Shown here: one piece after another, positions 1 to 64,000 of the stretch
Layout: each line of letters starts with the position of its first letter
Numbering within the stretch: the first letter of the stretch is position 1
NCBI RefSeq assembly: GCF_025770765.1
Contig: NZ_JANZKY010000005.1
Span: 62,001-126,000 of the forward strand
Length of the DNA stretch: 64,000 nucleotides
Source: Propionivibrio soli
GTDB taxonomy: Bacteria > Pseudomonadota > Gammaproteobacteria > Burkholderiales > Rhodocyclaceae
Direction: 5' to 3'
The notes under the pieces: model-generated
What the model saw: only the letters and a program-made list of their open reading frames with translations
Databases searched by the model: none
Told to the model about the DNA's origin: nothing
Position numbers and translations under genes: made by a program

Positions 1-390
1 AATTACCCGCTCGCGGAACTGTCGCCGACTTTCTCCGCCGGGCGGAACATAGTCCGGATCTCGCCGGGCAAACGCTTCGGCATCCGCCGCGTACGTGGCT
101 CGTATCTCTGCAATCGTCATCCCCTCGCAACGGCCGAAATTGCGTTCGCGTAACGCAACCAGGGGGACGACGGGCAAGCCGAGCGCCTCTGCGATCGGAG
201 CCGCGGTACGCCTGGCGCGCTGAAGGTCGCTGCTATAAATGGCCGCCGCGGAAGTCCCGGCGAAAGCGAGCCCGGCCGCGAGGGCTTGCGCCTCCCCCAC
301 GCGATTCAACGGCAGATCCCGGTGACCCTGCATACGTAACGCCACATTCCAGTCCGTCTGTCCGTGACGGACCAAGCAAATCCTCGTCAT
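1..390 (-). CDS. Histidine phosphatase family protein (partial, N-terminal 130 residues)
   Basis: The gene starts at the ATG complementary to 388-390 and runs off the left edge of the window. The first residues read MTRICLVRHGQTDWN, the RHG phosphohistidine motif (R8-H9-G10) of the phosphoglycerate mutase-like superfamily. Further on, the ALRERNFGRCEGMT segment matches the conserved glutamate region that follows the substrate pocket. Members range from cofactor-dependent phosphoglycerate mutases to alpha-ribazole phosphatases (CobC) and sugar phosphatases. The visible part does not distinguish these, so no symbol is given. It is divergent from the TRAP permease genes, with about 250 bp between them. 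Confidence 0.9.
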   Translation of the reverse strand, partial: MTRICLVRHGQTDWNVALRMQGHRDLPLNRVGEAQALAAGLAFAGTSAAAIYSSDLQRARRTAAPIAEALGLPVVPLVALRERNFGRCEGMTIAEIRATYAADAEAFARRDPDYVPPGGESRRQFRERVI

Positions 391-638
391 TCCTTTTCCA
401 TGTATCGCAATTCGATACGTCAATAGGCGTTGGGAACGGTACCCTGACGCCACAGCTTCGGGAACGGTCTCATCGTGACCGTCACCAGCCTTCTGTGGGA
501 TAATCGCGCGTTCCCCCTCGCCACCTGCAGATCTGGGCTGCGCCTGCTGAAGAAGCGGAATCTTGCAGCAACCGGGCACGAGTGTCGATCGCCGAACGTC
601 AAAAGAACATTAACAGATTCAATCTCGAAGGAATGCCC

Positions 639-1226
639 GTGAACGCCCTCCTTAAGCTGTCACGCGCGATTGACGCGTTGACCGAACGAATCGGCAAGAT
701 CGCCCTCTGGGTGGTCCTGATCGTCGTGCTAATCAGCGCCGGCAACGCGGTGATGCGTTACACCCTGAACTTCAGTTCCAACGCTTTTCTCGAGGTCCAG
801 TGGAACCTGTTCGGCCTGATTTTCCTTTCCTGCTCGGGCTATACCCTGCTCAGAAACGAACATGTGCGCATCGATCTGATATCGGGCCGGTTCTCAAGGC
901 GCACTCAAGCGTGGATCGACGTTTTCGGCATTCTCTTTTTCCTGATGCCAATGGCGGTGGCGATTCTTGTCCTTTCGTGGCCGGTGTTCATGCACGCCTT
1001 CGAATCGAGCGAGATGTCCAACAGCGCCGGCGGACTCATCGTCTGGCCTGCTCGCTTGATGGTCCCTGTCGGTTTCCTTCTACTCATCGTGCAAGGGATT
1101 TCCGAACTCATAAAAAGAATCGGGTTTCTGAAGGGCCTTTGTCCGGACCCCACATCCAAGCGTAACGAAGTCTCGGCCGAGGAAGAGCTGGCACGGGCGA
1201 TCCGACAGCGAAAGGGAGCTAAATGA
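639..1226 (+). CDS. dctQ: TRAP transporter small permease (DctQ family)
   Basis: This is the small membrane subunit of a tripartite ATP-independent periplasmic (TRAP) transporter, with four predicted membrane segments in about 195 residues. The frame is open from 582, but I prefer the GTG at 639: a GAAGGA Shine-Dalgarno at 627-632 sits 6 nt before it, whereas the ATG at 633 directly abuts that sequence. From there the protein reads MNALLKLSRAIDALTERIG, a normal DctQ N-terminus. The stop overlaps the start of the large permease gene (ATGA), which indicates translational coupling. The substrate cannot be told from this subunit; C4-dicarboxylates or other organic acids are typical of the family. 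Confidence 0.88.
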   Translation: MNALLKLSRAIDALTERIGKIALWVVLIVVLISAGNAVMRYTLNFSSNAFLEVQWNLFGLIFLSCSGYTLLRNEHVRIDLISGRFSRRTQAWIDVFGILFFLMPMAVAILVLSWPVFMHAFESSEMSNSAGGLIVWPARLMVPVGFLLLIVQGISELIKRIGFLKGLCPDPTSKRNEVSAEEELARAIRQRKGAK

Positions 1227-2698
1227 TGGCCGAGTTTATCGTCGCGAATATGGCGCCGATCATGTTCGCTTCCATGGTGGCGTTCCTGCTTCTCGGTTTC
1301 CCGGTTGCTTTTGCCCTGGCTGCAAATGGGGTCGTTTTCGGACTGCTCGGGATCGAACTCGGGCTGCTCGGTCCGCAGATATTCCAAGCATTGCCCGACC
1401 GCATCATGAGCGTGATGTCGAACGAGACGCTCTTGGCAGTACCGTTCTTCACGTTCATGGGGCTCATCCTCGAGCGCTCCGGCATGGCCGAAGACTTGCT
1501 GGAAACGATTGGGCAATTGTTTGGCCCGATACGCGGCGGTCTCGCCTATGCCGTCATTTTCGTCGGCGCTTTACTGGCGGCAACCACGGGGGTCGTCGCC
1601 GCCTCAGTAATCTCGATGGGATTGATTTCGCTGCCCATCATGCTGCGCTACGGATACGACAAACGGCTTGCCAGCGGCGTCATTGCCGCCTCTGGAACCC
1701 TCGCCCAGATCATTCCACCTTCCCTCGTATTAATTATCATGGCTGACCAACTGGGTCGGTCAGTCGGCGACATGTACGCCGGCGCCTTCATCCCTGGGAT
1801 GGTGCTGACCGGCCTCTATGTCTCCTACGTGATTGCTGTCTCGATCGTTAAGCCGCACTGGGTGCCAGCGCTCCCACCGGAAGCCCGGACGTTGCGCGGC
1901 GTTCGGCTCGCTTTGAGGGTCCTCACAACGCTCGTGCCGCCGTTGCTTCTGATTTTTCTTGTGCTCGGAACGATCTTTCTCGGTATTGCGACACCCACCG
2001 AGGGCGGCGCGATGGGAGCGACTGGCGCACTGGTTATGGCAATCGTCCGCAAGCGGCTGAACTTGAAGCTCCTCAAGCAAGCGATGGACAGTACGGCGAA
2101 GCTGACGACTTTCGTGGTGTTCGTGCTGATCGGGGCACGGGTATTCTCCTTGACCTTCTATGCCGTCGACGGCCATTTGTGGGTCGAACATTTGTTGGTC
2201 TCCCTGCCCGGCGGGCAACTCGGGTTCCTGATCACCGTCAACCTGATGGTCTTCGTGCTTGCATTCTTCCTCGACTACTTCGAGTTGTCGTTCATCGTCG
2301 TCCCATTGCTCGCCCCCGTCGCTGAAAAACTCGGCATCGACCTGATCTGGTTCGGGGTGCTGCTTGGCGTCAATATGCAGACGTCCTTCCTGCACCCGCC
2401 CTTCGGCTTCGCGCTGTTCTTCCTGCGCTCGGTCGCACCTCAGTCAGTGAAGACGAGCGACATCTATTGGGGTGCCATTCCTTTCGTCTGCCTGCAGGTC
2501 CTGATGGTTCTGCTGGTTATCCTTGTCCCGCAGATGGTGACTGTCAGCCTGGACAAACAGACCACGGTGGACGTGAACTCCGTCGAGATCGTATTGCCGG
2601 AAACCAACTACGACGAGCCGTCTGAGACTCCGTCAGAAGAAGCTCCGGCGGAAGGTGAAACGGCGGCGCCTGAACAGCCGCCGACGGACTCAAAATAA
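1223..2698 (+). CDS. dctM: TRAP transporter large permease (DctM family)
   Basis: This is the large, ion-coupled permease of the TRAP system, with about twelve hydrophobic segments. It has the family's glycine/proline-rich stretches, for example the ATPTEGGAMGA segment and the SFLHPPFGFALFFLR stretch near the C-terminus. The start overlaps the dctQ stop by four bases, preceded by an AAAGGGAG ribosome site. At 491 residues it is longer than the usual 420-450. The excess is a hydrophilic, acidic, proline-rich tail of about 45 residues ending in PPTDSK. The gene ends just before a strong bidirectional terminator shared with the convergent dctP gene. Confidence 0.93.
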   Translation: MMAEFIVANMAPIMFASMVAFLLLGFPVAFALAANGVVFGLLGIELGLLGPQIFQALPDRIMSVMSNETLLAVPFFTFMGLILERSGMAEDLLETIGQLFGPIRGGLAYAVIFVGALLAATTGVVAASVISMGLISLPIMLRYGYDKRLASGVIAASGTLAQIIPPSLVLIIMADQLGRSVGDMYAGAFIPGMVLTGLYVSYVIAVSIVKPHWVPALPPEARTLRGVRLALRVLTTLVPPLLLIFLVLGTIFLGIATPTEGGAMGATGALVMAIVRKRLNLKLLKQAMDSTAKLTTFVVFVLIGARVFSLTFYAVDGHLWVEHLLVSLPGGQLGFLITVNLMVFVLAFFLDYFELSFIVVPLLAPVAEKLGIDLIWFGVLLGVNMQTSFLHPPFGFALFFLRSVAPQSVKTSDIYWGAIPFVCLQVLMVLLVILVPQMVTVSLDKQTTVDVNSVEIVLPETNYDEPSETPSEEAPAEGETAAPEQPPTDSK

Positions 2699-2733
2699 AA
2701 ATCGGCAAAGGTCCGAGGAAGTCTGGAAAACAA

Positions 2734-2757
2734 AAACGGGGGCAAAAGCCCCCGTTT
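2734..2757. terminator. Bidirectional rho-independent terminator between dctM and dctP
   Basis: A perfect 10-bp stem (AAACGGGGGC at 2734-2743, its complement at 2748-2757) encloses an AAAA loop. The flanking A and T runs make it usable from either strand. It lies 35 bp after the dctM stop and 20 bp after the end of the convergent dctP gene. Confidence 0.9.
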
Positions 2758-2776
2758 CCTTTGTTGCTGCTTTGAC

Positions 2777-3859
2777 TTAGCTCTTGCGGCTAAACATGAA
2801 CTTGGCGTACTCGTTCTCCGCCACGCGGAACCAGAGGTTTTGCTCGTCCAGGAATTTTTTGTAGTCGTCGTAAATTTTCTTGAACTCAGGATTCTTCGCC
2901 GACGTTTCCGCGTAATACTCCATAGCCGCCTTGTAACTCGCCTCCATGACATCTTTCGGGAAGGGAAGCATCTTGGTACCCGAGGCAAGAAGCTGCTTCA
3001 GAGCTACCGGGTTCTTAGCGTCGTACCGTGCGCACATTTCCGCGTCCGTGTCCGCACACGCCGCTTCGATGATCGTCTGATATTCCTTCGGCAATTCAGC
3101 CCACTTCTTCGAATTGATGTAAGTCGAAATCTGCGGACCGCCCTCCCACCACGCCGGATAGTAGTAGTACTTGGCGACCTTGTTGAACCCCAGCTTCTGG
3201 TCGTCGTACGGGCCGACCCATTCGACCGCGTCGATCGTGCCTTTCTCAAGCGCCGGGTAAATATCGCTCCCGGCGATCTGCTGCGGCACGACGCCGAGCT
3301 TCGAAAGCACTGCGCCGGCGAGACCGGCAACGCGCATCTTCATGCCCTTGAAGTCGTTAACGCTCTTGATCTCCTTGCGATACCAACCACCCATCTGCAC
3401 CCCCGTGTTGCCTGTGGGGAAGGAGACGATGTTCGATTTGGCGAAGAAGTCCGCCATCAACTTGGCCCCGTTGCCCTGCCGATACCAGGCTTTCACCTGA
3501 CGCGCGTTCATCCCGAACGGGATCGCGGTATCGATGCAGTACGTGGGGTCCTTGCCGAAATAGTAATACGAGCAGGTGAAGCCGATTTCGACCGTACCGT
3601 CCTTGACGGCGTCATGAACCCCCGGGCCGGGAACGATTTCGCCTGCCGCGAACAACTGGATTTGCAATTTGCCGCCCGTCATGTCCGAAATCCGCTTGAC
3701 CAGGAATTCGGCCGAACCGTGCAGGGTGTCCAAGCTCTTCGGGAAACTCGACGCCATCCGCCACTTGATCGTCGGCGCATTCTGCGCGATTGCTGGCACG
3801 GCCACCGCACCGGCAGCGATTCCCACACCGGCCTTCTTCAAAAACGAACGTCTTTCCAT
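2777..3859 (-). CDS. dctP: TRAP transporter solute-binding protein (DctP family)
   Basis: This is a periplasmic substrate receptor of 360 residues. The N-terminus MERRSFLKKAGVGIAAGAVAVPAIAQ is a twin-arginine (RRSFLKK) signal ending in an AQ cleavage site, so export is probably by the Tat route. The body has the DctP fold signatures: KWRMASSFPKSLDTLHG near the start, and the conserved carboxylate-binding arginine region around MKMRVAGLAGAVLSKLG. A very strong Shine-Dalgarno (AGGAGGGG) precedes the start. It is convergent with dctQM rather than in the same operon, but its adjacency makes it the likely partner of that permease. The family includes dicarboxylate, alpha-keto acid and mannitol/chloroaromatic receptors; the ligand is not predictable here. 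Confidence 0.93.
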   Translation of the reverse strand: MERRSFLKKAGVGIAAGAVAVPAIAQNAPTIKWRMASSFPKSLDTLHGSAEFLVKRISDMTGGKLQIQLFAAGEIVPGPGVHDAVKDGTVEIGFTCSYYYFGKDPTYCIDTAIPFGMNARQVKAWYRQGNGAKLMADFFAKSNIVSFPTGNTGVQMGGWYRKEIKSVNDFKGMKMRVAGLAGAVLSKLGVVPQQIAGSDIYPALEKGTIDAVEWVGPYDDQKLGFNKVAKYYYYPAWWEGGPQISTYINSKKWAELPKEYQTIIEAACADTDAEMCARYDAKNPVALKQLLASGTKMLPFPKDVMEASYKAAMEYYAETSAKNPEFKKIYDDYKKFLDEQNLWFRVAENEYAKFMFSRKS

Positions 3860-3965
3860 TGCTTCATCCCCTCCTGGTTATTGGGCCCATATGCAGACGA
3901 CCGACTGATTATAGCCAAAGCCGCCATGGCTCGACGAAAACGGGGGCAGGAAAAACCGCCGCCGT

Positions 3966-5339
3966 TCAATTTCCCGCAATTTTCATCTGCTCGATGAGAA
4001 TTGAACCGACCTGCCTCGAACCCCGTACGGTGACATCGCTCCCGATGGCGGCAACATTCCGGAACATGTCTCGCAGGTTCCCGGCGATCGTTACTTCCTC
4101 TACGGCGTGAACGATCTCCCCGTTCTCGACCCAAAAGCCCGCGGCACCGCGCGAATAATCGCCGTTGACGTAGTTGATGCCTTGTCCAAGCAATTCGGTA
4201 ACGAGCAGGCCACGCCGCATCTTTCTCAACAACCCCACGAAGTCTTCCTCGCCCGGGCGCACGATGAGGTTGTGGCACCCGCCAGCGTTCCCGGTCGTCT
4301 GCAACCCGAGCTTGCGTGCCGTGTAGGCGCTCAGGAAATAGCCTTGCAGCACGCCGTCGGTGACGACCTCGCGGTCACGCGTTGCGACGCCATCGTTGTC
4401 GAAGGGAGAGCTGGCGAGGCCACCCAGCAAGTGCGGTCGTTCGCTAATCTGAACGTTCTTCGAGAACACTGATTTGCCGACACTATCGATGAGGAACGAC
4501 GCTCGACGATACAAGCTACCTCCGCTCGCGGCATGTACGAAATTGCCGATCAGCGAAGCCGCAAGAGGAGCCTCGAAAAGCACCGGCACCTTGCAGGTCT
4601 TGATCTTGCGAGCGCCGAGCCGTGCCAGCGCGCGGCGTGCTGCATAGTCTCCGATTGCTTCCGGGCTGGCGATTTCCCGCGCGTCACGCGACGTGGAATA
4701 CCAGTCGTCGCGCTGCATGTTTTCATCCTTGCCAGCGATGACGGAACACGAAAGGTAGTGGCGCGACGTCGGATACCCGCCCATGAAACCGAGGCTGTTC
4801 GCCGACACGAACTGCCCCTCTTGAATAGAAGCAGTCGCTCCTTCCGAGTTCGTAACCTGCGGACTGACCGCAAACGCGGCCTCCTCACAACGCCGAGCGA
4901 GGTCAACCGCCCCATCAACGGATAGCAACCATGGATGGTACAAGCCTAGGTCACGAAACCCCTGCTCGCGGGTCGCCAGGAGAGTGGTCTCGGGCAGACC
5001 GGAGGACGGGTCCGCCGCGGTAAAGCGCGCAATGCTCAACGCGGCATCGACTGTTTCACGCAATGCCGCTGATGAAAAGTCAGAGGTACTCGCGTGCCCT
5101 TTGTGCTGGCCAAGATAAACTGTAACGCCGATGCCTTTGTCGCGGTTGTACTCGATCGTTTCTACGTCGCCACAACGGACAGTGACCGCCTGCCCGAACC
5201 CTTCGGACACGTCGACCTCACAGTCGCTGGCGCCGGCTTGCCGGGCATGATCGAGAACGTCCTGAGCCAGGGTTTGCAGGTTTTCCAGCCGATGACCAAA
5301 GCGGGATTCGGCGGCGGAAGACGAAGGAATGCTCGACAT
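3966..5339 (-). CDS. pmbA: Metalloprotease PmbA/TldE
   Basis: This is the PmbA (TldE) partner of the TldD/TldE heterodimeric metalloprotease, known for microcin B17 maturation and CcdA degradation. The frame is open further upstream to 5480, but the family start is the ATG at 5339 (MSSIPSSSAAESRFGHRLENLQ), giving 457 residues, close to the E. coli protein. The diagnostic C-terminal half is present, including the TTGNAGGCHNLIVRPG segment and the NGDYSRGAAGFWVENGEI stretch near the end. The gene is divergent from darP, a pairing common in proteobacteria. Confidence 0.93.
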   Translation of the reverse strand: MSSIPSSSAAESRFGHRLENLQTLAQDVLDHARQAGASDCEVDVSEGFGQAVTVRCGDVETIEYNRDKGIGVTVYLGQHKGHASTSDFSSAALRETVDAALSIARFTAADPSSGLPETTLLATREQGFRDLGLYHPWLLSVDGAVDLARRCEEAAFAVSPQVTNSEGATASIQEGQFVSANSLGFMGGYPTSRHYLSCSVIAGKDENMQRDDWYSTSRDAREIASPEAIGDYAARRALARLGARKIKTCKVPVLFEAPLAASLIGNFVHAASGGSLYRRASFLIDSVGKSVFSKNVQISERPHLLGGLASSPFDNDGVATRDREVVTDGVLQGYFLSAYTARKLGLQTTGNAGGCHNLIVRPGEEDFVGLLRKMRRGLLVTELLGQGINYVNGDYSRGAAGFWVENGEIVHAVEEVTIAGNLRDMFRNVAAIGSDVTVRGSRQVGSILIEQMKIAGN

Positions 5340-5536
5340 GGGCGCTGTACCGGACACCAAAAACGCTATGATAGCAGTTTGACGCGCAGCGCTTGGCCCG
5401 CGGGGCGTGAAGACTGGGACGGCGCCTCGGCGCCATCCTTGACGGGAGCCGAACCCGAAACACGGCGGCAGCGGAGACACAGGCTCTCAACACCGCATTC
5501 TTCGCGGCAATCAGAGCGGCTAAGCTTACGGACATT

Positions 5537-6100
5537 ATGGACATCCACGAAGAAGAATCTGCCCCCCTATCGAAGACGCGCCGCAAGAAAGCAATGGATG
5601 AACTCCAGACGCTCGGCGAAGAGCTGGTAGCGCTACCGGCAGACCGCGTAAAGAAAATTGCCATCCCCGACGATCTGCGTGACGCCGTCGCCGAAGCACA
5701 ACGAATGAAACGCCATGACGAAGCGCGTCGGCGCCAAATGCAGTACATCGGCAAGCTGATGCGTAAGGTGGACGCCGAGCCTATCCGCGCTGCGCTCGCC
5801 GATGTGCGCGGAGAATCGGCGGGCGAGACGGCGAAGCTCCATCGTATCGAGCGCCTGCGCACCGATTTGCTGGCCGACGAAAAGGTTCTCAACGGTTTGG
5901 CGGAGCGCTACCCGGCAGTCGATTTGCAACACTTGCGGTCGCTACGTAGGGCCGCATTGAAGGAGCAGGAGCAAAACCGTCCCCCGCGTAGTTACCGTGC
6001 GATCTTCCAGGTGCTCAAGTCATTGGAAAACGAGGGGAGTAGCGGCCACGAACCGGGCGACGAAGCATCGGAAGAATCGACAGGCGAAAGTGCCGGGTAG
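5537..6100 (+). CDS. darP: Ribosome biogenesis factor DarP (YjgA, DUF615)
   Basis: This is a 187-residue, highly charged and largely helical protein of the YjgA/DarP family, which associates with the 50S subunit late in assembly. The recognisable core is TRRKKAMDELQTLGEEL, followed by the LPADRVKKIAIPDDL segment, then the MQYIGKLMRKVD segment. The last 20 residues are a non-conserved acidic and serine-rich tail (EGSSGHEPGDEASEES). It is divergent from pmbA across about 200 bp. Confidence 0.93.
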   Translation: MDIHEEESAPLSKTRRKKAMDELQTLGEELVALPADRVKKIAIPDDLRDAVAEAQRMKRHDEARRRQMQYIGKLMRKVDAEPIRAALADVRGESAGETAKLHRIERLRTDLLADEKVLNGLAERYPAVDLQHLRSLRRAALKEQEQNRPPRSYRAIFQVLKSLENEGSSGHEPGDEASEESTGESAG

Positions 6101-6121
6101 TCCCGGCACTACGCTACTACG

Positions 6122-7648
6122 CTAGGCGACAATCTGCTCGCGATAGCGAGCGATTTCGAAGCCGCTTCCGGTTTCCTCGAGTTCGATCGGCGTCAACAGG
6201 TAGCGCTGCTCGTCGTGGACGAATTCAAGACTCTCGCGCAGATCGAAACTCGCGGCCGGCATCACGACGCGCGCCTCGCCTGAGCCGTTGCTTTCGCGCA
6301 GCCAGATACCGGGAATTGCACCCGTGGCCGAAAAACCCGACGTGCGCGGTCGCAACTCAATGCTCTGCGCTTGACGCGACAACGCCTGAATGCCAACGCT
6401 GGCGTGCGCCTCGGACTCCTTGTTGAAGCGTTTCACCATGCCGAGTACCCAGTTGTCGCCACCTTCGGGCTGCATTGCAAGCAAGGCGCCGATCTTCAGC
6501 CACTCGCCGAGGTCGTCGACCCCCGCGCCGAAGCCACCGAGACTGACATTCTCGACCACCCAGCTTTCGGCATTGCGCTCCTTACCAATGCGCGCGACGT
6601 CGCCGGCGAACACCGTGAAGCAGTCATCGAAGCCTTGCAGCACCGCGATGCGCGCCTTCACGGAGTGACGTTTGTGCTCGCGCTGCGGAGGCTCCGGCGC
6701 CCAGTACATCGCCAGATGACGCAGCACAGGCAGCAATACTTTCGCCAGGTATTCACCACCAAGGTTTAGATCGGAGGGAATCTCGCCGCGTTCGACAACC
6801 CGCACCAGCTCGTTTAACGCCTGAGGAGCCGTACCGGGCGAGAAGAAACGCAAGGAAGAGGAGAGTCGCTCCGGCTTGCGCGCCAAGCGCACGGGCGGTG
6901 AGCCGCTCGCCACATCGACCCAGTAAACGCTATCAGGTTGGCAATCATGCGAGAACGCGAAACGCTGCTGGAAATGCGCAATAAGACGATCGGCAAGCTC
7001 GATCTCAAGCGGCATCAGGCTATCGGTGGAGGAAGCATGGAAAATGAGCGCCTGCAAATATTGCTGCGCAACGTTCGTCGTCGCCGGATGCCCGGGATAA
7101 AGCTGTACCTGTTTTTGGGCGTAACCGCCAGCCTCCGCTGCCAAGTACGGACGTCCCAGGCCGCGCCAAAGGTCTTCGCCGATGGGGCCATAGCGCAACT
7201 CCACCCACTTCAGTTGCATTGCCCGCGCGGCGACCGCGCGGGCTGCCGCAAGCGGCAGCATCGGCTTCAGGGCCTCGCTGGCCTTTTCCTTGGGATTACG
7301 CTGTGCCACGTCGATGCAGCGGGCGTAAAGGCTCGAAACCTCTCCCGCGTAGTTGTAGCACATCGTCCACAATCGACGCTCGTCACTCTTGGAAAGTCGG
7401 GGAGAATTGAGGTAGTCCCTCGACAAGCGGCGTAACGAATGCTGGGCCGCGTCATCCAGTTGCCGCACTACGTCGAAAAGCTGATCGATACGGAAATCGT
7501 CGGCCGTCTGCAGCGACTCGTACCAACCGTAGATTTCATCGACGGCGCGAAATGCGTTATCGAGCGGCAGTTCCGCGAGAATGCGCTTGAGTTCCTTGGC
7601 GTCGCCGAGCGGATGATCCGGGCGCGACGAAAAAAGCTTCAAGATCAT
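6122..7648 (-). CDS. PilZ-domain protein, probable cyclic-di-GMP binding
   Basis: This is a 508-residue soluble protein. The first 300 residues are helical, with no family I can name. The C-terminal third carries both signatures of a PilZ domain: an RxxxR motif (REHKR) and, about 45 residues on, NxSxxG (NVSLGG in [13 protein letters not shown]). These are the residues that bind cyclic di-GMP in canonical PilZ domains. The last 80 residues contain a second beta-rich segment. The output partner is unknown. It is convergent with darP and divergent from thyA. Confidence 0.72.
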
Positions 7649-7837
7649 GGCAGGCAGTCCTTGATCCCCGGTTTCATGGGGAGAAGTGGCAATTTATCCC
7701 GACAGTATAAGGCGGGCCCCGAAAGCTGCAAGCCGCGCACTGGCAGGTGCGAAAACGTCTTGAAACCCCCATTGAAAGTGGGCGGGAGAGGCCAATCTAT
7801 TACAATACTCAGGATCATCCCTGGATACATCGACGCC

Positions 7838-8659
7838 ATGAAGCCGTACCTCGACCTGATGCGCCACGTGCTGGAGCACGGAGTTTCCAAAGCAGACCGT
7901 ACTGGCACGGGCACCCGTTCAGTCTTCGGCTGGCAAATGCGTTTCGACCTCGAAGCAGGCTTTCCTGTGCTGACGACGAAGAAGCTTCACCTGCGTTCGA
8001 TCATCCATGAACTGCTATGGTTTCTGCAGGGCGATACGAATATCCGTTATCTGAAGGAAAACGGCGTGCGCATTTGGGACGAATGGGCCGACGAGAACGG
8101 CGATCTCGGCCCGGTGTACGGCCACCAATGGCGACACTGGAAGACGCCAGACGGGCGCGAAATCGACCAGATCGCGCAATTGGTGGACGGGCTGAAAAAG
8201 AACCCGGACTCGCGCCGGCACATCGTCACCGCATGGAATCCGGCCGACGTCGACCGCATGGCGCTGCCGCCCTGCCACGCCTTGTTCCAACTCTACGTCG
8301 CCCCTCCGTTGCCGGGGGGGGCCGATCCGCGTCCGCGGCTGTCGTGCCAGCTTTATCAACGCAGCGCCGACATCTTCCTTGGCGTTCCCTTCAATATCGC
8401 CTCATACGCGCTGCTAACGATGATGCTCGCGCAAGTCTGCGGCTACCGCGCCGGCGATTTCGTACACACCTTTGGCGACGCGCACCTTTACAGCAACCAT
8501 TTCGAGCAAGCTCGGCTGCAGCTAAACCGCGATCCCCGACCGCTTCCCACGATGCGCATCAACCCGGACGCCCGCGACATTTTTGCCTTCCGTTTTGAGG
8601 ATTTCACGCTCGAAGGCTACGATCCGCATCCGCACATCGCTGCTCCCGTGGCTGTCTAG
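7838..8659 (+). CDS. thyA: Thymidylate synthase
   Basis: This enzyme converts dUMP and 5,10-methylene-tetrahydrofolate to dTMP and dihydrofolate in the cytoplasm. The frame is open from 7439, but the protein starts at the ATG at 7838 ([15 protein letters not shown]), giving 273 residues. Active-site Cys146 lies in [13 protein letters not shown], and the [17 protein letters not shown] nucleotide-binding segment is intact. Compared with the 264-residue E. coli enzyme there is a proline/glycine-rich insertion of about 9 residues (PPLPGGADP) just after FQLYV. The gene is followed after 6 bp by folA, which recycles its dihydrofolate product. Confidence 0.97.
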
Positions 8660-8665
8660 CTCGGC

Positions 8666-9184
8666 ATGGCCCGCAAGCCGATGATCTCGTTGATCGCCGC
8701 CGTTGCCGCCAACGGAGTCATCGGCGACGGCAACAAGCTGCTCTGGCACCTGCCGGAAGACATGCGCCACTTCCGCGAAACGACACGTGGGAAACCGGTG
8801 ATCATGGGGCGCAAGACGTGGGAGTCATTACCCGACTCGTTCCGGCCATTGCCAGGGCGGAAGAACATCGTGATCAGCCGGAACCGAAACTACGATGCAC
8901 CAGGCGCGACGCTGGCAAATTCGCTCGCAGAAGCGATTCGTCTCGCCGAAGATATGCAGGAAATCTTCATCATCGGCGGCGCTCAAATATATGCCGAGGC
9001 TCTAGCGCTTGCCGATCGTCTCTATCTCACCGAGATCGAAGCACCCTTTGCGGGCGACGCCAGCTTTCCCCAAGTCTCGCCCGCCGACTGGAACGAGATC
9101 GAGCGTCGACAGCCGGACACACGTACGACGCCCGCTTTCTCCTTTGCCGTCTATGAGCGACGGAACAAGCGCGCCGCCGCCTGA
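8666..9184 (+). CDS. folA: Dihydrofolate reductase
   Basis: This is a 172-residue NADPH-dependent enzyme that reduces dihydrofolate to tetrahydrofolate. The N-terminus MISLIAAVAANGVIGDGNKLLWHLPEDM contains the substrate-loop and the W-x-L-P-x-D motif with the catalytic Asp. The NADPH site appears as VIMGRKTWESLP, with GRKNIVISRN after it. The frame may begin at 8666 (MARKPMISL) or at the internal ATG at 8681; no clear ribosome site decides between them, and coupling to thyA is likely. Confidence 0.96.
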   Translation: MARKPMISLIAAVAANGVIGDGNKLLWHLPEDMRHFRETTRGKPVIMGRKTWESLPDSFRPLPGRKNIVISRNRNYDAPGATLANSLAEAIRLAEDMQEIFIIGGAQIYAEALALADRLYLTEIEAPFAGDASFPQVSPADWNEIERRQPDTRTTPAFSFAVYERRNKRAAA

Positions 9185-9199
9185 CCCTTCCCGGCCCCT

Positions 9200-11440
9200 T
9201 TAGCGCACGCAGTCGACGTAATACGTAGTCTTGCCGTCCACGACTTCCTTGACGAGCCCGTGGATGTCGGTTTCGAATCCCGGGAACTGCTCATTGAACA
9301 TGCGGGCGAATTTGAGGTAACGCACGATCGTCGCGTTGAAGCGCTCGCCGGGAATCAGCAGCGGTATGCCGGGAGGATACGGTGTCAGCAACGTGCTGGT
9401 GATGCGGCCTTCCAGTTCATCCAGCGGAACCCGGTCGATTTCACGGTGAGCCATTTTGGCGAACGCCTCCGTCGGCTTCATCGCCGGGACCATGTCCGAA
9501 AGGTACATCTCCGTCGTCAATCGTGCCACGTCGTTCACCGAATACACGCCATGGATCAAGTGGCACAGATCCTTCAGCCCGATGCGCTCGTAGCAGGGAT
9601 ACTTGGCGACGAATTGCGGGAGGATCCGCCACAGCGGCTGGTTCTTGTCGTAGTCATCCTTGAACTGCTGCAACTCGGTGACCATCGTGTTCCAGCGGCC
9701 TTTGGTGATGCCGATGGTAAACATGATGAAGAACGAGTACAGGCCGCACTTCTCGACAATGACACCGTGCTCAGCGAGGTATTTGGTGACGATGAATGCC
9801 GGAATGCCGTGGTCCGCAAAATCGCCGTCGAGGGCGAGTCCCGGTGTAATGACGGTCGCTTTGATCGGGTCGAGCATGTTGAAGCCGTCGGACAGTTGGC
9901 CGAAGCCGTGCCAGCGATCGCCGGGTTTGAGCATCCAAGACTCGCGCTCCTCGATCCCTTCCTCGGAGAGATCGTCGGGCCCCCAGACCTTGAACCACCA
10001 GTCGTTCTCGCCCCACTCCTCGTCCACCTTGCGCATCGCGCGGCGGAAATCGAGGGCTTCGGCGATCGACTCTTCGACGAGCGCTGTACCACCGGGCGCT
10101 TCCATCATCGCGGCGGCGACGTCGCAAGAAGCAATGATCGAGTACTGCGGCGACGTCGAGGTGTGCATCAGATACGCTTCGTTGAAAACGCTTCGGTCGA
10201 GTTCACGAACCTCCGAGTTCTGAACCAGGATCTGTGAGGCTTGCGAAAGACCGGCCAATAGTTTGTGCGTCGATTGAGTCGAAAAGACCATCGACTCCTT
10301 GCATCGCGGGCGATCGGCCCCGATCGCATGGTAATCGCCATAGAAGTCGTGAAACGCCGCATGCGGCAGCCAGGCCTCATCGAAGTGCAGGGTGTCGATC
10401 TTGCCGTCGAGCATTTCCTTGATTTCCTCGACGTTGTAGAGGATGCCGTCATAGGTGCTCTGCGTTATCGTCAGCACGCGTGGCTTGGCCTTCACGTCAC
10501 GTGCGAACGGGTGCGCAGCGATCTTCTTTTGGATGTTCTCCCAGCGAAATTCTTCCTTCGGGATCGGGCCGATGATCCCGAAGTGATTGCGCGTCGGCAT
10601 CAGGAACACGGGCACCGCGCCAGTCATGATGATCGAGTGGAGCACCGACTTGTGGCAGTTACGGTCGACGATAACCACGTCGCCCGGCGCCACCGTCGAG
10701 TGCCAGACGATCTTGTTCGACGTCGACGTCCCGTTGGTGACGAAGAACAGATGGTCTGCGTTGAAAATGCGCGCCGCATTACGCTCCGACGCGGCGACCG
10801 GACCGGTATGGTCGAGAAGTTGGCCAAGTTCCTCAACCGCATTGCATACGTCGGCGCGCAGCATGTTTTCGCCGAAGAACTGATGGAACATCTGGCCGAC
10901 CGGGCTCTTCAGGAAAGCCACGCCACCGGAGTGTCCGGGGCAGTGCCAGGAAAACGAACCGTCGGCAGCATAGTGGGTCAGCGCACTGAAAAATGGCGGC
11001 GGCACGCTCTTCAGGTAGGTTCTTGCCTCGCGAGCGACGTAGCGGCCGATAAACTCCGGCGTGTCCTCGAACATATGGATGAACCCATGCAGTTCGCGCA
11101 GCACGTCGTTCGGAATGTGCCGAGAAGTGCGGGTTTCACCGTGCAGGAAGATCGGGATATCGGTGTTGCGGAAGCGGATCTCGTTAACGAACGAGCGCAG
11201 GTCGGCGATCGTTTTCTCTGCCTCACCGGAGGTGAACTCCTCGTCGTCGATCGAGAGGATGAAAGCGGACGCCCGGCTTTGCTGCTGGGCGAAGGAGGTC
11301 AAATCGCCATAGCCGGTGACACCGAGGACCTCGAAGCCCTCTTTGCGGATCGCGTCGGCGAGTTTGCGGATACCGAGGCCCGACGCGTTTTCGGAACGGA
11401 AGTCCTCGTCGATAATGATGACCGGGAAGTTGAAGTGCAT
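9200..11440 (-). CDS. Orn/Lys/Arg decarboxylase, inducible acid-response type
   Basis: This is a pyridoxal-phosphate enzyme of the large class that includes AdiA, CadA/LdcI and SpeC/SpeF. I place the start at the ATG complementary to 11438-11440, behind a good AGGAG site, giving 746 residues. The wing domain covers about residues 1-130. The PLP lysine is near residue 393 in STHKLLAGLSQ, and the cofactor-binding DEAW lies about 38 residues earlier. Sequence alone does not tell whether the substrate is arginine, lysine or ornithine. Such enzymes consume protons and make polyamines or cadaverine/agmatine. No antiporter gene is adjacent, which is unusual for a dedicated acid-resistance system. 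Confidence 0.9.
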   Translation of the reverse strand: MHFNFPVIIIDEDFRSENASGLGIRKLADAIRKEGFEVLGVTGYGDLTSFAQQQSRASAFILSIDDEEFTSGEAEKTIADLRSFVNEIRFRNTDIPIFLHGETRTSRHIPNDVLRELHGFIHMFEDTPEFIGRYVAREARTYLKSVPPPFFSALTHYAADGSFSWHCPGHSGGVAFLKSPVGQMFHQFFGENMLRADVCNAVEELGQLLDHTGPVAASERNAARIFNADHLFFVTNGTSTSNKIVWHSTVAPGDVVIVDRNCHKSVLHSIIMTGAVPVFLMPTRNHFGIIGPIPKEEFRWENIQKKIAAHPFARDVKAKPRVLTITQSTYDGILYNVEEIKEMLDGKIDTLHFDEAWLPHAAFHDFYGDYHAIGADRPRCKESMVFSTQSTHKLLAGLSQASQILVQNSEVRELDRSVFNEAYLMHTSTSPQYSIIASCDVAAAMMEAPGGTALVEESIAEALDFRRAMRKVDEEWGENDWWFKVWGPDDLSEEGIEERESWMLKPGDRWHGFGQLSDGFNMLDPIKATVITPGLALDGDFADHGIPAFIVTKYLAEHGVIVEKCGLYSFFIMFTIGITKGRWNTMVTELQQFKDDYDKNQPLWRILPQFVAKYPCYERIGLKDLCHLIHGVYSVNDVARLTTEMYLSDMVPAMKPTEAFAKMAHREIDRVPLDELEGRITSTLLTPYPPGIPLLIPGERFNATIVRYLKFARMFNEQFPGFETDIHGLVKEVVDGKTTYYVDCVR

Positions 11441-11562
11441 GGGTACTCCTGCATTCTGAAGTGGCTCAATAGCCTGGAACGTCGGGGAAGCGGTCGAAGC
11501 AGCGCGTTCCGACAACCGGGAACCGCTGCTCATTTGCCTTTAACGGAAGGGATGGCGAAGGG

Positions 11563-12129
11563 TTACATTTTCGGCAAAGTGACGCCCACTTGCCCCTGAT
11601 ACTTGCCGCCGCGATCGCGGTAAGAAGTCTCGCACTCTTCGTCCGACTCGAAGAAGAGAACCTGCGCCACACCCTCGTTGGCGTAAATCTTCGCCGGCAG
11701 CGGTGTCGTGTTGGAGAACTCGAGCGTCACATAGCCTTCCCACTCGGGCTCGAACGGGGTGACGTTGACGATGATGCCACACCGCGCGTAGGTGCTCTTG
11801 CCAAGGCAGATGGTGAGGACGCTGCGCGGTATGCGGAAATACTCGACCGTGCGGGCCAGGGCGAACGAATTCGGCGGGATGATGCAGAAGTCGTTCGTCA
11901 CTTCGACGAAGGAATTGGGATCGAAGTTCTTCGGATCCACGATCGTCGAGTTGATGTTGGTGAACAACTTGAATTCGTTCGAGCAGCGAATGTCGTAACC
12001 GTAGCTCGACGTCCCGTACGAAACGATCCTCCGTCCATCGATCGAGCGCACCTGATTGGGCTCGAACGGCTCGATCATGCCGTGTTCCTCCGCCATGCGG
12101 CGGATCCACTTGTCGGATTTGATGGACAT
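11563..12129 (-). CDS. dcd: dCTP deaminase
   Basis: This is a 188-residue homotrimeric enzyme that deaminates dCTP to dUTP, the main source of dUMP for thymidylate synthase. Family hallmarks are the [25 protein letters not shown]-terminal region, the SSYGYDIR segment, and [15 protein letters not shown] leading to [10 protein letters not shown] with the catalytic Glu region ([19 protein letters not shown]). It lies between the decarboxylase and pflA on the same strand, with about 120 bp and 160 bp gaps. It functionally complements the thyA-folA pair 3 kb away. Confidence 0.96.
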
Positions 12130-12293
12130 CGCTGACTACCCGGGATCGGTTGAATAAAGGCCGCTATTTTACGGTTTCCGCAAACGGATGGGGGAAAAGC
12201 AAGCAGTGCGTCGAAGACTCGACGAACAGGGCAAGAAAAGCGGCCGTTCGGTACGCCAGGGGGGCCAAGGTCGGGGGCGGACCACGCTTCCGA

Positions 12294-13055
12294 TCACACG
12301 ACCGTCAGTCCCCGGGATGAAAAGGCCAGCCGCACGCGGTCGATGGATTCCTGTGTCGGTGGCTCGGTATCGCCCAACTGGTAGGACAGGCCAAGTTCTT
12401 TCCATTTGAACTCGCCCATTTTGTGGAAGGGAATCACCTCGACGCGCTCGACCGTCTTCAGCGAGGACACGAAATCAGCAAGCCCCTCGACGTTCGCGCG
12501 GTCGTCCGTCAAGCCGGGAACGAGCACGAAGCGTATCCACATCGTGCGGCCCATGCGCTCCAGGCGACGGGCGAAATCGAGTGTCGGCTGCAGGTCAACG
12601 CCGGTCACGCGCCGATAGGTTTCCGGATCGGACGATTTGATGTCGAGCAGGACGAGGTCCGTGTCGGCGAGCATCGCGTCGGTGGCTTTGGCCCCAAGAT
12701 AACCCGTCGTATCGATCGCCGTATGTACGCCCATCTCCTTACAACCGCGGAGGAGCGAAGCCACAAACTTTGGCTGCACCAACGGTTCCCCGCCGCTGAT
12801 CGTCACCCCGCCTTTGGCTCGCTGGAGAAACCCGGCAGTCTTCTCAATCTTGTCCAGCAGCAGGCCGGACGAGATCAAGCGGCCCCATTTCATCTTTAAA
12901 CTGTCGGGGTTGTGGCAATAGAGGCAGCGCAAGGGGCACCCCTGCGTAAAGATCACGAAGCGTACACCCGGGCCGTCTACCGTGCCCAGTGTTTCTATGG
13001 AATGGATATAGCCGACGACCGGCTCCGTTTTTCGCGGACGCGACTTGATCTTCAT
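12294..13055 (-). CDS. pflA: Pyruvate formate-lyase activating enzyme
   Basis: This is a radical-SAM enzyme of 253 residues that generates the glycyl radical on PflB. The [4Fe-4S]/SAM motif CxxxCxxC is C40-PLR-C44-LY-C47, preceded by the VDGPGVRFVIFTQG segment typical of PflA. GGEP follows in TISGGEPLVQP. The gene lies about 140 bp downstream of pflB on the same strand, as in enterobacteria. The enzyme needs reduced flavodoxin or ferredoxin and works only anaerobically. Confidence 0.96.
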   Translation of the reverse strand: MKIKSRPRKTEPVVGYIHSIETLGTVDGPGVRFVIFTQGCPLRCLYCHNPDSLKMKWGRLISSGLLLDKIEKTAGFLQRAKGGVTISGGEPLVQPKFVASLLRGCKEMGVHTAIDTTGYLGAKATDAMLADTDLVLLDIKSSDPETYRRVTGVDLQPTLDFARRLERMGRTMWIRFVLVPGLTDDRANVEGLADFVSSLKTVERVEVIPFHKMGEFKWKELGLSYQLGDTEPPTQESIDRVRLAFSSRGLTVV

Positions 13056-13192
13056 TGCAGCGACTCGAACTTAGGTGTAACGGTAGGACAAACCCGAAGC
13101 GGCCCGTACAGTGGCCGCCCCCGGTTCTCCTCAGGACACGGCCGCCAGCGCCTGCCGACAAGCGGGCAACCGGCGCTCCGTAGTCATCACGA

Positions 13193-15523
13193 TCACAGGC
13201 AGGACGCGGAAGCCAGTTTCTCGTGGAAGGTGCGGTTGATGACGTCTTGCTGCTGCTCGCGCGTCAGCTTGATGAAGTTGACGGCGTAACCGGACACGCG
13301 GACGGTCAGCTGCGGGTACTTCTCCGGATGGTCCATTGCGTCTTGGAGCGTCTCGCGGGTAAACACATTCACGTTGATGTGCTGACCACCCTCGCCGAAG
13401 TAGCCATCGAGCAGTCCGACCATGTTCCCCACGCGCTCCGCGGCGGTCTTGCCAAGCGCCTTCGGCACCACCGAGAAGGTATACGAGATGCCGTCCTGCG
13501 CATGCTCGTAGTCGATCTTGGCCACCGAGCGCATCGACGCCATGGCGCCCTTCATGTCGCGGCCATGCATCGGGTTGGCACCCGGAGCGAACGGTTCCCC
13601 GGCTTTGCGGCCGTCCGGGGTGTTGCCCGTCTTCTTGCCGTACACGACGTTCGAGGTGATAGTCAGCACCGACTGTGTATGCATTGCATCGCGATAGGTC
13701 GGATGTTGGCGCAACTTCTCCATGAAACTCTTGACCACAGTCGTCGCGATCTCGTCGACGTTGTCGTCGTCGTTGCCGAACATCGGAAATTCGCCGTCGA
13801 TCTGGTAATCGACCGCCAGCCCCGTCTCGTCCCGAATGACGTGCACCTTGGCGTACTTGATCGCCGAGAGTGAATCGGCGACGACCGACAAGCCGGCGAT
13901 GCCGCAGGCCATCGTGCGCAGGATGTGCATGTCGTGCAGCGCCATCTCGACGCGCTCGTAGGCGTAGCGGTCGTGCATGTAGTGGATGACGTTGAGCGCA
14001 TTGACGTACGTTCCGGCCAGCCAGTCAAGCACGTGGTCGAAGCGGGACATGACTTCGTCATACCTCAGCACGTTGGTGGTGATCGGTGCGAAGGGCGTTG
14101 TCACCTGCTTGCCGGTGATTTCGTCGCGCCCGCCGTTGATCGCGTACAGCAGAGCCTTCGCGAGGTTGACACGAGCACCGAAGAATTGCATCTGCTTGCC
14201 GGTGCGCATCGCCGATACGCAGCACGCGATCGAGTAGTCGTCGCCCCAATACTGGCGCATCAGATCGTCGCTCTCGTACTGGATCGAACTCGTCTCGATC
14301 GACTGCTTGGCGCAATAGTCCTTGAAGCCCTTGGGCAGCAATTGCGACCAGAGCACCGTCAGATTCGGCTCGGGTGCCGGGCCGAGCGTCGTCAGCGTAT
14401 GCAGGAAACGGAAACTGTTCTTGGTGACCAGCGGACGGCCGTCAATACCCACACCACCAATGGCCTCCGTCACCCAGGTCGGGTCGCCAGAGAACAGTGA
14501 GTTGTAATCATGCGTCCGCAGGAACCGCACCATACGGAGCTTGATGACGAGGTCGTCGATCAATTCCTGCGCATCAACTTCAGTCATCAACCCTTCGTTG
14601 ATGTCGCGCTCGACGTAGATGTCGAGGAAGGTGCTGACGCGGCCAAGAGACATGGCGGCGCCGTTCTGTTCCTTGATTGCGGCGAGGTAGCCGAAGTAGG
14701 TCCACTGCACGGCTTCCTGGGCATTGCGCGCCGGCTTCGAGATATCGAAACCGTAGCTCGCTGCCATTTCGCGGAGCTCTTCCAGCGCCATGATCTGGCG
14801 CGACAATTCTTCACGCAGCCGGATCGTCTCTTCCTTGATCACATCGAGGCGCAACTCGTGCTTCTGCGATTTCTTGTCCTCGACAAGGCGGTCGAGACCA
14901 TACAGCGCCACGCGACGGTAGTCGCCAATGATGCGACCACGGCCGTAGGCATCCGGCAGCCCGGTGATGATCGCCGAACTGCGCGCACGCAGCATGTCTT
15001 CGGTATACGCGTCGAATACGCCCTGGTTGTGCGTGCGGCGGTATTCGCTGAATACGCGTTCGATCTCTGGATCGATCTGGTAGCCGTATTCCTTGAGAGC
15101 CTGCGCCGCCATGCGGATGCCGCCGAACGGCATCATCGCGCGCTTCAAAGGTTTGTCGGTTTGAAGGCCGACAATCTTCTCGAGCTTCTTGTCGATGTAC
15201 CCCGGCGCGTGCGTGGCAATGTTGCCGACGACATGGGTATCGGCGTCCAGGACGCCGCCCTTGTCACGTTCGATCTTGTACAGTTCGAGCACCTGTTGCC
15301 AGACCTTCTGCGTGCGCTCGGTCGCGGAAGCCAGGAACGTGTCGTCGCCAAGGTAGGGCGTGTAGTTGCGATGGATGAAGTCACGGACGTTGATCTCCTT
15401 CGTCCACCGACCTGCCTCGAAACCTTCCCAAGCGTTCTCACGCACAGCCGCAGCTGGCGCTGCCGCTTCCGCCTGGCGCTTGGTTTCCGTGGTGGTCAGG
15501 GCCGCTTTCTTCACTCTGGCCAT
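13193..15523 (-). CDS. pflB: Formate acetyltransferase (pyruvate formate-lyase)
   Basis: This is a glycyl-radical enzyme that splits pyruvate with CoA into acetyl-CoA and formate. At 776 residues it is slightly longer than E. coli PflB, because of an alanine-rich N-terminal extension of about 30 residues. The catalytic cysteine pair is C434-C435 in [19 protein letters not shown]. The radical glycine is G745 in RVSGYAVNF, close to the C-terminus. A GGAGGA ribosome site precedes the ATG. The order focA-pflB-pflA on one strand gives formate transport, synthesis and enzyme activation together, so this organism should be able to ferment pyruvate without oxygen. Confidence 0.97.
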
Positions 15524-15595
15524 TCTGTGTTTCCTCCGTCATTAAAAATTCGTGTTCCCAGGCCGGCGCTTCGCAGCACCAGGCCCGATTCAAAT

Positions 15596-16441
15596 TCAGT
15601 AAGCTTCTGGCGCGTCGTTCTGCGCATACGCAACCGTCTGGCCCGCCAAGCCGGACTCGGTGCTGACCCGATCCGCCTCCGCGATCGACGGTCGCGATGT
15701 AAACCAGTAACCGGCCCCCATGAACAGGACACCGCTGGTCGCGTTACCCAGCGTCGACCACAACAGGTTGTGCAGCCAGCCGGCCAGATTGACCGTCGGA
15801 TCGCCGCCACCCAACACGCCAATGCTCAAGCCCGTCATGTTGGCAACACTGTGTTCGTAGCCGCTGGCAATGAAACCGAGCAGGCACCAGAAGATCAGGA
15901 TGCACTTCGCCGCGTCGCTCTTGGTGCGCGCCGTCATCCACACGGACAGACACACGAGCCAATTGCACAGCATGCCCCGGGCGAAAATCTGGAGAGCCGA
16001 CGCGTGCATCTTGTGGCCCACGATATCGTAGAGAACCGTTCCCCCAACCAGATTGCCGCCGCCGGAGACGAGAAAAATCGAGGTCACCAGCAGCGCCCCG
16101 GCGAGGTTGCCAACCCACGTGAGCGCGCACAGCCGGATCGAATCGCTCAGCTTCGTCTGTCCGCGCAGCCAGCCAAGCGACATGTACATGGTGTAACCGG
16201 TGAAGAGTTCCGAACCGGCAAAGATGACCAAGGTCAGCGAGATACCGAAACACGCGCCCATGACCAACCTGCGTATCGAGGGATCGACATCATTGCCCAG
16301 CGTGAAGATCAGGATGATCGCTAGCCCGACATACGCTCCGGCCATCATCGCGCCGACAAAAAAACCTGCGGGAGATTGTTTCTGGTACTTGACCTTTTTT
16401 GCCGCCAGCTCGGCAAACTTATCGACAGTTTCTAGATACAT
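15596..16441 (-). CDS. focA: Formate channel FocA (formate/nitrite transporter family)
   Basis: This is a pentameric inner-membrane channel for formate. I take the start at the ATG complementary to 16439-16441 (MYLETVDKFAELAAKK), giving 281 residues with six membrane segments; an upstream extension to 16510 is unlikely. FNT hallmarks include AGSELFTGYTMYM, the region of the first broken helix, and ARGMLCNWLVCLSVWM around the second. The GYEHSVANM segment carries the channel histidine. The gene heads the focA-pflB-pflA cluster. The C-terminal 30 residues are hydrophilic. Confidence 0.93.
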   Translation of the reverse strand: MYLETVDKFAELAAKKVKYQKQSPAGFFVGAMMAGAYVGLAIILIFTLGNDVDPSIRRLVMGACFGISLTLVIFAGSELFTGYTMYMSLGWLRGQTKLSDSIRLCALTWVGNLAGALLVTSIFLVSGGGNLVGGTVLYDIVGHKMHASALQIFARGMLCNWLVCLSVWMTARTKSDAAKCILIFWCLLGFIASGYEHSVANMTGLSIGVLGGGDPTVNLAGWLHNLLWSTLGNATSGVLFMGAGYWFTSRPSIAEADRVSTESGLAGQTVAYAQNDAPEAY

Positions 16442-16764
16442 GGATAACCCAATTGAACAAAAACCGGTCACGGCGGTCCATTGGCCGCTCGCAATAGCGA
16501 AAACAAACAAAACGCCACCGGGATTCGGGGAATCCAGACACGCTCAATGCGCGGAACGAAGCTCTTCGAGTGCGACAACCGGGAACATCGGCTCCAGAGA
16601 GGAGCAAACGAGCCGATGACGGCATCAAGCCGGGATGGCGAAAACCGCTAATTTTACTCGATATTGTGCTTATTCAGAAGAGGCGTGGGAGGCGCGAGGA
16701 GTCGCGGGCCAGATCGCACTCTTACGCGCCGACTTCCGACACCAAGGTTTTGTGGCGCCAACAC
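16442..16764. other. Non-coding interval upstream of focA
   Basis: This 323-bp stretch lies between the start of focA and the end of the cysteine-cluster gene, both on the minus strand. It should hold the promoter of the focA-pflB-pflA cluster. I see no conserved open frame, no clear rho-independent terminator and no canonical FNR/ANR site (TTGAT-N4-ATCAA). A GATG/CATC inverted repeat at 16615-16626 has the wrong spacing for FNR. On the minus strand a TAAAAT hexamer near 16650-16656 could serve as a -10 element, but this is weak. Confidence 0.4.
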
Positions 16765-17154
16765 CTATACCGGCGTCAGGACGTCGTTGCGGCTGATAAA
16801 AACTGCCGTTCCCCTGGCTTTCATCTGCGTAACAAAACGCCCGAAGGCGCCGGTGCGCCAGGCATCGGGGCGATCCGCGCCGACATAGAGAACGAGGTCC
16901 TCGCCCTGATTGGTCGTGCCGACGACGACCCGCGAACGATCCGGGCGTAACTCCGGTGCCATCGGTTTCTCAAGCCGTTGTGTCTGCAACCAGATGCATT
17001 CGTACGTACGGCAAGAGTCGGGCCGCATTTCATACACGGCACACCCCCGGGCGATCTCGCAGTGACGGCACCACGTATCGCCGGGCTTGTCGAGTTCGCG
17101 GACCTTCATCGTCTTGCAGCACATGGTGCAACCGTCACATCCGAGCATCCGCAC
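16765..17154 (-). CDS. YkgJ-family cysteine cluster protein
   Basis: This is a 129-residue protein with a dense cysteine pattern in its first 53 residues: C6, C9, C12, C13, C29, C32, C38, C48 and C53. It begins CDGCTMCCK and includes RPDSCRTYEC. This is the CxxCxxCC-type signature of the YkgJ/UPF0153 family, annotated as putative zinc- or iron-chelating, probably binding an Fe-S cluster. The function is not established. The C-terminal half lacks cysteine. It lies just downstream of apbC on the same strand (about 25 bp), so a link to Fe-S metabolism is plausible but inferred. The start may be either of the ATGs at 17154 or 17148. Confidence 0.8.
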   Translation of the reverse strand: MRMLGCDGCTMCCKTMKVRELDKPGDTWCRHCEIARGCAVYEMRPDSCRTYECIWLQTQRLEKPMAPELRPDRSRVVVGTTNQGEDLVLYVGADRPDAWRTGAFGRFVTQMKARGTAVFISRNDVLTPV

Positions 17155-17179
17155 TCCCCTCTTCTTTACTAACCGGGGC

Positions 17180-18271
17180 TCAGCTGTTCTGAACGACGAT
17201 GTTCGGGAACTTCGCGCTCATGTCCTTCGAGCGCTCGGCAACCTTGACGGCCACCCGACGAGCAATCGTGCGATAAATGTCCGCCGCTCGCGAGTCGGGA
17301 GCACCGACGACCGTCGGCTTGCCGGCATCGGCGAGTTCCCGGATCGAAAGCTCGAGCGGCAAGGCGCCGAGAAATTCTGCGCCGTAGTCTTGGCACATCT
17401 TCTCACCGCCACCGTGGCCGAAGATGTGCTCTTCATGGCCGCAATTCGAGCAGATATGGATGCTCATATTTTCGACAAGGCCGATGATCGGGATGCCGAC
17501 CTTATCGAACATCTTGAGCCCCTTGCGAGCGTCGATCAGCGCAATATCTTGTGGCGTCGTGACGATGATGGCGCCAGTCACCGGCACCTTTTGCGCGAGG
17601 GTCAGCTGCGTATCACCGGTCCCCGGGGGCATGTCGACGATCAGGAAGTCGAGATCGCGCCAGTTGGTTTGATTGAGCAGTTGTTCGAGCGCCTGCGTGA
17701 CCATCGGGCCGCGCCAGACCATCGGCGAGTCGACATCGATCATGAAGCCGATCGACATCGTCTGCACGCCGTACGCCACCAGAGGTTCCATCGATTGCCC
17801 GTCCTTCGATTCGGGCTGCTGCCCCGCCAAGCCAAGCATTTGAGGAATCGACGGCCCATAGATGTCGGCATCGAGCAGCCCGACGGTCGCCCCCTCCTGC
17901 GCCAGAGCGAGCGCCAGATTGGCCGCAGTGGTGCTCTTGCCGACGCCGCCTTTGCCGGACGCCACAGCAATGATGTTCTTTACGCCAGGCAGCGGCTTGA
18001 GATTGCGCTGCACGGCATGGGCGACGATCTTGACTTCCACGTTGGCATCGACCGATGCAACACCGGGGACCGTCTTGAGCGCACTCACGATCGCACTGCG
18101 AATCGCTTCAATCTGCGTCTTCGCGGGGTAGCCCAATTCGACGTCCAGCGCTACCCGATCACCATCGATCCGGATGTTCTTTGCCGAACGTGTGGATAGA
18201 TAGTCTTTCCGAGTGTTCGGATCGATCAGCTCTTTCAACGCCGCCTGCACGGCTTCCAACGTAACCGCCAT
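17180..18271 (-). CDS. apbC: Iron-sulfur cluster carrier protein ApbC/Mrp
   Basis: This is a 363-residue P-loop ATPase of the Mrp/NBP35 family that delivers [4Fe-4S] clusters to apoproteins. Residues 1-90 form the MIP18/DUF59-like domain. The Walker A sequence SGKGGVGKST (about 105-114) is followed by the family's LLDADIYGPSIPQMLG segment, then VDMPPGTGD (Walker B region). The cluster-bridging CxxC is in SIHICSNCGHEEHIFG. It is divergent from metG, an arrangement conserved across many proteobacteria. Confidence 0.96.
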   Translation of the reverse strand: MAVTLEAVQAALKELIDPNTRKDYLSTRSAKNIRIDGDRVALDVELGYPAKTQIEAIRSAIVSALKTVPGVASVDANVEVKIVAHAVQRNLKPLPGVKNIIAVASGKGGVGKSTTAANLALALAQEGATVGLLDADIYGPSIPQMLGLAGQQPESKDGQSMEPLVAYGVQTMSIGFMIDVDSPMVWRGPMVTQALEQLLNQTNWRDLDFLIVDMPPGTGDTQLTLAQKVPVTGAIIVTTPQDIALIDARKGLKMFDKVGIPIIGLVENMSIHICSNCGHEEHIFGHGGGEKMCQDYGAEFLGALPLELSIRELADAGKPTVVGAPDSRAADIYRTIARRVAVKVAERSKDMSAKFPNIVVQNS

Positions 18272-18437
18272 TCCTCAGCTCCTTGTCGCTATACCCGAGT
18301 AAATCTGTAGAGTTTACCGGAAAACTCACCCGCCCGTCCGCGTTTCCTCCGGCTGGAAGCGCTTTGCTAGAATGGCCGTTTTGCCGCGGGCCGCATCGGC
18401 CCGTTGCCGAAGACCAACAAGATCCGGAACCGCCTCC

Positions 18438-20537
18438 ATGCCGCGCAAAATTCTCGTCACGTCCGCCCTGCCGTACGCCAACGGCGCCATCCACCTCGGC
18501 CATCTCGTCGAATACATCCAGACCGACATCTGGGTGCGTTTCCAGAAGATGCAGCCGAAGGACAAGGTCGCCGAATGCTGGTACGTCTGCGCCGACGACA
18601 CGCATGGAACGCCCATCATGCTGCGCGCCGAAAAGGACGGCATCACCCCGGAAGCACTGATCGAGCGGGTGCATGGCGAGCATTCGCGGGACTTCGCCGG
18701 TTTCCACGTCGCTTTTGACAACTTCTACAGTACCCATTCCCCGGAAACGCAGGAATGCGCGAACACCATCTACGGCCGCCTGAAGGACGCCGGGCTGATT
18801 GAAAAGCGCACCATCGAACAGTATTACGACCCGGTCAAGCAGATGTTCCTACCTGACCGCTTCATCAAGGGCGAGTGTCCGAAGTGCGGTACCAAGGACC
18901 AGTACGGCGACAACTGCGAGAGTTGCGGTGCTGCCTACACGCCAAACGAATTGAAGAACCCGTATTCCGCAGTTTCCGGGGCAACACCCGAGCTGCGCAA
19001 CTCCGACCACTATTTCTTCAAGCTCTCCAGCGAAACGTGCCAGAGCTTCCTGCGCCACTGGACGCGCGAGCCCGGACGCCTGCAGTCCGAAGCCTCCAAC
19101 AAGATGCAGGAATGGCTGGGCGCGGAAGGCGAGAACAAGCTCACCGACTGGGACATTTCACGCGACGCGCCGTATTTCGGCTTCGAAATTCCCGATGCGC
19201 CGGGCAAATACTTCTATGTCTGGCTCGACGCGCCGATCGGTTACATGGGCTCATTCAAGAACTTGTGCGCAAGAAAGGGCATCGATTTCGACGCCTACTT
19301 CAAGCCGGACACCGAGACCGAGCTGTACCACTTCATCGGCAAGGACATCCTGTACTTCCATGCGCTGTTCTGGCCCGCGGAACTCCAGCATGCTGGTTAC
19401 CGCACGCCGAGCGGCCTGTGCGTGCACGGTTTCCTGACCGTCGACGGCGCCAAGATGAGCAAATCGCGGGGCACCTTCATCACCGCCGAGAGCTATTTGA
19501 AGACCGGCCTCAATCCGGAATGGCTGCGCTACTACTACGCCGCCAAGCTCAATGCGACGATGGAGGACATCGACCTCAACCTCGACGACTTCGTCGCGCG
19601 CGTCAATTCCGACCTCGTCGGCAAGTACGTCAACATCGCCAGCCGCTGTGCCGGCTTCATCGGCAAGAAATTCGACGGCAAGCTTGCCGCCACGGATGCC
19701 GAATGGTTGAAGCCCTTGCGTGAAGCGTCCGTCTCGATTGCACAGGCCTACGAGGAACGCGAGTTCGGCCGTGCGTTGCGCGAAATCATGACCCTCGCCG
19801 ACACCGCCAACGTCTTCGTTAACGACAAAAAACCGTGGGAACTCGCCAAGCAAGAGGACAAGGAAACCGAGCTTCACGCCGCCTGCTCACAAGCCATCGA
19901 GGCGTTCCGCCTGCTCACTCTGTATTTGAAGCCGGTGTTGCCAAAGGTGGCCGAAGCCGTCGAATCATTCCTCAACGTTGCACCGCTCAACTGGGGCGAC
20001 GCCGCGACCCCGCTGCCCGTTAGCCACGTTATCAACGCCTACAGCCATCTGATGACGCGCGTCGATCCCAAGCTGATCACCGCACTCGTCGAAGCCAACA
20101 AGATCTCTCTAGCCCCCGTTCCCGAAGCGGCACCCCAGAAGCACACGGAGAAACAGGAGAAGGCTGCCGAAAACGCTAAGGCAGTCGCTGAAGCGGGTCC
20201 GCATATCTCGATCGACGACTTCATGAAGGTCGAATTGAAAGTGGCGAAGATCGTCGACGCCGGCCACGTTGAAGGCGCCGAGAAACTGATTCGGCTGTCG
20301 CTCGACATCGGAGAAGAGAAACCGCGTCAGGTCTTCGCCGGGATCAAGTCAGCTTACGATCCGGCGCAATTGATCGGACGCATGACGGTGATGGTTGCCA
20401 ACCTGGCTCCGCGCAAGATGAAGTTCGGTCTAAGCGAAGGCATGATCCTCGCCGCATCGGATCCGGAAGGAAAGGCGCCGGGGATTTTTCTGCTCGCCCC
20501 GGACGCGGGTGCAATGCCAGGAATGCGCGTAAAATAA
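18438..20537 (+). CDS. metG: Methionyl-tRNA synthetase
   Basis: This is a class I aminoacyl-tRNA synthetase of 699 residues, starting at the ATG at 18438 ([16 protein letters not shown]). The HIGH-type motif is H19-L-G-H22 and the KMSKS loop is intact ([10 protein letters not shown]). A zinc-knuckle insert with CxxC pairs (CPKCG, CESCG) is present. After the anticodon-binding helical domain comes an alanine/lysine-rich linker, then a C-terminal tRNA-binding (EMAP/Arc1p-like) domain from about residue 590, ending in the MPGMRVK motif. It is divergent from apbC. Confidence 0.97.
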
Positions 20538-20544
20538 CCCTACC

Positions 20545-20823
20545 ATGCTATCAGCCATTCGCCGCCGGCTCCGTTGGCCGGCATCGAACCCCTCGCTCCG
20601 TACCGTCGCCGGAGCGGCGACGGCTGCGTTGCTTGCGGCGGCGGCGATTGGTATGGCGGAAGTGCGCTTTCATTCGGTGCAAGTCTTCCACTCTGCCCCT
20701 GTTGCTTTGACCGCCATGCTGCTACTTGGCGCGGCCCTCAAAAGTCGCGTAGCGCGCGGAGCCACCCTGACACTCCGCCGCGCCGGCAACCGGCGCGCAA
20801 GCGACGTCGGCGAGGACGCCTGA
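20545..20823 (+). CDS. Small hypothetical membrane-type protein before the hyf cluster
   Basis: This is an open frame of 92 codons starting 7 bp after the metG stop and ending 65 bp before hyfB, on the same strand. It is Arg/Ala-rich, with two hydrophobic stretches (about residues 21-38 and 50-65) and an arginine-rich C-terminus. I recognise no family. Its placement suggests it could be a small accessory membrane protein of the hyf-like complex. However, it lacks a clear ribosome site and GC-rich DNA yields such frames by chance, so its reality is uncertain. Confidence 0.35.
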   Translation: MLSAIRRRLRWPASNPSLRTVAGAATAALLAAAAIGMAEVRFHSVQVFHSAPVALTAMLLLGAALKSRVARGATLTLRRAGNRRASDVGEDA

Positions 20824-20888
20824 TCGTGCGCCCGTTCCGGCCATATCCCCCAGACGCGAAGCGTCGCATCGAACGAGGATAGGCTGGA

Positions 20889-22898
20889 ATGCGCGATCTT
20901 TCGACAATCAACGGCCTTCTCGCGGTCGCTACCGGTTGGTTGATCATCGGCGGGCTCGGTATTCTTTTCCCCCGCCGCTTCACGCTCATTAGCCGCGTAC
21001 TTTTCCCACTCGGGGCCGTCCTCGGTTTAGCGCTCGCCTGCCTCGCACTCACCGGGATTGCAGGTGAGGTGCAGACGATCATCCTGCCGCTCGGGCTTCC
21101 CGATCTGCCGTTCCATTTACGGCTCGACGGCCTCTCCGGCTTCTTCCTGCTGCTTCTCGGCGCCGCCTCCGCCGGCATCTCGACCTACGCTGCCGGGTAC
21201 TTCCGCAAAGGAGGCGGCACGGCGCCAGGGCTGCAGTGTCTGCTCTACCACGTATTCCTTGCCAGCATGGCGTTCGTGATGCTCGCCGACGACGGCTATG
21301 CTTTCATGGTCGCGTGGGAAACGATGGCGCTCACGTCGTTTTTTCTCGTGACGTCCGAACACCGGCATGCGGAAATCCGGCGCGCGGGTTACCTCTACCT
21401 TCTCGTCGCGCACGTCGGGGCCGTCGGCATCCTGCTCTCCTTCGGTGTCATGGCAGGCAGTGCTGGAGACTACACGTTCGACGCGATGCGCGAATTTTTC
21501 CACCATGGCGCCTGGCCGACGATCGCGTTTTTGCTCGCCGTCTTCGGGTTCGGAGCCAAGGCCGGCGTGCTGCCGCTGCACATCTGGCTACCGGAAGCCC
21601 ACCCGGCCGCGCCGTCGCCCGTATCGGCAATGATGAGCGGCGTCATGCTGAAGACGGCCATCTACGGACTGATGCGTGTGACCTTTGATCTGCTGCAGGC
21701 GCAACTGTGGTGGTGGGGATTGATTCTGCTCCTCTTCGGGCTCGCCTCCGCGATCTTCGGTGTCATCTTCTCCGCGATCCAGACCGACATGAAGCGCCTC
21801 CTCGCGTATTCGTCGATCGAGAACATCGGTCTCATCCTCGTGGGCTTTGGACTGGCAATCATCTTCAAATCGTTCCTCCTGCCTCATCTGGCTGCACTCG
21901 CGTTGACCGCGACGCTCTATCACTGTCTCAATCACGCCTTCTTCAAAAGCCTGCTTTTCCTGTGCACCGGTTCCGTGCTGCATGCCACGGGTGAGCGCAA
22001 TCTGGGCAAGCTTGGCGGACTGATCCACCGCATGCCGTGGGTAACTTGGTTGGCGTTGGCCGGCGTGCTCGCTTCGGCTGGCCTGCCGCCGCTCAACGGC
22101 TTCGTCTCCGAATGGCTGCTGTTGCAGAGCTTTCTGTTCACGTCGGGTTTGCCGCACGGGTATCTGAACATGCTCCTGCCTGTCGTCGCCGCGGCGTTGG
22201 CGCTGATCGCCGCCCTCGCTGGCTTCGCGATGGTGAAGTTCTTCGGCGTCGTTTTTCTAGGCCAACCGCGCGAAGAAAAGCTGGCGGCGGCGCACGACGC
22301 CGGTCGCCTCGAGCGACTCGGCCTGCTCTGGCTGGCCGTGGGATGCGTGGCCCTTGGGCTGCTGCCTAACCTGGTCATCATGATGCTCGATCCCGTGACG
22401 CGCCTACTTGTCCACAGCGGGCTCAGCGCGGCGGCGAGCAGCCACGGCTGGTGGCTGCTGGCACCGATTAGCGAAGACCGGGCCAGCTACAGTCCGGCAA
22501 TCTTCTTCGGCAGCATCGCCCTCTTCATGCCGTTGGTATTCTGGTTGGTGCGTCGCCGTTATCATGGTCGTATGAGCCGAGTTCCGGCCTGGGATTGCGG
22601 CTTCCCGCTGCAGACTAGCCGCATGCAGGACACGGCCGAAGGTTTCGGGCAACCGATCCGGCGCGTCTTCTCGCCGTTCTTCAAGCGCACGCGCGAGCAT
22701 CCTTCGGCATTCGACACACAACCGCGTTACCTGAGCATCGTCGAAGACCCGATTTGGTATTGGCTCTACGTGCCCATCACGCGCATTGTCGAATTCGGTA
22801 CGCGGCTGATCGCTTTCCTGCAAGAAGGCCGGATCGCGGTCTATCTGCTCTACAGCTTCGCGACGCTGATCATTCTCCTGGTTCTCACACGCGGATGA
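20889..22898 (+). CDS. hyfB: Hydrogenase-4 subunit B-like antiporter subunit (NuoL/M/N family)
   Basis: This is a 669-residue integral membrane protein with about 14-16 helices, homologous to Mrp-type antiporter subunits and NuoL/M/N of complex I. The residues essential for proton translocation in that family are present: Glu144 (in VAWETMALTSF), Lys224 (in FGAKAGVLPLHIWLPEAHPA) and Lys255 (in SGVMLKTAIYG). It therefore looks pump-competent. The C-terminal 130 residues, after SRVPAWDCGFP, are the extension typical of HyfB/HycC. It is the first large gene of a six-gene cluster; its stop overlaps the hyfC start (ATGA). See hyfG for why this complex is not expected to be a working hydrogenase. 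Confidence 0.92.
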   Translation: MRDLSTINGLLAVATGWLIIGGLGILFPRRFTLISRVLFPLGAVLGLALACLALTGIAGEVQTIILPLGLPDLPFHLRLDGLSGFFLLLLGAASAGISTYAAGYFRKGGGTAPGLQCLLYHVFLASMAFVMLADDGYAFMVAWETMALTSFFLVTSEHRHAEIRRAGYLYLLVAHVGAVGILLSFGVMAGSAGDYTFDAMREFFHHGAWPTIAFLLAVFGFGAKAGVLPLHIWLPEAHPAAPSPVSAMMSGVMLKTAIYGLMRVTFDLLQAQLWWWGLILLLFGLASAIFGVIFSAIQTDMKRLLAYSSIENIGLILVGFGLAIIFKSFLLPHLAALALTATLYHCLNHAFFKSLLFLCTGSVLHATGERNLGKLGGLIHRMPWVTWLALAGVLASAGLPPLNGFVSEWLLLQSFLFTSGLPHGYLNMLLPVVAAALALIAALAGFAMVKFFGVVFLGQPREEKLAAAHDAGRLERLGLLWLAVGCVALGLLPNLVIMMLDPVTRLLVHSGLSAAASSHGWWLLAPISEDRASYSPAIFFGSIALFMPLVFWLVRRRYHGRMSRVPAWDCGFPLQTSRMQDTAEGFGQPIRRVFSPFFKRTREHPSAFDTQPRYLSIVEDPIWYWLYVPITRIVEFGTRLIAFLQEGRIAVYLLYSFATLIILLVLTRG

Positions 22899-23848
22899 AC
22901 TTCTACGCCCTCTTTGCCCAACTGCTCGAGTTGATCGTCGCCCTGATCCTGGCACCGATGCTCACCGGTTGGGTCAACCAATGCCGGGCCTGGATGCAGA
23001 ACCGCTCCGCGCCGCCGCTGCTGCAAACCTACTACACGCTGAGCAAGCTGTTTCACAAGGACGTGCTGCTCGCGCACAACGCATCGACTCTGTTCCGTGC
23101 GGCACCGTACATCGTTTTCTCATGCATGGCGTTGGCATCGGCCATCGTCCCGACCTTGTCGACCGAGCTCATCTTCTCGCCGGCGGCGGACGCGATCGCG
23201 CTCGTCGGCTTGTTCGCCCTCGCCCGCATCTTCATTTCGCTGGCTGGCATGGACGTCGGCACGTCGTTCGGATCGCTCGGCTCGCGGCGCGAAATGTTCA
23301 TCGGCTTCCTCGCCGAACCGGCGTTGCTGATGGTGTTCTTCACCGCCTCGCTGATCTCGCACTCGACGTCGCTGGCAACCATCGTCGAGACGTTGGCGCA
23401 TAAAGAGTTCGCGATCTATCCGAGTCTGGCGTTTTCCGGCATCGCGTTCATGATGGTGTCGTTGGCCGAGAATGCGCGCGTGCCGATCGACAACCCGACG
23501 ACACACCTCGAATTGACGATGATCCATGAGGCGATGATTCTGGAATACTCAGGGCGGCATCTGGCGCTCATCGAATGGGCGTCGTGCCTGAAGCTCTTCG
23601 CCTATTCGTGCCTCGGCATCGCGCTATTCTTCCCCTTCGGGGTTGCCCAGGCCTTTGACCCCATCGCACTCACCTTGGCGAGCGCGATTCTCGTCGCCAA
23701 GCTCGCGCTCGGAGGCTTCACGCTTGCGCTGATCGAAACCCTGAGCGCCAAGATGCGCGTCTTCCGCGCGCCCGAGTTCCTCGGCACAGCTTTCCTGCTC
23801 GCGGTCCTTGCCATGCTCGTGCATCTTCTGTTGGAGGCCGGGCGATGA
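22895..23848 (+). CDS. hyfC: Hydrogenase-4 subunit C-like membrane subunit (NuoH/HycD family)
   Basis: This is a 317-residue membrane protein with about eight helices, equivalent to NuoH and HycD, which connect the peripheral arm to the ion-pumping subunits. The start overlaps the hyfB stop by four bases. Family marks include AGMDVGTSFGSLGSRREM and the charged loop ENARVPIDNPTTHLELTM, followed by the IHEAMILEYSG segment rich in conserved Glu. These acidic residues line the quinone/proton channel entry in complex I. It ends in an overlap with hyfE. Confidence 0.93.
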   Translation: MNFYALFAQLLELIVALILAPMLTGWVNQCRAWMQNRSAPPLLQTYYTLSKLFHKDVLLAHNASTLFRAAPYIVFSCMALASAIVPTLSTELIFSPAADAIALVGLFALARIFISLAGMDVGTSFGSLGSRREMFIGFLAEPALLMVFFTASLISHSTSLATIVETLAHKEFAIYPSLAFSGIAFMMVSLAENARVPIDNPTTHLELTMIHEAMILEYSGRHLALIEWASCLKLFAYSCLGIALFFPFGVAQAFDPIALTLASAILVAKLALGGFTLALIETLSAKMRVFRAPEFLGTAFLLAVLAMLVHLLLEAGR

Positions 23849-24525
23849 ACCTGTCGATCCTGCACGCCGTTCCGCTCGCTGGACAGGTGATCAACCTGTG
23901 TGCCGCGATCATGCTACTGCTCGGGTTTGCGATGCTCGCGCAGCGTCGTATCCTAACCTTGATCAATCTGTTCATGATGCAGGGCGCCGTGCTCGCGGTG
24001 TCCACGGCGATCGTCGCGTTGACGACGCAACAGCATCACCTGCTATGGTCGGCCGGACTCACGCTGATCCTCAAAGTCATCCTGCTGCCGTACATCCTGC
24101 ATCGGCTGATTCGCCGGCTTTCCGTGAAGTGGGACATTGAGACGCTGCTCAATATTCCGACGACGATGCTCGCCGGCATCGCACTCGTCGTGATCGCCTT
24201 CAACGTGGCGCAGCCGATCTCGCAGCTCTCCGGAACGATCATGCGCGCGACCATCGGAATCGCGCTGGCCTGCGTCCTGCTCGCCTTCCTGATGATGATC
24301 ACGCGCAGCAAGGCGGTGCCGCAGGTGATTGCTTTCCTGGCGATGGAAAACGGCCTCTTCTTCGCAGCAACCAGCGCGACCTACGGCATGCCGATGGTGG
24401 TCGAACTCGGCATCGCGCTCGATGTGCTGGTCGGCATGGTGATCTTCGGCGTGTTCTTCTTCCAGATCCGCGAGCAGTTCGACAGTCTCGATATCCGCCA
24501 CATGGAACGGTTCAAGGAACGGTAA
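23845..24525 (+). CDS. hyfE: Hydrogenase-4 subunit E-like membrane subunit
   Basis: This is a 226-residue protein with about six to seven membrane helices. It matches HyfE, whose C-terminal half resembles NuoK (helices with ENGLFFAA, a buried Glu in the AMENGLFF segment). The gene overlaps both neighbours (four bases with hyfC, one with hyfF), so the cluster is translated as a coupled unit. E. coli HyfE is 216 residues. Confidence 0.9.
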   Translation: MNLSILHAVPLAGQVINLCAAIMLLLGFAMLAQRRILTLINLFMMQGAVLAVSTAIVALTTQQHHLLWSAGLTLILKVILLPYILHRLIRRLSVKWDIETLLNIPTTMLAGIALVVIAFNVAQPISQLSGTIMRATIGIALACVLLAFLMMITRSKAVPQVIAFLAMENGLFFAATSATYGMPMVVELGIALDVLVGMVIFGVFFFQIREQFDSLDIRHMERFKER

Positions 24526-25973
24526 TGGAACTCGCCCTCGTCCTCGCCGTCCCCTTCGTCGCCTCACTTTTGCTGGCGATCGTCGGCCACCACCACATCG
24601 CCGACCGTCTCAATATCGTGAGCAGCCTGCTGACGCTCCTCGCCGCAGCACTGCTCACGATCCGCGTCATCGGTGAAGGTCCGATGGTCCTCTTCCAGGA
24701 ACAGTTCTTTGTCGACCCGCTCAATGTGTTCCTCATCGCGCTGACGGCGCTCGTTGGCTTCACCACCTCCGTCTTCTCGCGTCCGTACATGCGTGTGGAG
24801 CATCACCACGGGCGGCTCTCGGTGCCGCGCTTGCGCCTCTATCACAGTATGTTCCAGATGTTCATGTGCACCATGCTGGTGGCACTCGCCACCAACAACC
24901 TCGGCATCCTGTGGGTGGCAATGGAGGCGGCGACGCTGACCACGGTGCTGCTGGTCGCGCTCTACCGTACCCCGGCCAGCTTGGAGGCAGCGTGGAAGTA
25001 CTTCATCCTGTGCGGCGTCGGCATCGCGCAGGCGCTGTTCGGGACCATCCTGATCTACTTCGCGGCCGAACGCGTCCTCGGCCCTCTGGGTGGCGCGCTG
25101 CTCTGGACGCACCTGGACGTCGTCAAGATGTCGCTGGAGCCGACGGTACTCTCGCTGGCCTTCGTATTCCTGATCGTCGGCTACGGCACCAAGACCGGCC
25201 TCGTCCCGCTGCATAACTGGCTGCCCGACGCGCATGCCGAAGGGCCCACGCCGGTGTCGGCGGTCCTTTCCGGGTTGCTGCTCAACGTAGCGCTATACGC
25301 GGTGGTACGCTGCAAGGTACTCGTCGACGGCGCGCTGGAGAGCCACTTCGCCGGCAACCTGATGATGGGCTTCGGGCTCCTGACGGTGACCGTACCCGCG
25401 TTCTACCTCTCGCGGCAAAAGGACATCAAGCGTCTGTTTGGATTTTCGTCGATTGAGCACATGGGGCTGATCACCTTTGCATTCGGCATGGGCGGGCCAG
25501 TGGCGAGCTTCGCCGGACTGCTGCATATGACGGTGCATTCGCTCACCAAGTCGGCGATCTTCTTCGCCGTCGGACACGCGTCGCAGATGGCGGGAACGCA
25601 GATCATTGCCGACATCAAGGGACTACTCAAACGCTCGCCGACGATCGGCTGGGGACTGATGCTCGGCTCGCTCGCCATTCTCGGCATGCCGCCCTTCGGC
25701 GTGTTCACCAGCGAGTTCATGATCCTCACGACGGCGATCAAACACTACCCGTGGGCGACGCCCGTCTTGCTCACCTCGCTTGGTGTCGCTTTCGCCGCCA
25801 TGTTCGGCAAGGTGCAAGCCATGGCTTTCGGCGACCCGACGGTCCAGCCGCTGCCGCACAACCCGGCGTTGCTGCCGGTCTTCGTGCACCTCGGGCTGGT
25901 GCTCATGCTCGGCCTCTGGATTCCTCCCTACCTCGCCGAGTGGTACCGGCAGGCGGCACGCCTGATCGGATAG
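24525..25973 (+). CDS. hyfF: Hydrogenase-4 subunit F-like antiporter subunit (NuoL/M/N family)
   Basis: This is a 482-residue membrane protein, the second Mrp/NuoN-type subunit of the cluster. Glu134 (VAMEAATLTTV) and Lys223 (GTKTGLVPLHNWLPDAHAEGP) are the conserved proton-channel residues. Asn replaces the second Lys in SGLLLNVALYA, as it does in E. coli HyfF. The FGFSSIEHMGLI segment and the histidine helix after it are intact. With hyfB it gives the complex two antiporter-like modules; no HyfD homologue is present. Confidence 0.92.
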   Translation: MELALVLAVPFVASLLLAIVGHHHIADRLNIVSSLLTLLAAALLTIRVIGEGPMVLFQEQFFVDPLNVFLIALTALVGFTTSVFSRPYMRVEHHHGRLSVPRLRLYHSMFQMFMCTMLVALATNNLGILWVAMEAATLTTVLLVALYRTPASLEAAWKYFILCGVGIAQALFGTILIYFAAERVLGPLGGALLWTHLDVVKMSLEPTVLSLAFVFLIVGYGTKTGLVPLHNWLPDAHAEGPTPVSAVLSGLLLNVALYAVVRCKVLVDGALESHFAGNLMMGFGLLTVTVPAFYLSRQKDIKRLFGFSSIEHMGLITFAFGMGGPVASFAGLLHMTVHSLTKSAIFFAVGHASQMAGTQIIADIKGLLKRSPTIGWGLMLGSLAILGMPPFGVFTSEFMILTTAIKHYPWATPVLLTSLGVAFAAMFGKVQAMAFGDPTVQPLPHNPALLPVFVHLGLVLMLGLWIPPYLAEWYRQAARLIG

Positions 25974-25988
25974 CGACGGACGAAGCTC

Positions 25989-27536
25989 ATGCGATTCCTC
26001 GATCAACCCATCGAATTTGAGTCGTTGCCGGGACACGCGATACCCGTCTTCGCCGCACGTACGACAGCGGACGAACTCGCCGCCTTTTGCCACGCGGCAC
26101 ACGCGGCTGAGCGGCGCCTTGTTGCCCTGTGGGGCAGCGATGAGCGAGACCGCGAACCCGGTGCGGGCTATGCGCTGCACGTCGCATTCGATCTCGCCGA
26201 AGGTCTCGTCTGCCTGACGCTGCCGACGGCCCCGGACCAACCCGTGTTTCCCGACATGTCTCCGGCATTTCCCGCCGCCGACCGCATGCAACGCGCGGTG
26301 CGCGACACGATCGGCGCCACGTCCGAGGGCGGCGATCAGCGCGCTTGGCTGCGCCACGCCAATTGGCCGGAGGACTACTACCCCTTGCGGCGCGATACGC
26401 CTGACGCCCGTTTCGAAACCCGCAACGAGGACTACCCGTTCGTCCGCGTCGAAGGTGACGGCGTGCACGAAGTCGCGGTCGGCCCCATCCATGCCGGCAT
26501 CATCGAGCCCGGCCATTTCCGTTTCTCGGTGATGGGCGAGAACGTGCTCCGCCTCGAAGAGCGGCTCGGCTGGAAGCACAAAGGAATCGAACGCCGATTC
26601 GTCGGCATGGCCCTCGCCGAAGGTGCGCGCTTGGCGGGCCGCGTCTCCGGCGACTCGACGGTCGCCTACGCCTGGGCCTACAGCCAAGCCTGCGAGGCGA
26701 TCGCCGACGTAACGCCGCCGCCGCGAGCCCGCTGGTTGCGCGCGCTGCTGCTCGAACGCGAGCGCGTAGCCAATCACCTGGGCGACCTCGGCTACCTCGG
26801 CAACGACGTCGCGCTGGCGTTCGGCCTCGCTCAGTTTCTGAGACTCCGCGAAGACTGGCTACGTCTGAACGCAAAGTTGTTCGGGCATCGCCTCCTCATG
26901 GACCGTATCGTTCCCGGCGGCGTAGCCATCGATCTCGACGCGCAAGGCGCCGAAGCGATCATCGATCAGTGCCACGCCATAGAAGAGGACGTACGTCGGC
27001 TCAAATCGATTTACGACGAGCACGCCGGCCTGCAGGACCGCTTTCTCACCACCGGCCGGATTACGCCAGCACTCGCCCGCCGACTCGGCATCATCGGCCT
27101 CGCCGGGCGTGCGAGTGCCCAGCGCTGGGACCTGCGGTGCGAGCACCCGTGCGCGCCGTACGACGAGCTGAAGCCGAAAATGGCCATCGAGCGCAACGGC
27201 GACGTCGCGGCGCGGGCGCTCGTCCGCTTTGCCGAACTCGGCGAAGCATTCCGCCTCGTCCGCAAACTCATCGTCGATATGCCGGCCGGCGAACTCCGAC
27301 GCGATCTGCGCAGCGCGCCCGACAAGCGCGGCTTTGGCTGGGTCGAAGGCTGGCGAGGTGACGTGTTGGTTGCAATCGAAACGGGCGCCGACGGCAAGAT
27401 CCGCCGCGGTCACTGTCACGATCCATCCTGGCAGAACTGGGCGGCGCTCGAACACGCGGTGATCGACAACATCGTTCCCGACTTCCCGCTGATCAACAAG
27501 TCGTTCAACCTTTCCTACGCCGGACCGGACCTCTGA
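25989..27536 (+). CDS. hyfG: HyfG-like large subunit without the [NiFe] site (Ehr-type)
   Basis: This is a 515-residue soluble subunit fusing a NuoC-like domain (about 1-130) to a NuoD/HycE-like domain (about 145-515); the VGPIHAGIIEPGHFRFSV segment marks the second. In active group 4 hydrogenases nickel is held by CGIC near the middle and DPCxxC at the end. Here the first motif reads RVSGDS, with Ser220 and Ser223 in the cysteine positions (26646-26657). The second reads NLSYAG, with Ser509 and Gly512 (27513-27524), and the protein stops three residues later, so there is no peptide for a maturation protease. I conclude that it cannot bind the usual NiFe centre. This fits the 'energy-converting hydrogenase related' (Ehr) class. 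The substrate or electron partner is unknown. Confidence 0.9.
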   Translation: MRFLDQPIEFESLPGHAIPVFAARTTADELAAFCHAAHAAERRLVALWGSDERDREPGAGYALHVAFDLAEGLVCLTLPTAPDQPVFPDMSPAFPAADRMQRAVRDTIGATSEGGDQRAWLRHANWPEDYYPLRRDTPDARFETRNEDYPFVRVEGDGVHEVAVGPIHAGIIEPGHFRFSVMGENVLRLEERLGWKHKGIERRFVGMALAEGARLAGRVSGDSTVAYAWAYSQACEAIADVTPPPRARWLRALLLERERVANHLGDLGYLGNDVALAFGLAQFLRLREDWLRLNAKLFGHRLLMDRIVPGGVAIDLDAQGAEAIIDQCHAIEEDVRRLKSIYDEHAGLQDRFLTTGRITPALARRLGIIGLAGRASAQRWDLRCEHPCAPYDELKPKMAIERNGDVAARALVRFAELGEAFRLVRKLIVDMPAGELRRDLRSAPDKRGFGWVEGWRGDVLVAIETGADGKIRRGHCHDPSWQNWAALEHAVIDNIVPDFPLINKSFNLSYAGPDL

Positions 27537-27538
27537 CC

Positions 27539-28072
27539 ATGATCCCGCTGCTGCGCCAAATCCTCCGCGTCGGAATCGTCACTGAGCCGGCACCGCCAGC
27601 CGACGAAACGCTACGCCTGACGACACAGCGGCTTTCCGACGCCGTCGCCCGGCAGATCGGGCGAGCCCTCGTCATCCGCCACGTCGACGCCGGCTCGTGC
27701 AACGGCTGCGAACTCGAATTGCACGCCCTCGGCAACCCGTACTACAACCTCGAAGCGATCGGCATCAAATTCGCGGCCAGCCCGCGACACGCCGATCTGC
27801 TGCTCGTCACCGGCCCGGTCGCCAAGAACATGGAAGTCGGGCTCAAGCGCGCCTACGACGCCATGCCCGAGCCCAAGCTCGTTGTCGCCGTCGGCGACTG
27901 CGGGTGCACGGGCGGTATTTTTGGTGAGAGTTACGCGTCCTGCGGACGCGTTGCCAACGTCATTCCGGTGGACGTTGCGATTCCGGGGTGCCCCCCGACG
28001 CCCTTGCAATTGATGCAGGGCATCCTTGCGGCAATCGCCCCCGCGCAGGTCGAAAGCAACCCGGGAACCTAG
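27539..28072 (+). CDS. hyfI: HyfI/NuoB-like [4Fe-4S] small subunit
   Basis: This is a 177-residue soluble subunit equivalent to NuoB and HycG/HyfI. The four ligands of the N2-type proximal [4Fe-4S] cluster are kept: C54 and C57 (GSCNGCELE), C121 (GDCGCTGG) and C151 (PGCPPTP). Two further cysteines, C123 and C135, lie between. It starts 2 bp after the hyfG stop, so the two are coupled. The retained cluster next to a large subunit without nickel ligands suggests electron transfer to something other than H2. No two-cluster ferredoxin-like subunit (HyfA/HyfH) is encoded in the cluster. Confidence 0.93.
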   Translation: MIPLLRQILRVGIVTEPAPPADETLRLTTQRLSDAVARQIGRALVIRHVDAGSCNGCELELHALGNPYYNLEAIGIKFAASPRHADLLLVTGPVAKNMEVGLKRAYDAMPEPKLVVAVGDCGCTGGIFGESYASCGRVANVIPVDVAIPGCPPTPLQLMQGILAAIAPAQVESNPGT

Positions 28073-28098
28073 CACCCAAGAGCGAACTCCTAGCGGGC

Positions 28099-28392
28099 AT
28101 GGCAAACATTACCCGCCGTCTGTTCATCCATGGCCGCGTGCAGGGCGTCGGCTTCCGCTGGTGGGTCTGCGCCCAGGCACGGCGCCTCGGCCTTAGCGGA
28201 TGGGTACGCAACCGCTATGACGGCAGCGTCGAAGCGCTCATCCACGGTGCCCCGGACGCCGTCGAGATGCTTACCCGACTCGCCCACGACGGCCCGTCGC
28301 ACGCCGACGTCAGCCGCGTGCTCGCCAATGATGAGCCGGGCGGCGAGGATTTTGGGACGCAAGGGCGATTTGAGCAGCGGCCGAGCGTTTAA
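28099..28392 (+). CDS. acyP: Acylphosphatase
   Basis: This is a 97-residue enzyme hydrolysing acyl phosphates such as acetyl phosphate or carbamoyl phosphate. The start at 28099 gives MANITRRLFIHGRVQGVGFRWW, with the catalytic Arg20 in GVGFR, and Asn38 in GWVRNRYDGSVEA. It lies 26 bp after hyfI on the same strand and may be co-transcribed. A link with the hyf-like complex is not established: acylphosphatase domains also occur in HypF, but this is a stand-alone enzyme. Confidence 0.93.
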   Translation: MANITRRLFIHGRVQGVGFRWWVCAQARRLGLSGWVRNRYDGSVEALIHGAPDAVEMLTRLAHDGPSHADVSRVLANDEPGGEDFGTQGRFEQRPSV

Positions 28393-28458
28393 CGCTTGCC
28401 GTAGAGGATCCCGGCCAGCAAAGAACCGAGTGCTCCGTGTGCGCGAGCACAACCCCGC

Positions 28459-29277
28459 TTACGGCAAACCAACTAATTCTGGGCGCAGCACGACAAACTT
28501 GACGTGCTCATGTTCCCCCGGGCGAAGCGTGACCTGCTGGTAGCGGATGTCGCCGCGCGTCGGGTGGACAAAGCGGCGTTCGCCGCCTTGACGTTCGAGC
28601 ACGTCATGCTGTTTCCAGAACCGGGCGAAGTCGGGGCTGGCGCTCGAAAGTTCGTCGACGAGACGGATCAGCGCGGGTTCGTCGAGGTACTGCCCGCAAT
28701 CGGCTCGGAACTCGGCGGCAATGCGCCGCGCGCGCACTTCCCAATCGGCGAGAAAGGTGCGCGCCTGCGACGAGAGAAAGACGAACCGCAGCATGTTCGG
28801 CGCCGGCTCGTCGGCATGCGGTTCGCGGTCGAGCCAGCCGGTGAACAGTTCGGCGGCCGGCGCGTTCCAAGCCACGACGTCCCAATAGCGCCCCATCACA
28901 TACGCCGGAATGCGCACGTCGTCGAGCAGGTCGATAAGCAGCGCAGGGATGTCGTCGCCGTCCGGGACGGCGCCTTGAGGATCACGCCGGTCGGCAATCT
29001 CGAACAGGTAGGCGCGCTCGCTGCGCGTGAGACGCAGACTTGTCGCTAGCCGGTCGAGCGCCTCGGCTGAGATGTTCACCTCGCGTCCCTGTTCGATCCA
29101 GGTGTACCAAGTCGGACTGATTCCGATGAGCTGCGCCATCTCTTCGCGACGCAAGCCTGAGGTACGCCGGCGGCTGCCGGCGGGGAAGCCGAAAACGGCC
29201 GGTTGGCTGCGATTGCGGATGGCTTGCAGGAAGGCGGCGAGCTCCTTCCGGCGGGCGCTGGCGGCTTCGCTTTTCAT
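28459..29277 (-). CDS. XRE-family transcriptional regulator with MmyB-like ligand-binding domain
   Basis: This is a 272-residue regulator. The start is taken at the ATG complementary to 29275-29277 (MKSEAASARRKELAAF), behind a GGGAG site. Residues about 12-90 form a helix-turn-helix domain (SGLRREEMAQLIGISPTWYTWIEQGR). The remaining 170 residues match the MmyB-like/PAS-type sensing domain (segments WDVVAWNAPAAELF, ELSSASPDFARFWKQHDV and the HPTRGDIRYQ C-terminal end). Relatives in actinobacteria and proteobacteria control a neighbouring dehydrogenase or MFS gene. Here it is divergent from leuC, which it may or may not control. Confidence 0.88.
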   Translation of the reverse strand: MKSEAASARRKELAAFLQAIRNRSQPAVFGFPAGSRRRTSGLRREEMAQLIGISPTWYTWIEQGREVNISAEALDRLATSLRLTRSERAYLFEIADRRDPQGAVPDGDDIPALLIDLLDDVRIPAYVMGRYWDVVAWNAPAAELFTGWLDREPHADEPAPNMLRFVFLSSQARTFLADWEVRARRIAAEFRADCGQYLDEPALIRLVDELSSASPDFARFWKQHDVLERQGGERRFVHPTRGDIRYQQVTLRPGEHEHVKFVVLRPELVGLP

Positions 29278-29306
29278 GCCCCGCTCCCCGAAGACTGTTA
29301 GTGATA

Positions 29307-29316
29307 ATACTAGTAT
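29307..29316. promoter_or_regulatory. Palindrome in the XRE regulator/leuC divergent region
   Basis: ATACTAGTAT is a perfect 10-bp palindrome about 30 bp upstream of the XRE regulator start, in an AT-rich patch within GC-rich DNA. It overlaps a possible -10 element (TATAAA-like) and is a candidate autoregulatory operator. This is inference from position and symmetry only. Confidence 0.3.
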
Positions 29317-29432
29317 AAATACTCGACTTGTTACGGTATAGGAACGGAATACCATCCGCTCAAGCCCAACGAGTATCGTTGCGGTTCCCGATTCCCCGCG
29401 CCCGATGGCGCGCTTAGCCAGGAGACCTATCG

Positions 29433-30839
29433 ATGGCCGGTAAGACCCTTTACGACAAGTTGTGGGACAGCCACGTCGTCCGCCAGGAAGAGGACGGCAC
29501 CTGCCTGCTTTACATCGACCGCCACCTCGTGCATGAGGTAACCAGTCCGCAGGCGTTCGAGGGCCTGCGCCTTGCCGGTCGCAAACCGTGGCGCAACACG
29601 ACGATCGTCGCCGTACCCGACCACAACACGCCGACCAACAATTGGGACCGCGGCATCGAGGACCCGATCTCGAAGCAACAGGTGGATACGCTCGACGCCA
29701 ACATCAAGGAATTCGGCGCGCAGGTCTACTTCCCGTTCAAGCACGCCAACCAGGGCATCATCCACGTCATCGCGCCGGAAAACGGCGCCACGCTGCCCGG
29801 CATGACCGTGGTGTGCGGTGACAGCCACACGGCGACGCACGGCGCTTTCGGCGCGCTGGCGCACGGCATCGGCACTTCCGAGGTCGAGCACGTCATGGCC
29901 ACGCAGACGCTGGTGCAGAAGAAGTCGAAAGCCATGCAGATCAAGGTCAATGGGCAGCTCGGCTCGGGCGTTACGGCCAAGGACATGGCGCTGGCGATCA
30001 TCGGCCGCATCGGTACGGCGGGCGGCACGGGCTACTGCGTCGAGTTCGCCGGCACCGCCGTCGAAGGTCTGTCGATGGAAGGCCGCATGACCTTGTGCAA
30101 CCTGGCGATCGAAGGCGGCGCACGCGCCGGCATCGTCGCCGTCGATGAGAAGACCATCGCCTACCTCGAAGGCCGCCCGTTCGCGCCGAAGGGTACCGAC
30201 TGGGACAAGGCAGTCGCCTACTGGAAGACGCTGAAATCGGACGCCGACGCAAAGTTCGACGCAGTCATCGAAATCGACGCTGCCGCGATTCAGCCGCAGG
30301 TCACCTGGGGCACGTCGCCCGAACAGGTGACGGCCATCGGCGGCAAAGTGCCGAACCCGGCCAACGAAGCCGATCCGATCAAGCGCGCCGGCATTGAGCG
30401 CGCCCTGCAATACATGGGCCTCAAAGCCGATACGCCGATGAGCGAAATCGCCATCGACAAGGTATTCATCGGTTCGTGCACCAACTCGCGCATCGAGGAT
30501 CTGCGCGCCGCCGCCGCTGTAGCGAAGGGCAAGAAAGTGGCGGCCAACATCAAGCTGGCGCTCGTCGTCCCGGGCTCTGGCATCGTCAAGCGTCAGGCCG
30601 AAGCCGAGGGGCTCGACAAGGTCTTCACCGCCGCCGGCTTCGAGTGGCGCGAGCCGGGCTGCTCGATGTGCCTGGCGATGAACGCCGACCGGTTGTCGCC
30701 AGGCGAGCGTTGTGCGTCGACATCGAACCGCAACTTCGAGGGACGCCAAGGGCCCGGCGGACGCACACATCTCGTGAGCCCGGCGATGGCCGCCGCTGCC
30801 GCCATTGCCGGCCATTTTGTCGACGTCCGCCAAGCCTGA
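29433..30839 (+). CDS. leuC: 3-isopropylmalate dehydratase, large subunit
   Basis: This is the aconitase-family enzyme of leucine biosynthesis, isomerising 2- to 3-isopropylmalate. Of its 468 residues, C349 ([11 protein letters not shown]), C410 and C413 (PGCSMC) ligate the [4Fe-4S] cluster at the positions seen in E. coli Leu[14 protein letters not shown] and the [19 protein letters not shown] segment are also diagnostic. An AGGAGA ribosome site lies 8 bp before the ATG. leuD follows after 16 bp; leuB is not in the immediate neighbourhood. Confidence 0.97.
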
Positions 30840-30855
30840 TCAGAGGAGAGAACAC

Positions 30856-31494
30856 ATGAGAGCTTTCACCAAACTCCACGGAATCGTCTGCCCGATCGAC
30901 CGCGCCAACGTCGACACCGACGCGATCATCCCGAAGCAGTTCCTGAAGTCGATCAAGCGCAGCGGTTTCGGCCCGTACCTGTTCGACGAGTGGCGCTACC
31001 TCGATCACGGCGAACCGGAAATGGACTGCACGAACCGTCCGAAAAACGCCGACTTCGCCCTTAATCAACCGCGTTATCAGGGTGCTGAAGTTCTGCTCGC
31101 GCGCGACAACTTCGGCTGCGGCTCAAGCCGCGAGCATGCACCGTGGGCGATCGAGAACTACGGCTTCCGCGTCATCATTGCGCCGTCGTTTGCCGACATC
31201 TTCTTCGCCAACACCTATAAAAACGGGTTGCTGCCGATCGTCGCGTCGAGCGAGAACGTCGACCGGCTCTTCCGCGAGTGCCTGGCTACCGAGGGGTATG
31301 CGCTCGACGTCGATCTGAAGACGCAGACGGTCACTTCGCCGACCGGCTTCAGCTTCACCTTCGACATCACGCCGCACCGCAAGCACTGCCTGCTCAACGG
31401 GCTCGACGAGATCGGGCTGACATTGCAGCACGCCGGCGAGATCAAGGCCTTCGAAGCGCGGCACAAGGCCGCGCAGCCCTGGCTGTTCGCTTAA
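30856..31494 (+). CDS. leuD: 3-isopropylmalate dehydratase, small subunit
   Basis: This is the 212-residue swivel-domain partner of LeuC. The start at 30856 ([22 protein letters not shown]) has an AGAGGAGAG ribosome site just upstream. The [15 protein letters not shown] motif and the YKNGLLPI loop are typical. In many betaproteobacteria an entericidin-like gene separates leuC and leuD; here there are only 16 bp. A stem-loop about 25 bp downstream probably ends the transcript. Confidence 0.96.
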
Positions 31495-31517
31495 GACGCC
31501 GCTGCGCCGTTCCTCGA

Positions 31518-31563
31518 AACGGCCGCCCGGTTTTCGGTCCTGGACCGAGGCCCGGCGGCCGTT
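31518..31563 (+). terminator. Probable terminator after leuCD
   Basis: A perfect outer 10-bp stem (AACGGCCGCC at 31518-31527 with GGCGGCCGTT at 31554-31563) encloses an inner TCGGTCC/GGACCGA hairpin. It is followed by GCTTTTG. The T-run is short, so efficiency is uncertain. Confidence 0.6.
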
Positions 31564-31699
31564 GCTTTTGTGCGCCGAGCGAGAAGCGGCTCTTTCGCTG
31601 GGAACTTGCGGCCGGACAACTACACTAAGGTGGGTTCGCGTGCGAGATAGGCACGCTTTGCACGCTTCGTTTCAATAGCCACTCAAGGAGAAAAACATC

Positions 31700-32302
31700 A
31701 TGGCCGTTCTCGTCAGCAAGCAAGCTCCGGACTTTACCGCCAACGCCGTTTTTGGAAACAACGAAATCAAGGAGATGAAGTTCTCCGAGCACATCAAGGG
31801 CAAGTACGCGGTGTTGTTCTTCTACCCGCTCGACTTCACCTTCGTCTGCCCGTCCGAACTGATCGCCTTCGACCACCGCCTGAACGAATTCAAGCAGCGT
31901 GGCGTGGAAGTGATCGGCGTGTCGATCGACTCGCAGTTCACGCACCTCGCATGGAAGAACACACCGGTCAACAACGGTGGCATCGGCCAAGTGCAATATC
32001 CGCTCGTCGCCGACGTGAAGCACGAAATCTGCCGCGCCTATGACGTCGAGTTTGGTGCCGGGGGTGTCGCCTTCCGCGGCTCGTTCCTGATCGACCGCAA
32101 CGGCGTCGTCCGCCATCAGGTCGTCAATGATTTGCCGCTCGGCCGTAACATCGACGAGATGCTGCGCATGGTTGACGCGCTGCAATTCACTGAAGAGCAC
32201 GGCGAAGTCTGCCCGGCCGGCTGGAACAAGGGCAAGGCCGGCATGAAGGCCTCCACCTCGGGCGTCGCCGAGTACCTCGCCCAACACGCGCAGGAACTCT
32301 GA
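31700..32302 (+). CDS. Typical 2-Cys peroxiredoxin (AhpC/Prx family)
   Basis: This is a 200-residue thiol peroxidase that reduces H2O2, organic peroxides and peroxynitrite. The peroxidatic Cys50 is in YPLDFTFVCPSEL and the resolving Cys171 in GEVCPAGW. The C-terminal tail beyond Cys171 continues as a helix, as in the eukaryote-like Prx1 branch. The gene is monocistronic, with a strong terminator 55 bp downstream and an AAGGAG ribosome site. No ahpF reductase is adjacent; thioredoxin is the probable reductant. Confidence 0.95.
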   Translation: MAVLVSKQAPDFTANAVFGNNEIKEMKFSEHIKGKYAVLFFYPLDFTFVCPSELIAFDHRLNEFKQRGVEVIGVSIDSQFTHLAWKNTPVNNGGIGQVQYPLVADVKHEICRAYDVEFGAGGVAFRGSFLIDRNGVVRHQVVNDLPLGRNIDEMLRMVDALQFTEEHGEVCPAGWNKGKAGMKASTSGVAEYLAQHAQEL

Positions 32303-32356
32303 TCATCGATCGATAGAATCCCACCGCCTGGCGCCCGGAAGATCGGGCGCGAAAAG

Positions 32357-32390
32357 AACGGCCACGGAAGGCATTCCGTGGCCGTTTTTT
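32357..32390 (+). terminator. Rho-independent terminator after peroxiredoxin
   Basis: A 13-bp perfect stem (32357-32369 with 32374-32386) and a GGCA loop are followed by a run of T ending at 32390. A second, shorter GCGCCCG/CGGGCGC hairpin at 32331-32350 lies just before it. Confidence 0.93.
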
Positions 32391-32452
32391 CGTTTTCAGC
32401 CGTTTGATTGAGCGAGTTGAATGATATTGCCAGCGCCGCGCGCAACAGCCGC

Positions 32453-32722
32453 CTACTTCAGGTTGGACGCCGAGAGCAGCACGACCTTGCCGGCGAGGAA
32501 ATTGACCGAGATGCCGCGTTTCTCGTCGCCCCACTGGCACGACCGCACGCCGAGCGCTTCGTCGCAGCGCGCCGGGTCGCCGAGTATTGCGCGCACCTCG
32601 TCGTAAGACTGCCCGGCCTTGAGCTTGCCGTAATTTTCGATATTGATCCGATCGCCGCAAGCGGCAGCCAACAAGGCGACGAGGCTCGCGACGGTAAGAC
32701 GGCGGAAGGACGGTGGCAGCAT
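32453..32722 (-). CDS. Small outer-membrane-type lipoprotein, BamE/SmpA-like fold
   Basis: This is an 89-residue protein with a lipoprotein signal peptide: a hydrophobic core, then the lipobox LAAAC with lipidated Cys22. The mature part has NYGKLKAGQSYDEVRAILGDPARC, the 'GMSyxEVxxiLG-P' pattern shared by BamE/SmpA-OmlA and DUF3862 lipoproteins. Cys53 and Cys62 could form a disulfide. The function is not known. It sits just downstream of dnaE on the same strand, with a 23-bp gap. Confidence 0.82.
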   Translation of the reverse strand: MLPPSFRRLTVASLVALLAAACGDRINIENYGKLKAGQSYDEVRAILGDPARCDEALGVRSCQWGDEKRGISVNFLAGKVVLLSASNLK

Positions 32723-32745
32723 GGACGTTCCTTAGCGGAGGAGAA

Positions 32746-35700
32746 TCAGGCGTATTCGATCGTCACATTCTCGGCCTGCAGCCAATCGCCGAGTGTGTTC
32801 AGCAAATCATCTTCGAGGCGCACGCGGCATTGTTCGCCCAAGGCCAACTCGCAGGCCGCCTGGGCGTTCCGGTAAGCCAGGCGAACGGGGCAGTTACCCG
32901 GCGTAAACGGCGCCAGGGCGGCCTGCAGGCGCTGCACGGCGGAACGCGCGTTGGGTCCGCTCGCCTGCCCGTTGAGCGAGAGCCGGAGGTGCTTGGCAAA
33001 GCGGCCGCGCGCCTCGGCCAGAGTCAGCAGGCGTTCGGCGATCACACGTACTTTGCCTTCGCCGGCGAAATCGTCACGCTGCACCTTGCCTTCGATGACC
33101 AGCACCTCGTCTTCACGAATCTTGGCCCGCTCAGCGTCGAACAGTTCGTTGAACACCGAGATTTCGAGCGAGGTCGTGCCATCGTCGAGTTGCACGAAGG
33201 CCATCTTGCCGCGCGAGGTCAGCTTGGTGCGCACACCGACGACGAGCCCGGCGAGCAACTGCGGCTCTTTTTTCGGCTGCAGCGTGGCAAGCGACTTGCG
33301 CGCGAAACGCGACACCTCGGCTTTGACGCTGTTGAACGGGTGCCCGGAGAAGAAGAAGCCGAGCGCAATTTTCTCTTCAGTGAGCTGTTCGCGCTCGGTC
33401 CAACGCGGCACTTCCTGGTACTGCGGGCCATGCTCGGCACGCGTCTCTTCGCCGAACACATCGAAGAGACTCACCTGCATCGCGTTGCGCTCGGCTTGCT
33501 CGGCGGCTTCGATGGCGATACCGACGGAGGCCATCAGCCGCGCGCGGTGGTCGTCGAGCGAGTCGAAAGCGCCGGCGCGAATCAGCGCCTCGATCGTGCG
33601 CCGGTTCACCATGCGCTTGTCCACGCGCTGACAGAAGTCGAACAGATCCTTGAACGGGCCGCCCTCGGCGCGCGCCTTGAGGATCACATTGACCGCCTGC
33701 TCGCCCGTGCCTTTGACGGCGCCGAGGCCGTAACGAATCGTCTTGCGGTCGACCGGCGCGAACCGGTACTCGGACGCATTGACATCCGGCCCGAGCATCG
33801 TCAGCCCGTTGCCGATCGCATCGTCGTAGAAAATCTTCACCGTGTCGGTGTTGTCCATGTCGGACGACAACGACGCCGCCATGAAGGCGGCGCAGTGATG
33901 CGCCTTGAGCCAGGCGGTCTGGTACGTAACGACGGCATACGCGGCCGTGTGCGACTTATTGAAGCCGTACTCGGCGAACTTCGTCATCAGGTCGAAGAGC
34001 TGCTCGGCCAGCGCCGGGTCGTAGCCCTTCTTCGCCGCGCCCTCCGCGATCGTGGCCCGGTGCTTGGCCATCTCCTCGGCCTTCTTCTTACCCATCGCCC
34101 GGCGCAGCATATCGGCGCCGCCGAGGGTATAGCCGCCGATGATCTGCGAGATCTGCATCACCTGCTCTTGGTACACGATCACGCCGTAGGTCGGTTCGAG
34201 GCTCCCCTTGAGGTCGGGGTGGAAGTAGTCGATCTTCTGCTGACCCTTCTTGCGCAGGATGAAGTCATCGACCATGCCCGAGCCGAGCGGGCCGGGACGG
34301 TAGAGCGCGAGAACGGCGATGATGTCTTCGAAGCGGTCGGGCTGCAGCTTCTTGAGCAGCTTCTTCATGCCCTCCGATTCAACCTGGAAGATCGCCGTCG
34401 TGTTGGCGTCCTTCAGGATTTTGTACGCGGCCGGGTCGTCGAAGGTCAGCGCGTCGAGGTCGGGGCGCGAACCGGTGAGCCGCTCGACGTAGTCGACGGC
34501 GAGCTTGATGATGGTGAGGTTACGCAGGCCGAGGAAGTCGAACTTCACGAGCCCGACCTTTTCCACGTCGTCCTTGTCGTACTGCGAGACAACCGAGGCT
34601 CCAGCATCGGCCGAGTACAGCGGGCAGTAGTCGGTGAGCTTGCCGGGCGCAATGAGCACGCCGCCGGCATGCATGCCGATGTTCCGTGTCAGGTCTTCGA
34701 GGCGGCCGGCCAGCTCGAACAGCTCCTTGACCTCCTCTTCCTCCTCGATGCGCTGCTTGAGCTGCGGCTCGGCCTCGACAGCCTTGGAGAGCGACAGCGG
34801 CTTGTTCTGCTCGACCGGGATCAGCTTGGAAAGCTGGTCGCAGAAGTTGTACGGCAGATCGAGCACGCGCCCGACATCGCGGATGACCGCCTTCGACGAC
34901 ATCGTGCCGAACGTGGCAATCTGCGAAACGGCATCGTGGCCGTATTTGTCGCGCACGTATTCGATCACGCGGCCGCGGTTGTCCTGGCAGAAATCGATGT
35001 CGAAGTCGGGCATCGACACCCGCTCCGGGTTCAGGAAACGTTCAAAGAGCAGGGCATACTTGAGTGGGTCGAGGTCGGTAATGCCGAGAGAGAAAGCGAC
35101 CAGCGAGCCCGCGCCCGAGCCTCGCCCGGGGCCGACCGGAACGCCGTTGTTCTTGGCCCAGTTGATGAAGTCCGCAACGATCAGGAAGTAGCCCGGGAAT
35201 CCCATCTGAACGATCGTCTGCGTCTCGGTCTTCAGCCGCGCCTCGTAGGTCGGGCGCTGCTTCTCGAGTTCCGCCTCGTCTGGGAAAAGCTGCTTCAGGC
35301 GCCGTTCCAATCCCTGTTCGGCCTGCATGACCAAAAAGTCGTCCAGCGAAATGCCGTCCGGCGTCGGGAAGATCGGCAGATAGTTCTTGCCGAGCGTGAT
35401 CTGCAGATTGCAGCGCTTGGCAATTTCGACGGTGTTTTCCAGCGCCTCGGGCAGGTCGCTGAACAGCTCGACCATTTCGTCGGGCGACTTGAAGTACTGC
35501 TCTTCGGTGTATAACCGCGGCCGGCGGGCGTCGCCGAGCATGTAGCCCTCGGCGATGCACACGCGCGCCTCGTGCGCCTTGAAGTCGTCGCGTTCAAGAA
35601 ACTGGATCGGATGGGTGGCCACCAAGGGCAACCCGAGATCGGCAGCAAGGGAAACCGTCGCCGCGACCAGCGCCTCCTGAGCGCCATGGCCGCGCGGATA

Positions 35701-36222
35701 CACGCGTTGTACTTCGAGGTAGAAGGCGTTTGGGAATAATTCGGCCCAATAGCCAGCCCGGCTTGCCGCCTGGCTGAGATTGCCTTGCTGTAGCGCCTCG
35801 CCGACATCGCCGGCGCCAGCGCCCGAAAGCGCTATCAGGCCGCTGCAGCCGACGTCGTTGAGCATCTGGCGCGTGATCTCTGCACGGCCACGCACGCGCG
35901 GCGCCAGATAAGCCCGCGAGAGCAACTCGCACAGCTGGTGGTAACCTTCGCGCGAGCGGCAGATGAGCAGCATGCGGTACGGCCGGTCTGCGTCCGACTC
36001 ATTGCTGAGGTAGATGTCGCAACCGAGAACCGGCTTGACCCCTTTGCCGCGTGCTGCAAGGTAGAACTTCACTAACCCGAACAGATTGGCGAGATCGGAC
36101 AGCCCAAGCGCCGGCATACCGCAAGACGCCGCCCGCGCCACGGCATCATCGAGGCGGACGATGCCATCGGTGACCGAGTATTCGCTGTGCAGACGGAGAT
36201 GGACGAAACGGGTATCGGGCAT
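32746..36222 (-). CDS. dnaE: DNA polymerase III alpha subunit
   Basis: This is the replicative polymerase, 1158 residues, matching E. coli DnaE in length. The PHP domain occupies about residues 1-280 (FVHLRLHSEYSVTDGIVR). The catalytic aspartates appear in MPDFDIDFCQDNRG, and PGRGSGAGSLVAF is the palm motif. Fingers motifs include GMHAGGVLIAP and MRRAMGKKKAEEM. An OB-fold follows from about residue 990, and the C-terminal tau-binding region after it. This is the housekeeping copy; a second, error-prone alpha subunit (dnaE2) lies at 58.2-61.4 kb. Confidence 0.97.
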   Translation of the reverse strand: MPDTRFVHLRLHSEYSVTDGIVRLDDAVARAASCGMPALGLSDLANLFGLVKFYLAARGKGVKPVLGCDIYLSNESDADRPYRMLLICRSREGYHQLCELLSRAYLAPRVRGRAEITRQMLNDVGCSGLIALSGAGAGDVGEALQQGNLSQAASRAGYWAELFPNAFYLEVQRVYPRGHGAQEALVAATVSLAADLGLPLVATHPIQFLERDDFKAHEARVCIAEGYMLGDARRPRLYTEEQYFKSPDEMVELFSDLPEALENTVEIAKRCNLQITLGKNYLPIFPTPDGISLDDFLVMQAEQGLERRLKQLFPDEAELEKQRPTYEARLKTETQTIVQMGFPGYFLIVADFINWAKNNGVPVGPGRGSGAGSLVAFSLGITDLDPLKYALLFERFLNPERVSMPDFDIDFCQDNRGRVIEYVRDKYGHDAVSQIATFGTMSSKAVIRDVGRVLDLPYNFCDQLSKLIPVEQNKPLSLSKAVEAEPQLKQRIEEEEEVKELFELAGRLEDLTRNIGMHAGGVLIAPGKLTDYCPLYSADAGASVVSQYDKDDVEKVGLVKFDFLGLRNLTIIKLAVDYVERLTGSRPDLDALTFDDPAAYKILKDANTTAIFQVESEGMKKLLKKLQPDRFEDIIAVLALYRPGPLGSGMVDDFILRKKGQQKIDYFHPDLKGSLEPTYGVIVYQEQVMQISQIIGGYTLGGADMLRRAMGKKKAEEMAKHRATIAEGAAKKGYDPALAEQLFDLMTKFAEYGFNKSHTAAYAVVTYQTAWLKAHHCAAFMAASLSSDMDNTDTVKIFYDDAIGNGLTMLGPDVNASEYRFAPVDRKTIRYGLGAVKGTGEQAVNVILKARAEGGPFKDLFDFCQRVDKRMVNRRTIEALIRAGAFDSLDDHRARLMASVGIAIEAAEQAERNAMQVSLFDVFGEETRAEHGPQYQEVPRWTEREQLTEEKIALGFFFSGHPFNSVKAEVSRFARKSLATLQPKKEPQLLAGLVVGVRTKLTSRGKMAFVQLDDGTTSLEISVFNELFDAERAKIREDEVLVIEGKVQRDDFAGEGKVRVIAERLLTLAEARGRFAKHLRLSLNGQASGPNARSAVQRLQAALAPFTPGNCPVRLAYRNAQAACELALGEQCRVRLEDDLLNTLGDWLQAENVTIEYA

Positions 36223-36434
36223 CCCGCCATTTTACCGCGCGTCGCCCTGGTCGGCGGCGTGATGGGAATCTCTTTCCACCCCCGGCAGCGCAAGGTGCTG
36301 AAATTCCGAGCCTTCGTTTTGGAAAAGAGCAGCAGACGGCTGAAACAACTCTTTACACATCCTTACGGCGTAGCCACAACGCGGAAGACGGAACGGGCTA
36401 TTCTGCGATCGTCACGACACGCACGGAGATCATC

Positions 36435-36881
36435 ATGAACAAGGGATTTGTCAGCGCCGTCACCCTTTCGCTCGGTCTGCTGACGGCAAACGCCGCCCTG
36501 GCGAACGACGCCGTAATCGGAGCCATCGTCGGCGGCGGACTAGGAGCGGTCGTCGGCAATCAGGTCAGCGGCCGCAATGGCGCCGTAATCGGTGGCGCGG
36601 TTGGTGCGGCCGCAGGCGCGGCGATCGCGTCGGACAATGACCGCGACCGCAATTACCGGCGCGTCCATGGCTATTACGTGGCCCCAGCGCCCGTACCGGT
36701 CTACGCCCCTCCGCCTGTCTATCAGGTGCCGGCGTACGCCCCACCCCCGGTGTATTACGCACCGCCACCTGTGCGCGTCGTCACGCCGCCGGTGGTCTAC
36801 GTCCCGGCCTACGGGCGGCCTCACCACCATCATTACTATCGACACGACGGTTACTACGGCCGCGATCGCGATTGGCGCTAA
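36435..36881 (+). CDS. Secreted glycine-zipper protein with Pro/Tyr repeats and His-rich tail
   Basis: This is a 148-residue protein. Residues 1-23 are a Sec signal peptide ending ANAALA. Residues about 25-66 form a glycine zipper (IGAIVGGGLGAVVGNQVSG and a second GAVIGGAVGAAAGAA), a membrane-inserting helical hairpin common in outer-membrane lipoprotein relatives. Residues 80-125 are low-complexity Pro/Tyr/Val with repeated PPPVY units. The tail (HHHHYYRHDGYYGRDRDW) is rich in His, Tyr and Arg. No enzymatic motif is seen. Such proteins are often stress-induced envelope components; metal binding by the His run is possible but unproven. Confidence 0.8.
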   Translation: MNKGFVSAVTLSLGLLTANAALANDAVIGAIVGGGLGAVVGNQVSGRNGAVIGGAVGAAAGAAIASDNDRDRNYRRVHGYYVAPAPVPVYAPPPVYQVPAYAPPPVYYAPPPVRVVTPPVVYVPAYGRPHHHHYYRHDGYYGRDRDWR

Positions 36882-36945
36882 AACCGGACGGCGACGGAGA
36901 GAACAGGCCGCAGTGATTCAATAAGGGGCCGGGCGCCGCGCACTC

Positions 36946-37743
36946 TCACGCGGCAAGCGCCTTTTCGATCAACGTTTTGATCGTGCTCGGCTCGAAAGGC
37001 TTGTCGCAGATCGCCGAAACTCCCGCTTGCTCGACAGCGGCCAAGCGACTACTGTTCTGCTCGCTGGTCACCATCAGAATCGGCACCGAACTCTGCCAGC
37101 CCTGGCTGCGGATGTGCTCCACGAGTTCCTGCCCCCCCATTTCCGGCATGTGGTAGTCGGTGATGACGAGGTCGACGAGGTTGCCGCCGAGAACTTCGAC
37201 CGCCTGACGGCCGTTTTCGGCCTCAAGAAAATGCTCGATGCCGAGGTTGCTGAGCACGCGCCGAATGAAACGCCGTGCATTGCCGCTGTCGTCAACGATC
37301 AGCACGCGCAAGGCTTCGAGATCGACGCCTTGCACCTGGAGCGAATCGGACGGATTCAAGTAGTCCAACGTCGCGCGCATCGCGCGGTCAAGCTGCGCTG
37401 GCGTAAAGGGCTTGGGTAGGATGGCGCAGGCGCCGGACTGGCGCACGCCCTCGAGCATATGCGGCCGCGTCTCGCTAGAGATCAGAATGAATGCCACGGC
37501 GGCCAGGCGCTTGTCGTCGCGCATGGCCGTAATCAGGTCCGTGCCCGACATGTCCGGCAGGTACATCGCGCTCACAACGATCGCCGGTTTGGCGCGACGC
37601 ATCTGCGCCAGGGCGTCGCTCCCGCTCTCGACCGCCTTGATCTGCACGACTCCCAACTTTTGCAACGCCTCGATGATGATCCGCTGCTGCACCTTGGATG
37701 GCTCGACCAGCAGCGCGTCGAGTTCGTTGCCTGCGAAATTCAT
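36946..37743 (-). CDS. Tandem-receiver response regulator (first receiver degenerate)
   Basis: This is a 265-residue protein of two CheY-like receiver domains and no output domain. In the second domain (about 145-265) the acidic pair D151-D152, phospho-acceptor D196 (ITDYHMPEMGG), T226 and K248 are all present. In the first (about 8-125) the acceptor position is Ala59 (VVSAMYLPDMSG) and the acidic pair reads E-P (LLVEPS). Lys111 is kept, so this domain should not be phosphorylated and is a pseudo-receiver. The partner histidine kinase is not in the window. A role in chemotaxis-like or protein-docking signalling is a guess. Confidence 0.88.
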   Translation of the reverse strand: MNFAGNELDALLVEPSKVQQRIIIEALQKLGVVQIKAVESGSDALAQMRRAKPAIVVSAMYLPDMSGTDLITAMRDDKRLAAVAFILISSETRPHMLEGVRQSGACAILPKPFTPAQLDRAMRATLDYLNPSDSLQVQGVDLEALRVLIVDDSGNARRFIRRVLSNLGIEHFLEAENGRQAVEVLGGNLVDLVITDYHMPEMGGQELVEHIRSQGWQSSVPILMVTSEQNSSRLAAVEQAGVSAICDKPFEPSTIKTLIEKALAA

Positions 37744-37843
37744 TTCTGCTCCCTGAGTCCGACTAACTGCGTCCGACTATACGCGAGGGAGGAGGAAAGA
37801 AAAAGCAAACGCGGCCGGTTCCGCCCGCCTCCCGCTTCCTGCC

Positions 37844-38473
37844 TCACTCTTGGCGGTCCACCCAGTCGATGATGGGCTGCCACTGCGCGATATCCTTTTC
37901 AGCGCGGCTCCCGGAGACGTCGAACAACGTCATGCCGGCCGCGGCGAGTTGCACGTAAATCTGGGTATCGCGCAGACAGGCCAGGACAGGCAACTCGTAC
38001 GAATCGAGAAAGCGCTCCAATTCGCCCGCCGCCCGCGTGCGCGGGTCGACGCGCATACCGATGACAGCTACAGCGAGACGCCCCTTGCGCACGGCCTTCT
38101 CCTCAAGCAACGCTTCCAGGAAATGCCGCGTGGCCAGAATGTCGAATAGCGACGGCTGCACGGGAACGATGACCGCATTTACCTGCTTGAGCATCCATTC
38201 GAGCGTCTTGCCGTGAACGCCGGCCGCGCTGTCCAGGACGACGTGCGTGGTCGCTTGTGGCGGACGAGCTGGCTGACCCTTTTCAACTTCCCAGCTATGG
38301 ATGGGTGGCAGAAGCTCGGAACGAATCGACAGCCAATCGCGCGCCGACTGCTGGCGGTCGGTGTCGCCCAGCATCGTGGTATGCCCGCTACGCGCGAAAT
38401 AGCCGGCGAGATTGGTCGCCAGCGTCGTTTTTCCAGACCCTCCCTTGGGGTTCGCGATCAGAAAGGACTTCAT
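37844..38473 (-). CDS. ParA/MinD-like P-loop ATPase
   Basis: This is a 209-residue ATPase with the deviant Walker A KGGSGKTT (residues 10-17) typical of ParA/MinD partitioning proteins. MLGDTDRQQSARDWL follows (the switch I region, usually D-x-D-P-Q), and a Walker B-like VVLDSAAG. It lacks the N-terminal DNA-binding domain of plasmid ParA, and no parB gene is near. The start overlaps the end of the membrane-anchored TAXI gene by four bases, so the two are translationally coupled. It may position a membrane or cytoplasmic cargo; this is inference. Confidence 0.87.
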   Translation of the reverse strand: MKSFLIANPKGGSGKTTLATNLAGYFARSGHTTMLGDTDRQQSARDWLSIRSELLPPIHSWEVEKGQPARPPQATTHVVLDSAAGVHGKTLEWMLKQVNAVIVPVQPSLFDILATRHFLEALLEEKAVRKGRLAVAVIGMRVDPRTRAAGELERFLDSYELPVLACLRDTQIYVQLAAAGMTLFDVSGSRAEKDIAQWQPIIDWVDRQE

Positions 38474-39801
38474 GACGTTGTTTCCGTGATTTGTCCGGAT
38501 TGAAGATGCTGCAACTTCTGGCGTACGAGATTGATGTGTTCGCGCAAGGTGTAAAGCAGATCGCTGAAGGCGAGCGGGATGTTGCGCGAATACGCGTCTT
38601 CTTCGATGCGGTCGAGCCGCGCGAGATATTCGCTGTGTCGGGCGGCATCGTAATGCTGCCGAATCTCGTTCTCCATGAATTTCAGATCGCCATAACAGCG
38701 GAAGATTTTCGATCGTACCCGCCAGCTATACACCGACGGCGCGAGCCTGAGCAACGGAAGCAGCAGGACGACGACCGGAACGACGAGCACGAATAGCCGT
38801 TCGACAAGCACCGCGAGCCAGAACGGCAGATAGCGCTGCAGGAATGACGGCCCCGATTTGTAATAACGCGCCGCATCGGCGGAAAGCTCGAAAGTGCGAT
38901 CACGGTAGGCCGGGAATTCTCCGGCCGCATGGAAAAAGCCGCTCTTGCCATGCACCTCGCTCATCGCCTGCAGGAACAAGCTCGCCAAGGCTGGATGCAG
39001 ATCGTCGCGAACGACGACGTTGGCGGTGGTCGCCAGCAACACCGTATCGCGCGGAGGCGTATCCCGTACGAGGTCGACAACTCCGCGCGGCAGAACGATG
39101 CGGGAGAGGAACGGAAAACGCCGCGTATAAGCATCCGCCTGACTGAAGCTCATGACGCGCACGCCGGGCGAACGCAACAGCACTTGCACCACGGGCGCTT
39201 CCGGTGCGGCGACGACGAAGGTGGCGTCAATGCGGCTTTGCTGCAGTTCCTCCGCGGCGTTGAGGCCGGTGACCGGGGACAGGTTGGGCGCATTCCCGGC
39301 AATCTCGTTCGCTTCGAGCAGCTGCAGCGCAAGCCCACGAATGCCGCTGCCCTCCTCACCGACCGCGATGCGCCGTCCATCGAGCTGATGCAGGCGATCA
39401 AGGCGCCGGTCATTGCGATAGAAAACCCACACCGGCTCGTACGATACGCTTCCCAGCGACACGAGATTGGCGGTGTCCTCACTCGCAACGTCTTGAATAC
39501 CGCCTTGCACGAGCGCCACGTCGGCCTCGCCGTTTTTTAGGCGTTCCAGATTCTGCGCGGAACCAGCCGATGTCTTGATCTCCAGGGTGATGCCGTTGAC
39601 GGCGAGAAGCTCGGCGTAGCGTTTGGCGTACGCGTAGTACGCTCCGGTTTCTCCGCCGGTGGTGATGGTGATCCGGCGGGGCGGAGCTGGCTGCACGAAC
39701 TGGTAGGCAATGACAAAGCCGATCGCCGTGATGAGAACGATCGGCCACGCCGTCGCCAGCAGATCGCGAATCGAAATGAACTTCGCGCGCAGGGCGTTCA
39801 T
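38470..39801 (-). CDS. Membrane-anchored TAXI-family solute-binding protein
   Basis: This is a 443-residue protein. A membrane helix at about residues 16-36 is followed by a TAXI/TRAP-type solute-binding domain (about 42-310) with the family's TTGGETGAYYAYAKRY opening and the segment DVALVQGGIQDV. A second membrane helix lies at about 325-352 (LVERLFVLVVPVVVLLLPLL). The last 90 residues are charged and helical and should be cytoplasmic. This is unlike a free periplasmic TRAP receptor: there is no permease gene nearby, and the architecture suggests a sensor or adaptor. It overlaps both the quinone reductase gene upstream (TAATG) and the ParA-like gene downstream. Confidence 0.85.
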   Translation of the reverse strand: MNALRAKFISIRDLLATAWPIVLITAIGFVIAYQFVQPAPPRRITITTGGETGAYYAYAKRYAELLAVNGITLEIKTSAGSAQNLERLKNGEADVALVQGGIQDVASEDTANLVSLGSVSYEPVWVFYRNDRRLDRLHQLDGRRIAVGEEGSGIRGLALQLLEANEIAGNAPNLSPVTGLNAAEELQQSRIDATFVVAAPEAPVVQVLLRSPGVRVMSFSQADAYTRRFPFLSRIVLPRGVVDLVRDTPPRDTVLLATTANVVVRDDLHPALASLFLQAMSEVHGKSGFFHAAGEFPAYRDRTFELSADAARYYKSGPSFLQRYLPFWLAVLVERLFVLVVPVVVLLLPLLRLAPSVYSWRVRSKIFRCYGDLKFMENEIRQHYDAARHSEYLARLDRIEEDAYSRNIPLAFSDLLYTLREHINLVRQKLQHLQSGQITETTS

Positions 39802-40775
39802 TACGGCAGGAGAACCGTCGAACCGGTTGTCTGTCGTGCTTCGAGGGCCCGGTGTGCGTCCCCGGCCTTAGCAAGCGGGAACGTCTGGTTAACCTCGATT
39901 TTCACTTGCCCCGATCCCACGACATTGAAGAGCTCTTGGCCTAGTGTCACGAGGTCGCCCCGTTCAGCAGCGTAATCGGCAAGCTTCGGACGCGTGAGGA
40001 AGAGCGATCCCTTTTGCGAGAGCAACAGCGGGCTGATTTCCGGAACCGGGCCGGAGGCATTGCCGAAGGTGACCAGCATGCCGCGCGAACGCAGGCTGTC
40101 GAGCGAGCCGGTGAAAGTGTCCTTACCAACACCGTCGTAAACCACGGAAACGCCTTTACCGCCCGTCAGTTCTCGCACCCGCTTGGCGACGTCTTCACGC
40201 GAATAGAAGATGACGTGGTCGCACCCATGCGCCCGGGCCAGTTCTGCCTTCGCCTCGGTGGAGACCGTGCCGATCACCGTTGCGCCTAACGCTTTCGCCC
40301 ATTGACAAACGATGAGGCCGACGCCCCCGGCGGCGGCGTGGATCAGGATCGTGTCGCCCGGTTGCACGCGGTATGTCTGGCGCAACAGATACGCCGCCGT
40401 CAGCCCTTGCAACGTCATCGCCGCCGCCGTCTTGAAATCGATGCCGTCCGGCAGCTTGAGCAGATGCCGGGCCGGCAAGCAACGTACTTCGCTGTAGGCG
40501 CCGAGGGGGCCAAGGGCATAGGTTACGCGATCGCCAGGCAACACCTCGCTGACGCCTTCGCCGACCGCTTCGACGACACCTGCGGCTTCGGTGCCGAGTC
40601 CAGACGGCAAGGGTACTGGATATAGGCCTGAGCGATGGTAGGTATCGATGAAGTTTAGCCCCACCGCCTCGTGGCGCACACGGACTTCCCCGGGCGCGGG
40701 GTCGCCGACGGCGACGGTTTCCCAACGCAGGACTTCCGGTCCTCCCGTCTGATGAAAGCGAATGGCGTAGGGCAT
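39801..40775 (-). CDS. qor: NADPH:quinone oxidoreductase (zinc-independent MDR family)
   Basis: This is a 324-residue medium-chain dehydrogenase/reductase of the quinone reductase branch. The segment RHEAVGLNFIDTYHRSGLYPVPLPSGLGTEAAG is diagnostic, as is the nucleotide-binding AAAGGVGLIVCQWAKALGA. Zinc-ligand cysteines of alcohol dehydrogenases are absent. The stop shares a base with the TAXI start, so it heads a three-gene unit qor-TAXI-parA-like. Substrates of this family range from quinones to enones. Confidence 0.93.
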   Translation of the reverse strand: MPYAIRFHQTGGPEVLRWETVAVGDPAPGEVRVRHEAVGLNFIDTYHRSGLYPVPLPSGLGTEAAGVVEAVGEGVSEVLPGDRVTYALGPLGAYSEVRCLPARHLLKLPDGIDFKTAAAMTLQGLTAAYLLRQTYRVQPGDTILIHAAAGGVGLIVCQWAKALGATVIGTVSTEAKAELARAHGCDHVIFYSREDVAKRVRELTGGKGVSVVYDGVGKDTFTGSLDSLRSRGMLVTFGNASGPVPEISPLLLSQKGSLFLTRPKLADYAAERGDLVTLGQELFNVVGSGQVKIEVNQTFPLAKAGDAHRALEARQTTGSTVLLP

Positions 40776-40918
40776 GGTTCTCTCCTTGCAAAATCAACGA
40801 GTCATCGATCGGTGTGCCGTTTTGCGAACGAAGCCCAAGGGTCCGTCCGGCAACGGCATGCAGATCGTAGCCTAGCCGCTCCCCGGGCAGCGGGCAAGCC
40901 AGGAGCATGCCGTTGAAA

Positions 40919-40964
40919 CAATCCACAGACTTATCCAGAGGGGCTGTGCAAAACCTGTGGGTAA
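40919..40964. other. Cluster of four DnaA-box-like 9-mers
   Basis: Within 46 bp of the divergent qor/MFS spacer there are four 9-mers close to the DnaA box TTATCCACA. Two face right: CAATCCACA at 40919-40927 (7/9) and TTATCCAGA at 40931-40939 (8/9). Two face left: TTTTGCACA on the minus strand at 40945-40953, which fits the relaxed consensus TTWTNCACA fully, and TTACCCACA at 40956-40964 (8/9). No dnaA, dnaN or other origin marker gene is near, so a DnaA-titration or regulatory site is likelier than oriC. It may also be chance. Confidence 0.35.
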
Positions 40965-41027
40965 GCGACGCTCAGGACGTGGATCAAGCGAGCGCTGACG
41001 AGGGACGATTGCCCGTAAAATGGCGCC

Positions 41028-42263
41028 ATGATCGAACCTCAACACCGCCGGCTGTTTGTCACGCTCTTTTCTCTTTTCGCGGTTTACGGCACGTCGTTTA
41101 CGATCATCGGGGCCACGCTGCCCAAGATCCTGGCCGATTTCAAGTGGAGTTACCTCGCGGCCGGAATCGTCATCGGCGCCGGCGCGGTGGCCTATTTCGT
41201 GTTCACCTACGCGGCCGGTCACCTCGTCAAACGTTACGGCCCGCGCACGGTCTTCCTGCTTGGACTCGGCAGCATCGTCGCGGGACTGGCGTTTTTCGCC
41301 ACAGCGGCCGACCCGTTGAGTAATACCGTTCTGAGTGCCGTCATCGGCGCGGGGCAAGGCTGTATCGAAATCGGCGTCAACTGGACCACCTTGCGCATCG
41401 ATACCCGCCACAGCGGCCGGCCGATGAACCTCATACATGGCGCCTTCGCCGTCGGCGCCATCGCCGGGCCGCTGGCGGTGAGTGTGCTGATCGCATCGGA
41501 CATCGGCTGGGTGCTCGTTTTTCGGGGTATCGCCGCGATCTTTGCGTTGCTCGCTGTCGTCGTCGTACTCACCCCGCTGCCGGACGCAGGATCGGAGGAG
41601 ACCGCCGAGGCGGGTGCGGCCGAACCCGCGCATCAGTCGGCGGCCTACTGGCTTGCGTTCGGCGCGCTCCTCCTCTACGTCGGCGTCGAGCTCGGCGTCT
41701 CGAACTGGGTCGCGGAGTATTTCAGCCGCGTTTTCGCCTATTCGGCCGCCGCTGGCGCGTTTCTCGTCTCGGTGTTCTGGTTTGGCGTACTCGCCGGCCG
41801 CTTCGGCATCCCGCTGCTTTACAAAGGCGAACGGCATGGACGATTGCTGATCGCCTTCTCGGCATTGGCCGCAGGCGCACTCATCGCGCTGACACTGCTC
41901 GGTTATGCCGCTTCCTCGGGCACCCCGGCCGGGGTCGGCCAAGTGCTCGTCTTTCTGGTCGGACTGGGCTGTTCGATCTATTACCCGACGGTCATCACGC
42001 TGATCGGCAAATGCTTCCCGCGCGCGCAGAGCCAGGCAGTGGGTTTCGCCGCCACCGGCGGCGGCATCGGGGCATTCGCCTTCCCGTTCGTCATGGCCTG
42101 GCTGGCCGAGGAATGGGGTATCAAGGCGGGATTCATTTTCTACGCCACCTTCGCCGTGGCCATGACGGTCGTTGCCGCTCGCCTCGCCAGCGCGGCGGCT
42201 CGAACAGGTACTCAGTCGGCGGACGCGCCGGTGATTCCGGTACACGACAATCAGCAGGGATAA
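41028..42263 (+). CDS. MFS transporter
   Basis: This is a 411-residue protein with twelve predicted membrane helices in two halves, separated by a hydrophilic loop around residues 180-205 (DAGSEETAEAGAAEPAHQ). The motif between helices 2 and 3 is GHLVKRYGPRTVFLLG, a variant of the MFS loop (G-x-L-a-D-r-x-G-r-r). Helix 5 and the start of the second half resemble sugar and FucP-like carriers. The substrate cannot be assigned. It stands alone between the DnaA-box-like cluster and uvrD. Confidence 0.88.
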   Translation: MIEPQHRRLFVTLFSLFAVYGTSFTIIGATLPKILADFKWSYLAAGIVIGAGAVAYFVFTYAAGHLVKRYGPRTVFLLGLGSIVAGLAFFATAADPLSNTVLSAVIGAGQGCIEIGVNWTTLRIDTRHSGRPMNLIHGAFAVGAIAGPLAVSVLIASDIGWVLVFRGIAAIFALLAVVVVLTPLPDAGSEETAEAGAAEPAHQSAAYWLAFGALLLYVGVELGVSNWVAEYFSRVFAYSAAAGAFLVSVFWFGVLAGRFGIPLLYKGERHGRLLIAFSALAAGALIALTLLGYAASSGTPAGVGQVLVFLVGLGCSIYYPTVITLIGKCFPRAQSQAVGFAATGGGIGAFAFPFVMAWLAEEWGIKAGFIFYATFAVAMTVVAARLASAAARTGTQSADAPVIPVHDNQQG

Positions 42264-42314
42264 CGGCACGCGCTCACTGCGGCGCCATCCACGCCGATAT
42301 CGGGCATTTGGGCG

Positions 42315-44516
42315 CTACACTGGCGTCAGTTTCGCGTAGTCGAGCGCAAGCCATTTCATGCCTTGCACACCGAAATTCACCTGCACGCGCGCGTCGTTCC
42401 CCCGTCCTTCCGCCGCCACGATGACGCCAAGTCCGAACTTGGCGTGCTCTACGTTTTGCCCGATGCGCAGGCCGCGCAGGTCGGGCCCCGTTTCGGCGTA
42501 TCTGGCGCGCGGGACATCACTGGCGTGCGACGCAGGGGCGGTTACAAATGCCTGGGCCGGCCCGACGCGGCGCAGCAATTCTTCGGGGAGTTCCTCGAGA
42601 AAGAGCGAAGGCACGCAGTAGCGGGTTTGCCCGTGCAGCATGCGCGTCTGGGCATACGAAAGGTACAGTCGTTTGCGGGCCCGCGTGACGGCGACGTACA
42701 TCAAACGACGTTCCTCCTCGATGCCGTCGCGTTCCTGCACCGAGTTTTCGTGCGGAAAGAGCCCTTGCTCCAGGCCGGTGATGAATACGACGTCGAACTC
42801 GAGCCCCTTGGCCGCGTGCACGGTCATCAGCTGTACGGCGTCCTGGCCTTCGCCGGCTTGGTGTTCGCCGGCTTCGAGCGAGGCGTGGGCGAGAAACGAT
42901 GCCAGGGGACTGCCGTCGGCGGGGTTCGCCAGCGTGTCCGATTCTTCCTGCACGAAACTCGTCGCCGCGTTGATCAGTTCATCGAGGTTTTCGAGGCGCT
43001 CACTGCCTTCCTTTTCAGAAAGGTAATGCTGGCGCAGGCCGCTCTTCTCGATCAGATGATCAATCACTTCGGGCAACGCGAGCGAAGCCGTGTCGTTACG
43101 CAGCGCCTCAACGAGCCGGATGAAGTTGCCGACGGCCGCCCCCGCCTTTCCTGCCAACCCGGCGGCCGCGTTGTACAAGCTTGAATTGGCGCGATGGGCC
43201 GCTTCTTGCAGCGCTTCGATGCTCCGGCTGCCGATGCCGCGCGTTGGAAAGTTCACCACGCGCATGAAGGCAGTGTCGTCGTCGGGATTGACGATCAGAC
43301 GCAAGTAAGCGAGCGCGTGCTTGATTTCCTGCCGGTCGAAGAAGCGCAAGCCACCATAGACCCGGTACGGCACTCCGGCCGTAAATAGCTGGTGCTCGAG
43401 CACGCGCGACTGGGCGTTGGAGCGATAAAGCAGCGCGACCTGATCGCGGGCAAAACCGTCGCGCACGAGTTCACGGATTTCATCGACGACGAAACGCGCC
43501 TCGTCGAGGTCGGAGAAGCCTTCAAACACACGGATTGCCTCACCCGGCCCGGCATCGGTCCACAGCGTCTTGCCGAGCCGGGTGCGGTTGTTCTTGATGA
43601 GCGCGTTGGCCGCGTCGAGGATGTTGCCGTGCGAGCGATAGTTCTGCTCCAGGCGGATGATGTTCTTGATCCCGAACTCGCGCTCGAGATCGCGCATATT
43701 GCCGACCTCGGCGCCGCGGAATGCATAGATCGACTGGTCGTCGTCGCCGACGGCAAAAATGCTCGCTTCATCAGTCGCTTCCTCCTGCGCCGGCCCGGCC
43801 TCTTCGCCGTGCCCGGCGAGCAGCTTCAGCCACTTGTACTGCAGGATGTTCGTATCCTGGAACTCGTCGACCAGGATGTGCCGGAAACGTTGCTGGTAAT
43901 GACGGCGCACCGGCTCGTTGCGGCAAAGCAGTTCGTAGCAGCGCAGCAGCAGCTCGGCGAAATCGACGACGCCTTCCCTTTGGCATTGCGCGTCGTACTC
44001 GGCATAGAGCGCAACGCGTCGCCGCGTGTAATCGTCGTAGACCTCCGCGTGCGCGGCCCGGACACCCTGTTCTTTGTGCGCGTTGATGAAGTTGGCGAGC
44101 TCGCGCGGCGGAAATTTCTCGTCGTCGACATTCAGGTTTTTCAGCAACCGCTTGATCGCCGAAAGCTGATCGGCCGAATCGAGAATCTGGAATAGCGCCG
44201 GCAGGCCGGCGTCGCGGTGATGCGCGCGCAATAGTCGGTTGCACAGGCCGTGGAAGGTGCCGATCCACATCCCCCGCGTATTGATCGGCAGCATCCCGCC
44301 CAAACGCGTAAGCATCTCCTTTGCCGCCTTGTTCGTGAACGTTACGGCGAGGATGCCGTACGGTCCGACCTGACCGGTCGAAATCAGCCAAGCGATACGC
44401 GTCGTCAGGACGCGGGTTTTTCCGCTGCCGGCCCCGGCAAGGATCAACGCATGTTGCGGAGGAAGCGTAACGGCAGCGAGTTGCGGCGGATTGAGGTCGG
44501 AGAGGAGATTCGGCAT
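42315..44516 (-). CDS. uvrD: DNA helicase II (UvrD/Rep family)
   Basis: This is an SF1A 3'-5' helicase of 733 residues, starting at the ATG complementary to 44514-44516. The Q-motif and Walker A are LNPPQLAAVT and GAGSGKT (28-34). DEFQDTN (motif II), VGDDDQSIYAFRGA (motif III) and the LEQNYRSHGNIL segment (motif IV) follow. LMTVHAAKGLEFDVVFITGLEQGLFPH (motif V) and EEERRLMYVAVTRARKRLYLSYA (motif VI) complete the set. The C-terminal 60 residues contain the NVEHAKFGLGVIVAAEG Tudor-like domain that binds RNA polymerase. It acts in nucleotide excision and mismatch repair. Confidence 0.96.
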   Translation of the reverse strand: MPNLLSDLNPPQLAAVTLPPQHALILAGAGSGKTRVLTTRIAWLISTGQVGPYGILAVTFTNKAAKEMLTRLGGMLPINTRGMWIGTFHGLCNRLLRAHHRDAGLPALFQILDSADQLSAIKRLLKNLNVDDEKFPPRELANFINAHKEQGVRAAHAEVYDDYTRRRVALYAEYDAQCQREGVVDFAELLLRCYELLCRNEPVRRHYQQRFRHILVDEFQDTNILQYKWLKLLAGHGEEAGPAQEEATDEASIFAVGDDDQSIYAFRGAEVGNMRDLEREFGIKNIIRLEQNYRSHGNILDAANALIKNNRTRLGKTLWTDAGPGEAIRVFEGFSDLDEARFVVDEIRELVRDGFARDQVALLYRSNAQSRVLEHQLFTAGVPYRVYGGLRFFDRQEIKHALAYLRLIVNPDDDTAFMRVVNFPTRGIGSRSIEALQEAAHRANSSLYNAAAGLAGKAGAAVGNFIRLVEALRNDTASLALPEVIDHLIEKSGLRQHYLSEKEGSERLENLDELINAATSFVQEESDTLANPADGSPLASFLAHASLEAGEHQAGEGQDAVQLMTVHAAKGLEFDVVFITGLEQGLFPHENSVQERDGIEEERRLMYVAVTRARKRLYLSYAQTRMLHGQTRYCVPSLFLEELPEELLRRVGPAQAFVTAPASHASDVPRARYAETGPDLRGLRIGQNVEHAKFGLGVIVAAEGRGNDARVQVNFGVQGMKWLALDYAKLTPV

Positions 44517-44719
44517 GGATGAGCGGACACCAAAACGGCGATTATACCGAGCGGTGAGGATGCGCCGACGGACACGCTGTAAATGTACGGTCGGCAACCT
44601 GGCCGCAGAGCGGTGACGCCAAGCCCGCGCAGCATCCCTCGCCGGTTTCCTTCGCTCAAAAGCCGAAACCCGGGAAACTTGTCCTCTGCCAAGGTCTCCA
44701 ATGAATGTCCGGTTCCGTA

Positions 44720-44745
44720 CGGGGGCCGCCCCCGCACGCTATAAT
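44720..44745 (+). promoter_or_regulatory. Candidate fba promoter with adjacent perfect palindrome
   Basis: A consensus -10 hexamer TATAAT lies at 44740-44745, 43 bp before the fba start. Directly upstream is a 15-bp perfect inverted repeat (CGGGGGC, one base, GCCCCCG; 44720-44734). It falls between the -10 and any -35, so it could be an operator or part of an RNA structure on a longer transcript. No good -35 hexamer is visible. Confidence 0.5.
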
Positions 44746-44787
44746 GGCGTCTTCCCTTTCAAACTCACGTTAATTGGAATCGATATC

Positions 44788-45861
44788 ATGAATGCCCCCC
44801 AGGTTAAGCCGGGTGTTATCGCCGGTGACGATTTGCAGTCCCTCTTCGCGTTCGCCAAGGCCAACAGGTTTGCCTTGCCTGCCGTCAACGTCATCAACAC
44901 GAGCACGGTGAACGCGGTAATGGAAGCGGCCGCAGAGATCAAGTCGCCGGCCATCATCCAGTTCTCCAACGGCGGCGCACAGTTCTACGCCGGCAAGGCG
45001 CTGAACAACGACGCACAACGCGCTTGCATCGCCGGTGCTGTCTCCGGCGCACAGCATATTCACGCACTGGCTGCCATGTACGGCGCCAGCATCGTTCTCC
45101 ACACCGACCACGCCGCCAAGAAGCTGCTGCCGTGGATCGACGGCTTGCTCGACGCCGGTGAAGCGTTCTACAAGGCCAACGGCAAGCCGCTGTTCAGCTC
45201 GCACATGCTTGACCTGTCTGAGGAGCCGCTGCAAGAGAACATCGAGATCTGCAAGCGCTACCTCGAGCGCATGAGCAAGATCGGCATGACCCTCGAAATC
45301 GAACTCGGCGTCACCGGAGGCGAGGAAGACGGCGTGGACAACAGCGGCGTCGACAGCTCCAAGCTGTACACGCAGCCGGAAGACGTCGCCTACGCTTACG
45401 AGCAACTGTCGAAGATCAGCAACCGCTTCACGATCGCCGCGTCGTTCGGCAACGTGCATGGCGTTTACAAGCCCGGCAACGTCAAGCTGCAGCCGATCAT
45501 CCTGAAGAACTCGCAAGAATACATCCAGAAGAAGTTCGGCACCAAGGCGCAGCCGATCGACTTCGTGTTCCACGGCGGCTCGGGCTCGACGCTCGAAGAA
45601 ATCCGCGAAGCGATTTCCTACGGCGTGATCAAGATGAACATCGACACCGACACGCAGTGGGCGTTCTGGGACGGCGTTCGCGGCTTCTACAAGAAGAACG
45701 AGGGTTACCTCCAGGGCCAGATCGGCAATCCGGAAGGCGAAGACAAGCCGAACAAGAAGTACTACGACCCGCGCGTCTGGCTGCGCAAGGGCGAAGAGTC
45801 CTTCAAGGCGCGCCTCAAGCAAGCCTTTACCGACCTCAACAACGTCGGTACGCTGGGCTAA
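44788..45861 (+). CDS. fba: Fructose-bisphosphate aldolase, class II
   Basis: This is a zinc-dependent aldolase of glycolysis/gluconeogenesis and the Calvin cycle, 357 residues from the ATG at 44788 (MNAPQVKPGVIAGDDLQSLF). The frame is open further upstream, but the candidate TATAAT promoter lies in that extension. Zinc ligands and catalytic residues are in VLHTDHAAKKLLPW, GVTGGEEDGV, GNVHGVYKPGN and VFHGGSGST, the typical type IIA (E. coli FbaA-like) set, in agreement with the length. A strong terminator follows. Confidence 0.97.
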   Translation: MNAPQVKPGVIAGDDLQSLFAFAKANRFALPAVNVINTSTVNAVMEAAAEIKSPAIIQFSNGGAQFYAGKALNNDAQRACIAGAVSGAQHIHALAAMYGASIVLHTDHAAKKLLPWIDGLLDAGEAFYKANGKPLFSSHMLDLSEEPLQENIEICKRYLERMSKIGMTLEIELGVTGGEEDGVDNSGVDSSKLYTQPEDVAYAYEQLSKISNRFTIAASFGNVHGVYKPGNVKLQPIILKNSQEYIQKKFGTKAQPIDFVFHGGSGSTLEEIREAISYGVIKMNIDTDTQWAFWDGVRGFYKKNEGYLQGQIGNPEGEDKPNKKYYDPRVWLRKGEESFKARLKQAFTDLNNVGTLG

Positions 45862-45876
45862 GCGATTGCAGTCAGG

Positions 45877-45906
45877 AAAAAGCCGGCTCAGTGCCGGCTT
45901 TTTTTT
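45877..45906 (+). terminator. Rho-independent terminator after fba
   Basis: The stem AAGCCGGC/GCCGGCTT (45880-45887 with 45893-45900) has a TCAGT loop. It is extended by flanking A and T runs and ends in an eight-T stretch, 15 bp after the fba stop. Confidence 0.93.
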
Positions 45907-45970
45907 CGCCCATTCCTCGGCACCGGAGCAGGACTGAAAACATCAACTCCCGGTACCGGATCGCGAGTAA

Positions 45971-46582
45971 TCAGACGACCGGATGGACGACAAAAACCTC
46001 CGGGTCATGGCGATGCTCGCCAAGCAGCCGGCGCACGCGCTCCTGCCAGAGCAGGCCGAAACGCTGCTGCTCGGCCGGAGAGCCTTCGCCACTGATGCAC
46101 CGGGCCATCAGCGCGGACAGCTCCGGAGAGGCCGGCACTTTGCCCGGATAAGCGGCGGCGTCCACCTGCGCACCAGTGTCGAGGCGCGAGAAGCGTAGGT
46201 CGAGCCGCAAGCTCGCGTTGAATCGCATCAAGCCGCGCCGTACGAAACGGCTGTTGAGCCCGGCGAAACCGCCCTCTCCCGCAGCGCCAGTGAGGAGCGT
46301 CACGACACTGGCCACAACGCCGGTAACGCCTTCCTCATAGCGATCGGCAAACTCGACCGACACGCCGCCGCGCTCTGGCATCTGGTCGTCATAGAGCGCC
46401 TTCAACGCAAGACACGTCAGCCAGTACGCGGAAGCGACGGTTGGACAGGAGTGCCCCGCGAGCTTCACGGCATCCAGATAGCTGTAATCGAAGATCCCCG
46501 TATTGCTGGCTCCGAGAAACTGCGCCAACGGCTCGCGCACAGCGAGATGAGGGATCGTGTCGAAAAACCCCGGGTGACTCAT
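45971..46582 (-). CDS. FmdE-like domain protein
   Basis: This is a 203-residue soluble protein. The segment LAGHSCPTVASAYWLTCLALKALY (His44 and Cys46 at its start) resembles the GHxCPG metal-site motif of the FmdE family, first named after the formylmethanofuran dehydrogenase operon. Here the Gly after Pro is Thr, so the match is partial. The conserved PERGGVSVEFAD segment and the C-terminal region have no motif I know. The start overlaps the end of the hemerythrin gene by four bases, so the two are coupled. Located in a nitric-oxide gene island, it may have a role in NO or metal handling; that is inference only. Confidence 0.72.
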   Translation of the reverse strand: MSHPGFFDTIPHLAVREPLAQFLGASNTGIFDYSYLDAVKLAGHSCPTVASAYWLTCLALKALYDDQMPERGGVSVEFADRYEEGVTGVVASVVTLLTGAAGEGGFAGLNSRFVRRGLMRFNASLRLDLRFSRLDTGAQVDAAAYPGKVPASPELSALMARCISGEGSPAEQQRFGLLWQERVRRLLGEHRHDPEVFVVHPVV

Positions 46583-47055
46583 GGCAACTCCTGATTGTGA
46601 TCGGACACCAAATGGTTGTTGCTTCCCCTTGCGGTGGCGTCAGGGTCTTCGGCCAATGCATCGAGGGTCGCCGACGCCAAGAGCGACTCGGCAAGTGGAA
46701 AAAGCTCACGCTCCTCGAACCGCACATGCGCCGTCAATTGTTCGCCGAACGATACGAGCATCCCGACGTTCCCTCCATCCTCAAGACGGCCGATAGTACC
46801 CCTCATCGTGTCGTGTTCGGCGCGCACACGCTCACTGGCACTGCACGCACCGGCTGCTATCAATGCCGGCAATAATCGTGCTTCCTCTGCTACGAAATGC
46901 GGTTCGAGCTCACGCCTGAAGACGCGCAGGGCTTTGGCGATCAGCGCCGCCGCTTCGCTCGAACCTAAGGTCATTGCCGCTCGCGCCTGTTTCGCCAGGA
47001 CGAGAGCCTGGTGATGCTCACGCGACCATTGCGCAAGACCCGCGTGCCGTTTCAT
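46579..47055 (-). CDS. Hemerythrin HHE-domain protein
   Basis: This is a 158-residue four-helix protein with the spaced His/Glu pattern of hemerythrin-like diiron sites: SREHHQAL near the N-terminus, ELEPHFVAEEARLLP, RAEHDTMRG, and AHVRFEERELFPL. These provide the histidines and carboxylates for two irons. Relatives bind O2 or NO, or repair nitrosylated Fe-S clusters (the YtfE/RIC type has a ScdA-like N-terminal domain, which is absent here). It is divergent from the nitric oxide reductase gene with 260 bp between them, and coupled to the FmdE-like gene. Confidence 0.9.
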   Translation of the reverse strand: MKRHAGLAQWSREHHQALVLAKQARAAMTLGSSEAAALIAKALRVFRRELEPHFVAEEARLLPALIAAGACSASERVRAEHDTMRGTIGRLEDGGNVGMLVSFGEQLTAHVRFEERELFPLAESLLASATLDALAEDPDATARGSNNHLVSDHNQELP

Positions 47056-47155
47056 CTCTTCGTTCTCCGCAATCGATAGTCAGGACACTTTCCGCGGGCG
47101 CCAGCGCCCGGCGCAACCACTCCGTGTTCCATCGCATCCATAAGTAGTACAAAAA

Positions 47156-47211
47156 ATGTTGCTTTAAGAAATCAGCATCGCTACAATTAAGCGGTATTTA
47201 TTTTACCGCTT
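47156..47211 (+). promoter_or_regulatory. Nitric oxide reductase promoter with NsrR-like operators
   Basis: A promoter is visible: -35 TTGCTT (47159-47164), 17 bp, -10 TACAAT (47182-47187). Right after the -10 lies a 23-bp imperfect palindrome of 11-1-11 design (47189-47211), with half-sites AAGCGGTATTT and TTTTACCGCTT; its outer 8 bp are perfectly complementary. A second, weaker palindrome (47156-47178; ATGTTGCTTT ... AAATCAGCAT) covers the -35. Both fit the general AAG-N2-GTATTT form of NsrR operators, and an NsrR gene lies 5 kb away. The divergent hemerythrin gene may share the control. Confidence 0.7.
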
Positions 47212-47318
47212 TAAGAGTGGTAATGACAAAGGCAGCGTTTTCCCTTCCGTTCTCAGGGAATGAGCAAGCCGCCGCGTCGTTACCGCGCATCGTCAATCCA
47301 ACGTACAGGGAAACCGCC

Positions 47319-49613
47319 ATGCACAACACCCGCAAGCTCTGGACCTGGCTCGCCGTCATCTGCGTGCTCTCGTTCACCGCGCTCGGTTGGGTGGGCACCG
47401 AGATTTATCTCAACGCCCCGCCGATTCCAAAATCCGTCGTCAGCGCCAAGGGCGACGTTCTCTTCTCCGAGGGTCAGGTTGACCGAGGTCAGGAAGCCTG
47501 GCGCGCCGCCGGCGGTCAACAACTCGGCACCGTCTGGGGCCACGGGAGTTACCTCGCGCCCGATTGGTCTGCGGACTGGTTGCATCGTGAGGCGGTAGCG
47601 CTGAGGGAAATCTGGGCAAAACGCGATTCCGGTACTGCTTACAAGGATTTGCAGCCGGGACGACGGGCGCAACTTGATGCCAACCTGAAGGAAGAAATGC
47701 GGCGCAACACCTACGACGCCTCCAACGGCTCCATTACGCTGTCGCCTGAACGGGCCGAAGCGGTGAAGCAGGTCGCGGCGCACTACGCCGGTCTCTTCGG
47801 CAACGAAGCATCGCTCGACGCGCTACGTGCTCAGTACGCGATGAAGTCCGGCTCGCTGCACGATCCCGTCGACCGAGAGGCGCTGACGGCATTCTTCTTC
47901 TGGAGCGCGTGGTCGGCGACCACCGATCGTCCGGGTCAGGCCGACCTCAGCTACACGAGCAACTGGCCGCATGAACCGCTCGTCGGTAACACCCCGACCG
48001 CGAATACGGGCATCTGGTCGGTAGCCAGCGTGATTCTGATGATCGGGGCCATCGGCGGCATGATCTTCTTCCATTCGTCGCGCAAGGAAGAGGACGACCC
48101 CGCCGCACCGAAGGCCGACCCGCTGTTCAATTTGAAACCGACGCCATCGATGCTGGCAACGCGCAAGTATTTCTACGTGGTCATCGCGCTGATCCTCGCT
48201 CAGGTCGGCATGGGCGTCATCACCGCCCATTACGCTGTGGAAGGGCAGAGTTTCTTCGGCATTCCGCTCGGCGAGATTCTTCCATACACGGTTAGTCGTA
48301 CGATCCACACGCAGTTTGCCGTGCTGTGGATCGCCACCGCGTGGCTGGCCACGGGGCTTTATATCGCACCGGCGATTTCCGGCGTCGAGCCGAAATTCCA
48401 GAAGTTCGGCGTGAACTTCCTGTTCTACGCTTTGCTGCTCATCGTCGCCGGATCGACCCTCACCGGCTGGCTCGGCACGTTGCAGAACATCGGCAACAGC
48501 TTCAGCTTCTGGGTCGGCAATCAAGGACTCGAGTTCACGAGCATGGGCCGCGTGTGGCAGATCCTGCTGTTCGTCGGTCTCATCCTGTGGGTGACGTTGC
48601 TCGGGCGCGGCTTGTGGCCCGCGCTGAAGAGGCCGTCCGAGAGCCGCGGCGTACTCGCCATGGTGTTTCTGTCGGCCGTCTGCATCGGCGGCTTCTACGC
48701 CACCTCGCTGACTTGGGGGCGGCACACGCACTATTCGATGATCGAGTACTGGCGCTGGTGGCTGGTACACCTGTGGGTCGAAGGTTTCTTCGAAGTGTTC
48801 GCCACCGCGGTCATTGCCTTGCTCTTCACTCGGCTCGGCCTGATTCGCGCCGCGACCGCCAATAGCGCCATCGTGCTGGAAACGATCGTCTTCCTCTTCG
48901 GCGGCATCCTCGGCACGCTGCACCATCTCTACTTCACGGGCACGCCTACCTCGGTGATCGCCATCGGCGCCATGTTCTCGGCGCTTGAAGTGGTGCCGCT
49001 GACGATGATCGGCGTCGAAGCCTATCGGAACTACCACCGCGCCCAAGCCGCGCCGTGGGTCAGCGCTTACAAATGGGCGATCTTCTCGTTCATCGCCGTC
49101 GGCTTCTGGAACCTTGTGGGCGCCGGCTTGCTGGGCTTCTCGATCAACACACCGATTGCGCTTTACTACATGCAAGGCATGAACATGACGGCGGCACACG
49201 GCCACGCCGCGTTGTTTGGCGTCTATGGCATGCTCGGCATTGGACTGATGCTGTTTTGCCTGCGTGGACTGGTAAATCGCTTTGCGTGGTCCGACAAGCT
49301 GCTGGCTGTGATGTTCTGGTCGGTCAACATCGGCCTGGCAATGATGGTCTTCATATCGCTCGTCCCCGCCGGCCTCTACCAGGCCTGGGCCAGCATCACG
49401 CATGGTGTGTGGTTCGCACGCTCGCCGGAGTTTGTACATTCGTTCCTCATGGAACTCTTCGTCTGGCTGCGTGTTCCAGGGGACATCGTGTTCGCGATCG
49501 GGGTCGCGGCGCTCGCGTTGTTCGCGCTCCGTCTCTTGAGCGGCGGAAAAGCAACGGCAAGCCAAGGAGCTGGAGAAGCGACGACGCTAAGATCCGTCAC
49601 GCCCGGCGCCTAA
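47319..49613 (+). CDS. norB: Quinol-dependent nitric oxide reductase (qNor)
   Basis: This is a single-subunit heme-copper-oxidase relative that reduces NO to N2O with quinol electrons. The frame is open from 47217, but the ATG at 47319 (MHNTRKLWTWLAVICV) is preceded by AGGGAA and gives 764 residues, the normal qNor length. The N-terminal half has one helix and a large periplasmic domain fused like NorC, without a CxxCH heme motif, as expected for qNor. Heme and Fe_B ligands are visible in VSRTIHTQFAVLWIATAWL, RHTHYSMIEYWRWWLVHLWVEGFFE, GTLHHLYFTGTP and AAHGHAALFGVYG. The glutamates near the site are kept. It is monocistronic, with a terminator 30 bp downstream. Confidence 0.95.
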   Translation: MHNTRKLWTWLAVICVLSFTALGWVGTEIYLNAPPIPKSVVSAKGDVLFSEGQVDRGQEAWRAAGGQQLGTVWGHGSYLAPDWSADWLHREAVALREIWAKRDSGTAYKDLQPGRRAQLDANLKEEMRRNTYDASNGSITLSPERAEAVKQVAAHYAGLFGNEASLDALRAQYAMKSGSLHDPVDREALTAFFFWSAWSATTDRPGQADLSYTSNWPHEPLVGNTPTANTGIWSVASVILMIGAIGGMIFFHSSRKEEDDPAAPKADPLFNLKPTPSMLATRKYFYVVIALILAQVGMGVITAHYAVEGQSFFGIPLGEILPYTVSRTIHTQFAVLWIATAWLATGLYIAPAISGVEPKFQKFGVNFLFYALLLIVAGSTLTGWLGTLQNIGNSFSFWVGNQGLEFTSMGRVWQILLFVGLILWVTLLGRGLWPALKRPSESRGVLAMVFLSAVCIGGFYATSLTWGRHTHYSMIEYWRWWLVHLWVEGFFEVFATAVIALLFTRLGLIRAATANSAIVLETIVFLFGGILGTLHHLYFTGTPTSVIAIGAMFSALEVVPLTMIGVEAYRNYHRAQAAPWVSAYKWAIFSFIAVGFWNLVGAGLLGFSINTPIALYYMQGMNMTAAHGHAALFGVYGMLGIGLMLFCLRGLVNRFAWSDKLLAVMFWSVNIGLAMMVFISLVPAGLYQAWASITHGVWFARSPEFVHSFLMELFVWLRVPGDIVFAIGVAALALFALRLLSGGKATASQGAGEATTLRSVTPGA

Positions 49614-49645
49614 CGCTGACGCCTTAGAGCATCTCCGCTTGAGGC

Positions 49646-49675
49646 AACGCCTGGCCGCCATCGCGGTCAGGCGTT
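49646..49675 (+). terminator. Rho-independent terminator after norB
   Basis: A 13-bp stem with one G-T wobble (49646-49658 with 49663-49675) and a CATC loop is followed by TTTTT. It stands between the convergent norB and cax genes. Confidence 0.92.
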
Positions 49676-49687
49676 TTTCATTTGAGA

Positions 49688-50773
49688 TCAGGCCGGCAGA
49701 TAAAAGAAGGCCAAGCCGAGAATCAGGTAGACGGCCAGCAGCATCACGCCTTCCATCCAGTTCGTTTCGCCGTCATAGGTGATCAGCACGACGATCAGTG
49801 CGGAGCAACCGACGGCAATAATTTCGAAGGTGGTGAAAAGCAGGTTCATCGGCTGTCCGAACAGGTAGCCGCAGAACACAAGCAACGGCGCAACGAACAA
49901 TGCAATCTGGATACTTGAGCCAATCGCGATATTGATCGCCAGGTCCATGTGGTTCTTGAGCGCCATCATCACCGCGGTGCTGTGTTCGGCGGCGTTACCG
50001 ACGATGGCGACCAGAATGACGCCGATGAAAATGTCCGTGAGGCCCCATATTTTGGCGGTGTGCTCAACGGCGCCGACGAGGAACTCGCTCATCACCGCCA
50101 CCAGCGCGGTGGCCACCAGCAAAACCAGCATCGATTTTCCCTGGCTCCATGTCGCGACATCGAGCGCCTCGTCGGACTCTTCCGGCGACTCGCCAAGATA
50201 TAGATGCGAATGGGTGCGCAAGCTGAAAATCAGGCTGAGAAGGTAGCAGGCGAATAGAACGATTGCGATTTCGAGACTCAATTCCTGCTCGTGCGGCTCG
50301 GGGCGATCAGACACGAGCATGTGGAAGATCGCCGGGATCACCAGGCCGACAGTCGACAGCGCGAGGAGCGTCGTGCCGACCGAAGTGGCCGTGCTGTTGA
50401 AACGCTGCCGCTTGTAGCGAAGACCGCCGGCAAGCACGCTCGCTCCGAGCACGAGCAAAACGTTACCGATGATCGATCCCGTGATGGACGCTTTGACCAC
50501 GTCCAGCAGCCCTTCCCGCAAAGCGACGAGCCCGATGATGAGCTCCGCCGCGTTACCGAAGGTCGCGTTAAGCAACCCCCCAATGCCGGCGCCGTGGTGT
50601 TCCGCCAAGTGTTCCGTCGCGGTTCCCATCAGACCGGCCAGCGGGATAATTGCCAGTCCCGACGTCACGAAGATCCACGCCGGGTCAGCATGCATTAACT
50701 CCAACACAGCGCATATGGGGATGAAGACGAGGAACGTATCCAGCGGCGTGATCTGAAGCGAACCGATTTTCAT
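49688..50773 (-). CDS. cax: Calcium/proton antiporter (CaCA family)
   Basis: This is a 361-residue, eleven-helix exchanger. The two inverted alpha-repeats characteristic of the CAX branch are clear: [21 protein letters not shown] (residues about 87-107) and [22 protein letters not shown]. Their glutamates bind the cation. Between them is the acidic-rich loop PEESDEALD, which in relatives influences calcium sensing. It is convergent with norB and shares no promoter with the NO genes. There is no direct evidence for an NO-related role. Confidence 0.92.
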
Positions 50774-50984
50774 GGTTGTTGTTCTCCGCGAAGTTCCGGC
50801 GCAGCCAACGCCGGTAGGGACGGATAACGGTCGCGATTCGAAGCAGCCCGTACTTAGCGCCGAGACTGCCCGGCCGCAAGCGTTCTTGAAGAGGCTGAGG
50901 ACGATTCTACTCGGCGCAAAGGCGTAACGCGAAGCCCCCTTCCGCGTGTTGCTGGGCGCGTGCCAGGCACACTACTCGACCTAC

Positions 50985-52175
50985 CTAGCCTTCTTTTCCG
51001 TCCTCGCGAGGCCGTACGTAGATTGGGACGAAACGCGTTCCCCAGGCCACAAAAGCCGCCAGGGCAATGACGGCGGATGCGACGTAAAGCGGCTGTTGCC
51101 ACCCCGGAACCACATCGGCGGCCACCCGTGTGACGGCAACCCCGTGCATGAGCCAATACAGCGACCAAGTGAATCGGCTAGCGACCAATGGGCGCCCGGA
51201 GTGGCCCAAGCTGACGCGCGTAACGAACCCGAGCAGCATCGTCGCGAAGAAGCCGATCGTGAGCGCGTGCAAAGGCGCGAAACCGAGAACGTAACGGTCT
51301 TGAGCCTCGAACAGTCCTTGCAACGAGAATAGCGCGAGGGACACCGCCGACCAGGCAAGGGAGGCATGCAGCATCGCCAGCAGAGGAACCTTGAATGACG
51401 GCACGAGGCCCCACCGCCAAACGGTATAGGCGAGAACAGCGGCAAACAACGCGTCTACGGGCCACGTAGCCACACCGAGCATAGCCAGTGCGCCATGCAT
51501 CCAGGCGAACCCAACCAGCGCAAGGAGGAGTACAGGAGGATTCCATACGACGTAGGGGACGAGAACGTTCCCACTGAAAAACGGAACCATCCGGTGGGAG
51601 ACGATGAGAAACACCGGCAGGAGAAAACCCCACACACCGAGATGCACCGCGGCCTGCCACACCCCCGCACCATAACCAGCACTCCATGCGATGGCCATTA
51701 GCTGGGCGAGTAAACCGAGGATGAAGGCGGCGGCGATCAAGTGAGCGTGCCGTTTGTCAGGAACGTCGCTGGCACGGATACGCCCGATCCACACAAGAAC
51801 CGCGGCCGCCCAGGAGATCGCATGAAGGGCTATGCCAAACGGCAGCGCCGCAGGGACCCATCCACCGCCGAGCACGAGCAAGGTGCCGAATCCGTAACCC
51901 ACCATGACCGGGACATAGACGCGCAATGTGGGAGCCGCCACCCGGAGCCACCGCGGACCGGCCGTGTAAATAAACCCCAGCATGAACAGCGGGAAGAATC
52001 CGAAAAGCATCAGATATCCGTGCAACAGCATCGCCGGCAGAATCATGCCGAGAGCGGCACCGCGCACACGGGCCAGCATTTCGACCGCCCACCAGCCGAG
52101 GCTCAGGAGCAGCAAGACACAACCAAGGAGAAACCCGATACGGTGGGGGGCGACGAACGCGGTAATTTTCTTCAT
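50985..52175 (-). CDS. nnrS: NnrS family membrane protein
   Basis: This is a 396-residue protein with about twelve membrane helices, the NnrS family. Family features are the histidine-bearing MLLHGYLMLFGFFPLFMLGFIYTAGPRWL segment and IVSHRMVPFFSGN, then HALTIGFFATMLLGFVTRVSLGHSGRPL. NnrS is heme- and copper-containing and protects against nitrosative stress, probably by limiting dinitrosyl-iron formation; it is commonly controlled by NsrR or NnrR. Here it is divergent from nsrR across 291 bp. The nearest NsrR-like box is about 225 bp from its start, closer to nsrR. Confidence 0.93.
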   Translation of the reverse strand: MKKITAFVAPHRIGFLLGCVLLLLSLGWWAVEMLARVRGAALGMILPAMLLHGYLMLFGFFPLFMLGFIYTAGPRWLRVAAPTLRVYVPVMVGYGFGTLLVLGGGWVPAALPFGIALHAISWAAAVLVWIGRIRASDVPDKRHAHLIAAAFILGLLAQLMAIAWSAGYGAGVWQAAVHLGVWGFLLPVFLIVSHRMVPFFSGNVLVPYVVWNPPVLLLALVGFAWMHGALAMLGVATWPVDALFAAVLAYTVWRWGLVPSFKVPLLAMLHASLAWSAVSLALFSLQGLFEAQDRYVLGFAPLHALTIGFFATMLLGFVTRVSLGHSGRPLVASRFTWSLYWLMHGVAVTRVAADVVPGWQQPLYVASAVIALAAFVAWGTRFVPIYVRPREDGKEG

Positions 52176-52398
52176 GCTGCAAACCTTTCAATTCCTCTCG
52201 GGCACCCGAAGGCTGAAATCCGGATTCCACTCGCCCATTGCATCGGGTCGTTGTCCGTATCACCGCTCGGATGGACCGCGCATGAGGAGTCGGCGGAATC
52301 ACTGCGTTCTGCCCTGACTAGCAGGGACATCAACGAGCCAGAACCACACCGTTTCAATAGACGGTCAAACGCCCAACAGAGTTTCGCCGAGGGTTTAT

Positions 52399-52421
52399 AA
52401 CAAGTATAATTTATACATCTT
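52399..52421 (+). promoter_or_regulatory. NsrR-like operator over the nsrR promoter
   Basis: This is a 23-bp imperfect palindrome of 11-1-11 design, with a perfect GTATAA-T-TTATAC core and right half TTATACATCTT. The complement of that half, AAGATGTATAA, is very close to the known NsrR half-site AAGATGYATTT. The left half matches it at 9 of 11 positions. A TATAAT -10 hexamer (52405-52410) lies inside the operator, 57 bp upstream of nsrR. This implies autorepression. Control of nnrS in the other direction is possible. Confidence 0.72.
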
Positions 52422-52466
52422 AATACACACTTTGACCGGCGCCAACAGACGCCAGGAGCAAACACC

Positions 52467-52967
52467 ATGCGCCTGACCAGTTTTACCGATTACTCGCTGC
52501 GTGTCCTTATGTATTTGGCATTGAAACCGGAGCGGCTGGCCACCATTCCGGAAATCGCCAGGGCGTACGACGTTTCAGAGAATCACCTGATGAAGGTGAC
52601 GCAGCTATTGACGCGCTCCGGTGCGGTGGCCTCGGTTCGCGGCAAAGGCGGCGGCATCCGCCTGGCACGTCCGGCACAGGAAATTCGCTTGGGGGCCATC
52701 GTGCGCGAAGCCGAAGGGAACAGTCCGATCGTCGAGTGCCTCGGCATACAGCCACAATGCAATCTGACGCCAGCCTGCCGTCTCAAAGGAGTGCTTACCG
52801 AGGCCTTCGACGCGCTCTATGCCGTTTTGGATAAATACACGTTGGCCGACATGGTGAGCCAGCCGAAAGTGATGGCCAAGCTGGTGCGGCTCGAAGACGT
52901 GTTCGGGCACGGAGATGCTCAGCGCCCGACCGGTCCGCGAAAAACCGGTAAAGCCCTAGCCTCCTGA
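52467..52967 (+). CDS. nsrR: Nitric-oxide-sensing transcriptional repressor NsrR (Rrf2 family)
   Basis: This is a 166-residue Rrf2-type regulator. The N-terminus MRLTSFTDYSLRVLMYLA and the winged-helix segment VSENHLMKVTQLLTRSGAVASVRGKGGGIRLARPA match NsrR closely. The three ligands for the NO-sensing Fe-S cluster, C91, C98 and C104, appear in ECLGIQPQCNLTPACRL at the spacing expected for NsrR rather than IscR. The YTLADMV segment is also typical. It probably represses norB, itself and perhaps the hemerythrin pair and nnrS. The last 20 residues are a non-conserved tail. Confidence 0.94.
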   Translation: MRLTSFTDYSLRVLMYLALKPERLATIPEIARAYDVSENHLMKVTQLLTRSGAVASVRGKGGGIRLARPAQEIRLGAIVREAEGNSPIVECLGIQPQCNLTPACRLKGVLTEAFDALYAVLDKYTLADMVSQPKVMAKLVRLEDVFGHGDAQRPTGPRKTGKALAS

Positions 52968-53028
52968 CCCAAACCACCGGCTCGTTGTCGGATCGAACCG
53001 CCCGATCCCTTAACGGGACACGGAGAAC

Positions 53029-53382
53029 TCAACAGAGGATTGCGGCGGCCACGTAGCCACGACGGCCACGCTTGAGGAGCTTGCTCAGCCGCCGCTCTGC
53101 TTCGTCCGGAGTCGAACACGCATGATCGAGGAAAGCGTTGCATCCGGCCCAACGTCCCTCGGGCGTGCGCAATGCGACAATCGGCCGTCCGCCGTCGACG
53201 ACGCCGACGAGGCACTGAGGCCCCTCGTCGGCCAAGGGCCACGCCGCCGCCACGAGATCCATTGCCTCATCGCGCGGAATGCACATGGCGATCAAGGCAT
53301 CGATGGGCGAATCGCATTCGATGCAAAGAATGGCAGGGAAATAGCGAACGGCAGAAGGATTCGGGGAAACGAGCGTAGTCAT
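53029..53382 (-). CDS. Cysteine-rich hypothetical protein
   Basis: This is a 117-residue open frame with seven cysteines (C20, C23, C34, C57, C81, C89, C117), including a CxxC at 20-23. I recognise no family. It has no signal peptide and no clear membrane helix. The frame is convergent with nsrR and divergent from the UbiH-family gene, filling what would otherwise be a 500-bp gap. On the plus strand the UbiH frame is open across it, but that upstream part lacks the FAD fold, so the two do not compete for the real UbiH start. The cysteine count could suit a metal or Fe-S site; this is speculation. Confidence 0.5.
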   Translation of the reverse strand: MTTLVSPNPSAVRYFPAILCIECDSPIDALIAMCIPRDEAMDLVAAAWPLADEGPQCLVGVVDGGRPIVALRTPEGRWAGCNAFLDHACSTPDEAERRLSKLLKRGRRGYVAAAILC

Positions 53383-53463
53383 GGACGGGTTCTAGCACGG
53401 CATGCCTCACTTGTAAAACAAACCGGCAACGAGGCACAATCCTCCGTTCACGGAGTATTTTCG

Positions 53464-54624
53464 ATGCAGTTCGATGTCGTCATCGTCGGCGGCGGGTTGG
53501 CCGGCCTTTCCTTGGTCAGCGCCCTGCGCCACACCCGGTTGAAGCTGGCCCTCGTAGAGGGCAAAGCACCCGTTCGCCCCACCGGCTGGGATGCGCGCGT
53601 TTACGCCATCAGCCCGGCCAATGCCGATTTCCTCGCGCACGTCGGCGCTTGGAAACACCTCGAGAGCGAACGAATCACGCCGATCTTCGCCATGAAGGTT
53701 CTGGGCGATGCAGGCTCGCGCCTTGAGTTTTCCGCTTACGAAAGCGGCGTCCCGGAGCTCGGGTGGGTACTTGAATCCTCGCTGATGGCCTGCGAACTCT
53801 GGGAAGGCGTGAAGCGGCAAAGTAACGTAACGCTTTTCTGTCCCGACGAGCCGAGTTCAATCGAGTTGAACGAAGACGGTACCGAACTCGCCCTCGCCGA
53901 CGGCCAGTCGCTGTCGGCGCGGCTTATTGTCGCTGCTGACGGCCGCGACTCCTGGGTGCGCAACAAGGCTGGCCTCGCCGCTGTGGAAACGTCCTACGGC
54001 GAGATGGGCGTGGTGGCGAACTTCGAATGCGAACGGCCCCACCGGGGCATCGCGCGACAGTGGTTCCGGGACGATGGCGTCCTCGCCTGGCTGCCGCTGG
54101 CCGGCCAGCGCATCTCGATGGTCTGGTCGACGCCCGACGCGCATGCGCAAGAACTGCTTGCTCTCTCGCCCGAGGCTCTGTGCGAGTACGTAGCCGCCGC
54201 GGGAGAGGGGGAACTGGGGAAGTTCGCGCCGCTCACTCCCGCCACGGCTTTCCCCCTGCGCCTGATCCGCGTTCCCCGCACAGTGAGCCGCCGCGTCGCG
54301 CTCATCGGCGATGCCGCGCACGGTATTCACCCCCTCTCTGGGCACGGCATCAACCTCGGTTTCCAAGACGCGAAAGCCCTCGCCGAGCTCCTGGCCACCG
54401 TGCCGGAATGGCAGGACATCGGCAACGAAAAGGTGCTGAGCCGCTACCAGCGTGCAAGGCGAGAGGAAACCGTATTCATGCAGTTCGCCACGCACGCCCT
54501 GCACGAGCTCTTTCGTGAGAAACTTCCTGGCGTGAAGCCTCTGCGCAATCTCGGAATGTCGTTGACCAACGTGGCTTCCCCACTGAAGAACCAACTCGTG
54601 CGCTACGCGATCGGCGCACTTTAA
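53464..54624 (+). CDS. FAD-dependent ubiquinone-biosynthesis hydroxylase (UbiH/UbiF/Coq6 family)
   Basis: This is a 386-residue flavoprotein monooxygenase. The start is at 53464 (MQFDVVIVGGGLAGLSL), where the dinucleotide-binding GxGxxG begins. The second FAD motif is RLIVAADGRDSWVRNKAG, and the third is ALIGDAAHGIHPLSGHGINLGFQDAKAL, diagnostic for the UbiH/UbiF/UbiM/Coq6 group. Which ring position it hydroxylates cannot be told here. dsbC follows after 31 bp; the linkage is probably not functional. Confidence 0.92.
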   Translation: MQFDVVIVGGGLAGLSLVSALRHTRLKLALVEGKAPVRPTGWDARVYAISPANADFLAHVGAWKHLESERITPIFAMKVLGDAGSRLEFSAYESGVPELGWVLESSLMACELWEGVKRQSNVTLFCPDEPSSIELNEDGTELALADGQSLSARLIVAADGRDSWVRNKAGLAAVETSYGEMGVVANFECERPHRGIARQWFRDDGVLAWLPLAGQRISMVWSTPDAHAQELLALSPEALCEYVAAAGEGELGKFAPLTPATAFPLRLIRVPRTVSRRVALIGDAAHGIHPLSGHGINLGFQDAKALAELLATVPEWQDIGNEKVLSRYQRARREETVFMQFATHALHELFREKLPGVKPLRNLGMSLTNVASPLKNQLVRYAIGAL

Positions 54625-54655
54625 CCCCCGAACCACCGATCCAGACGGAGAATCC

Positions 54656-55366
54656 ATGTTGAAAAAGCTGCTGTCGCTCGTCCTTTGCATCCTCCTCAGT
54701 CAGGCCGCCACGGCGGACGAGGCCAGCGTCAAGAAGGCCATCGAGGCAAAGCTAGGAGCCAAGGTCGTCAGCGTCACCAAGAGCCCCTACCTGGGCCTTT
54801 ACGAGGTCTATGGCGAGGGCCAGATCCTTTACACGGACGAGAAGCTGTCGGTGATCATCGCGGGCACGCTGATCGACGGCAAGACAATGAAGAACGTCAC
54901 GGCCGAACGTATGCAGAAGCTGACCGCGATCAAGTTCTCCGATCTCCCGCTCGAACTCGCCGTCAAGCAGGTGCGCGGTGACGGCAAGCGGATTCTCGCC
55001 ACGTTCGAGGATCCGAACTGCGGCTACTGCAAGAAGCTGGCGAAGGACATCGCCAAGCTCGACAACATTACGCTTTACACCTTCCTCTACCCGATTCTGT
55101 CGCCGGATTCGCTGGAAAAGTCGAAGCAGATCTGGTGCTCGGCTGACCGCGCAAAAATGTGGAACGAGTGGATGCAGGAGGGCAAGGCGCCGACAGGCAA
55201 GGGAGATTGCGACACCAGCGCCGTGCAGAAAACTGTCGAACTCGGACGTTCCCTCAACGTTTCCGGCACCCCGACGCTCGTTTTCGCCGATGGCGAACGT
55301 GTCCCCGGCGCCGTTCCGATGGCGCAGATCGAAAAGAAACTCGACCAGCTAGTTGGCAGCAAATAA
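54656..55366 (+). CDS. dsbC: Thiol:disulfide isomerase DsbC
   Basis: This is a periplasmic disulfide isomerase, 236 residues. A Sec signal peptide (MLKKLLSLVLCILLSQAATA) precedes a dimerisation domain of about 60 residues and a thioredoxin fold with active site C122-GY-C125 (EDPNCGYCKKL). The cis-Pro loop is in SGTPTLVFADG. A second, structural cysteine pair (in IWCSAD and GDCDTS) corresponds to the non-catalytic disulfide of E. coli DsbC. It needs DsbD for reduction, which is not in the window. Confidence 0.94.
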   Translation: MLKKLLSLVLCILLSQAATADEASVKKAIEAKLGAKVVSVTKSPYLGLYEVYGEGQILYTDEKLSVIIAGTLIDGKTMKNVTAERMQKLTAIKFSDLPLELAVKQVRGDGKRILATFEDPNCGYCKKLAKDIAKLDNITLYTFLYPILSPDSLEKSKQIWCSADRAKMWNEWMQEGKAPTGKGDCDTSAVQKTVELGRSLNVSGTPTLVFADGERVPGAVPMAQIEKKLDQLVGSK

Positions 55367-55429
55367 ACCTTCTTAGAAGGCCTGCGGGCGACTCTCTGCT
55401 CCTCGGGGCATAGCGGCGCCCGCGCTGTT

Positions 55430-55714
55430 TTACCGCCGACTCTTCTCGTTTTCGAGTGCCCGCGCAGTAATTGCGTGGTAAAGAGAAGTCACCTTGGCCG
55501 CGAGTTCCTCGTACTCGGGGTGGCGGTCAAGCAGAGCGCGCAACTCATTGCTGTCCTCAAATACCCGCTCGAGAAACTCGATATCCAGATCATCGAGTAA
55601 GTCACCGCCATTGACCTTCGCCTCGAGATCAAGAGCTCGCGGCAACCACTGCTCATCCAGGCGCTCGACAAGCGCGGCGAGAATGCCTTTGTCGTCGGGT
55701 TGGCTATCCATCAT
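55430..55714 (-). CDS. Small acidic hypothetical protein
   Basis: This is a 94-residue, strongly acidic and helical protein (segments DLLDDLDIEFLERVFEDSNELRALLDRHPEYEELAAKV). The start is either 55714 or the next ATG at 55711. I recognise no domain. The composition and position after dsbC (convergent) and near the cardiolipin synthase gene resemble small conserved betaproteobacterial proteins of unknown function. The coding character is good: codon-biased and without rare codons. Confidence 0.65.
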   Translation of the reverse strand: MMDSQPDDKGILAALVERLDEQWLPRALDLEAKVNGGDLLDDLDIEFLERVFEDSNELRALLDRHPEYEELAAKVTSLYHAITARALENEKSRR

Positions 55715-55759
55715 GCGTAGCCCAAGTTGGTTGATCGGCGGAAAAGCGTTCCGATTAGG

Positions 55760-57205
55760 TTATAGCTGGAAGGCGAGCCAAAGCAACAAGCCCTCGGCCA
55801 GATCGCGCAGCATCGACGGAGTGCGCGCCACGTACGGGCGACATTGCAAGCGGCGCGCCTCGATCCAGTGTGCAAAGGCCCGCACCGCCTTGCGATCGTA
55901 AAAGGCGACCATCATCTCGTAATTGAGAAACAAGCTGCGGCCGTCGAGATTCGCCGAACCGACGAGTGCGAGTTCATCGTCGATGATCACCGCCTTGGCA
56001 TGGATCATCCGCGGGTACAGCCACACGCGCCCTCCCGAGCCGACCAGATCGCGCAGTGCACGATGGCGTGCGAAGTCCGCAATCCGGTGATTGGACTGTT
56101 CCGGCAACACCAGATCCACGTCAATTCCACGCCGCGCCGCGAGCGAAAGCGACGTCAGCAAGGATGGGTCGGGCACGAAGTAAGGCGTGACGGCGAGAAT
56201 CCGTCGCTGCGAAGTAAAGCCGCCCGAGACAAGCAAGGTATGCACCGTGTCGTCGGGCCGATCAGGACCGCTGGCAACGAGCTGAGCCGAATTCGACGCG
56301 GTGATCTCGGCCGGCTCCGGCTCTTCAATCGCAGCCGGCAGCTTTTCGATCGCGAATGCCCAGTCCTGCTCAAATTGGATCCTCGCTTGCGCGGCGATCG
56401 GGCCGGACACGTCAAAGCTCAGATCGACCCATGGCGTACGCCGCAAGAACGGCCGACGGTCGCCCTCGAAATACTCGGCGGAGAGGTTGCGCCCACCACA
56501 CCACAGGCGGAGGCCGTCCGCAATCACCATTTTGCGGTGGTTGCGTAAGTTGGTCCGCCCCCGCTTGGGCGAGCGGAAGGGCGGAACGAAACGCACGACC
56601 TCGATGCCCGCCTCGCGCAGGCTTCTCACGTCCGGATAACCGCCCAGGTAAATGCCTATCCCGTCGATCATCAGCCGGACATCGACGCCGGCGCGGGCCC
56701 TTTGCTTCAGGCGCTCGGCGATCTCGTCCCCCAGGACGTCGCGGCCGAAAAGAAAGGTACATAGATCGAGGGTATGCTCGGCACCGTCGATGATTTGCCG
56801 CAGAGACTCGAGAGCGCCTTCCCCACTTTCGTGGACATTTAGCGATTCGTAAGGGACAGGTTCCGGCAGCCCCATGGCACGGCCCAATTGAAGGCTTCGC
56901 GCGGCGGTCGCATGGGTCGCTGCGGCACGTGGCCCACCACTCGAAATCATATCCCGGGGCTCCCCCACTGGCATTGGCGAGGCAGCGATCTTGCGGCTGC
57001 CGAAAGCCAGGTAGAGGGGCAGCGTCACGAACGGGACAAGAATGATTCCCAAAACCCAGGCGATGGCAGCCGATGGGTGCCGACGCTGATGCAGGCCGTG
57101 CGACGCTCCGACATAGATGAAGAGCCCCGCCGTGACGAGGACGACGTCGATCACTTCCCAGTGACGATCGATCAGGCCGGCGGCGACAGACCAGAGATTA
57201 GTCAT
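55760..57205 (-). CDS. cls: Cardiolipin synthase (phospholipase D family)
   Basis: This is a membrane enzyme that condenses phosphatidylglycerols to cardiolipin. The frame is open to 57382, but I take the ATG complementary to 57203-57205 (MTNLWSVAAGLIDRHW), which has an AGGGTG ribosome site and gives 481 residues. Two N-terminal membrane helices (about 15-75) carry the PLD-nuclease N-terminal motif AWVLGIILVPFVTLPLYLAFGSRK. Both HKD motifs are present: NHRKMVIAD and IHAKAVIID, each followed by the conserved Gly-Gly/Ser-Asn. The first HKD domain has the GGRNLSAEYF segment. Confidence 0.93.
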   Translation of the reverse strand: MTNLWSVAAGLIDRHWEVIDVVLVTAGLFIYVGASHGLHQRRHPSAAIAWVLGIILVPFVTLPLYLAFGSRKIAASPMPVGEPRDMISSGGPRAAATHATAARSLQLGRAMGLPEPVPYESLNVHESGEGALESLRQIIDGAEHTLDLCTFLFGRDVLGDEIAERLKQRARAGVDVRLMIDGIGIYLGGYPDVRSLREAGIEVVRFVPPFRSPKRGRTNLRNHRKMVIADGLRLWCGGRNLSAEYFEGDRRPFLRRTPWVDLSFDVSGPIAAQARIQFEQDWAFAIEKLPAAIEEPEPAEITASNSAQLVASGPDRPDDTVHTLLVSGGFTSQRRILAVTPYFVPDPSLLTSLSLAARRGIDVDLVLPEQSNHRIADFARHRALRDLVGSGGRVWLYPRMIHAKAVIIDDELALVGSANLDGRSLFLNYEMMVAFYDRKAVRAFAHWIEARRLQCRPYVARTPSMLRDLAEGLLLWLAFQL

Positions 57206-57461
57206 TACACACCCTGCTTGCGGTCGCCACTTTGCCGAAATGGTGGGAGAATGAAAAAGCGGCGTCGGCCGCACGCGAGACACAGAAGCGGAACACCCGA
57301 GGACGGGCGACCGTCTCAACCCGGGCGCGAGTAAGTAGGGCGCTGGTGTTTCGCGATTCGGTCGTACAGTGCATGGCTGCATTCTAGCAGCATGAAAAGG
57401 TGCGCCCTCTTCGCCCCGCCGCAGCCGGCGTCCCCTACGATCAAGAAAGGCAGGAAGTCAG

Positions 57462-58079
57462 ATGTATTACGGTGAGCGCTTGAATGCTTGGACCCATCTC
57501 ATCGGCGCCGTCCTGGCGGTTTCCGGGGCCATCGCTCTGATCGTCATGGCGTCCCTGATGGGCGACCCCTGGAAGATCGTCAGCGTGTCGATCTTCGGTG
57601 CCGCCCTCGTGCTGCTCTACAGCGCCTCAACGCTCTACCATAGCCTGCGGGGCCGCGCCAAAACGATATTGCGCAAGCTAGACCACCTCTCGATCTATCT
57701 GCTCATTGCCGGCACATACACGCCGTTCTGCCTTGTCACCCTGCGCGGTGCATGGGGCTGGTCGATTCTCGGAGCCGTTTGGGGGCTGGGCCTGATCGGC
57801 ATGCTGCAGGAAATCAAGCCAAGGTCTGAAGCGCGCGTGCTGTCCGTGGTGATTTACGCCATCATGGGATGGACGATCGTGGTCGCTCTCGGCCCCCTCC
57901 TCGACCGCCTGCAAACAGCGGGGTTCGTGTGGCTGGCTGTCGGTGGTGCCGCCTACACGATAGGCATCATCTTCTATGCCTTCGACAGCCGGTTCCGGCA
58001 TTGGCATGGCATCTGGCATCTCTTCGTAATCGGCGGCAGCCTCTGCCATTACGTGGCCATCGCGGGGTATGTGATATAG
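57462..58079 (+). CDS. Hemolysin III family (PAQR/YqfA-type) membrane protein
   Basis: This is a 205-residue, seven-helix protein. Conserved features of the hemolysin III/PAQR family are ERLNAWTHLIGAVLAV at the start, TLYHSLRGRAKTILRKLDHLSIYLLIAGTYTPF in the first half and RFRHWHGIWHLFVIGGSLCHYVAIAGYV at the end. The Ser/His/Asp residues that could bind zinc are retained. The family includes TrhA, which affects membrane energetics; the in vivo role is unsettled. It is divergent from cls. Confidence 0.9.
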   Translation: MYYGERLNAWTHLIGAVLAVSGAIALIVMASLMGDPWKIVSVSIFGAALVLLYSASTLYHSLRGRAKTILRKLDHLSIYLLIAGTYTPFCLVTLRGAWGWSILGAVWGLGLIGMLQEIKPRSEARVLSVVIYAIMGWTIVVALGPLLDRLQTAGFVWLAVGGAAYTIGIIFYAFDSRFRHWHGIWHLFVIGGSLCHYVAIAGYVI

Positions 58080-58231
58080 CGGCTGGGTTGTTCGGCGTTG
58101 CATTGCGGGCGTATTGATTGGGTTGCCTCGCGACACGCCACGCCATGCCATGCGTAGCGGCCTTCCTCTCATTATTTCGCCTATCAAGGCGTTAGGCATC
58201 CAGGCTAAAGTATTCGCGGGATCTAGGACCA

Positions 58232-61200
58232 CTAGTGGAAATCTCGACTCGCCGTGCGCAGGTTTCCTAGCCATGGCGACAAATCGACGAGCCGCTTGGC
58301 GACAAGCAGAACAACATTGTTCTCCGATTGCAGCTGACCGTAGACGCCCAAGAGGCTGGCACTCAGCACCTCGCGGCGTTGCCGATTCACGAGCCAGGGA
58401 TGCACGATTACGTTGACCACGCCGGTTTCGTCTTCAATGGTGATGAACACGCTCTTGGCCGATCCAGGCTTTTGGCGACACGTCACGATTCCCGCCGCGC
58501 GCGCCACACCGCGATCCGGCGCAACAAGAACTTCAGCGCTCGTCGTGAACCGATGCTTGTTCAATTTTGGGCGCAGCAAAGCCAGCGGATGGCGGCCCAG
58601 CGTAAAACCGACAGTATGAAAATCGGCCGCAATGTTTTGTCCTTCGCTAGGGGCAGAAAGCCTCACCTGGGTTTCGCTCACAGGAACGGCCTCGAGTAAA
58701 TCCCTCTGGCGTTGCACGCCCATGACATCCCAGGCGGCCTGCCGACGGTGTCCGCTCAAGGAAGCAAGTGCTCCTCCGGCAGCGAGAAGACGCATATCGC
58801 GCGCGTCGAGTTCGGCTCTCGACGCCAGATCCTCCACCCGGGAAAAACCGCGCGCCGCGCGCGCCTGGGCAATCCGCTCGGCGGCTTCCTGGCTAAAGCC
58901 GATTATTTCACGCAACCCCAGCCGAACCCGAGGGCGCGGCGCGTCCAGGGCAGCGAGTTTGCTTTCCCAATCGCTGAAGCACACATCGACGCTGTCGACT
59001 TCCACACCATGTCGGCGCGCATCCTGAACGAGCTGCGACGGTCGATAAAAACCCATCGGCTGGCTATTGAGCAACGCACACAAAAAGGCTTCCGGCTCGT
59101 GGCATTTGAGCCACGACGAAGCGTAAGCAAGCAACGCGAAGCTGGCCGCGTGCGACTCCGGAAAGCCGTATTCCCCGAAGCCTTCGATCTGGCGGCAGAG
59201 CGACTCGGCGAACTCGCGGAGGCCTTTGGCTTCCATGCCGCTGCGCAACTTCTCCTTGAATTTTTCCAGGTGTCCTTTCTTTTTCCACGACGCCATGGCG
59301 CGCCGTAGCTGATCCGCTTCGCCCGGCGAAAAACCGGCGGCCACCTGAGCAAGTTTCATCACCTGTTCCTGAAAAATAGGGACGCCGAAAGTACGATCGA
59401 GCACAGCGTCGATATCGGGGCTGATTTTCTGCACCGATTTTTGCTCGGCATGCCCTTTCAGATACGGATGCACCATGCCGCCCTGGATCGGGCCTGGCCG
59501 TACGATTGCCACTTGCACCACCAGGTCGTAAAAATGCCTTGGCCTCAACCGCGGCAACATCGACATCTGCGCGCGCGACTCGATCTGGAAGACACCCACG
59601 GTATCGGCTTTGCAGATCATGTCGAAGGTAGCCCCATCTTTGGGGGGGATATCGGCAAGCGCCCATGGCTTGCCGCGCCTGACCGAAACCCAGTGAAGTG
59701 CGCGTCGGATGGCGGTGAGCATTCCCAAGGCAAGAACGTCCACCTTGAGCAGCCCAAGCGATTCGAGATCATCCTTATCCCACTGAATGACGGAACGATT
59801 CGCCATCGCGGCGTTCTCGATCGGTACCAGGCGGGAGAGCGGTCCGCGGGAAATGACGAAGCCGCCCACATGCTGGGAGAGATGGCGCGGGAATTCCATC
59901 AGCGTTTCAGCGAGGACCAGCCAGTTCAAGACCCGTTCGCTGTCCAGGCTCAAACCGATTCCCGCCAGCCGATCAGGAAGCTGCTCGCGCCTGTCCCACC
60001 ATGAGAGCGAACGGGATAGCGCCGAAATCTCGGATTCACCGAATCCCAATGCCGCACCTACATCGCGCAGCGCGCTCTTTCTTCGGTAGCGAATGACCGT
60101 GGCGGCTAAGGCCGCCCGGTTGCGCCCATACTTTTCGTAAATGTATTGGATGACCTCTTCGCGTCGCTCATGCTCGAAATCGACATCGATGTCGGGAGGC
60201 TCGTCCCGCTCCAAGGAAATGAACCGCTCAAAGAGCAAATGCGCACGGGTCGGGTCCACTTCCGTAATTCCTAACGCATAGCACACCGTCGAGTTGGCGG
60301 CGGAACCACGGCCCTGGCAAAGGATTCCTTGGCTTCGGGCAAACTGCACAATGTCATACACCGTCAGAAAAAACGCTTCATACTGCTTCGCGGCGATAAG
60401 GGACAACTCCTTCTCCACGCCCTCGCGAATGCTCTCTGGAATACCTTTGGCATAACGACGGCGCAGACCGGCTTCGGTTTCCTGGCGAAGATAGGAAGCG
60501 GGCGTGTGCCCAGGAGGAACAATCTCTTCCGGGTACTCGTAGCTCAGCGTCTTGAGGTCGAACGTGCAGCGGCGCGCAATCCGGATGCTTTCTTCAAGCA
60601 ACTCGCGCGGATATAGCCGGGCGAGTCGGACGCGGGAACGTAGATGGCGCTCGCCATTCGGAAAAAGCGCCCGCCCCGCATCGAAGACCGTCGTACCCAG
60701 CCGAATCGCAGTCAACGTATCCTGCAACGGACGTCGGCTGCGGACGTGCATATGCACGTCCCCGCAGGCCACCAGCGGGGCACCGAACTCGCGTCCGATT
60801 TTCTGCAGAGCCGCCAGCTTTTCCGCATCGTCGTGCTCGCACAACAACTCCGCGGCAATCCATAGACGCGGAGCCTGCGTGTCCGCATCCTGAGGAAAAC
60901 ATTCGGCTAGCCATCGCGCTTCATCCGCGTTCGGAGATGGCCCGGGCAGCCACAGAGCCAGGCAATCGGGTATCGCTCCCCGCGACGAAATCGGGGTGAA
61001 GTCCGCGCGGCACAAACGATAACCGCCCTTGCGCGCACGCCCTCGCGCCAAGGTAATCAAAGCGCAGAGATTGCCATAGCCTTCACGGTTCTGGGCCAGC
61101 AAAACGAGTTTGAGACCGCATTCCAGCACAAACTCGCTGCCCACAATGAGCTGTGGTAGCTGCAACGGGGTAGTCGGTTCCATACCATCGGCCAAGGCCT

Positions 61201-61411
61201 GCTTTGCTTGAGCCGCATCCTCTTCGCGCAAATCCTTCAAGGCCTGCCAAGCCTGAACAACGCCGGCCACGGAGCATTCATCGGTGATTGCGAGCGCCTG
61301 ATAACCACGTACCAGCGCCTGCTGGATCAATTCGCCGGGTTGCGACGCCCCTCTGAGAAAGCTGAAGCTGCTCACGCAGTGCAACTCAGCGTAGTCGGGT
61401 AAGGTCGTCAT
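58232..61411 (-). CDS. dnaE2: Error-prone DNA polymerase DnaE2 (ImuC)
   Basis: This is a second DNA polymerase III alpha-type subunit of 1059 residues, for lesion bypass in the SOS response. It starts at the ATG complementary to 61409-61411, overlapping the imuB stop (ATGA). The PHP domain opens YAELHCVSSFSFLRGASQP, typical of DnaE2. Palm motifs are QGRGSAANSTVCYALG and EPPDIDVDFEHERREEVIQYI with the catalytic aspartates. Fingers and duplex-binding segments include PLSRLVPIENAAM and LRRAMASWKKKGH. The C-terminal OB domain includes ASLLGVYGQLQSENNVVLLVAKRL. It lacks the extended C-terminus of DnaE. Confidence 0.96.
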   Translation of the reverse strand: MTTLPDYAELHCVSSFSFLRGASQPGELIQQALVRGYQALAITDECSVAGVVQAWQALKDLREEDAAQAKQALADGMEPTTPLQLPQLIVGSEFVLECGLKLVLLAQNREGYGNLCALITLARGRARKGGYRLCRADFTPISSRGAIPDCLALWLPGPSPNADEARWLAECFPQDADTQAPRLWIAAELLCEHDDAEKLAALQKIGREFGAPLVACGDVHMHVRSRRPLQDTLTAIRLGTTVFDAGRALFPNGERHLRSRVRLARLYPRELLEESIRIARRCTFDLKTLSYEYPEEIVPPGHTPASYLRQETEAGLRRRYAKGIPESIREGVEKELSLIAAKQYEAFFLTVYDIVQFARSQGILCQGRGSAANSTVCYALGITEVDPTRAHLLFERFISLERDEPPDIDVDFEHERREEVIQYIYEKYGRNRAALAATVIRYRRKSALRDVGAALGFGESEISALSRSLSWWDRREQLPDRLAGIGLSLDSERVLNWLVLAETLMEFPRHLSQHVGGFVISRGPLSRLVPIENAAMANRSVIQWDKDDLESLGLLKVDVLALGMLTAIRRALHWVSVRRGKPWALADIPPKDGATFDMICKADTVGVFQIESRAQMSMLPRLRPRHFYDLVVQVAIVRPGPIQGGMVHPYLKGHAEQKSVQKISPDIDAVLDRTFGVPIFQEQVMKLAQVAAGFSPGEADQLRRAMASWKKKGHLEKFKEKLRSGMEAKGLREFAESLCRQIEGFGEYGFPESHAASFALLAYASSWLKCHEPEAFLCALLNSQPMGFYRPSQLVQDARRHGVEVDSVDVCFSDWESKLAALDAPRPRVRLGLREIIGFSQEAAERIAQARAARGFSRVEDLASRAELDARDMRLLAAGGALASLSGHRRQAAWDVMGVQRQRDLLEAVPVSETQVRLSAPSEGQNIAADFHTVGFTLGRHPLALLRPKLNKHRFTTSAEVLVAPDRGVARAAGIVTCRQKPGSAKSVFITIEDETGVVNVIVHPWLVNRQRREVLSASLLGVYGQLQSENNVVLLVAKRLVDLSPWLGNLRTASRDFH

Positions 61412-62880
61412 GCGAAAAGCCCGTGCAACCACCAACCTTCGGTATCTCTGAAAATCCACAACCAGCGGCCATCTTCGTGAAAGGCAACGTAGTAGTCGCG
61501 CCGCACATCGGCTATGCCGGACCCGCCCCGTGCAACCGCCGGACTCGCATCGCTTCCGGCTTGTCTATCCATGAGAGAACCATCCCACCAGCCGCTTTCG
61601 ATCCGTTCAGGGCCGGCAACGCGTTCAAGCAAGCCCTCATGAAAAAGACGCCCCTCTCGCTCTTGGATGGGGAGAGGTTTCGGCAATAACCAGAAAGGTC
61701 GAGGTGGCCCGGAACGCAAGAATTTCTCGCGCGCTGCCGCCACATATCGGGTGGCGCACTCGGGCCGATAATCTTCCCGGACACTTATTCCGTGGATGGC
61801 CTCTTGCCCCAACCGCGCCCGCAGACGCTCGATCACGGGTTCGAGAGAACCGGCGGAAGACTCTGCGAACAGCCCTGCCGTCTGGCCAGGTAGTTCGACG
61901 GACTCCTTCACTTCGAGAGCAATGTCCGTCACCGGAGCGGGAATTTCAAAGTGTGCCAATCGCTCACGCGTCACCCGCTCCATCCGCTCGACATCCCGGG
62001 TTGCCCCGGAAAAAGCCAGGATCAGGCGCGTCGGAGGTTGCCTCTCATGCGTGAGCCAGAGCGTGCACTCGTTGATTCCAGAAGACCGTGCGGCAAGCCA
62101 CCCGGAGAGGCTCGCGAGCAGACGGCGGGTCGCAAAGAGCAGCATACTGCTCGACTCCACTTTCGCAGGAAGTTCGAGTTTTTGTAAGAAGGTTTCAGGA
62201 AATACGAAAGGCGTACGAAAGTCCGGGGTCTCACCCAGAGCCTGGTCGAGTCGCTGGGAAAAATCGACGCCCAGGCGGCGCGCTATTCCAGCCCGCGGCA
62301 GCGCCATGAGTTCATGCATGAAGCGAATGCCGAACGAAGCAAGGACGCTACGCTCGGCAGAGGAAAGCGACATGACCTCGACCGGCAAAACCGCCAAGTA
62401 ACTCTTGAGGTGTTCTGGCTGCAAGCACCCTTTTTGCCCGGCCCGGGCAAACCACTGTGCCGCCATTGGTGTCGGCGCTACGGCCATATGTATGCTGAAA
62501 CCTTGCGCTTGTACGCCATCGCTCAAGCGCTTGCACAGGGTTTTCAATCCGTTGAAAAGCCGGAGGCAGCCACCAATTTCGAGCAGCAACAAGAAATCCG
62601 GTGAAGACACGCTGACATGCGGCGAGAAATTTCCCAGCCAACACGCCAGCCCCTCCATGGTCGTGGTTTCGCGGGCAAGACTCCGCTCATGGATGCGCAG
62701 GTCGGGTGCTATTCCTAAGGCTCCCGACAACCGCATCCCTGCGGTAATTCCCAATTCATCCGCCGCCTGGTTGCCGCTGACCACACAGTGTTGAACAGTG
62801 GTTACCGCTGGTTCCTCGCTCGCTTCGAAAACTTCGACCGGCAAGCGGTGGAACCATAACGCGAGCCACAACGCGTTCAT
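61408..62880 (-). CDS. imuB: Y-family polymerase-like protein ImuB
   Basis: This is a 490-residue protein with a Y-family polymerase fold that acts as the adaptor of the ImuA-ImuB-DnaE2 mutasome. The catalytic core is degenerate, as in all known ImuB: the first metal-binding Asp is missing (NALWLALWFHRLPVEVF) and the SxDE region reads SSPDFLLLLEIGG. The helix-hairpin-helix and little-finger regions remain (about residues 180-330). The gene overlaps imuA upstream and dnaE2 downstream by four bases each, so all three are translated as one coupled unit. Confidence 0.94.
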   Translation of the reverse strand: MNALWLALWFHRLPVEVFEASEEPAVTTVQHCVVSGNQAADELGITAGMRLSGALGIAPDLRIHERSLARETTTMEGLACWLGNFSPHVSVSSPDFLLLLEIGGCLRLFNGLKTLCKRLSDGVQAQGFSIHMAVAPTPMAAQWFARAGQKGCLQPEHLKSYLAVLPVEVMSLSSAERSVLASFGIRFMHELMALPRAGIARRLGVDFSQRLDQALGETPDFRTPFVFPETFLQKLELPAKVESSSMLLFATRRLLASLSGWLAARSSGINECTLWLTHERQPPTRLILAFSGATRDVERMERVTRERLAHFEIPAPVTDIALEVKESVELPGQTAGLFAESSAGSLEPVIERLRARLGQEAIHGISVREDYRPECATRYVAAAREKFLRSGPPRPFWLLPKPLPIQEREGRLFHEGLLERVAGPERIESGWWDGSLMDRQAGSDASPAVARGGSGIADVRRDYYVAFHEDGRWLWIFRDTEGWWLHGLFA

Positions 62881-63578
62881 TTACTCACCACCGTCAGATG
62901 AGCCTTGGTGCCCGACCGTGGGTATGGGGAAGATTCGTGAGGCGCCAAACGCCCCCATGGAACCGGGCGTTCGACGGGTAAGACCAAGGTCTGCTCGCAA
63001 GGCGGCCCACGCCGCTTGAATATTTCCACCTGGAGCCCGACCCGGCCACCTCGGACCGCGAGACGGTAAGGTGCTGGCGATGAGTTCCTGGCGCAGCTCA
63101 AAGGTCGAAACATGAAAGCCAGGGTACGCCGGCCTTCAACGGCGAGCTGCAAACGTCGCAATGCTTTGACCCCCAAGTTCGAAGGAAGCCAGGCGAGTAC
63201 AGCGCCGAGAGCTCCACAACCGAGCAACAGCTCGACGCACCACGGAACCTCCTCGCCCTTCGCATCCACCTGGAGCAGTTGTCGCAGCGGGAAATGGCTC
63301 GCCCACGCGGGCGCATGCACCTTCGCCGGAGGCGCGACAACAGCGAACGGGGCGGTAGCATCCAACTGACGAAGCGCCGGAAGTAAAAACGAGACCTCAC
63401 CTCCGCCCGGAGACGCCACCAGCAACTCGATCAAGACGCCGCGTGGCCAGCCGCCACCGGGAAGTTGCGCATCCAGCAAAGCAAAACCGCTGGATACAAT
63501 GCCCCCCTCCGGTGCGGCAAGTTGATTTCCTTGCCAAACATCGGAACGTTGCAGAAGGTCAGCGAGTTGGACAGGCAC
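62877..63578 (-). CDS. imuA: Translesion synthesis-associated protein ImuA
   Basis: This is a 233-residue RecA-like protein, first gene of the SOS cassette. The start is GTG (63576-63578), with no strong Shine-Dalgarno. Like other ImuA proteins it has a degenerate P-loop region (GGGWPRGVLIELLVASPGGGEVSFLLPAL) and the PPAKVHAPAWASHFPLRQLLQVDAKGEEVPWCVELLLGCGALG stretch. It is thought to bind RecA and assist assembly of the mutasome. A near-consensus LexA box lies 30 bp upstream. Confidence 0.93.
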   Translation of the reverse strand: MPVQLADLLQRSDVWQGNQLAAPEGGIVSSGFALLDAQLPGGGWPRGVLIELLVASPGGGEVSFLLPALRQLDATAPFAVVAPPAKVHAPAWASHFPLRQLLQVDAKGEEVPWCVELLLGCGALGAVLAWLPSNLGVKALRRLQLAVEGRRTLAFMFRPLSCARNSSPAPYRLAVRGGRVGLQVEIFKRRGPPCEQTLVLPVERPVPWGRLAPHESSPYPRSGTKAHLTVVSK

Positions 63579-63608
63579 GGAAGGAGTCCGACGGAAGCGC
63601 TACAAACA

Positions 63609-63628
63609 TACTGTAATTATATACAGTA
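63609..63628 (-). promoter_or_regulatory. LexA (SOS) box controlling imuA-imuB-dnaE2
   Basis: The 20-bp site has the core CTG-N10-CAG (63611-63626) and matches the E. coli consensus TACTGTATATATATACAGTA at 18 of 20 positions. Read on the minus strand it contains a perfect -10 hexamer TATAAT (63616-63621), so bound LexA would cover the promoter. Transcription should start about 30 nt before the imuA GTG. Confidence 0.92.
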
Positions 63629-63834
63629 ATCGAGAGGATTCCAGCCGTCCTGTTGTAGCCCTTTTAATGCTTCGTCACGGCAGCCCTTTGACACTCGATG
63701 GGGCGTTGCGATCGGAGGGAAGTTCTGGCTATGAGGCCCCGAGCCGGCGATATCAGTCTCTCAATGTCTCAATGAGGTCGCAATTGGCGAAGGCCCCACG
63801 CTATCGCCCCTTCCCCCACGGAAAAGCTATACGA

Positions 63835-64000
63835 TTAGCCGGCCTCACCCTTTGCGGACAGAACCGCCGGTTTCCACGCCAAGCCGACGAGGGCGATTGC
63901 GCAAAAAGCGCTCCCTGCGTAAAAAGTGAGAGGCGCGCCGAAACGATCCCAAAGCAGGCCCGCCACAATGCTGGCGACCAGCATCGCCATACCGCTCACG
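63835..64000 (-). CDS. MFS transporter (partial, C-terminal end)
   Basis: These are the last 54 residues of a protein that continues beyond the right edge. They read VASIVAGLLWDRFGAPLTFYAGSAF, a loop-flanked pair of membrane helices characteristic of the final helices of major facilitator transporters. A short hydrophilic tail follows, ending at the TAA at 63835-63837. The substrate is unknown. About 200 bp without recognised features separate it from the LexA box. Confidence 0.8.
   Translation of the reverse strand, partial: VSGMAMLVASIVAGLLWDRFGAPLTFYAGSAFCAIALVGLAWKPAVLSAKGEAG

Follow-up and report, generated by a model that had tools for sequence, protein, structure and literature searches.

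A hydrogenase-4-like operon lacking nickel ligands in Propionivibrio soli and its possible role in inorganic-carbon acquisition

Introduction

What does a hydrogenase-like membrane complex do when its large subunit carries no nickel ligands? This question is raised by a six-gene operon, hyfB-C-E-F-G-I (positions 20889-28072, + strand), in a 64,000-nucleotide stretch of Propionivibrio soli DNA that we analysed as a whole (hereafter, the window). Complexes of the "energy-converting hydrogenase related" (Ehr) type are called functionally unknown in passages of three papers (PMC12342949, PMC4378227, PMC10432482), the first of which places them in about half of Nitrospirales genomes.

Results

The operon is intact: all six reading frames are open, and neighbouring frames overlap or are separated by at most 15 bases. 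The first gene, hyfB (20889-22898, +), encodes an antiporter-like subunit of 669 aa (PF00361, 3.9e-54; NF005086, 872.3 bits, over cut-off), followed by hyfC (22895-23848, +), a NuoH/HycD-like membrane anchor (PF00146, 1.4e-36) that, judging by its start codon, probably begins at the ATG at 22895, overlapping the hyfB stop. Next are hyfE (23845-24525, +), a HyfE-type membrane subunit that matches an NCBIfam model below its cut-off (NF008556, 1.2e-22) and no Pfam family, and hyfF (24525-25973, +), a second antiporter-like subunit (NF005045, 847.7 bits, over cut-off, with Pfam support too). The cytoplasmic head is encoded by hyfG (25989-27536, +), a fused NuoC/NuoD-type large subunit of 515 aa without Ni ligands (PF00346, 1e-30; PF00329, 6.8e-9), and by hyfI (27539-28072, +), a NuoB/HycG-like subunit (PF01058, 1.3e-31). 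The six coupled genes of the initial annotation are thus borne out, with Pfam matches for HyfB, C, F, G and I. Its "complete membrane arm" needs qualifying: HyfA, HyfD and HyfH of E. coli Hyf are absent from the operon. No carbonic anhydrase family was matched by any of the six proteins in Pfam. A promoter scan gave no site, against 1.5 expected by shuffling; terminator-like sites numbered 4, against 6.6 expected.

The antiporter residues named in the initial annotation are present and nearly invariant among homologues, both in HyfB (E144 in 96/96, K224 in 95/96, K255 in 91/96) and in HyfF (E134 in 109/109, K223 in 108/109). Residue counts in homologues also mark K302, K353 and E408 in HyfB, K158, K302, K342 and E397 in HyfF, and E168, E187 and K77 in HyfE. 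The same annotation had assigned a [4Fe-4S] subunit, and the proximal-cluster ligands are indeed intact in HyfI: C54, C57 and C121 occur in 109/109 homologues and C151 in 108/109, with one gap, predicting one [4Fe-4S] cluster. HyfI matches no Fer4 family at E 0.1 and so has no fused ferredoxin domain. We infer ion pumping and redox activity for the Ehr complex.

The nickel pocket of HyfG has been rebuilt. Alignment places SGDS (aa 220-223; 26646-26657, +) where hydrogenases have CGxC, and NLSYAG (aa 507-512; 27507-27524, +), inside the conserved tail DFPLINKSFNLSYAGPDL, where they have DPCxxC. Both replacements had been proposed before (the first as CGIC to SGDS) and are confirmed, although the earlier interval for the second, 27513-27524, spans SYAG only. 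With seven Cys and zero CxxC in the whole protein, the nickel cysteines have not been displaced elsewhere in HyfG. The adjacent pair I172-E173 (26502-26507, +), located by alignment to 6cfw_L, has each residue in 63/63 rows of one homologue set and 52/52 of another (sets 2 and 1 below). I172 aligns with the quinone-head His of complex I, and E173 with MbhL E21, given in a passage of PMC7684303 as the proton-reduction Glu of MBH; the quinone-head His and Tyr of NuoD correspond to I172 and G221, that is, to Ile and Gly. Since the Ni ligands and both quinone-head residues are replaced, the operon product is neither a [NiFe] hydrogenase, as had been argued and as the lack of CxxC at either end of the large subunit bears out, nor a canonical quinone reductase. 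An AlphaFold2 model of HyfG (mean pLDDT 86.0) best matches HycE in the PDB (7z0s_E, TM 0.88), with pLDDT below 50 at residues 149-198 and 509-515, where the pocket should meet HyfI.

Conservation of the rebuilt pocket was followed in two sets of homologues. Set 1 comprises homologous loci found with the whole HyfG protein (54 rows, window included), and in it G221 and D222 occur in 54/54 rows, N503, K504, S505, Y510, G512 and D514 in 53/53, and N507 in 52/53. Set 2 holds the window and 62 of 80 loci (the 18 excluded being fragments, near-duplicates and one frameshifted row) and is partly selected, having been gathered using two HyfG motifs (VGP[VI]HAG.. and NKSFN..); here D222, N503, K504, S505, N507, Y510 and D514 occur in 63/63 rows, G221 in 62/63 and G512 in 60/63, and position S220 is S in 52 of the 63 and C in 6. 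With next to no variation across sets of 54 and 63 rows, the replacement motifs represent neither sequencing error at these sites nor decay.

The complex belongs to the known Ehr class, of unsettled function, as was originally suggested: the large subunit is without the four Ni cysteines, and Mrp/antiporter-like and NuoH-like subunits are encoded in one cluster. In a quick tree, which held no published Ehr accessions, the window HyfG lies inside a clade without Ni cysteines, grouping with Nitrospirota and Geobacter copies, and the closest sequence outside that clade is of [NiFe] type. The hydrogenase (C7) of the same genome has CxxC at both ends of its large subunit. Ehr occurs in 63 of 398 genomes sampled from the phylum, and the operon has been retained in different phyla. 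A paralogue, Ehr2, has Fer4 domains fused to HyfI in three loci (L197, L199 and L201), all of which exceed the cut-offs of two or more Fer4 models, and a [NiFe]-type copy (L073) has a HycF-like match (4e-15), its Fer4 match being below cut-off. Apart from this copy, no HyfA-, HyfH-, HycB-, HycF- or NuoI-like gene was found in the window or among 1591 genes called around 120 related loci (calls were based on codon usage, and genes missed by the caller are missing from all neighbour counts). We infer descent from a [NiFe] hydrogenase supplied by ferredoxin, in which loss of the nickel ligands preceded loss of the ferredoxin module.

Examination of gene neighbourhoods revealed SulP permease and carbonic anhydrase genes, the first recurrent Ehr partners found in this analysis. 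Sixteen SulP genes lie at most 2.5 kb upstream of hyfB, on the same strand, in 14 of the 95 loci with readable upstream DNA, several of these loci being close relatives (four Methylobacter/Methylococcales). The 2.5 kb on the downstream side (111 loci readable) and the opposite strand yielded none, nor was one found upstream in the window or in 81 of the 95 loci; as background, 41 Ehr genomes gave 98 SulP matches, some of them split. Two SulP proteins were run against NCBIfam: that of L088 scores above the cut-off of the sulfate-permease model (446.7 against 380.45), that of L143 best fits the dicarboxylate transporter DauA, below cut-off, and both score far below the BicA cut-off. Bicarbonate as the SulP substrate and the link to inorganic carbon are presumptive, and the transport of sulfate and dicarboxylates by SulP proteins counts against the carbon reading.

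Of 120 loci, just 4 have a carbonic anhydrase relative next to Ehr. In L100 and L147 a gamma-carbonic-anhydrase/CcmM-like gene lies 5 bp ahead of hyfB (8.2e-38 and 4.5e-36 for CcmM, 6.5e-34 and 2.1e-34 for carbonic anhydrase, none reaching its cut-off), with three His at a spacing known from such enzymes. In L088 and L152 a CsoSCA-like gene, over the Pfam cut-off in both and below the NCBIfam cut-off in L088, lies 3' of hyfI. Two further loci (L126 and L138) have PEP carboxylase before Ehr and 2-oxoacid:ferredoxin oxidoreductase genes after it. In an open-licence literature search, no publication connected Ehr with SulP or with carbonic anhydrase, which does not prove that none does. Other neighbours include spermine-synthase-like genes (11 loci, same strand) and DUF1275-like genes (5 loci, named by eye). 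The metG gene that adjoins hyfB, both within the genus and elsewhere among Betaproteobacteria, was treated as inherited gene order rather than function.

At the genome level, RuBisCO I/II was found in 39/63 Ehr genomes and 58/335 others (odds ratio 7.8), and outside family f51 in 15/32 and 25/302, kinship being ignored in both comparisons. The window's own genome has RuBisCO. Inside the genus, the presence of Ehr does not track that of RuBisCO: of 21 genomes with the window-type Ehr, 9, some of them incomplete, are without a strong RuBisCO match. As a rival marker, nifH also co-occurs with Ehr (12/63 against 28/335, again ignoring kinship), and the association with RuBisCO may accordingly be a sign of versatile genomes. 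DabA is present in 3/63 Ehr genomes and 64/335 others, an apparent depletion that does not reach significance when f51 is left out (p = 0.16).

Discussion

The data show the anatomy, conservation, likely ancestry and gene neighbourhoods of Ehr; that it supports inorganic-carbon acquisition is our proposal, with a probability of roughly 40%. The operon would encode a working complex with a membrane arm for ion translocation (HyfB, C, E and F) and a two-subunit cytoplasmic head (HyfG and HyfI) holding one [4Fe-4S] cluster beside the rebuilt, metal-free pocket. An event at pocket and cluster would be coupled to proton or sodium movement, which might either energise a SulP-type bicarbonate importer or absorb the proton released by carbonic anhydrase. 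Precedents are DAB and NDH-1MS, in which subunits of complex I type are linked to the hydration of CO2. In favour of the carbon reading are the SulP, carbonic anhydrase and PEP carboxylase/oxidoreductase neighbours, the co-occurrence with RuBisCO and the conserved pump, cluster and pocket; against it are the lack of SulP in the window and most loci, the sulfate-permease fit of L088, the RuBisCO mismatch within the genus, and the invariant [4Fe-4S] cluster, which suggests redox chemistry not needed for CO2 hydration. The SulP and carbonic anhydrase genes beside Ehr give a complex of unsettled function a testable role at low CO2. If the carbon reading is right, many autotrophs and methanotrophs would depend for part of their CO2 supply on a pump of hydrogenase descent. 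It is a more doubtful extension that Ehr, together with SulP and carbonic anhydrases (gamma, CsoSCA-like or unlinked), forms an unrecognised energy-coupled CO2/bicarbonate accumulator in many autotrophs and facultative autotrophs, in the place that DAB or NDH-1MS occupies elsewhere.

The invariant cluster cysteines could instead point to a redox pump, running forward or backward, in which the cluster swaps electrons with a soluble low-potential carrier or a small pocket substrate, for example in PMF-driven ferredoxin reduction serving CO2 and N2 fixation. We consider this unlikely. It would fit the Fer4-fused HyfI of Ehr2, the HycF-like match of the L073 copy, the oxidoreductase genes of L126 and L138 and the co-occurrence of nifH; yet window-type HyfI is without Fer4, ferredoxin-module genes are found near none of the loci save that [NiFe]-type copy, the loss of the quinone-head residues leaves no obvious quinol donor, and this reading offers no explanation for SulP or carbonic anhydrase genes nearby.

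Alternatively, as in Pyrococcus MBS, pumping may be coupled to the reduction of a small substrate by the proximal cluster itself, within a metal-free chamber. The losses of the Ni cysteines and of the equivalents of Nqo4 H38/Y87 are shared with MBS, but, according to a passage of PMC7684303, the MBS cluster has three Cys and there is no MbhL E21 equivalent, whereas Ehr keeps four Cys with CxxC spacing, and E173. No recurrent sulfur gene was recognised by eye in the list of neighbour clusters. This reading appears improbable.

A union with formate dehydrogenase, whereby formate oxidation drives pumping, has been proposed for other phyla in a passage of PMC6349859, and a passage of PMC7894505 reports abundant Ehr subunits with formate in Geobacter. 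The window also carries PFL and FocA genes, 4.4-7.7 kb upstream of the operon on the opposite strand, and the initial annotation had tied them to Ehr. This tie is not conserved and was abandoned: PFL and FNT are not syntenic in the genus, and neither gene was found in seven same-genus stretches reaching at least 10 kb upstream of hyfB (tblastn, E 1e-8; L191 and L194 were too short for this comparison, and L195 holds hyfG-hyfI only), nor among the 1591 called genes. The better model for the window "FocA" is in fact NirC, at 287.9 against 172.5 bits, with both scores short of the cut-off. No FdhF-/FdnG-like gene was found among the called genes (E 1e-5) or in the window, although a partner may be encoded elsewhere. 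We give the formate explanation little credence.

Slightly less credible still is a general pH or ion homeostasis pump with SulP as anion counter-flux, which would accommodate the SulP neighbours, the conserved pump residues and the regulators near hyfB (RHH in 8 loci, XRE or XRE-cupin in 23) but not the conserved pocket, the cluster or the carbonic anhydrase neighbours. A decayed hydrogenase or a sequencing error, for which the absent Ni ligands might be cited, can practically be dismissed, given a replacement motif conserved in both sets and an operon kept across phyla.

Comparison with known systems places the complex among several relatives. The gene set resembles that of E. coli formate hydrogenlyase/Hyf, and HycE is the best PDB match of HyfG in sequence (1.2e-55) as well as in fold, but the four Ni cysteines there have no counterpart in HyfG, and HycB-, HycF-, HyfA-, HyfH-, HycI-, HypA- and HypB-like genes were not found in the window (for HypB, the query was its first part only). 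Head and membrane arm are homologous to those of complex I (NuoCD, NuoB, NuoH), which differs in its quinone-head His and Tyr; the window has no NuoE-, NuoF-, NuoG- or NuoI-like gene. MBS shares the loss of the Ni site and of the quinone-head residues but, in the same passage of PMC7684303, keeps 2 of 4 Ni cysteines, and membership in MBS was rejected because C54, C57, C121 and C151 are all present in HyfI. Published Ehr complexes, in the passages found, share the Hyf-type and antiporter-like subunits and a large subunit without Ni ligands; the window form differs in having six genes and no ferredoxin module, and some of its relatives have inorganic-carbon neighbours of which those passages make no mention. 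Unlike DAB, the window's genome has no DabA (no PF10070 match) and the Ehr proteins include no carbonic anhydrase family, but a complex I-type antiporter subunit is common to Ehr, DAB2 and NDH-1MS, and in the latter two it is tied to carbonic anhydrase function (PMC13144422 for DAB2, PMC6981117 for NDH-1MS).

The HyfG pocket of the Ehr operon

The six genes hyfB-C-E-F-G-I of this energy-converting hydrogenase-related (Ehr) complex lie on the + strand at 20889 to 28072 (window at G000:C32:62001-126000 of its genome), with consecutive genes overlapping or at most 15 bases apart; the ATG at 22895, within the end of hyfB, is most likely the hyfC start. Pfam assigned HyfB and HyfF to the antiporter family, HyfC to NADHdh, HyfG to the 49 kDa and 30 kDa families and HyfI to the 20 kDa family, and found no family for HyfE. 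HyfB and HyfF exceed NCBIfam cut-offs as hydrogenase 4 subunits, HyfI passes that of one NuoB subfamily model, and HyfC, HyfE and HyfG fall below every NCBIfam cut-off. A 92-aa ORF between metG and hyfB (20545-20823) had no match with NCBIfam or, at E 1e-8, with the same-genus stretches.

The nickel motifs of HyfG are replaced, as the initial annotation had claimed, reading SGDS at 26646-26657 and NLSYAG at 27507-27524 (both + strand), and a check for displaced nickel cysteines found no CxxC anywhere in the protein. In the alignment of loci gathered with the whole HyfG protein (set 1, counted without the fragments L030 and L031 and seven outgroup rows), G221 and D222 were present in 54/54 rows, I172 and E173 in 52/52, N503, K504, S505, Y510, G512 and D514 in 53/53, and N507 in 52/53. 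A second set, composed of the window and 62 of 80 motif-found loci, retained D222, H168, I172, E173, H197, H263, D266, D273, N503, K504, S505, N507, Y510 and D514 in 63/63, G221 in 62/63 and G512 in 60/63, with position 220 being S in 52, C in 6, A in 4 and V in 1; this conservation is partly due to selection, since the scan employed two motifs of the window HyfG. The His and Tyr of the complex I quinone head, whose roles are described in passages of PMC7684303, align with I172 and G221, and MbhL E21, given there as the proton-reduction Glu of MBH, aligns with E173, which is conserved in Ehr. The four cluster cysteines are conserved in HyfI, and membrane-subunit residues are conserved as strongly as these cysteines and the HyfG head residues. 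Judged from these residue comparisons, the Ehr head has lost its nickel and quinone sites, with the hydrogenase-type Glu and the HyfI cluster cysteines retained.

Relatives and ancestry

The AlphaFold2 model of HyfG (mean pLDDT 86.0) had HycE of E. coli formate hydrogenlyase as its top PDB match (TM 0.88), followed by E. coli NuoCD. The window copy is a separate entity, because its genome also encodes complex I (contig C3) and, on contig C7, a group 4 [NiFe] hydrogenase that carries the motifs CSLC and DPCISC; the host cell is thus probably able to make a nickel enzyme as well. That hydrogenase (L196, G000:C7:44000-62000, about 5980-13470) carries a 1288-aa antiporter-like fusion and adjoins genes resembling, by eye, aldehyde:ferredoxin oxidoreductase, a MoaD-like protein, tungstate-type ABC parts and HypA.

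Two loci labelled Propionivibrio encode HyfG proteins 80 and 82% identical to that of the window. In a quick 36-row tree with SH-aLRT support only and long branches flagged, the window fell within a clade of 21 Ehr rows (support 97), next to which branched Ehr2, a three-row same-genus paralogue (99 jointly), then a [NiFe]-type copy from locus L073 (89) and then L198 (99). The L073 HyfG carries RICGVC and ELCYSC and, as the nearest outsider of the Ehr clade, is possibly a living intermediate. Located at L073:1977-4425, upstream of an Ehr operon, it has flanking motifs of Ehr type, and the accompanying HyfI is longer, with a HycF-like first part (4e-15; Fer4 below cut-off). Fer4 domains are fused to HyfI in Ehr2, and none was found in the window HyfI; the simplest order would be loss of the nickel ligands first and of the ferredoxin module afterwards.

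The Ehr2 copies lie at L197:2165-9386, L199:7823-14899 and L201:4564-11787; the tail reads DLSYCGND in L197 and L201, which also have an RHH-like gene close by, and CGDS was observed in the G023 copy (L032). In a Geobacter Ehr (L134:2599-19263), hyfG and hyfI are separated by a 301-aa gene that matches no Pfam family, and partial further Ehr-like copies lie downstream.

Genes surrounding Ehr

Codon-usage gene calling in the surroundings of 120 loci yielded 1591 genes, hyf genes included; upstream flanks of >400 bp were readable in 95 loci with hyfB, and downstream flanks of >400 bp in 111. At E 1e-5, these genes included no FdhF-, FdnG-, HycB-, HyfA-, NuoE- or NuoG-like and no PFL-, FNT-, HycI-, HypA- or HypB-like gene, a single HycF/HyfH/NuoI-like match (the [NiFe]-type L073 copy) and one weak NuoF-like match (L185). 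The window, searched for electron-partner and maturation genes, SulP permeases and the two anhydrases discussed below, held only its own PFL and FNT. The proposed tie to PFL and FocA did not hold up, with PFL and FNT in 0/9 same-genus stretches with hyfB, seven of them extending far enough; metG adjoins hyfB in 8/9 (one only partly) and apbC in 7/9. The window's FNT channel, adjoining PFL at 15596-16510, scored 287.9 bits with the NirC model vs 172.5 with FocA, both below cut-off.

Blastp with four queries retrieved 17 SulP, of which 16 genes in 14 loci lie at most 2.5 kb upstream of hyfB on the same strand; none was found within 2.5 kb on the opposite strand or downstream, and a remnant in L147 lies just beyond 2.5 kb. 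The SulP-hyfB gap is 14-251 bp in 11 loci (L083, L088, L095, L099, L128, L135, L136, L143, L145, L152 and L176; partial SulP at contig ends in L095 and L135), and another gene intervenes in L084, L100 and L141. Hosts are Betaproteobacteria (including Thiobacillus and Rhodocyclaceae), Methylococcales, Methylothermaceae, a Muproteobacterium and one more distant family, several being closely related. The background is about two SulP per genome (98 matches, some split, across 41 Ehr genomes). Pfam or PF00916 confirmed SulP in L083, L084, L088, L100, L143, L152 and L176; the L088 protein passed the cut-off of a sulfate-permease subfamily model, and two SulP proteins compared with the BicA model were both far from cut-off.

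In L100 the order is SulP, a gamma-carbonic-anhydrase-like gene and hyfB, and the same kind of gene precedes hyfB in L147, in both cases by 5 bp. The two proteins have hexapeptide repeats (Pfam), with CcmM and carbonic anhydrase as top NCBIfam models, all below cut-off. A CsoSCA-like gene above the Pfam cut-off lies 3' of hyfI in L088 (1.6e-5, same strand) and L152 (2.5e-7, opposite strand). In two Nitrospirota MAGs (L126, L138), genes for 2-oxoacid:ferredoxin oxidoreductase follow Ehr at a distance of about 1 kb, and a PEP carboxylase gene (identified by Pfam in L126, by clustering in L138) lies upstream on the other strand beyond intervening genes. Regulators near hyfB comprise RHH (8 loci), XRE-type (14) and XRE-cupin (9) genes, most of the latter two types abutting or overlapping hyfB. 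In 11/120 loci (L072, L077, L078, L080, L089, L090, L092, L093, L101, L149 and L150), a spermine/spermidine-synthase-like gene shares the strand of Ehr at a distance of at most 2.5 kb.

Co-occurrence with RuBisCO, nifH and DabA

Among 398 genomes of the phylum, the window's own included, 63 encode window-type Ehr. These are what is left of 73 matches at E <= 1e-40 once ten with E values of 7e-62 or weaker are removed; one of the ten was checked and groups with HycE. RuBisCO form I/II occurred in 97 genomes, counting matches at E <= 1e-100 and, for family f51, five fragments (20/117 matches, weaker or other, excluded). With statistics that ignore kinship throughout, RuBisCO was present in 39/63 genomes with Ehr vs 58/335 without, and in 15/32 vs 25/302 after removal of the 64 known f51 genomes; nifH in 12/63 vs 28/335 (p 0.02; 2/40 matches below family cut-off); and DabA, above cut-off in 67 genomes, in 3/63 vs 64/335 (p 0.003; p 0.16 without f51).

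Within the genus, 20/23 relatives have window-type Ehr, and 15/28 genomes, counting the window's own, have a strong RuBisCO match. Since 9/21 Ehr genomes there have no strong match (three have a weaker one, and some are incomplete), Ehr is not bound to RuBisCO as such. The window's genome encodes RuBisCO (398.4 bits) and nifH, at C12:234404-235300 and C34:43391-44215, and has four SulP matches, none near hyf.

Possible functions and known systems

Ehr is already known as hydrogenase-related: PMC6349859, PMC10432482, PMC7894505, PMC12342949 and PMC4378227 describe it as such, most state the missing Ni ligands, and its function is given as unknown or proposed, partly formate-related. For Acidithiobacillus, passages of PMC6458275 predict bicarbonate uptake by SulP and carbonic anhydrase, and the paper's text contains neither "hydrogenase" nor "hyf". 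Our search of the open-licence literature found no Ehr-SulP link, which is not proof of absence.

Redox chemistry in Ehr seems plausible because the HyfI cluster is invariant; no source of electrons is apparent. A redox pump for low-potential carriers ranks second among the readings, and we regard it as rather unlikely. Ranked first, tentatively and with a probability of about 0.4, is that Ehr supports inorganic carbon, since this is the commonest theme that could be named among its rare neighbours and since there are precedents in known systems: DAB2, described in PMC13144422 as a PMF-driven CO2-hydrating complex that contains a complex I-type subunit, and NDH-1MS (PMC6981117).
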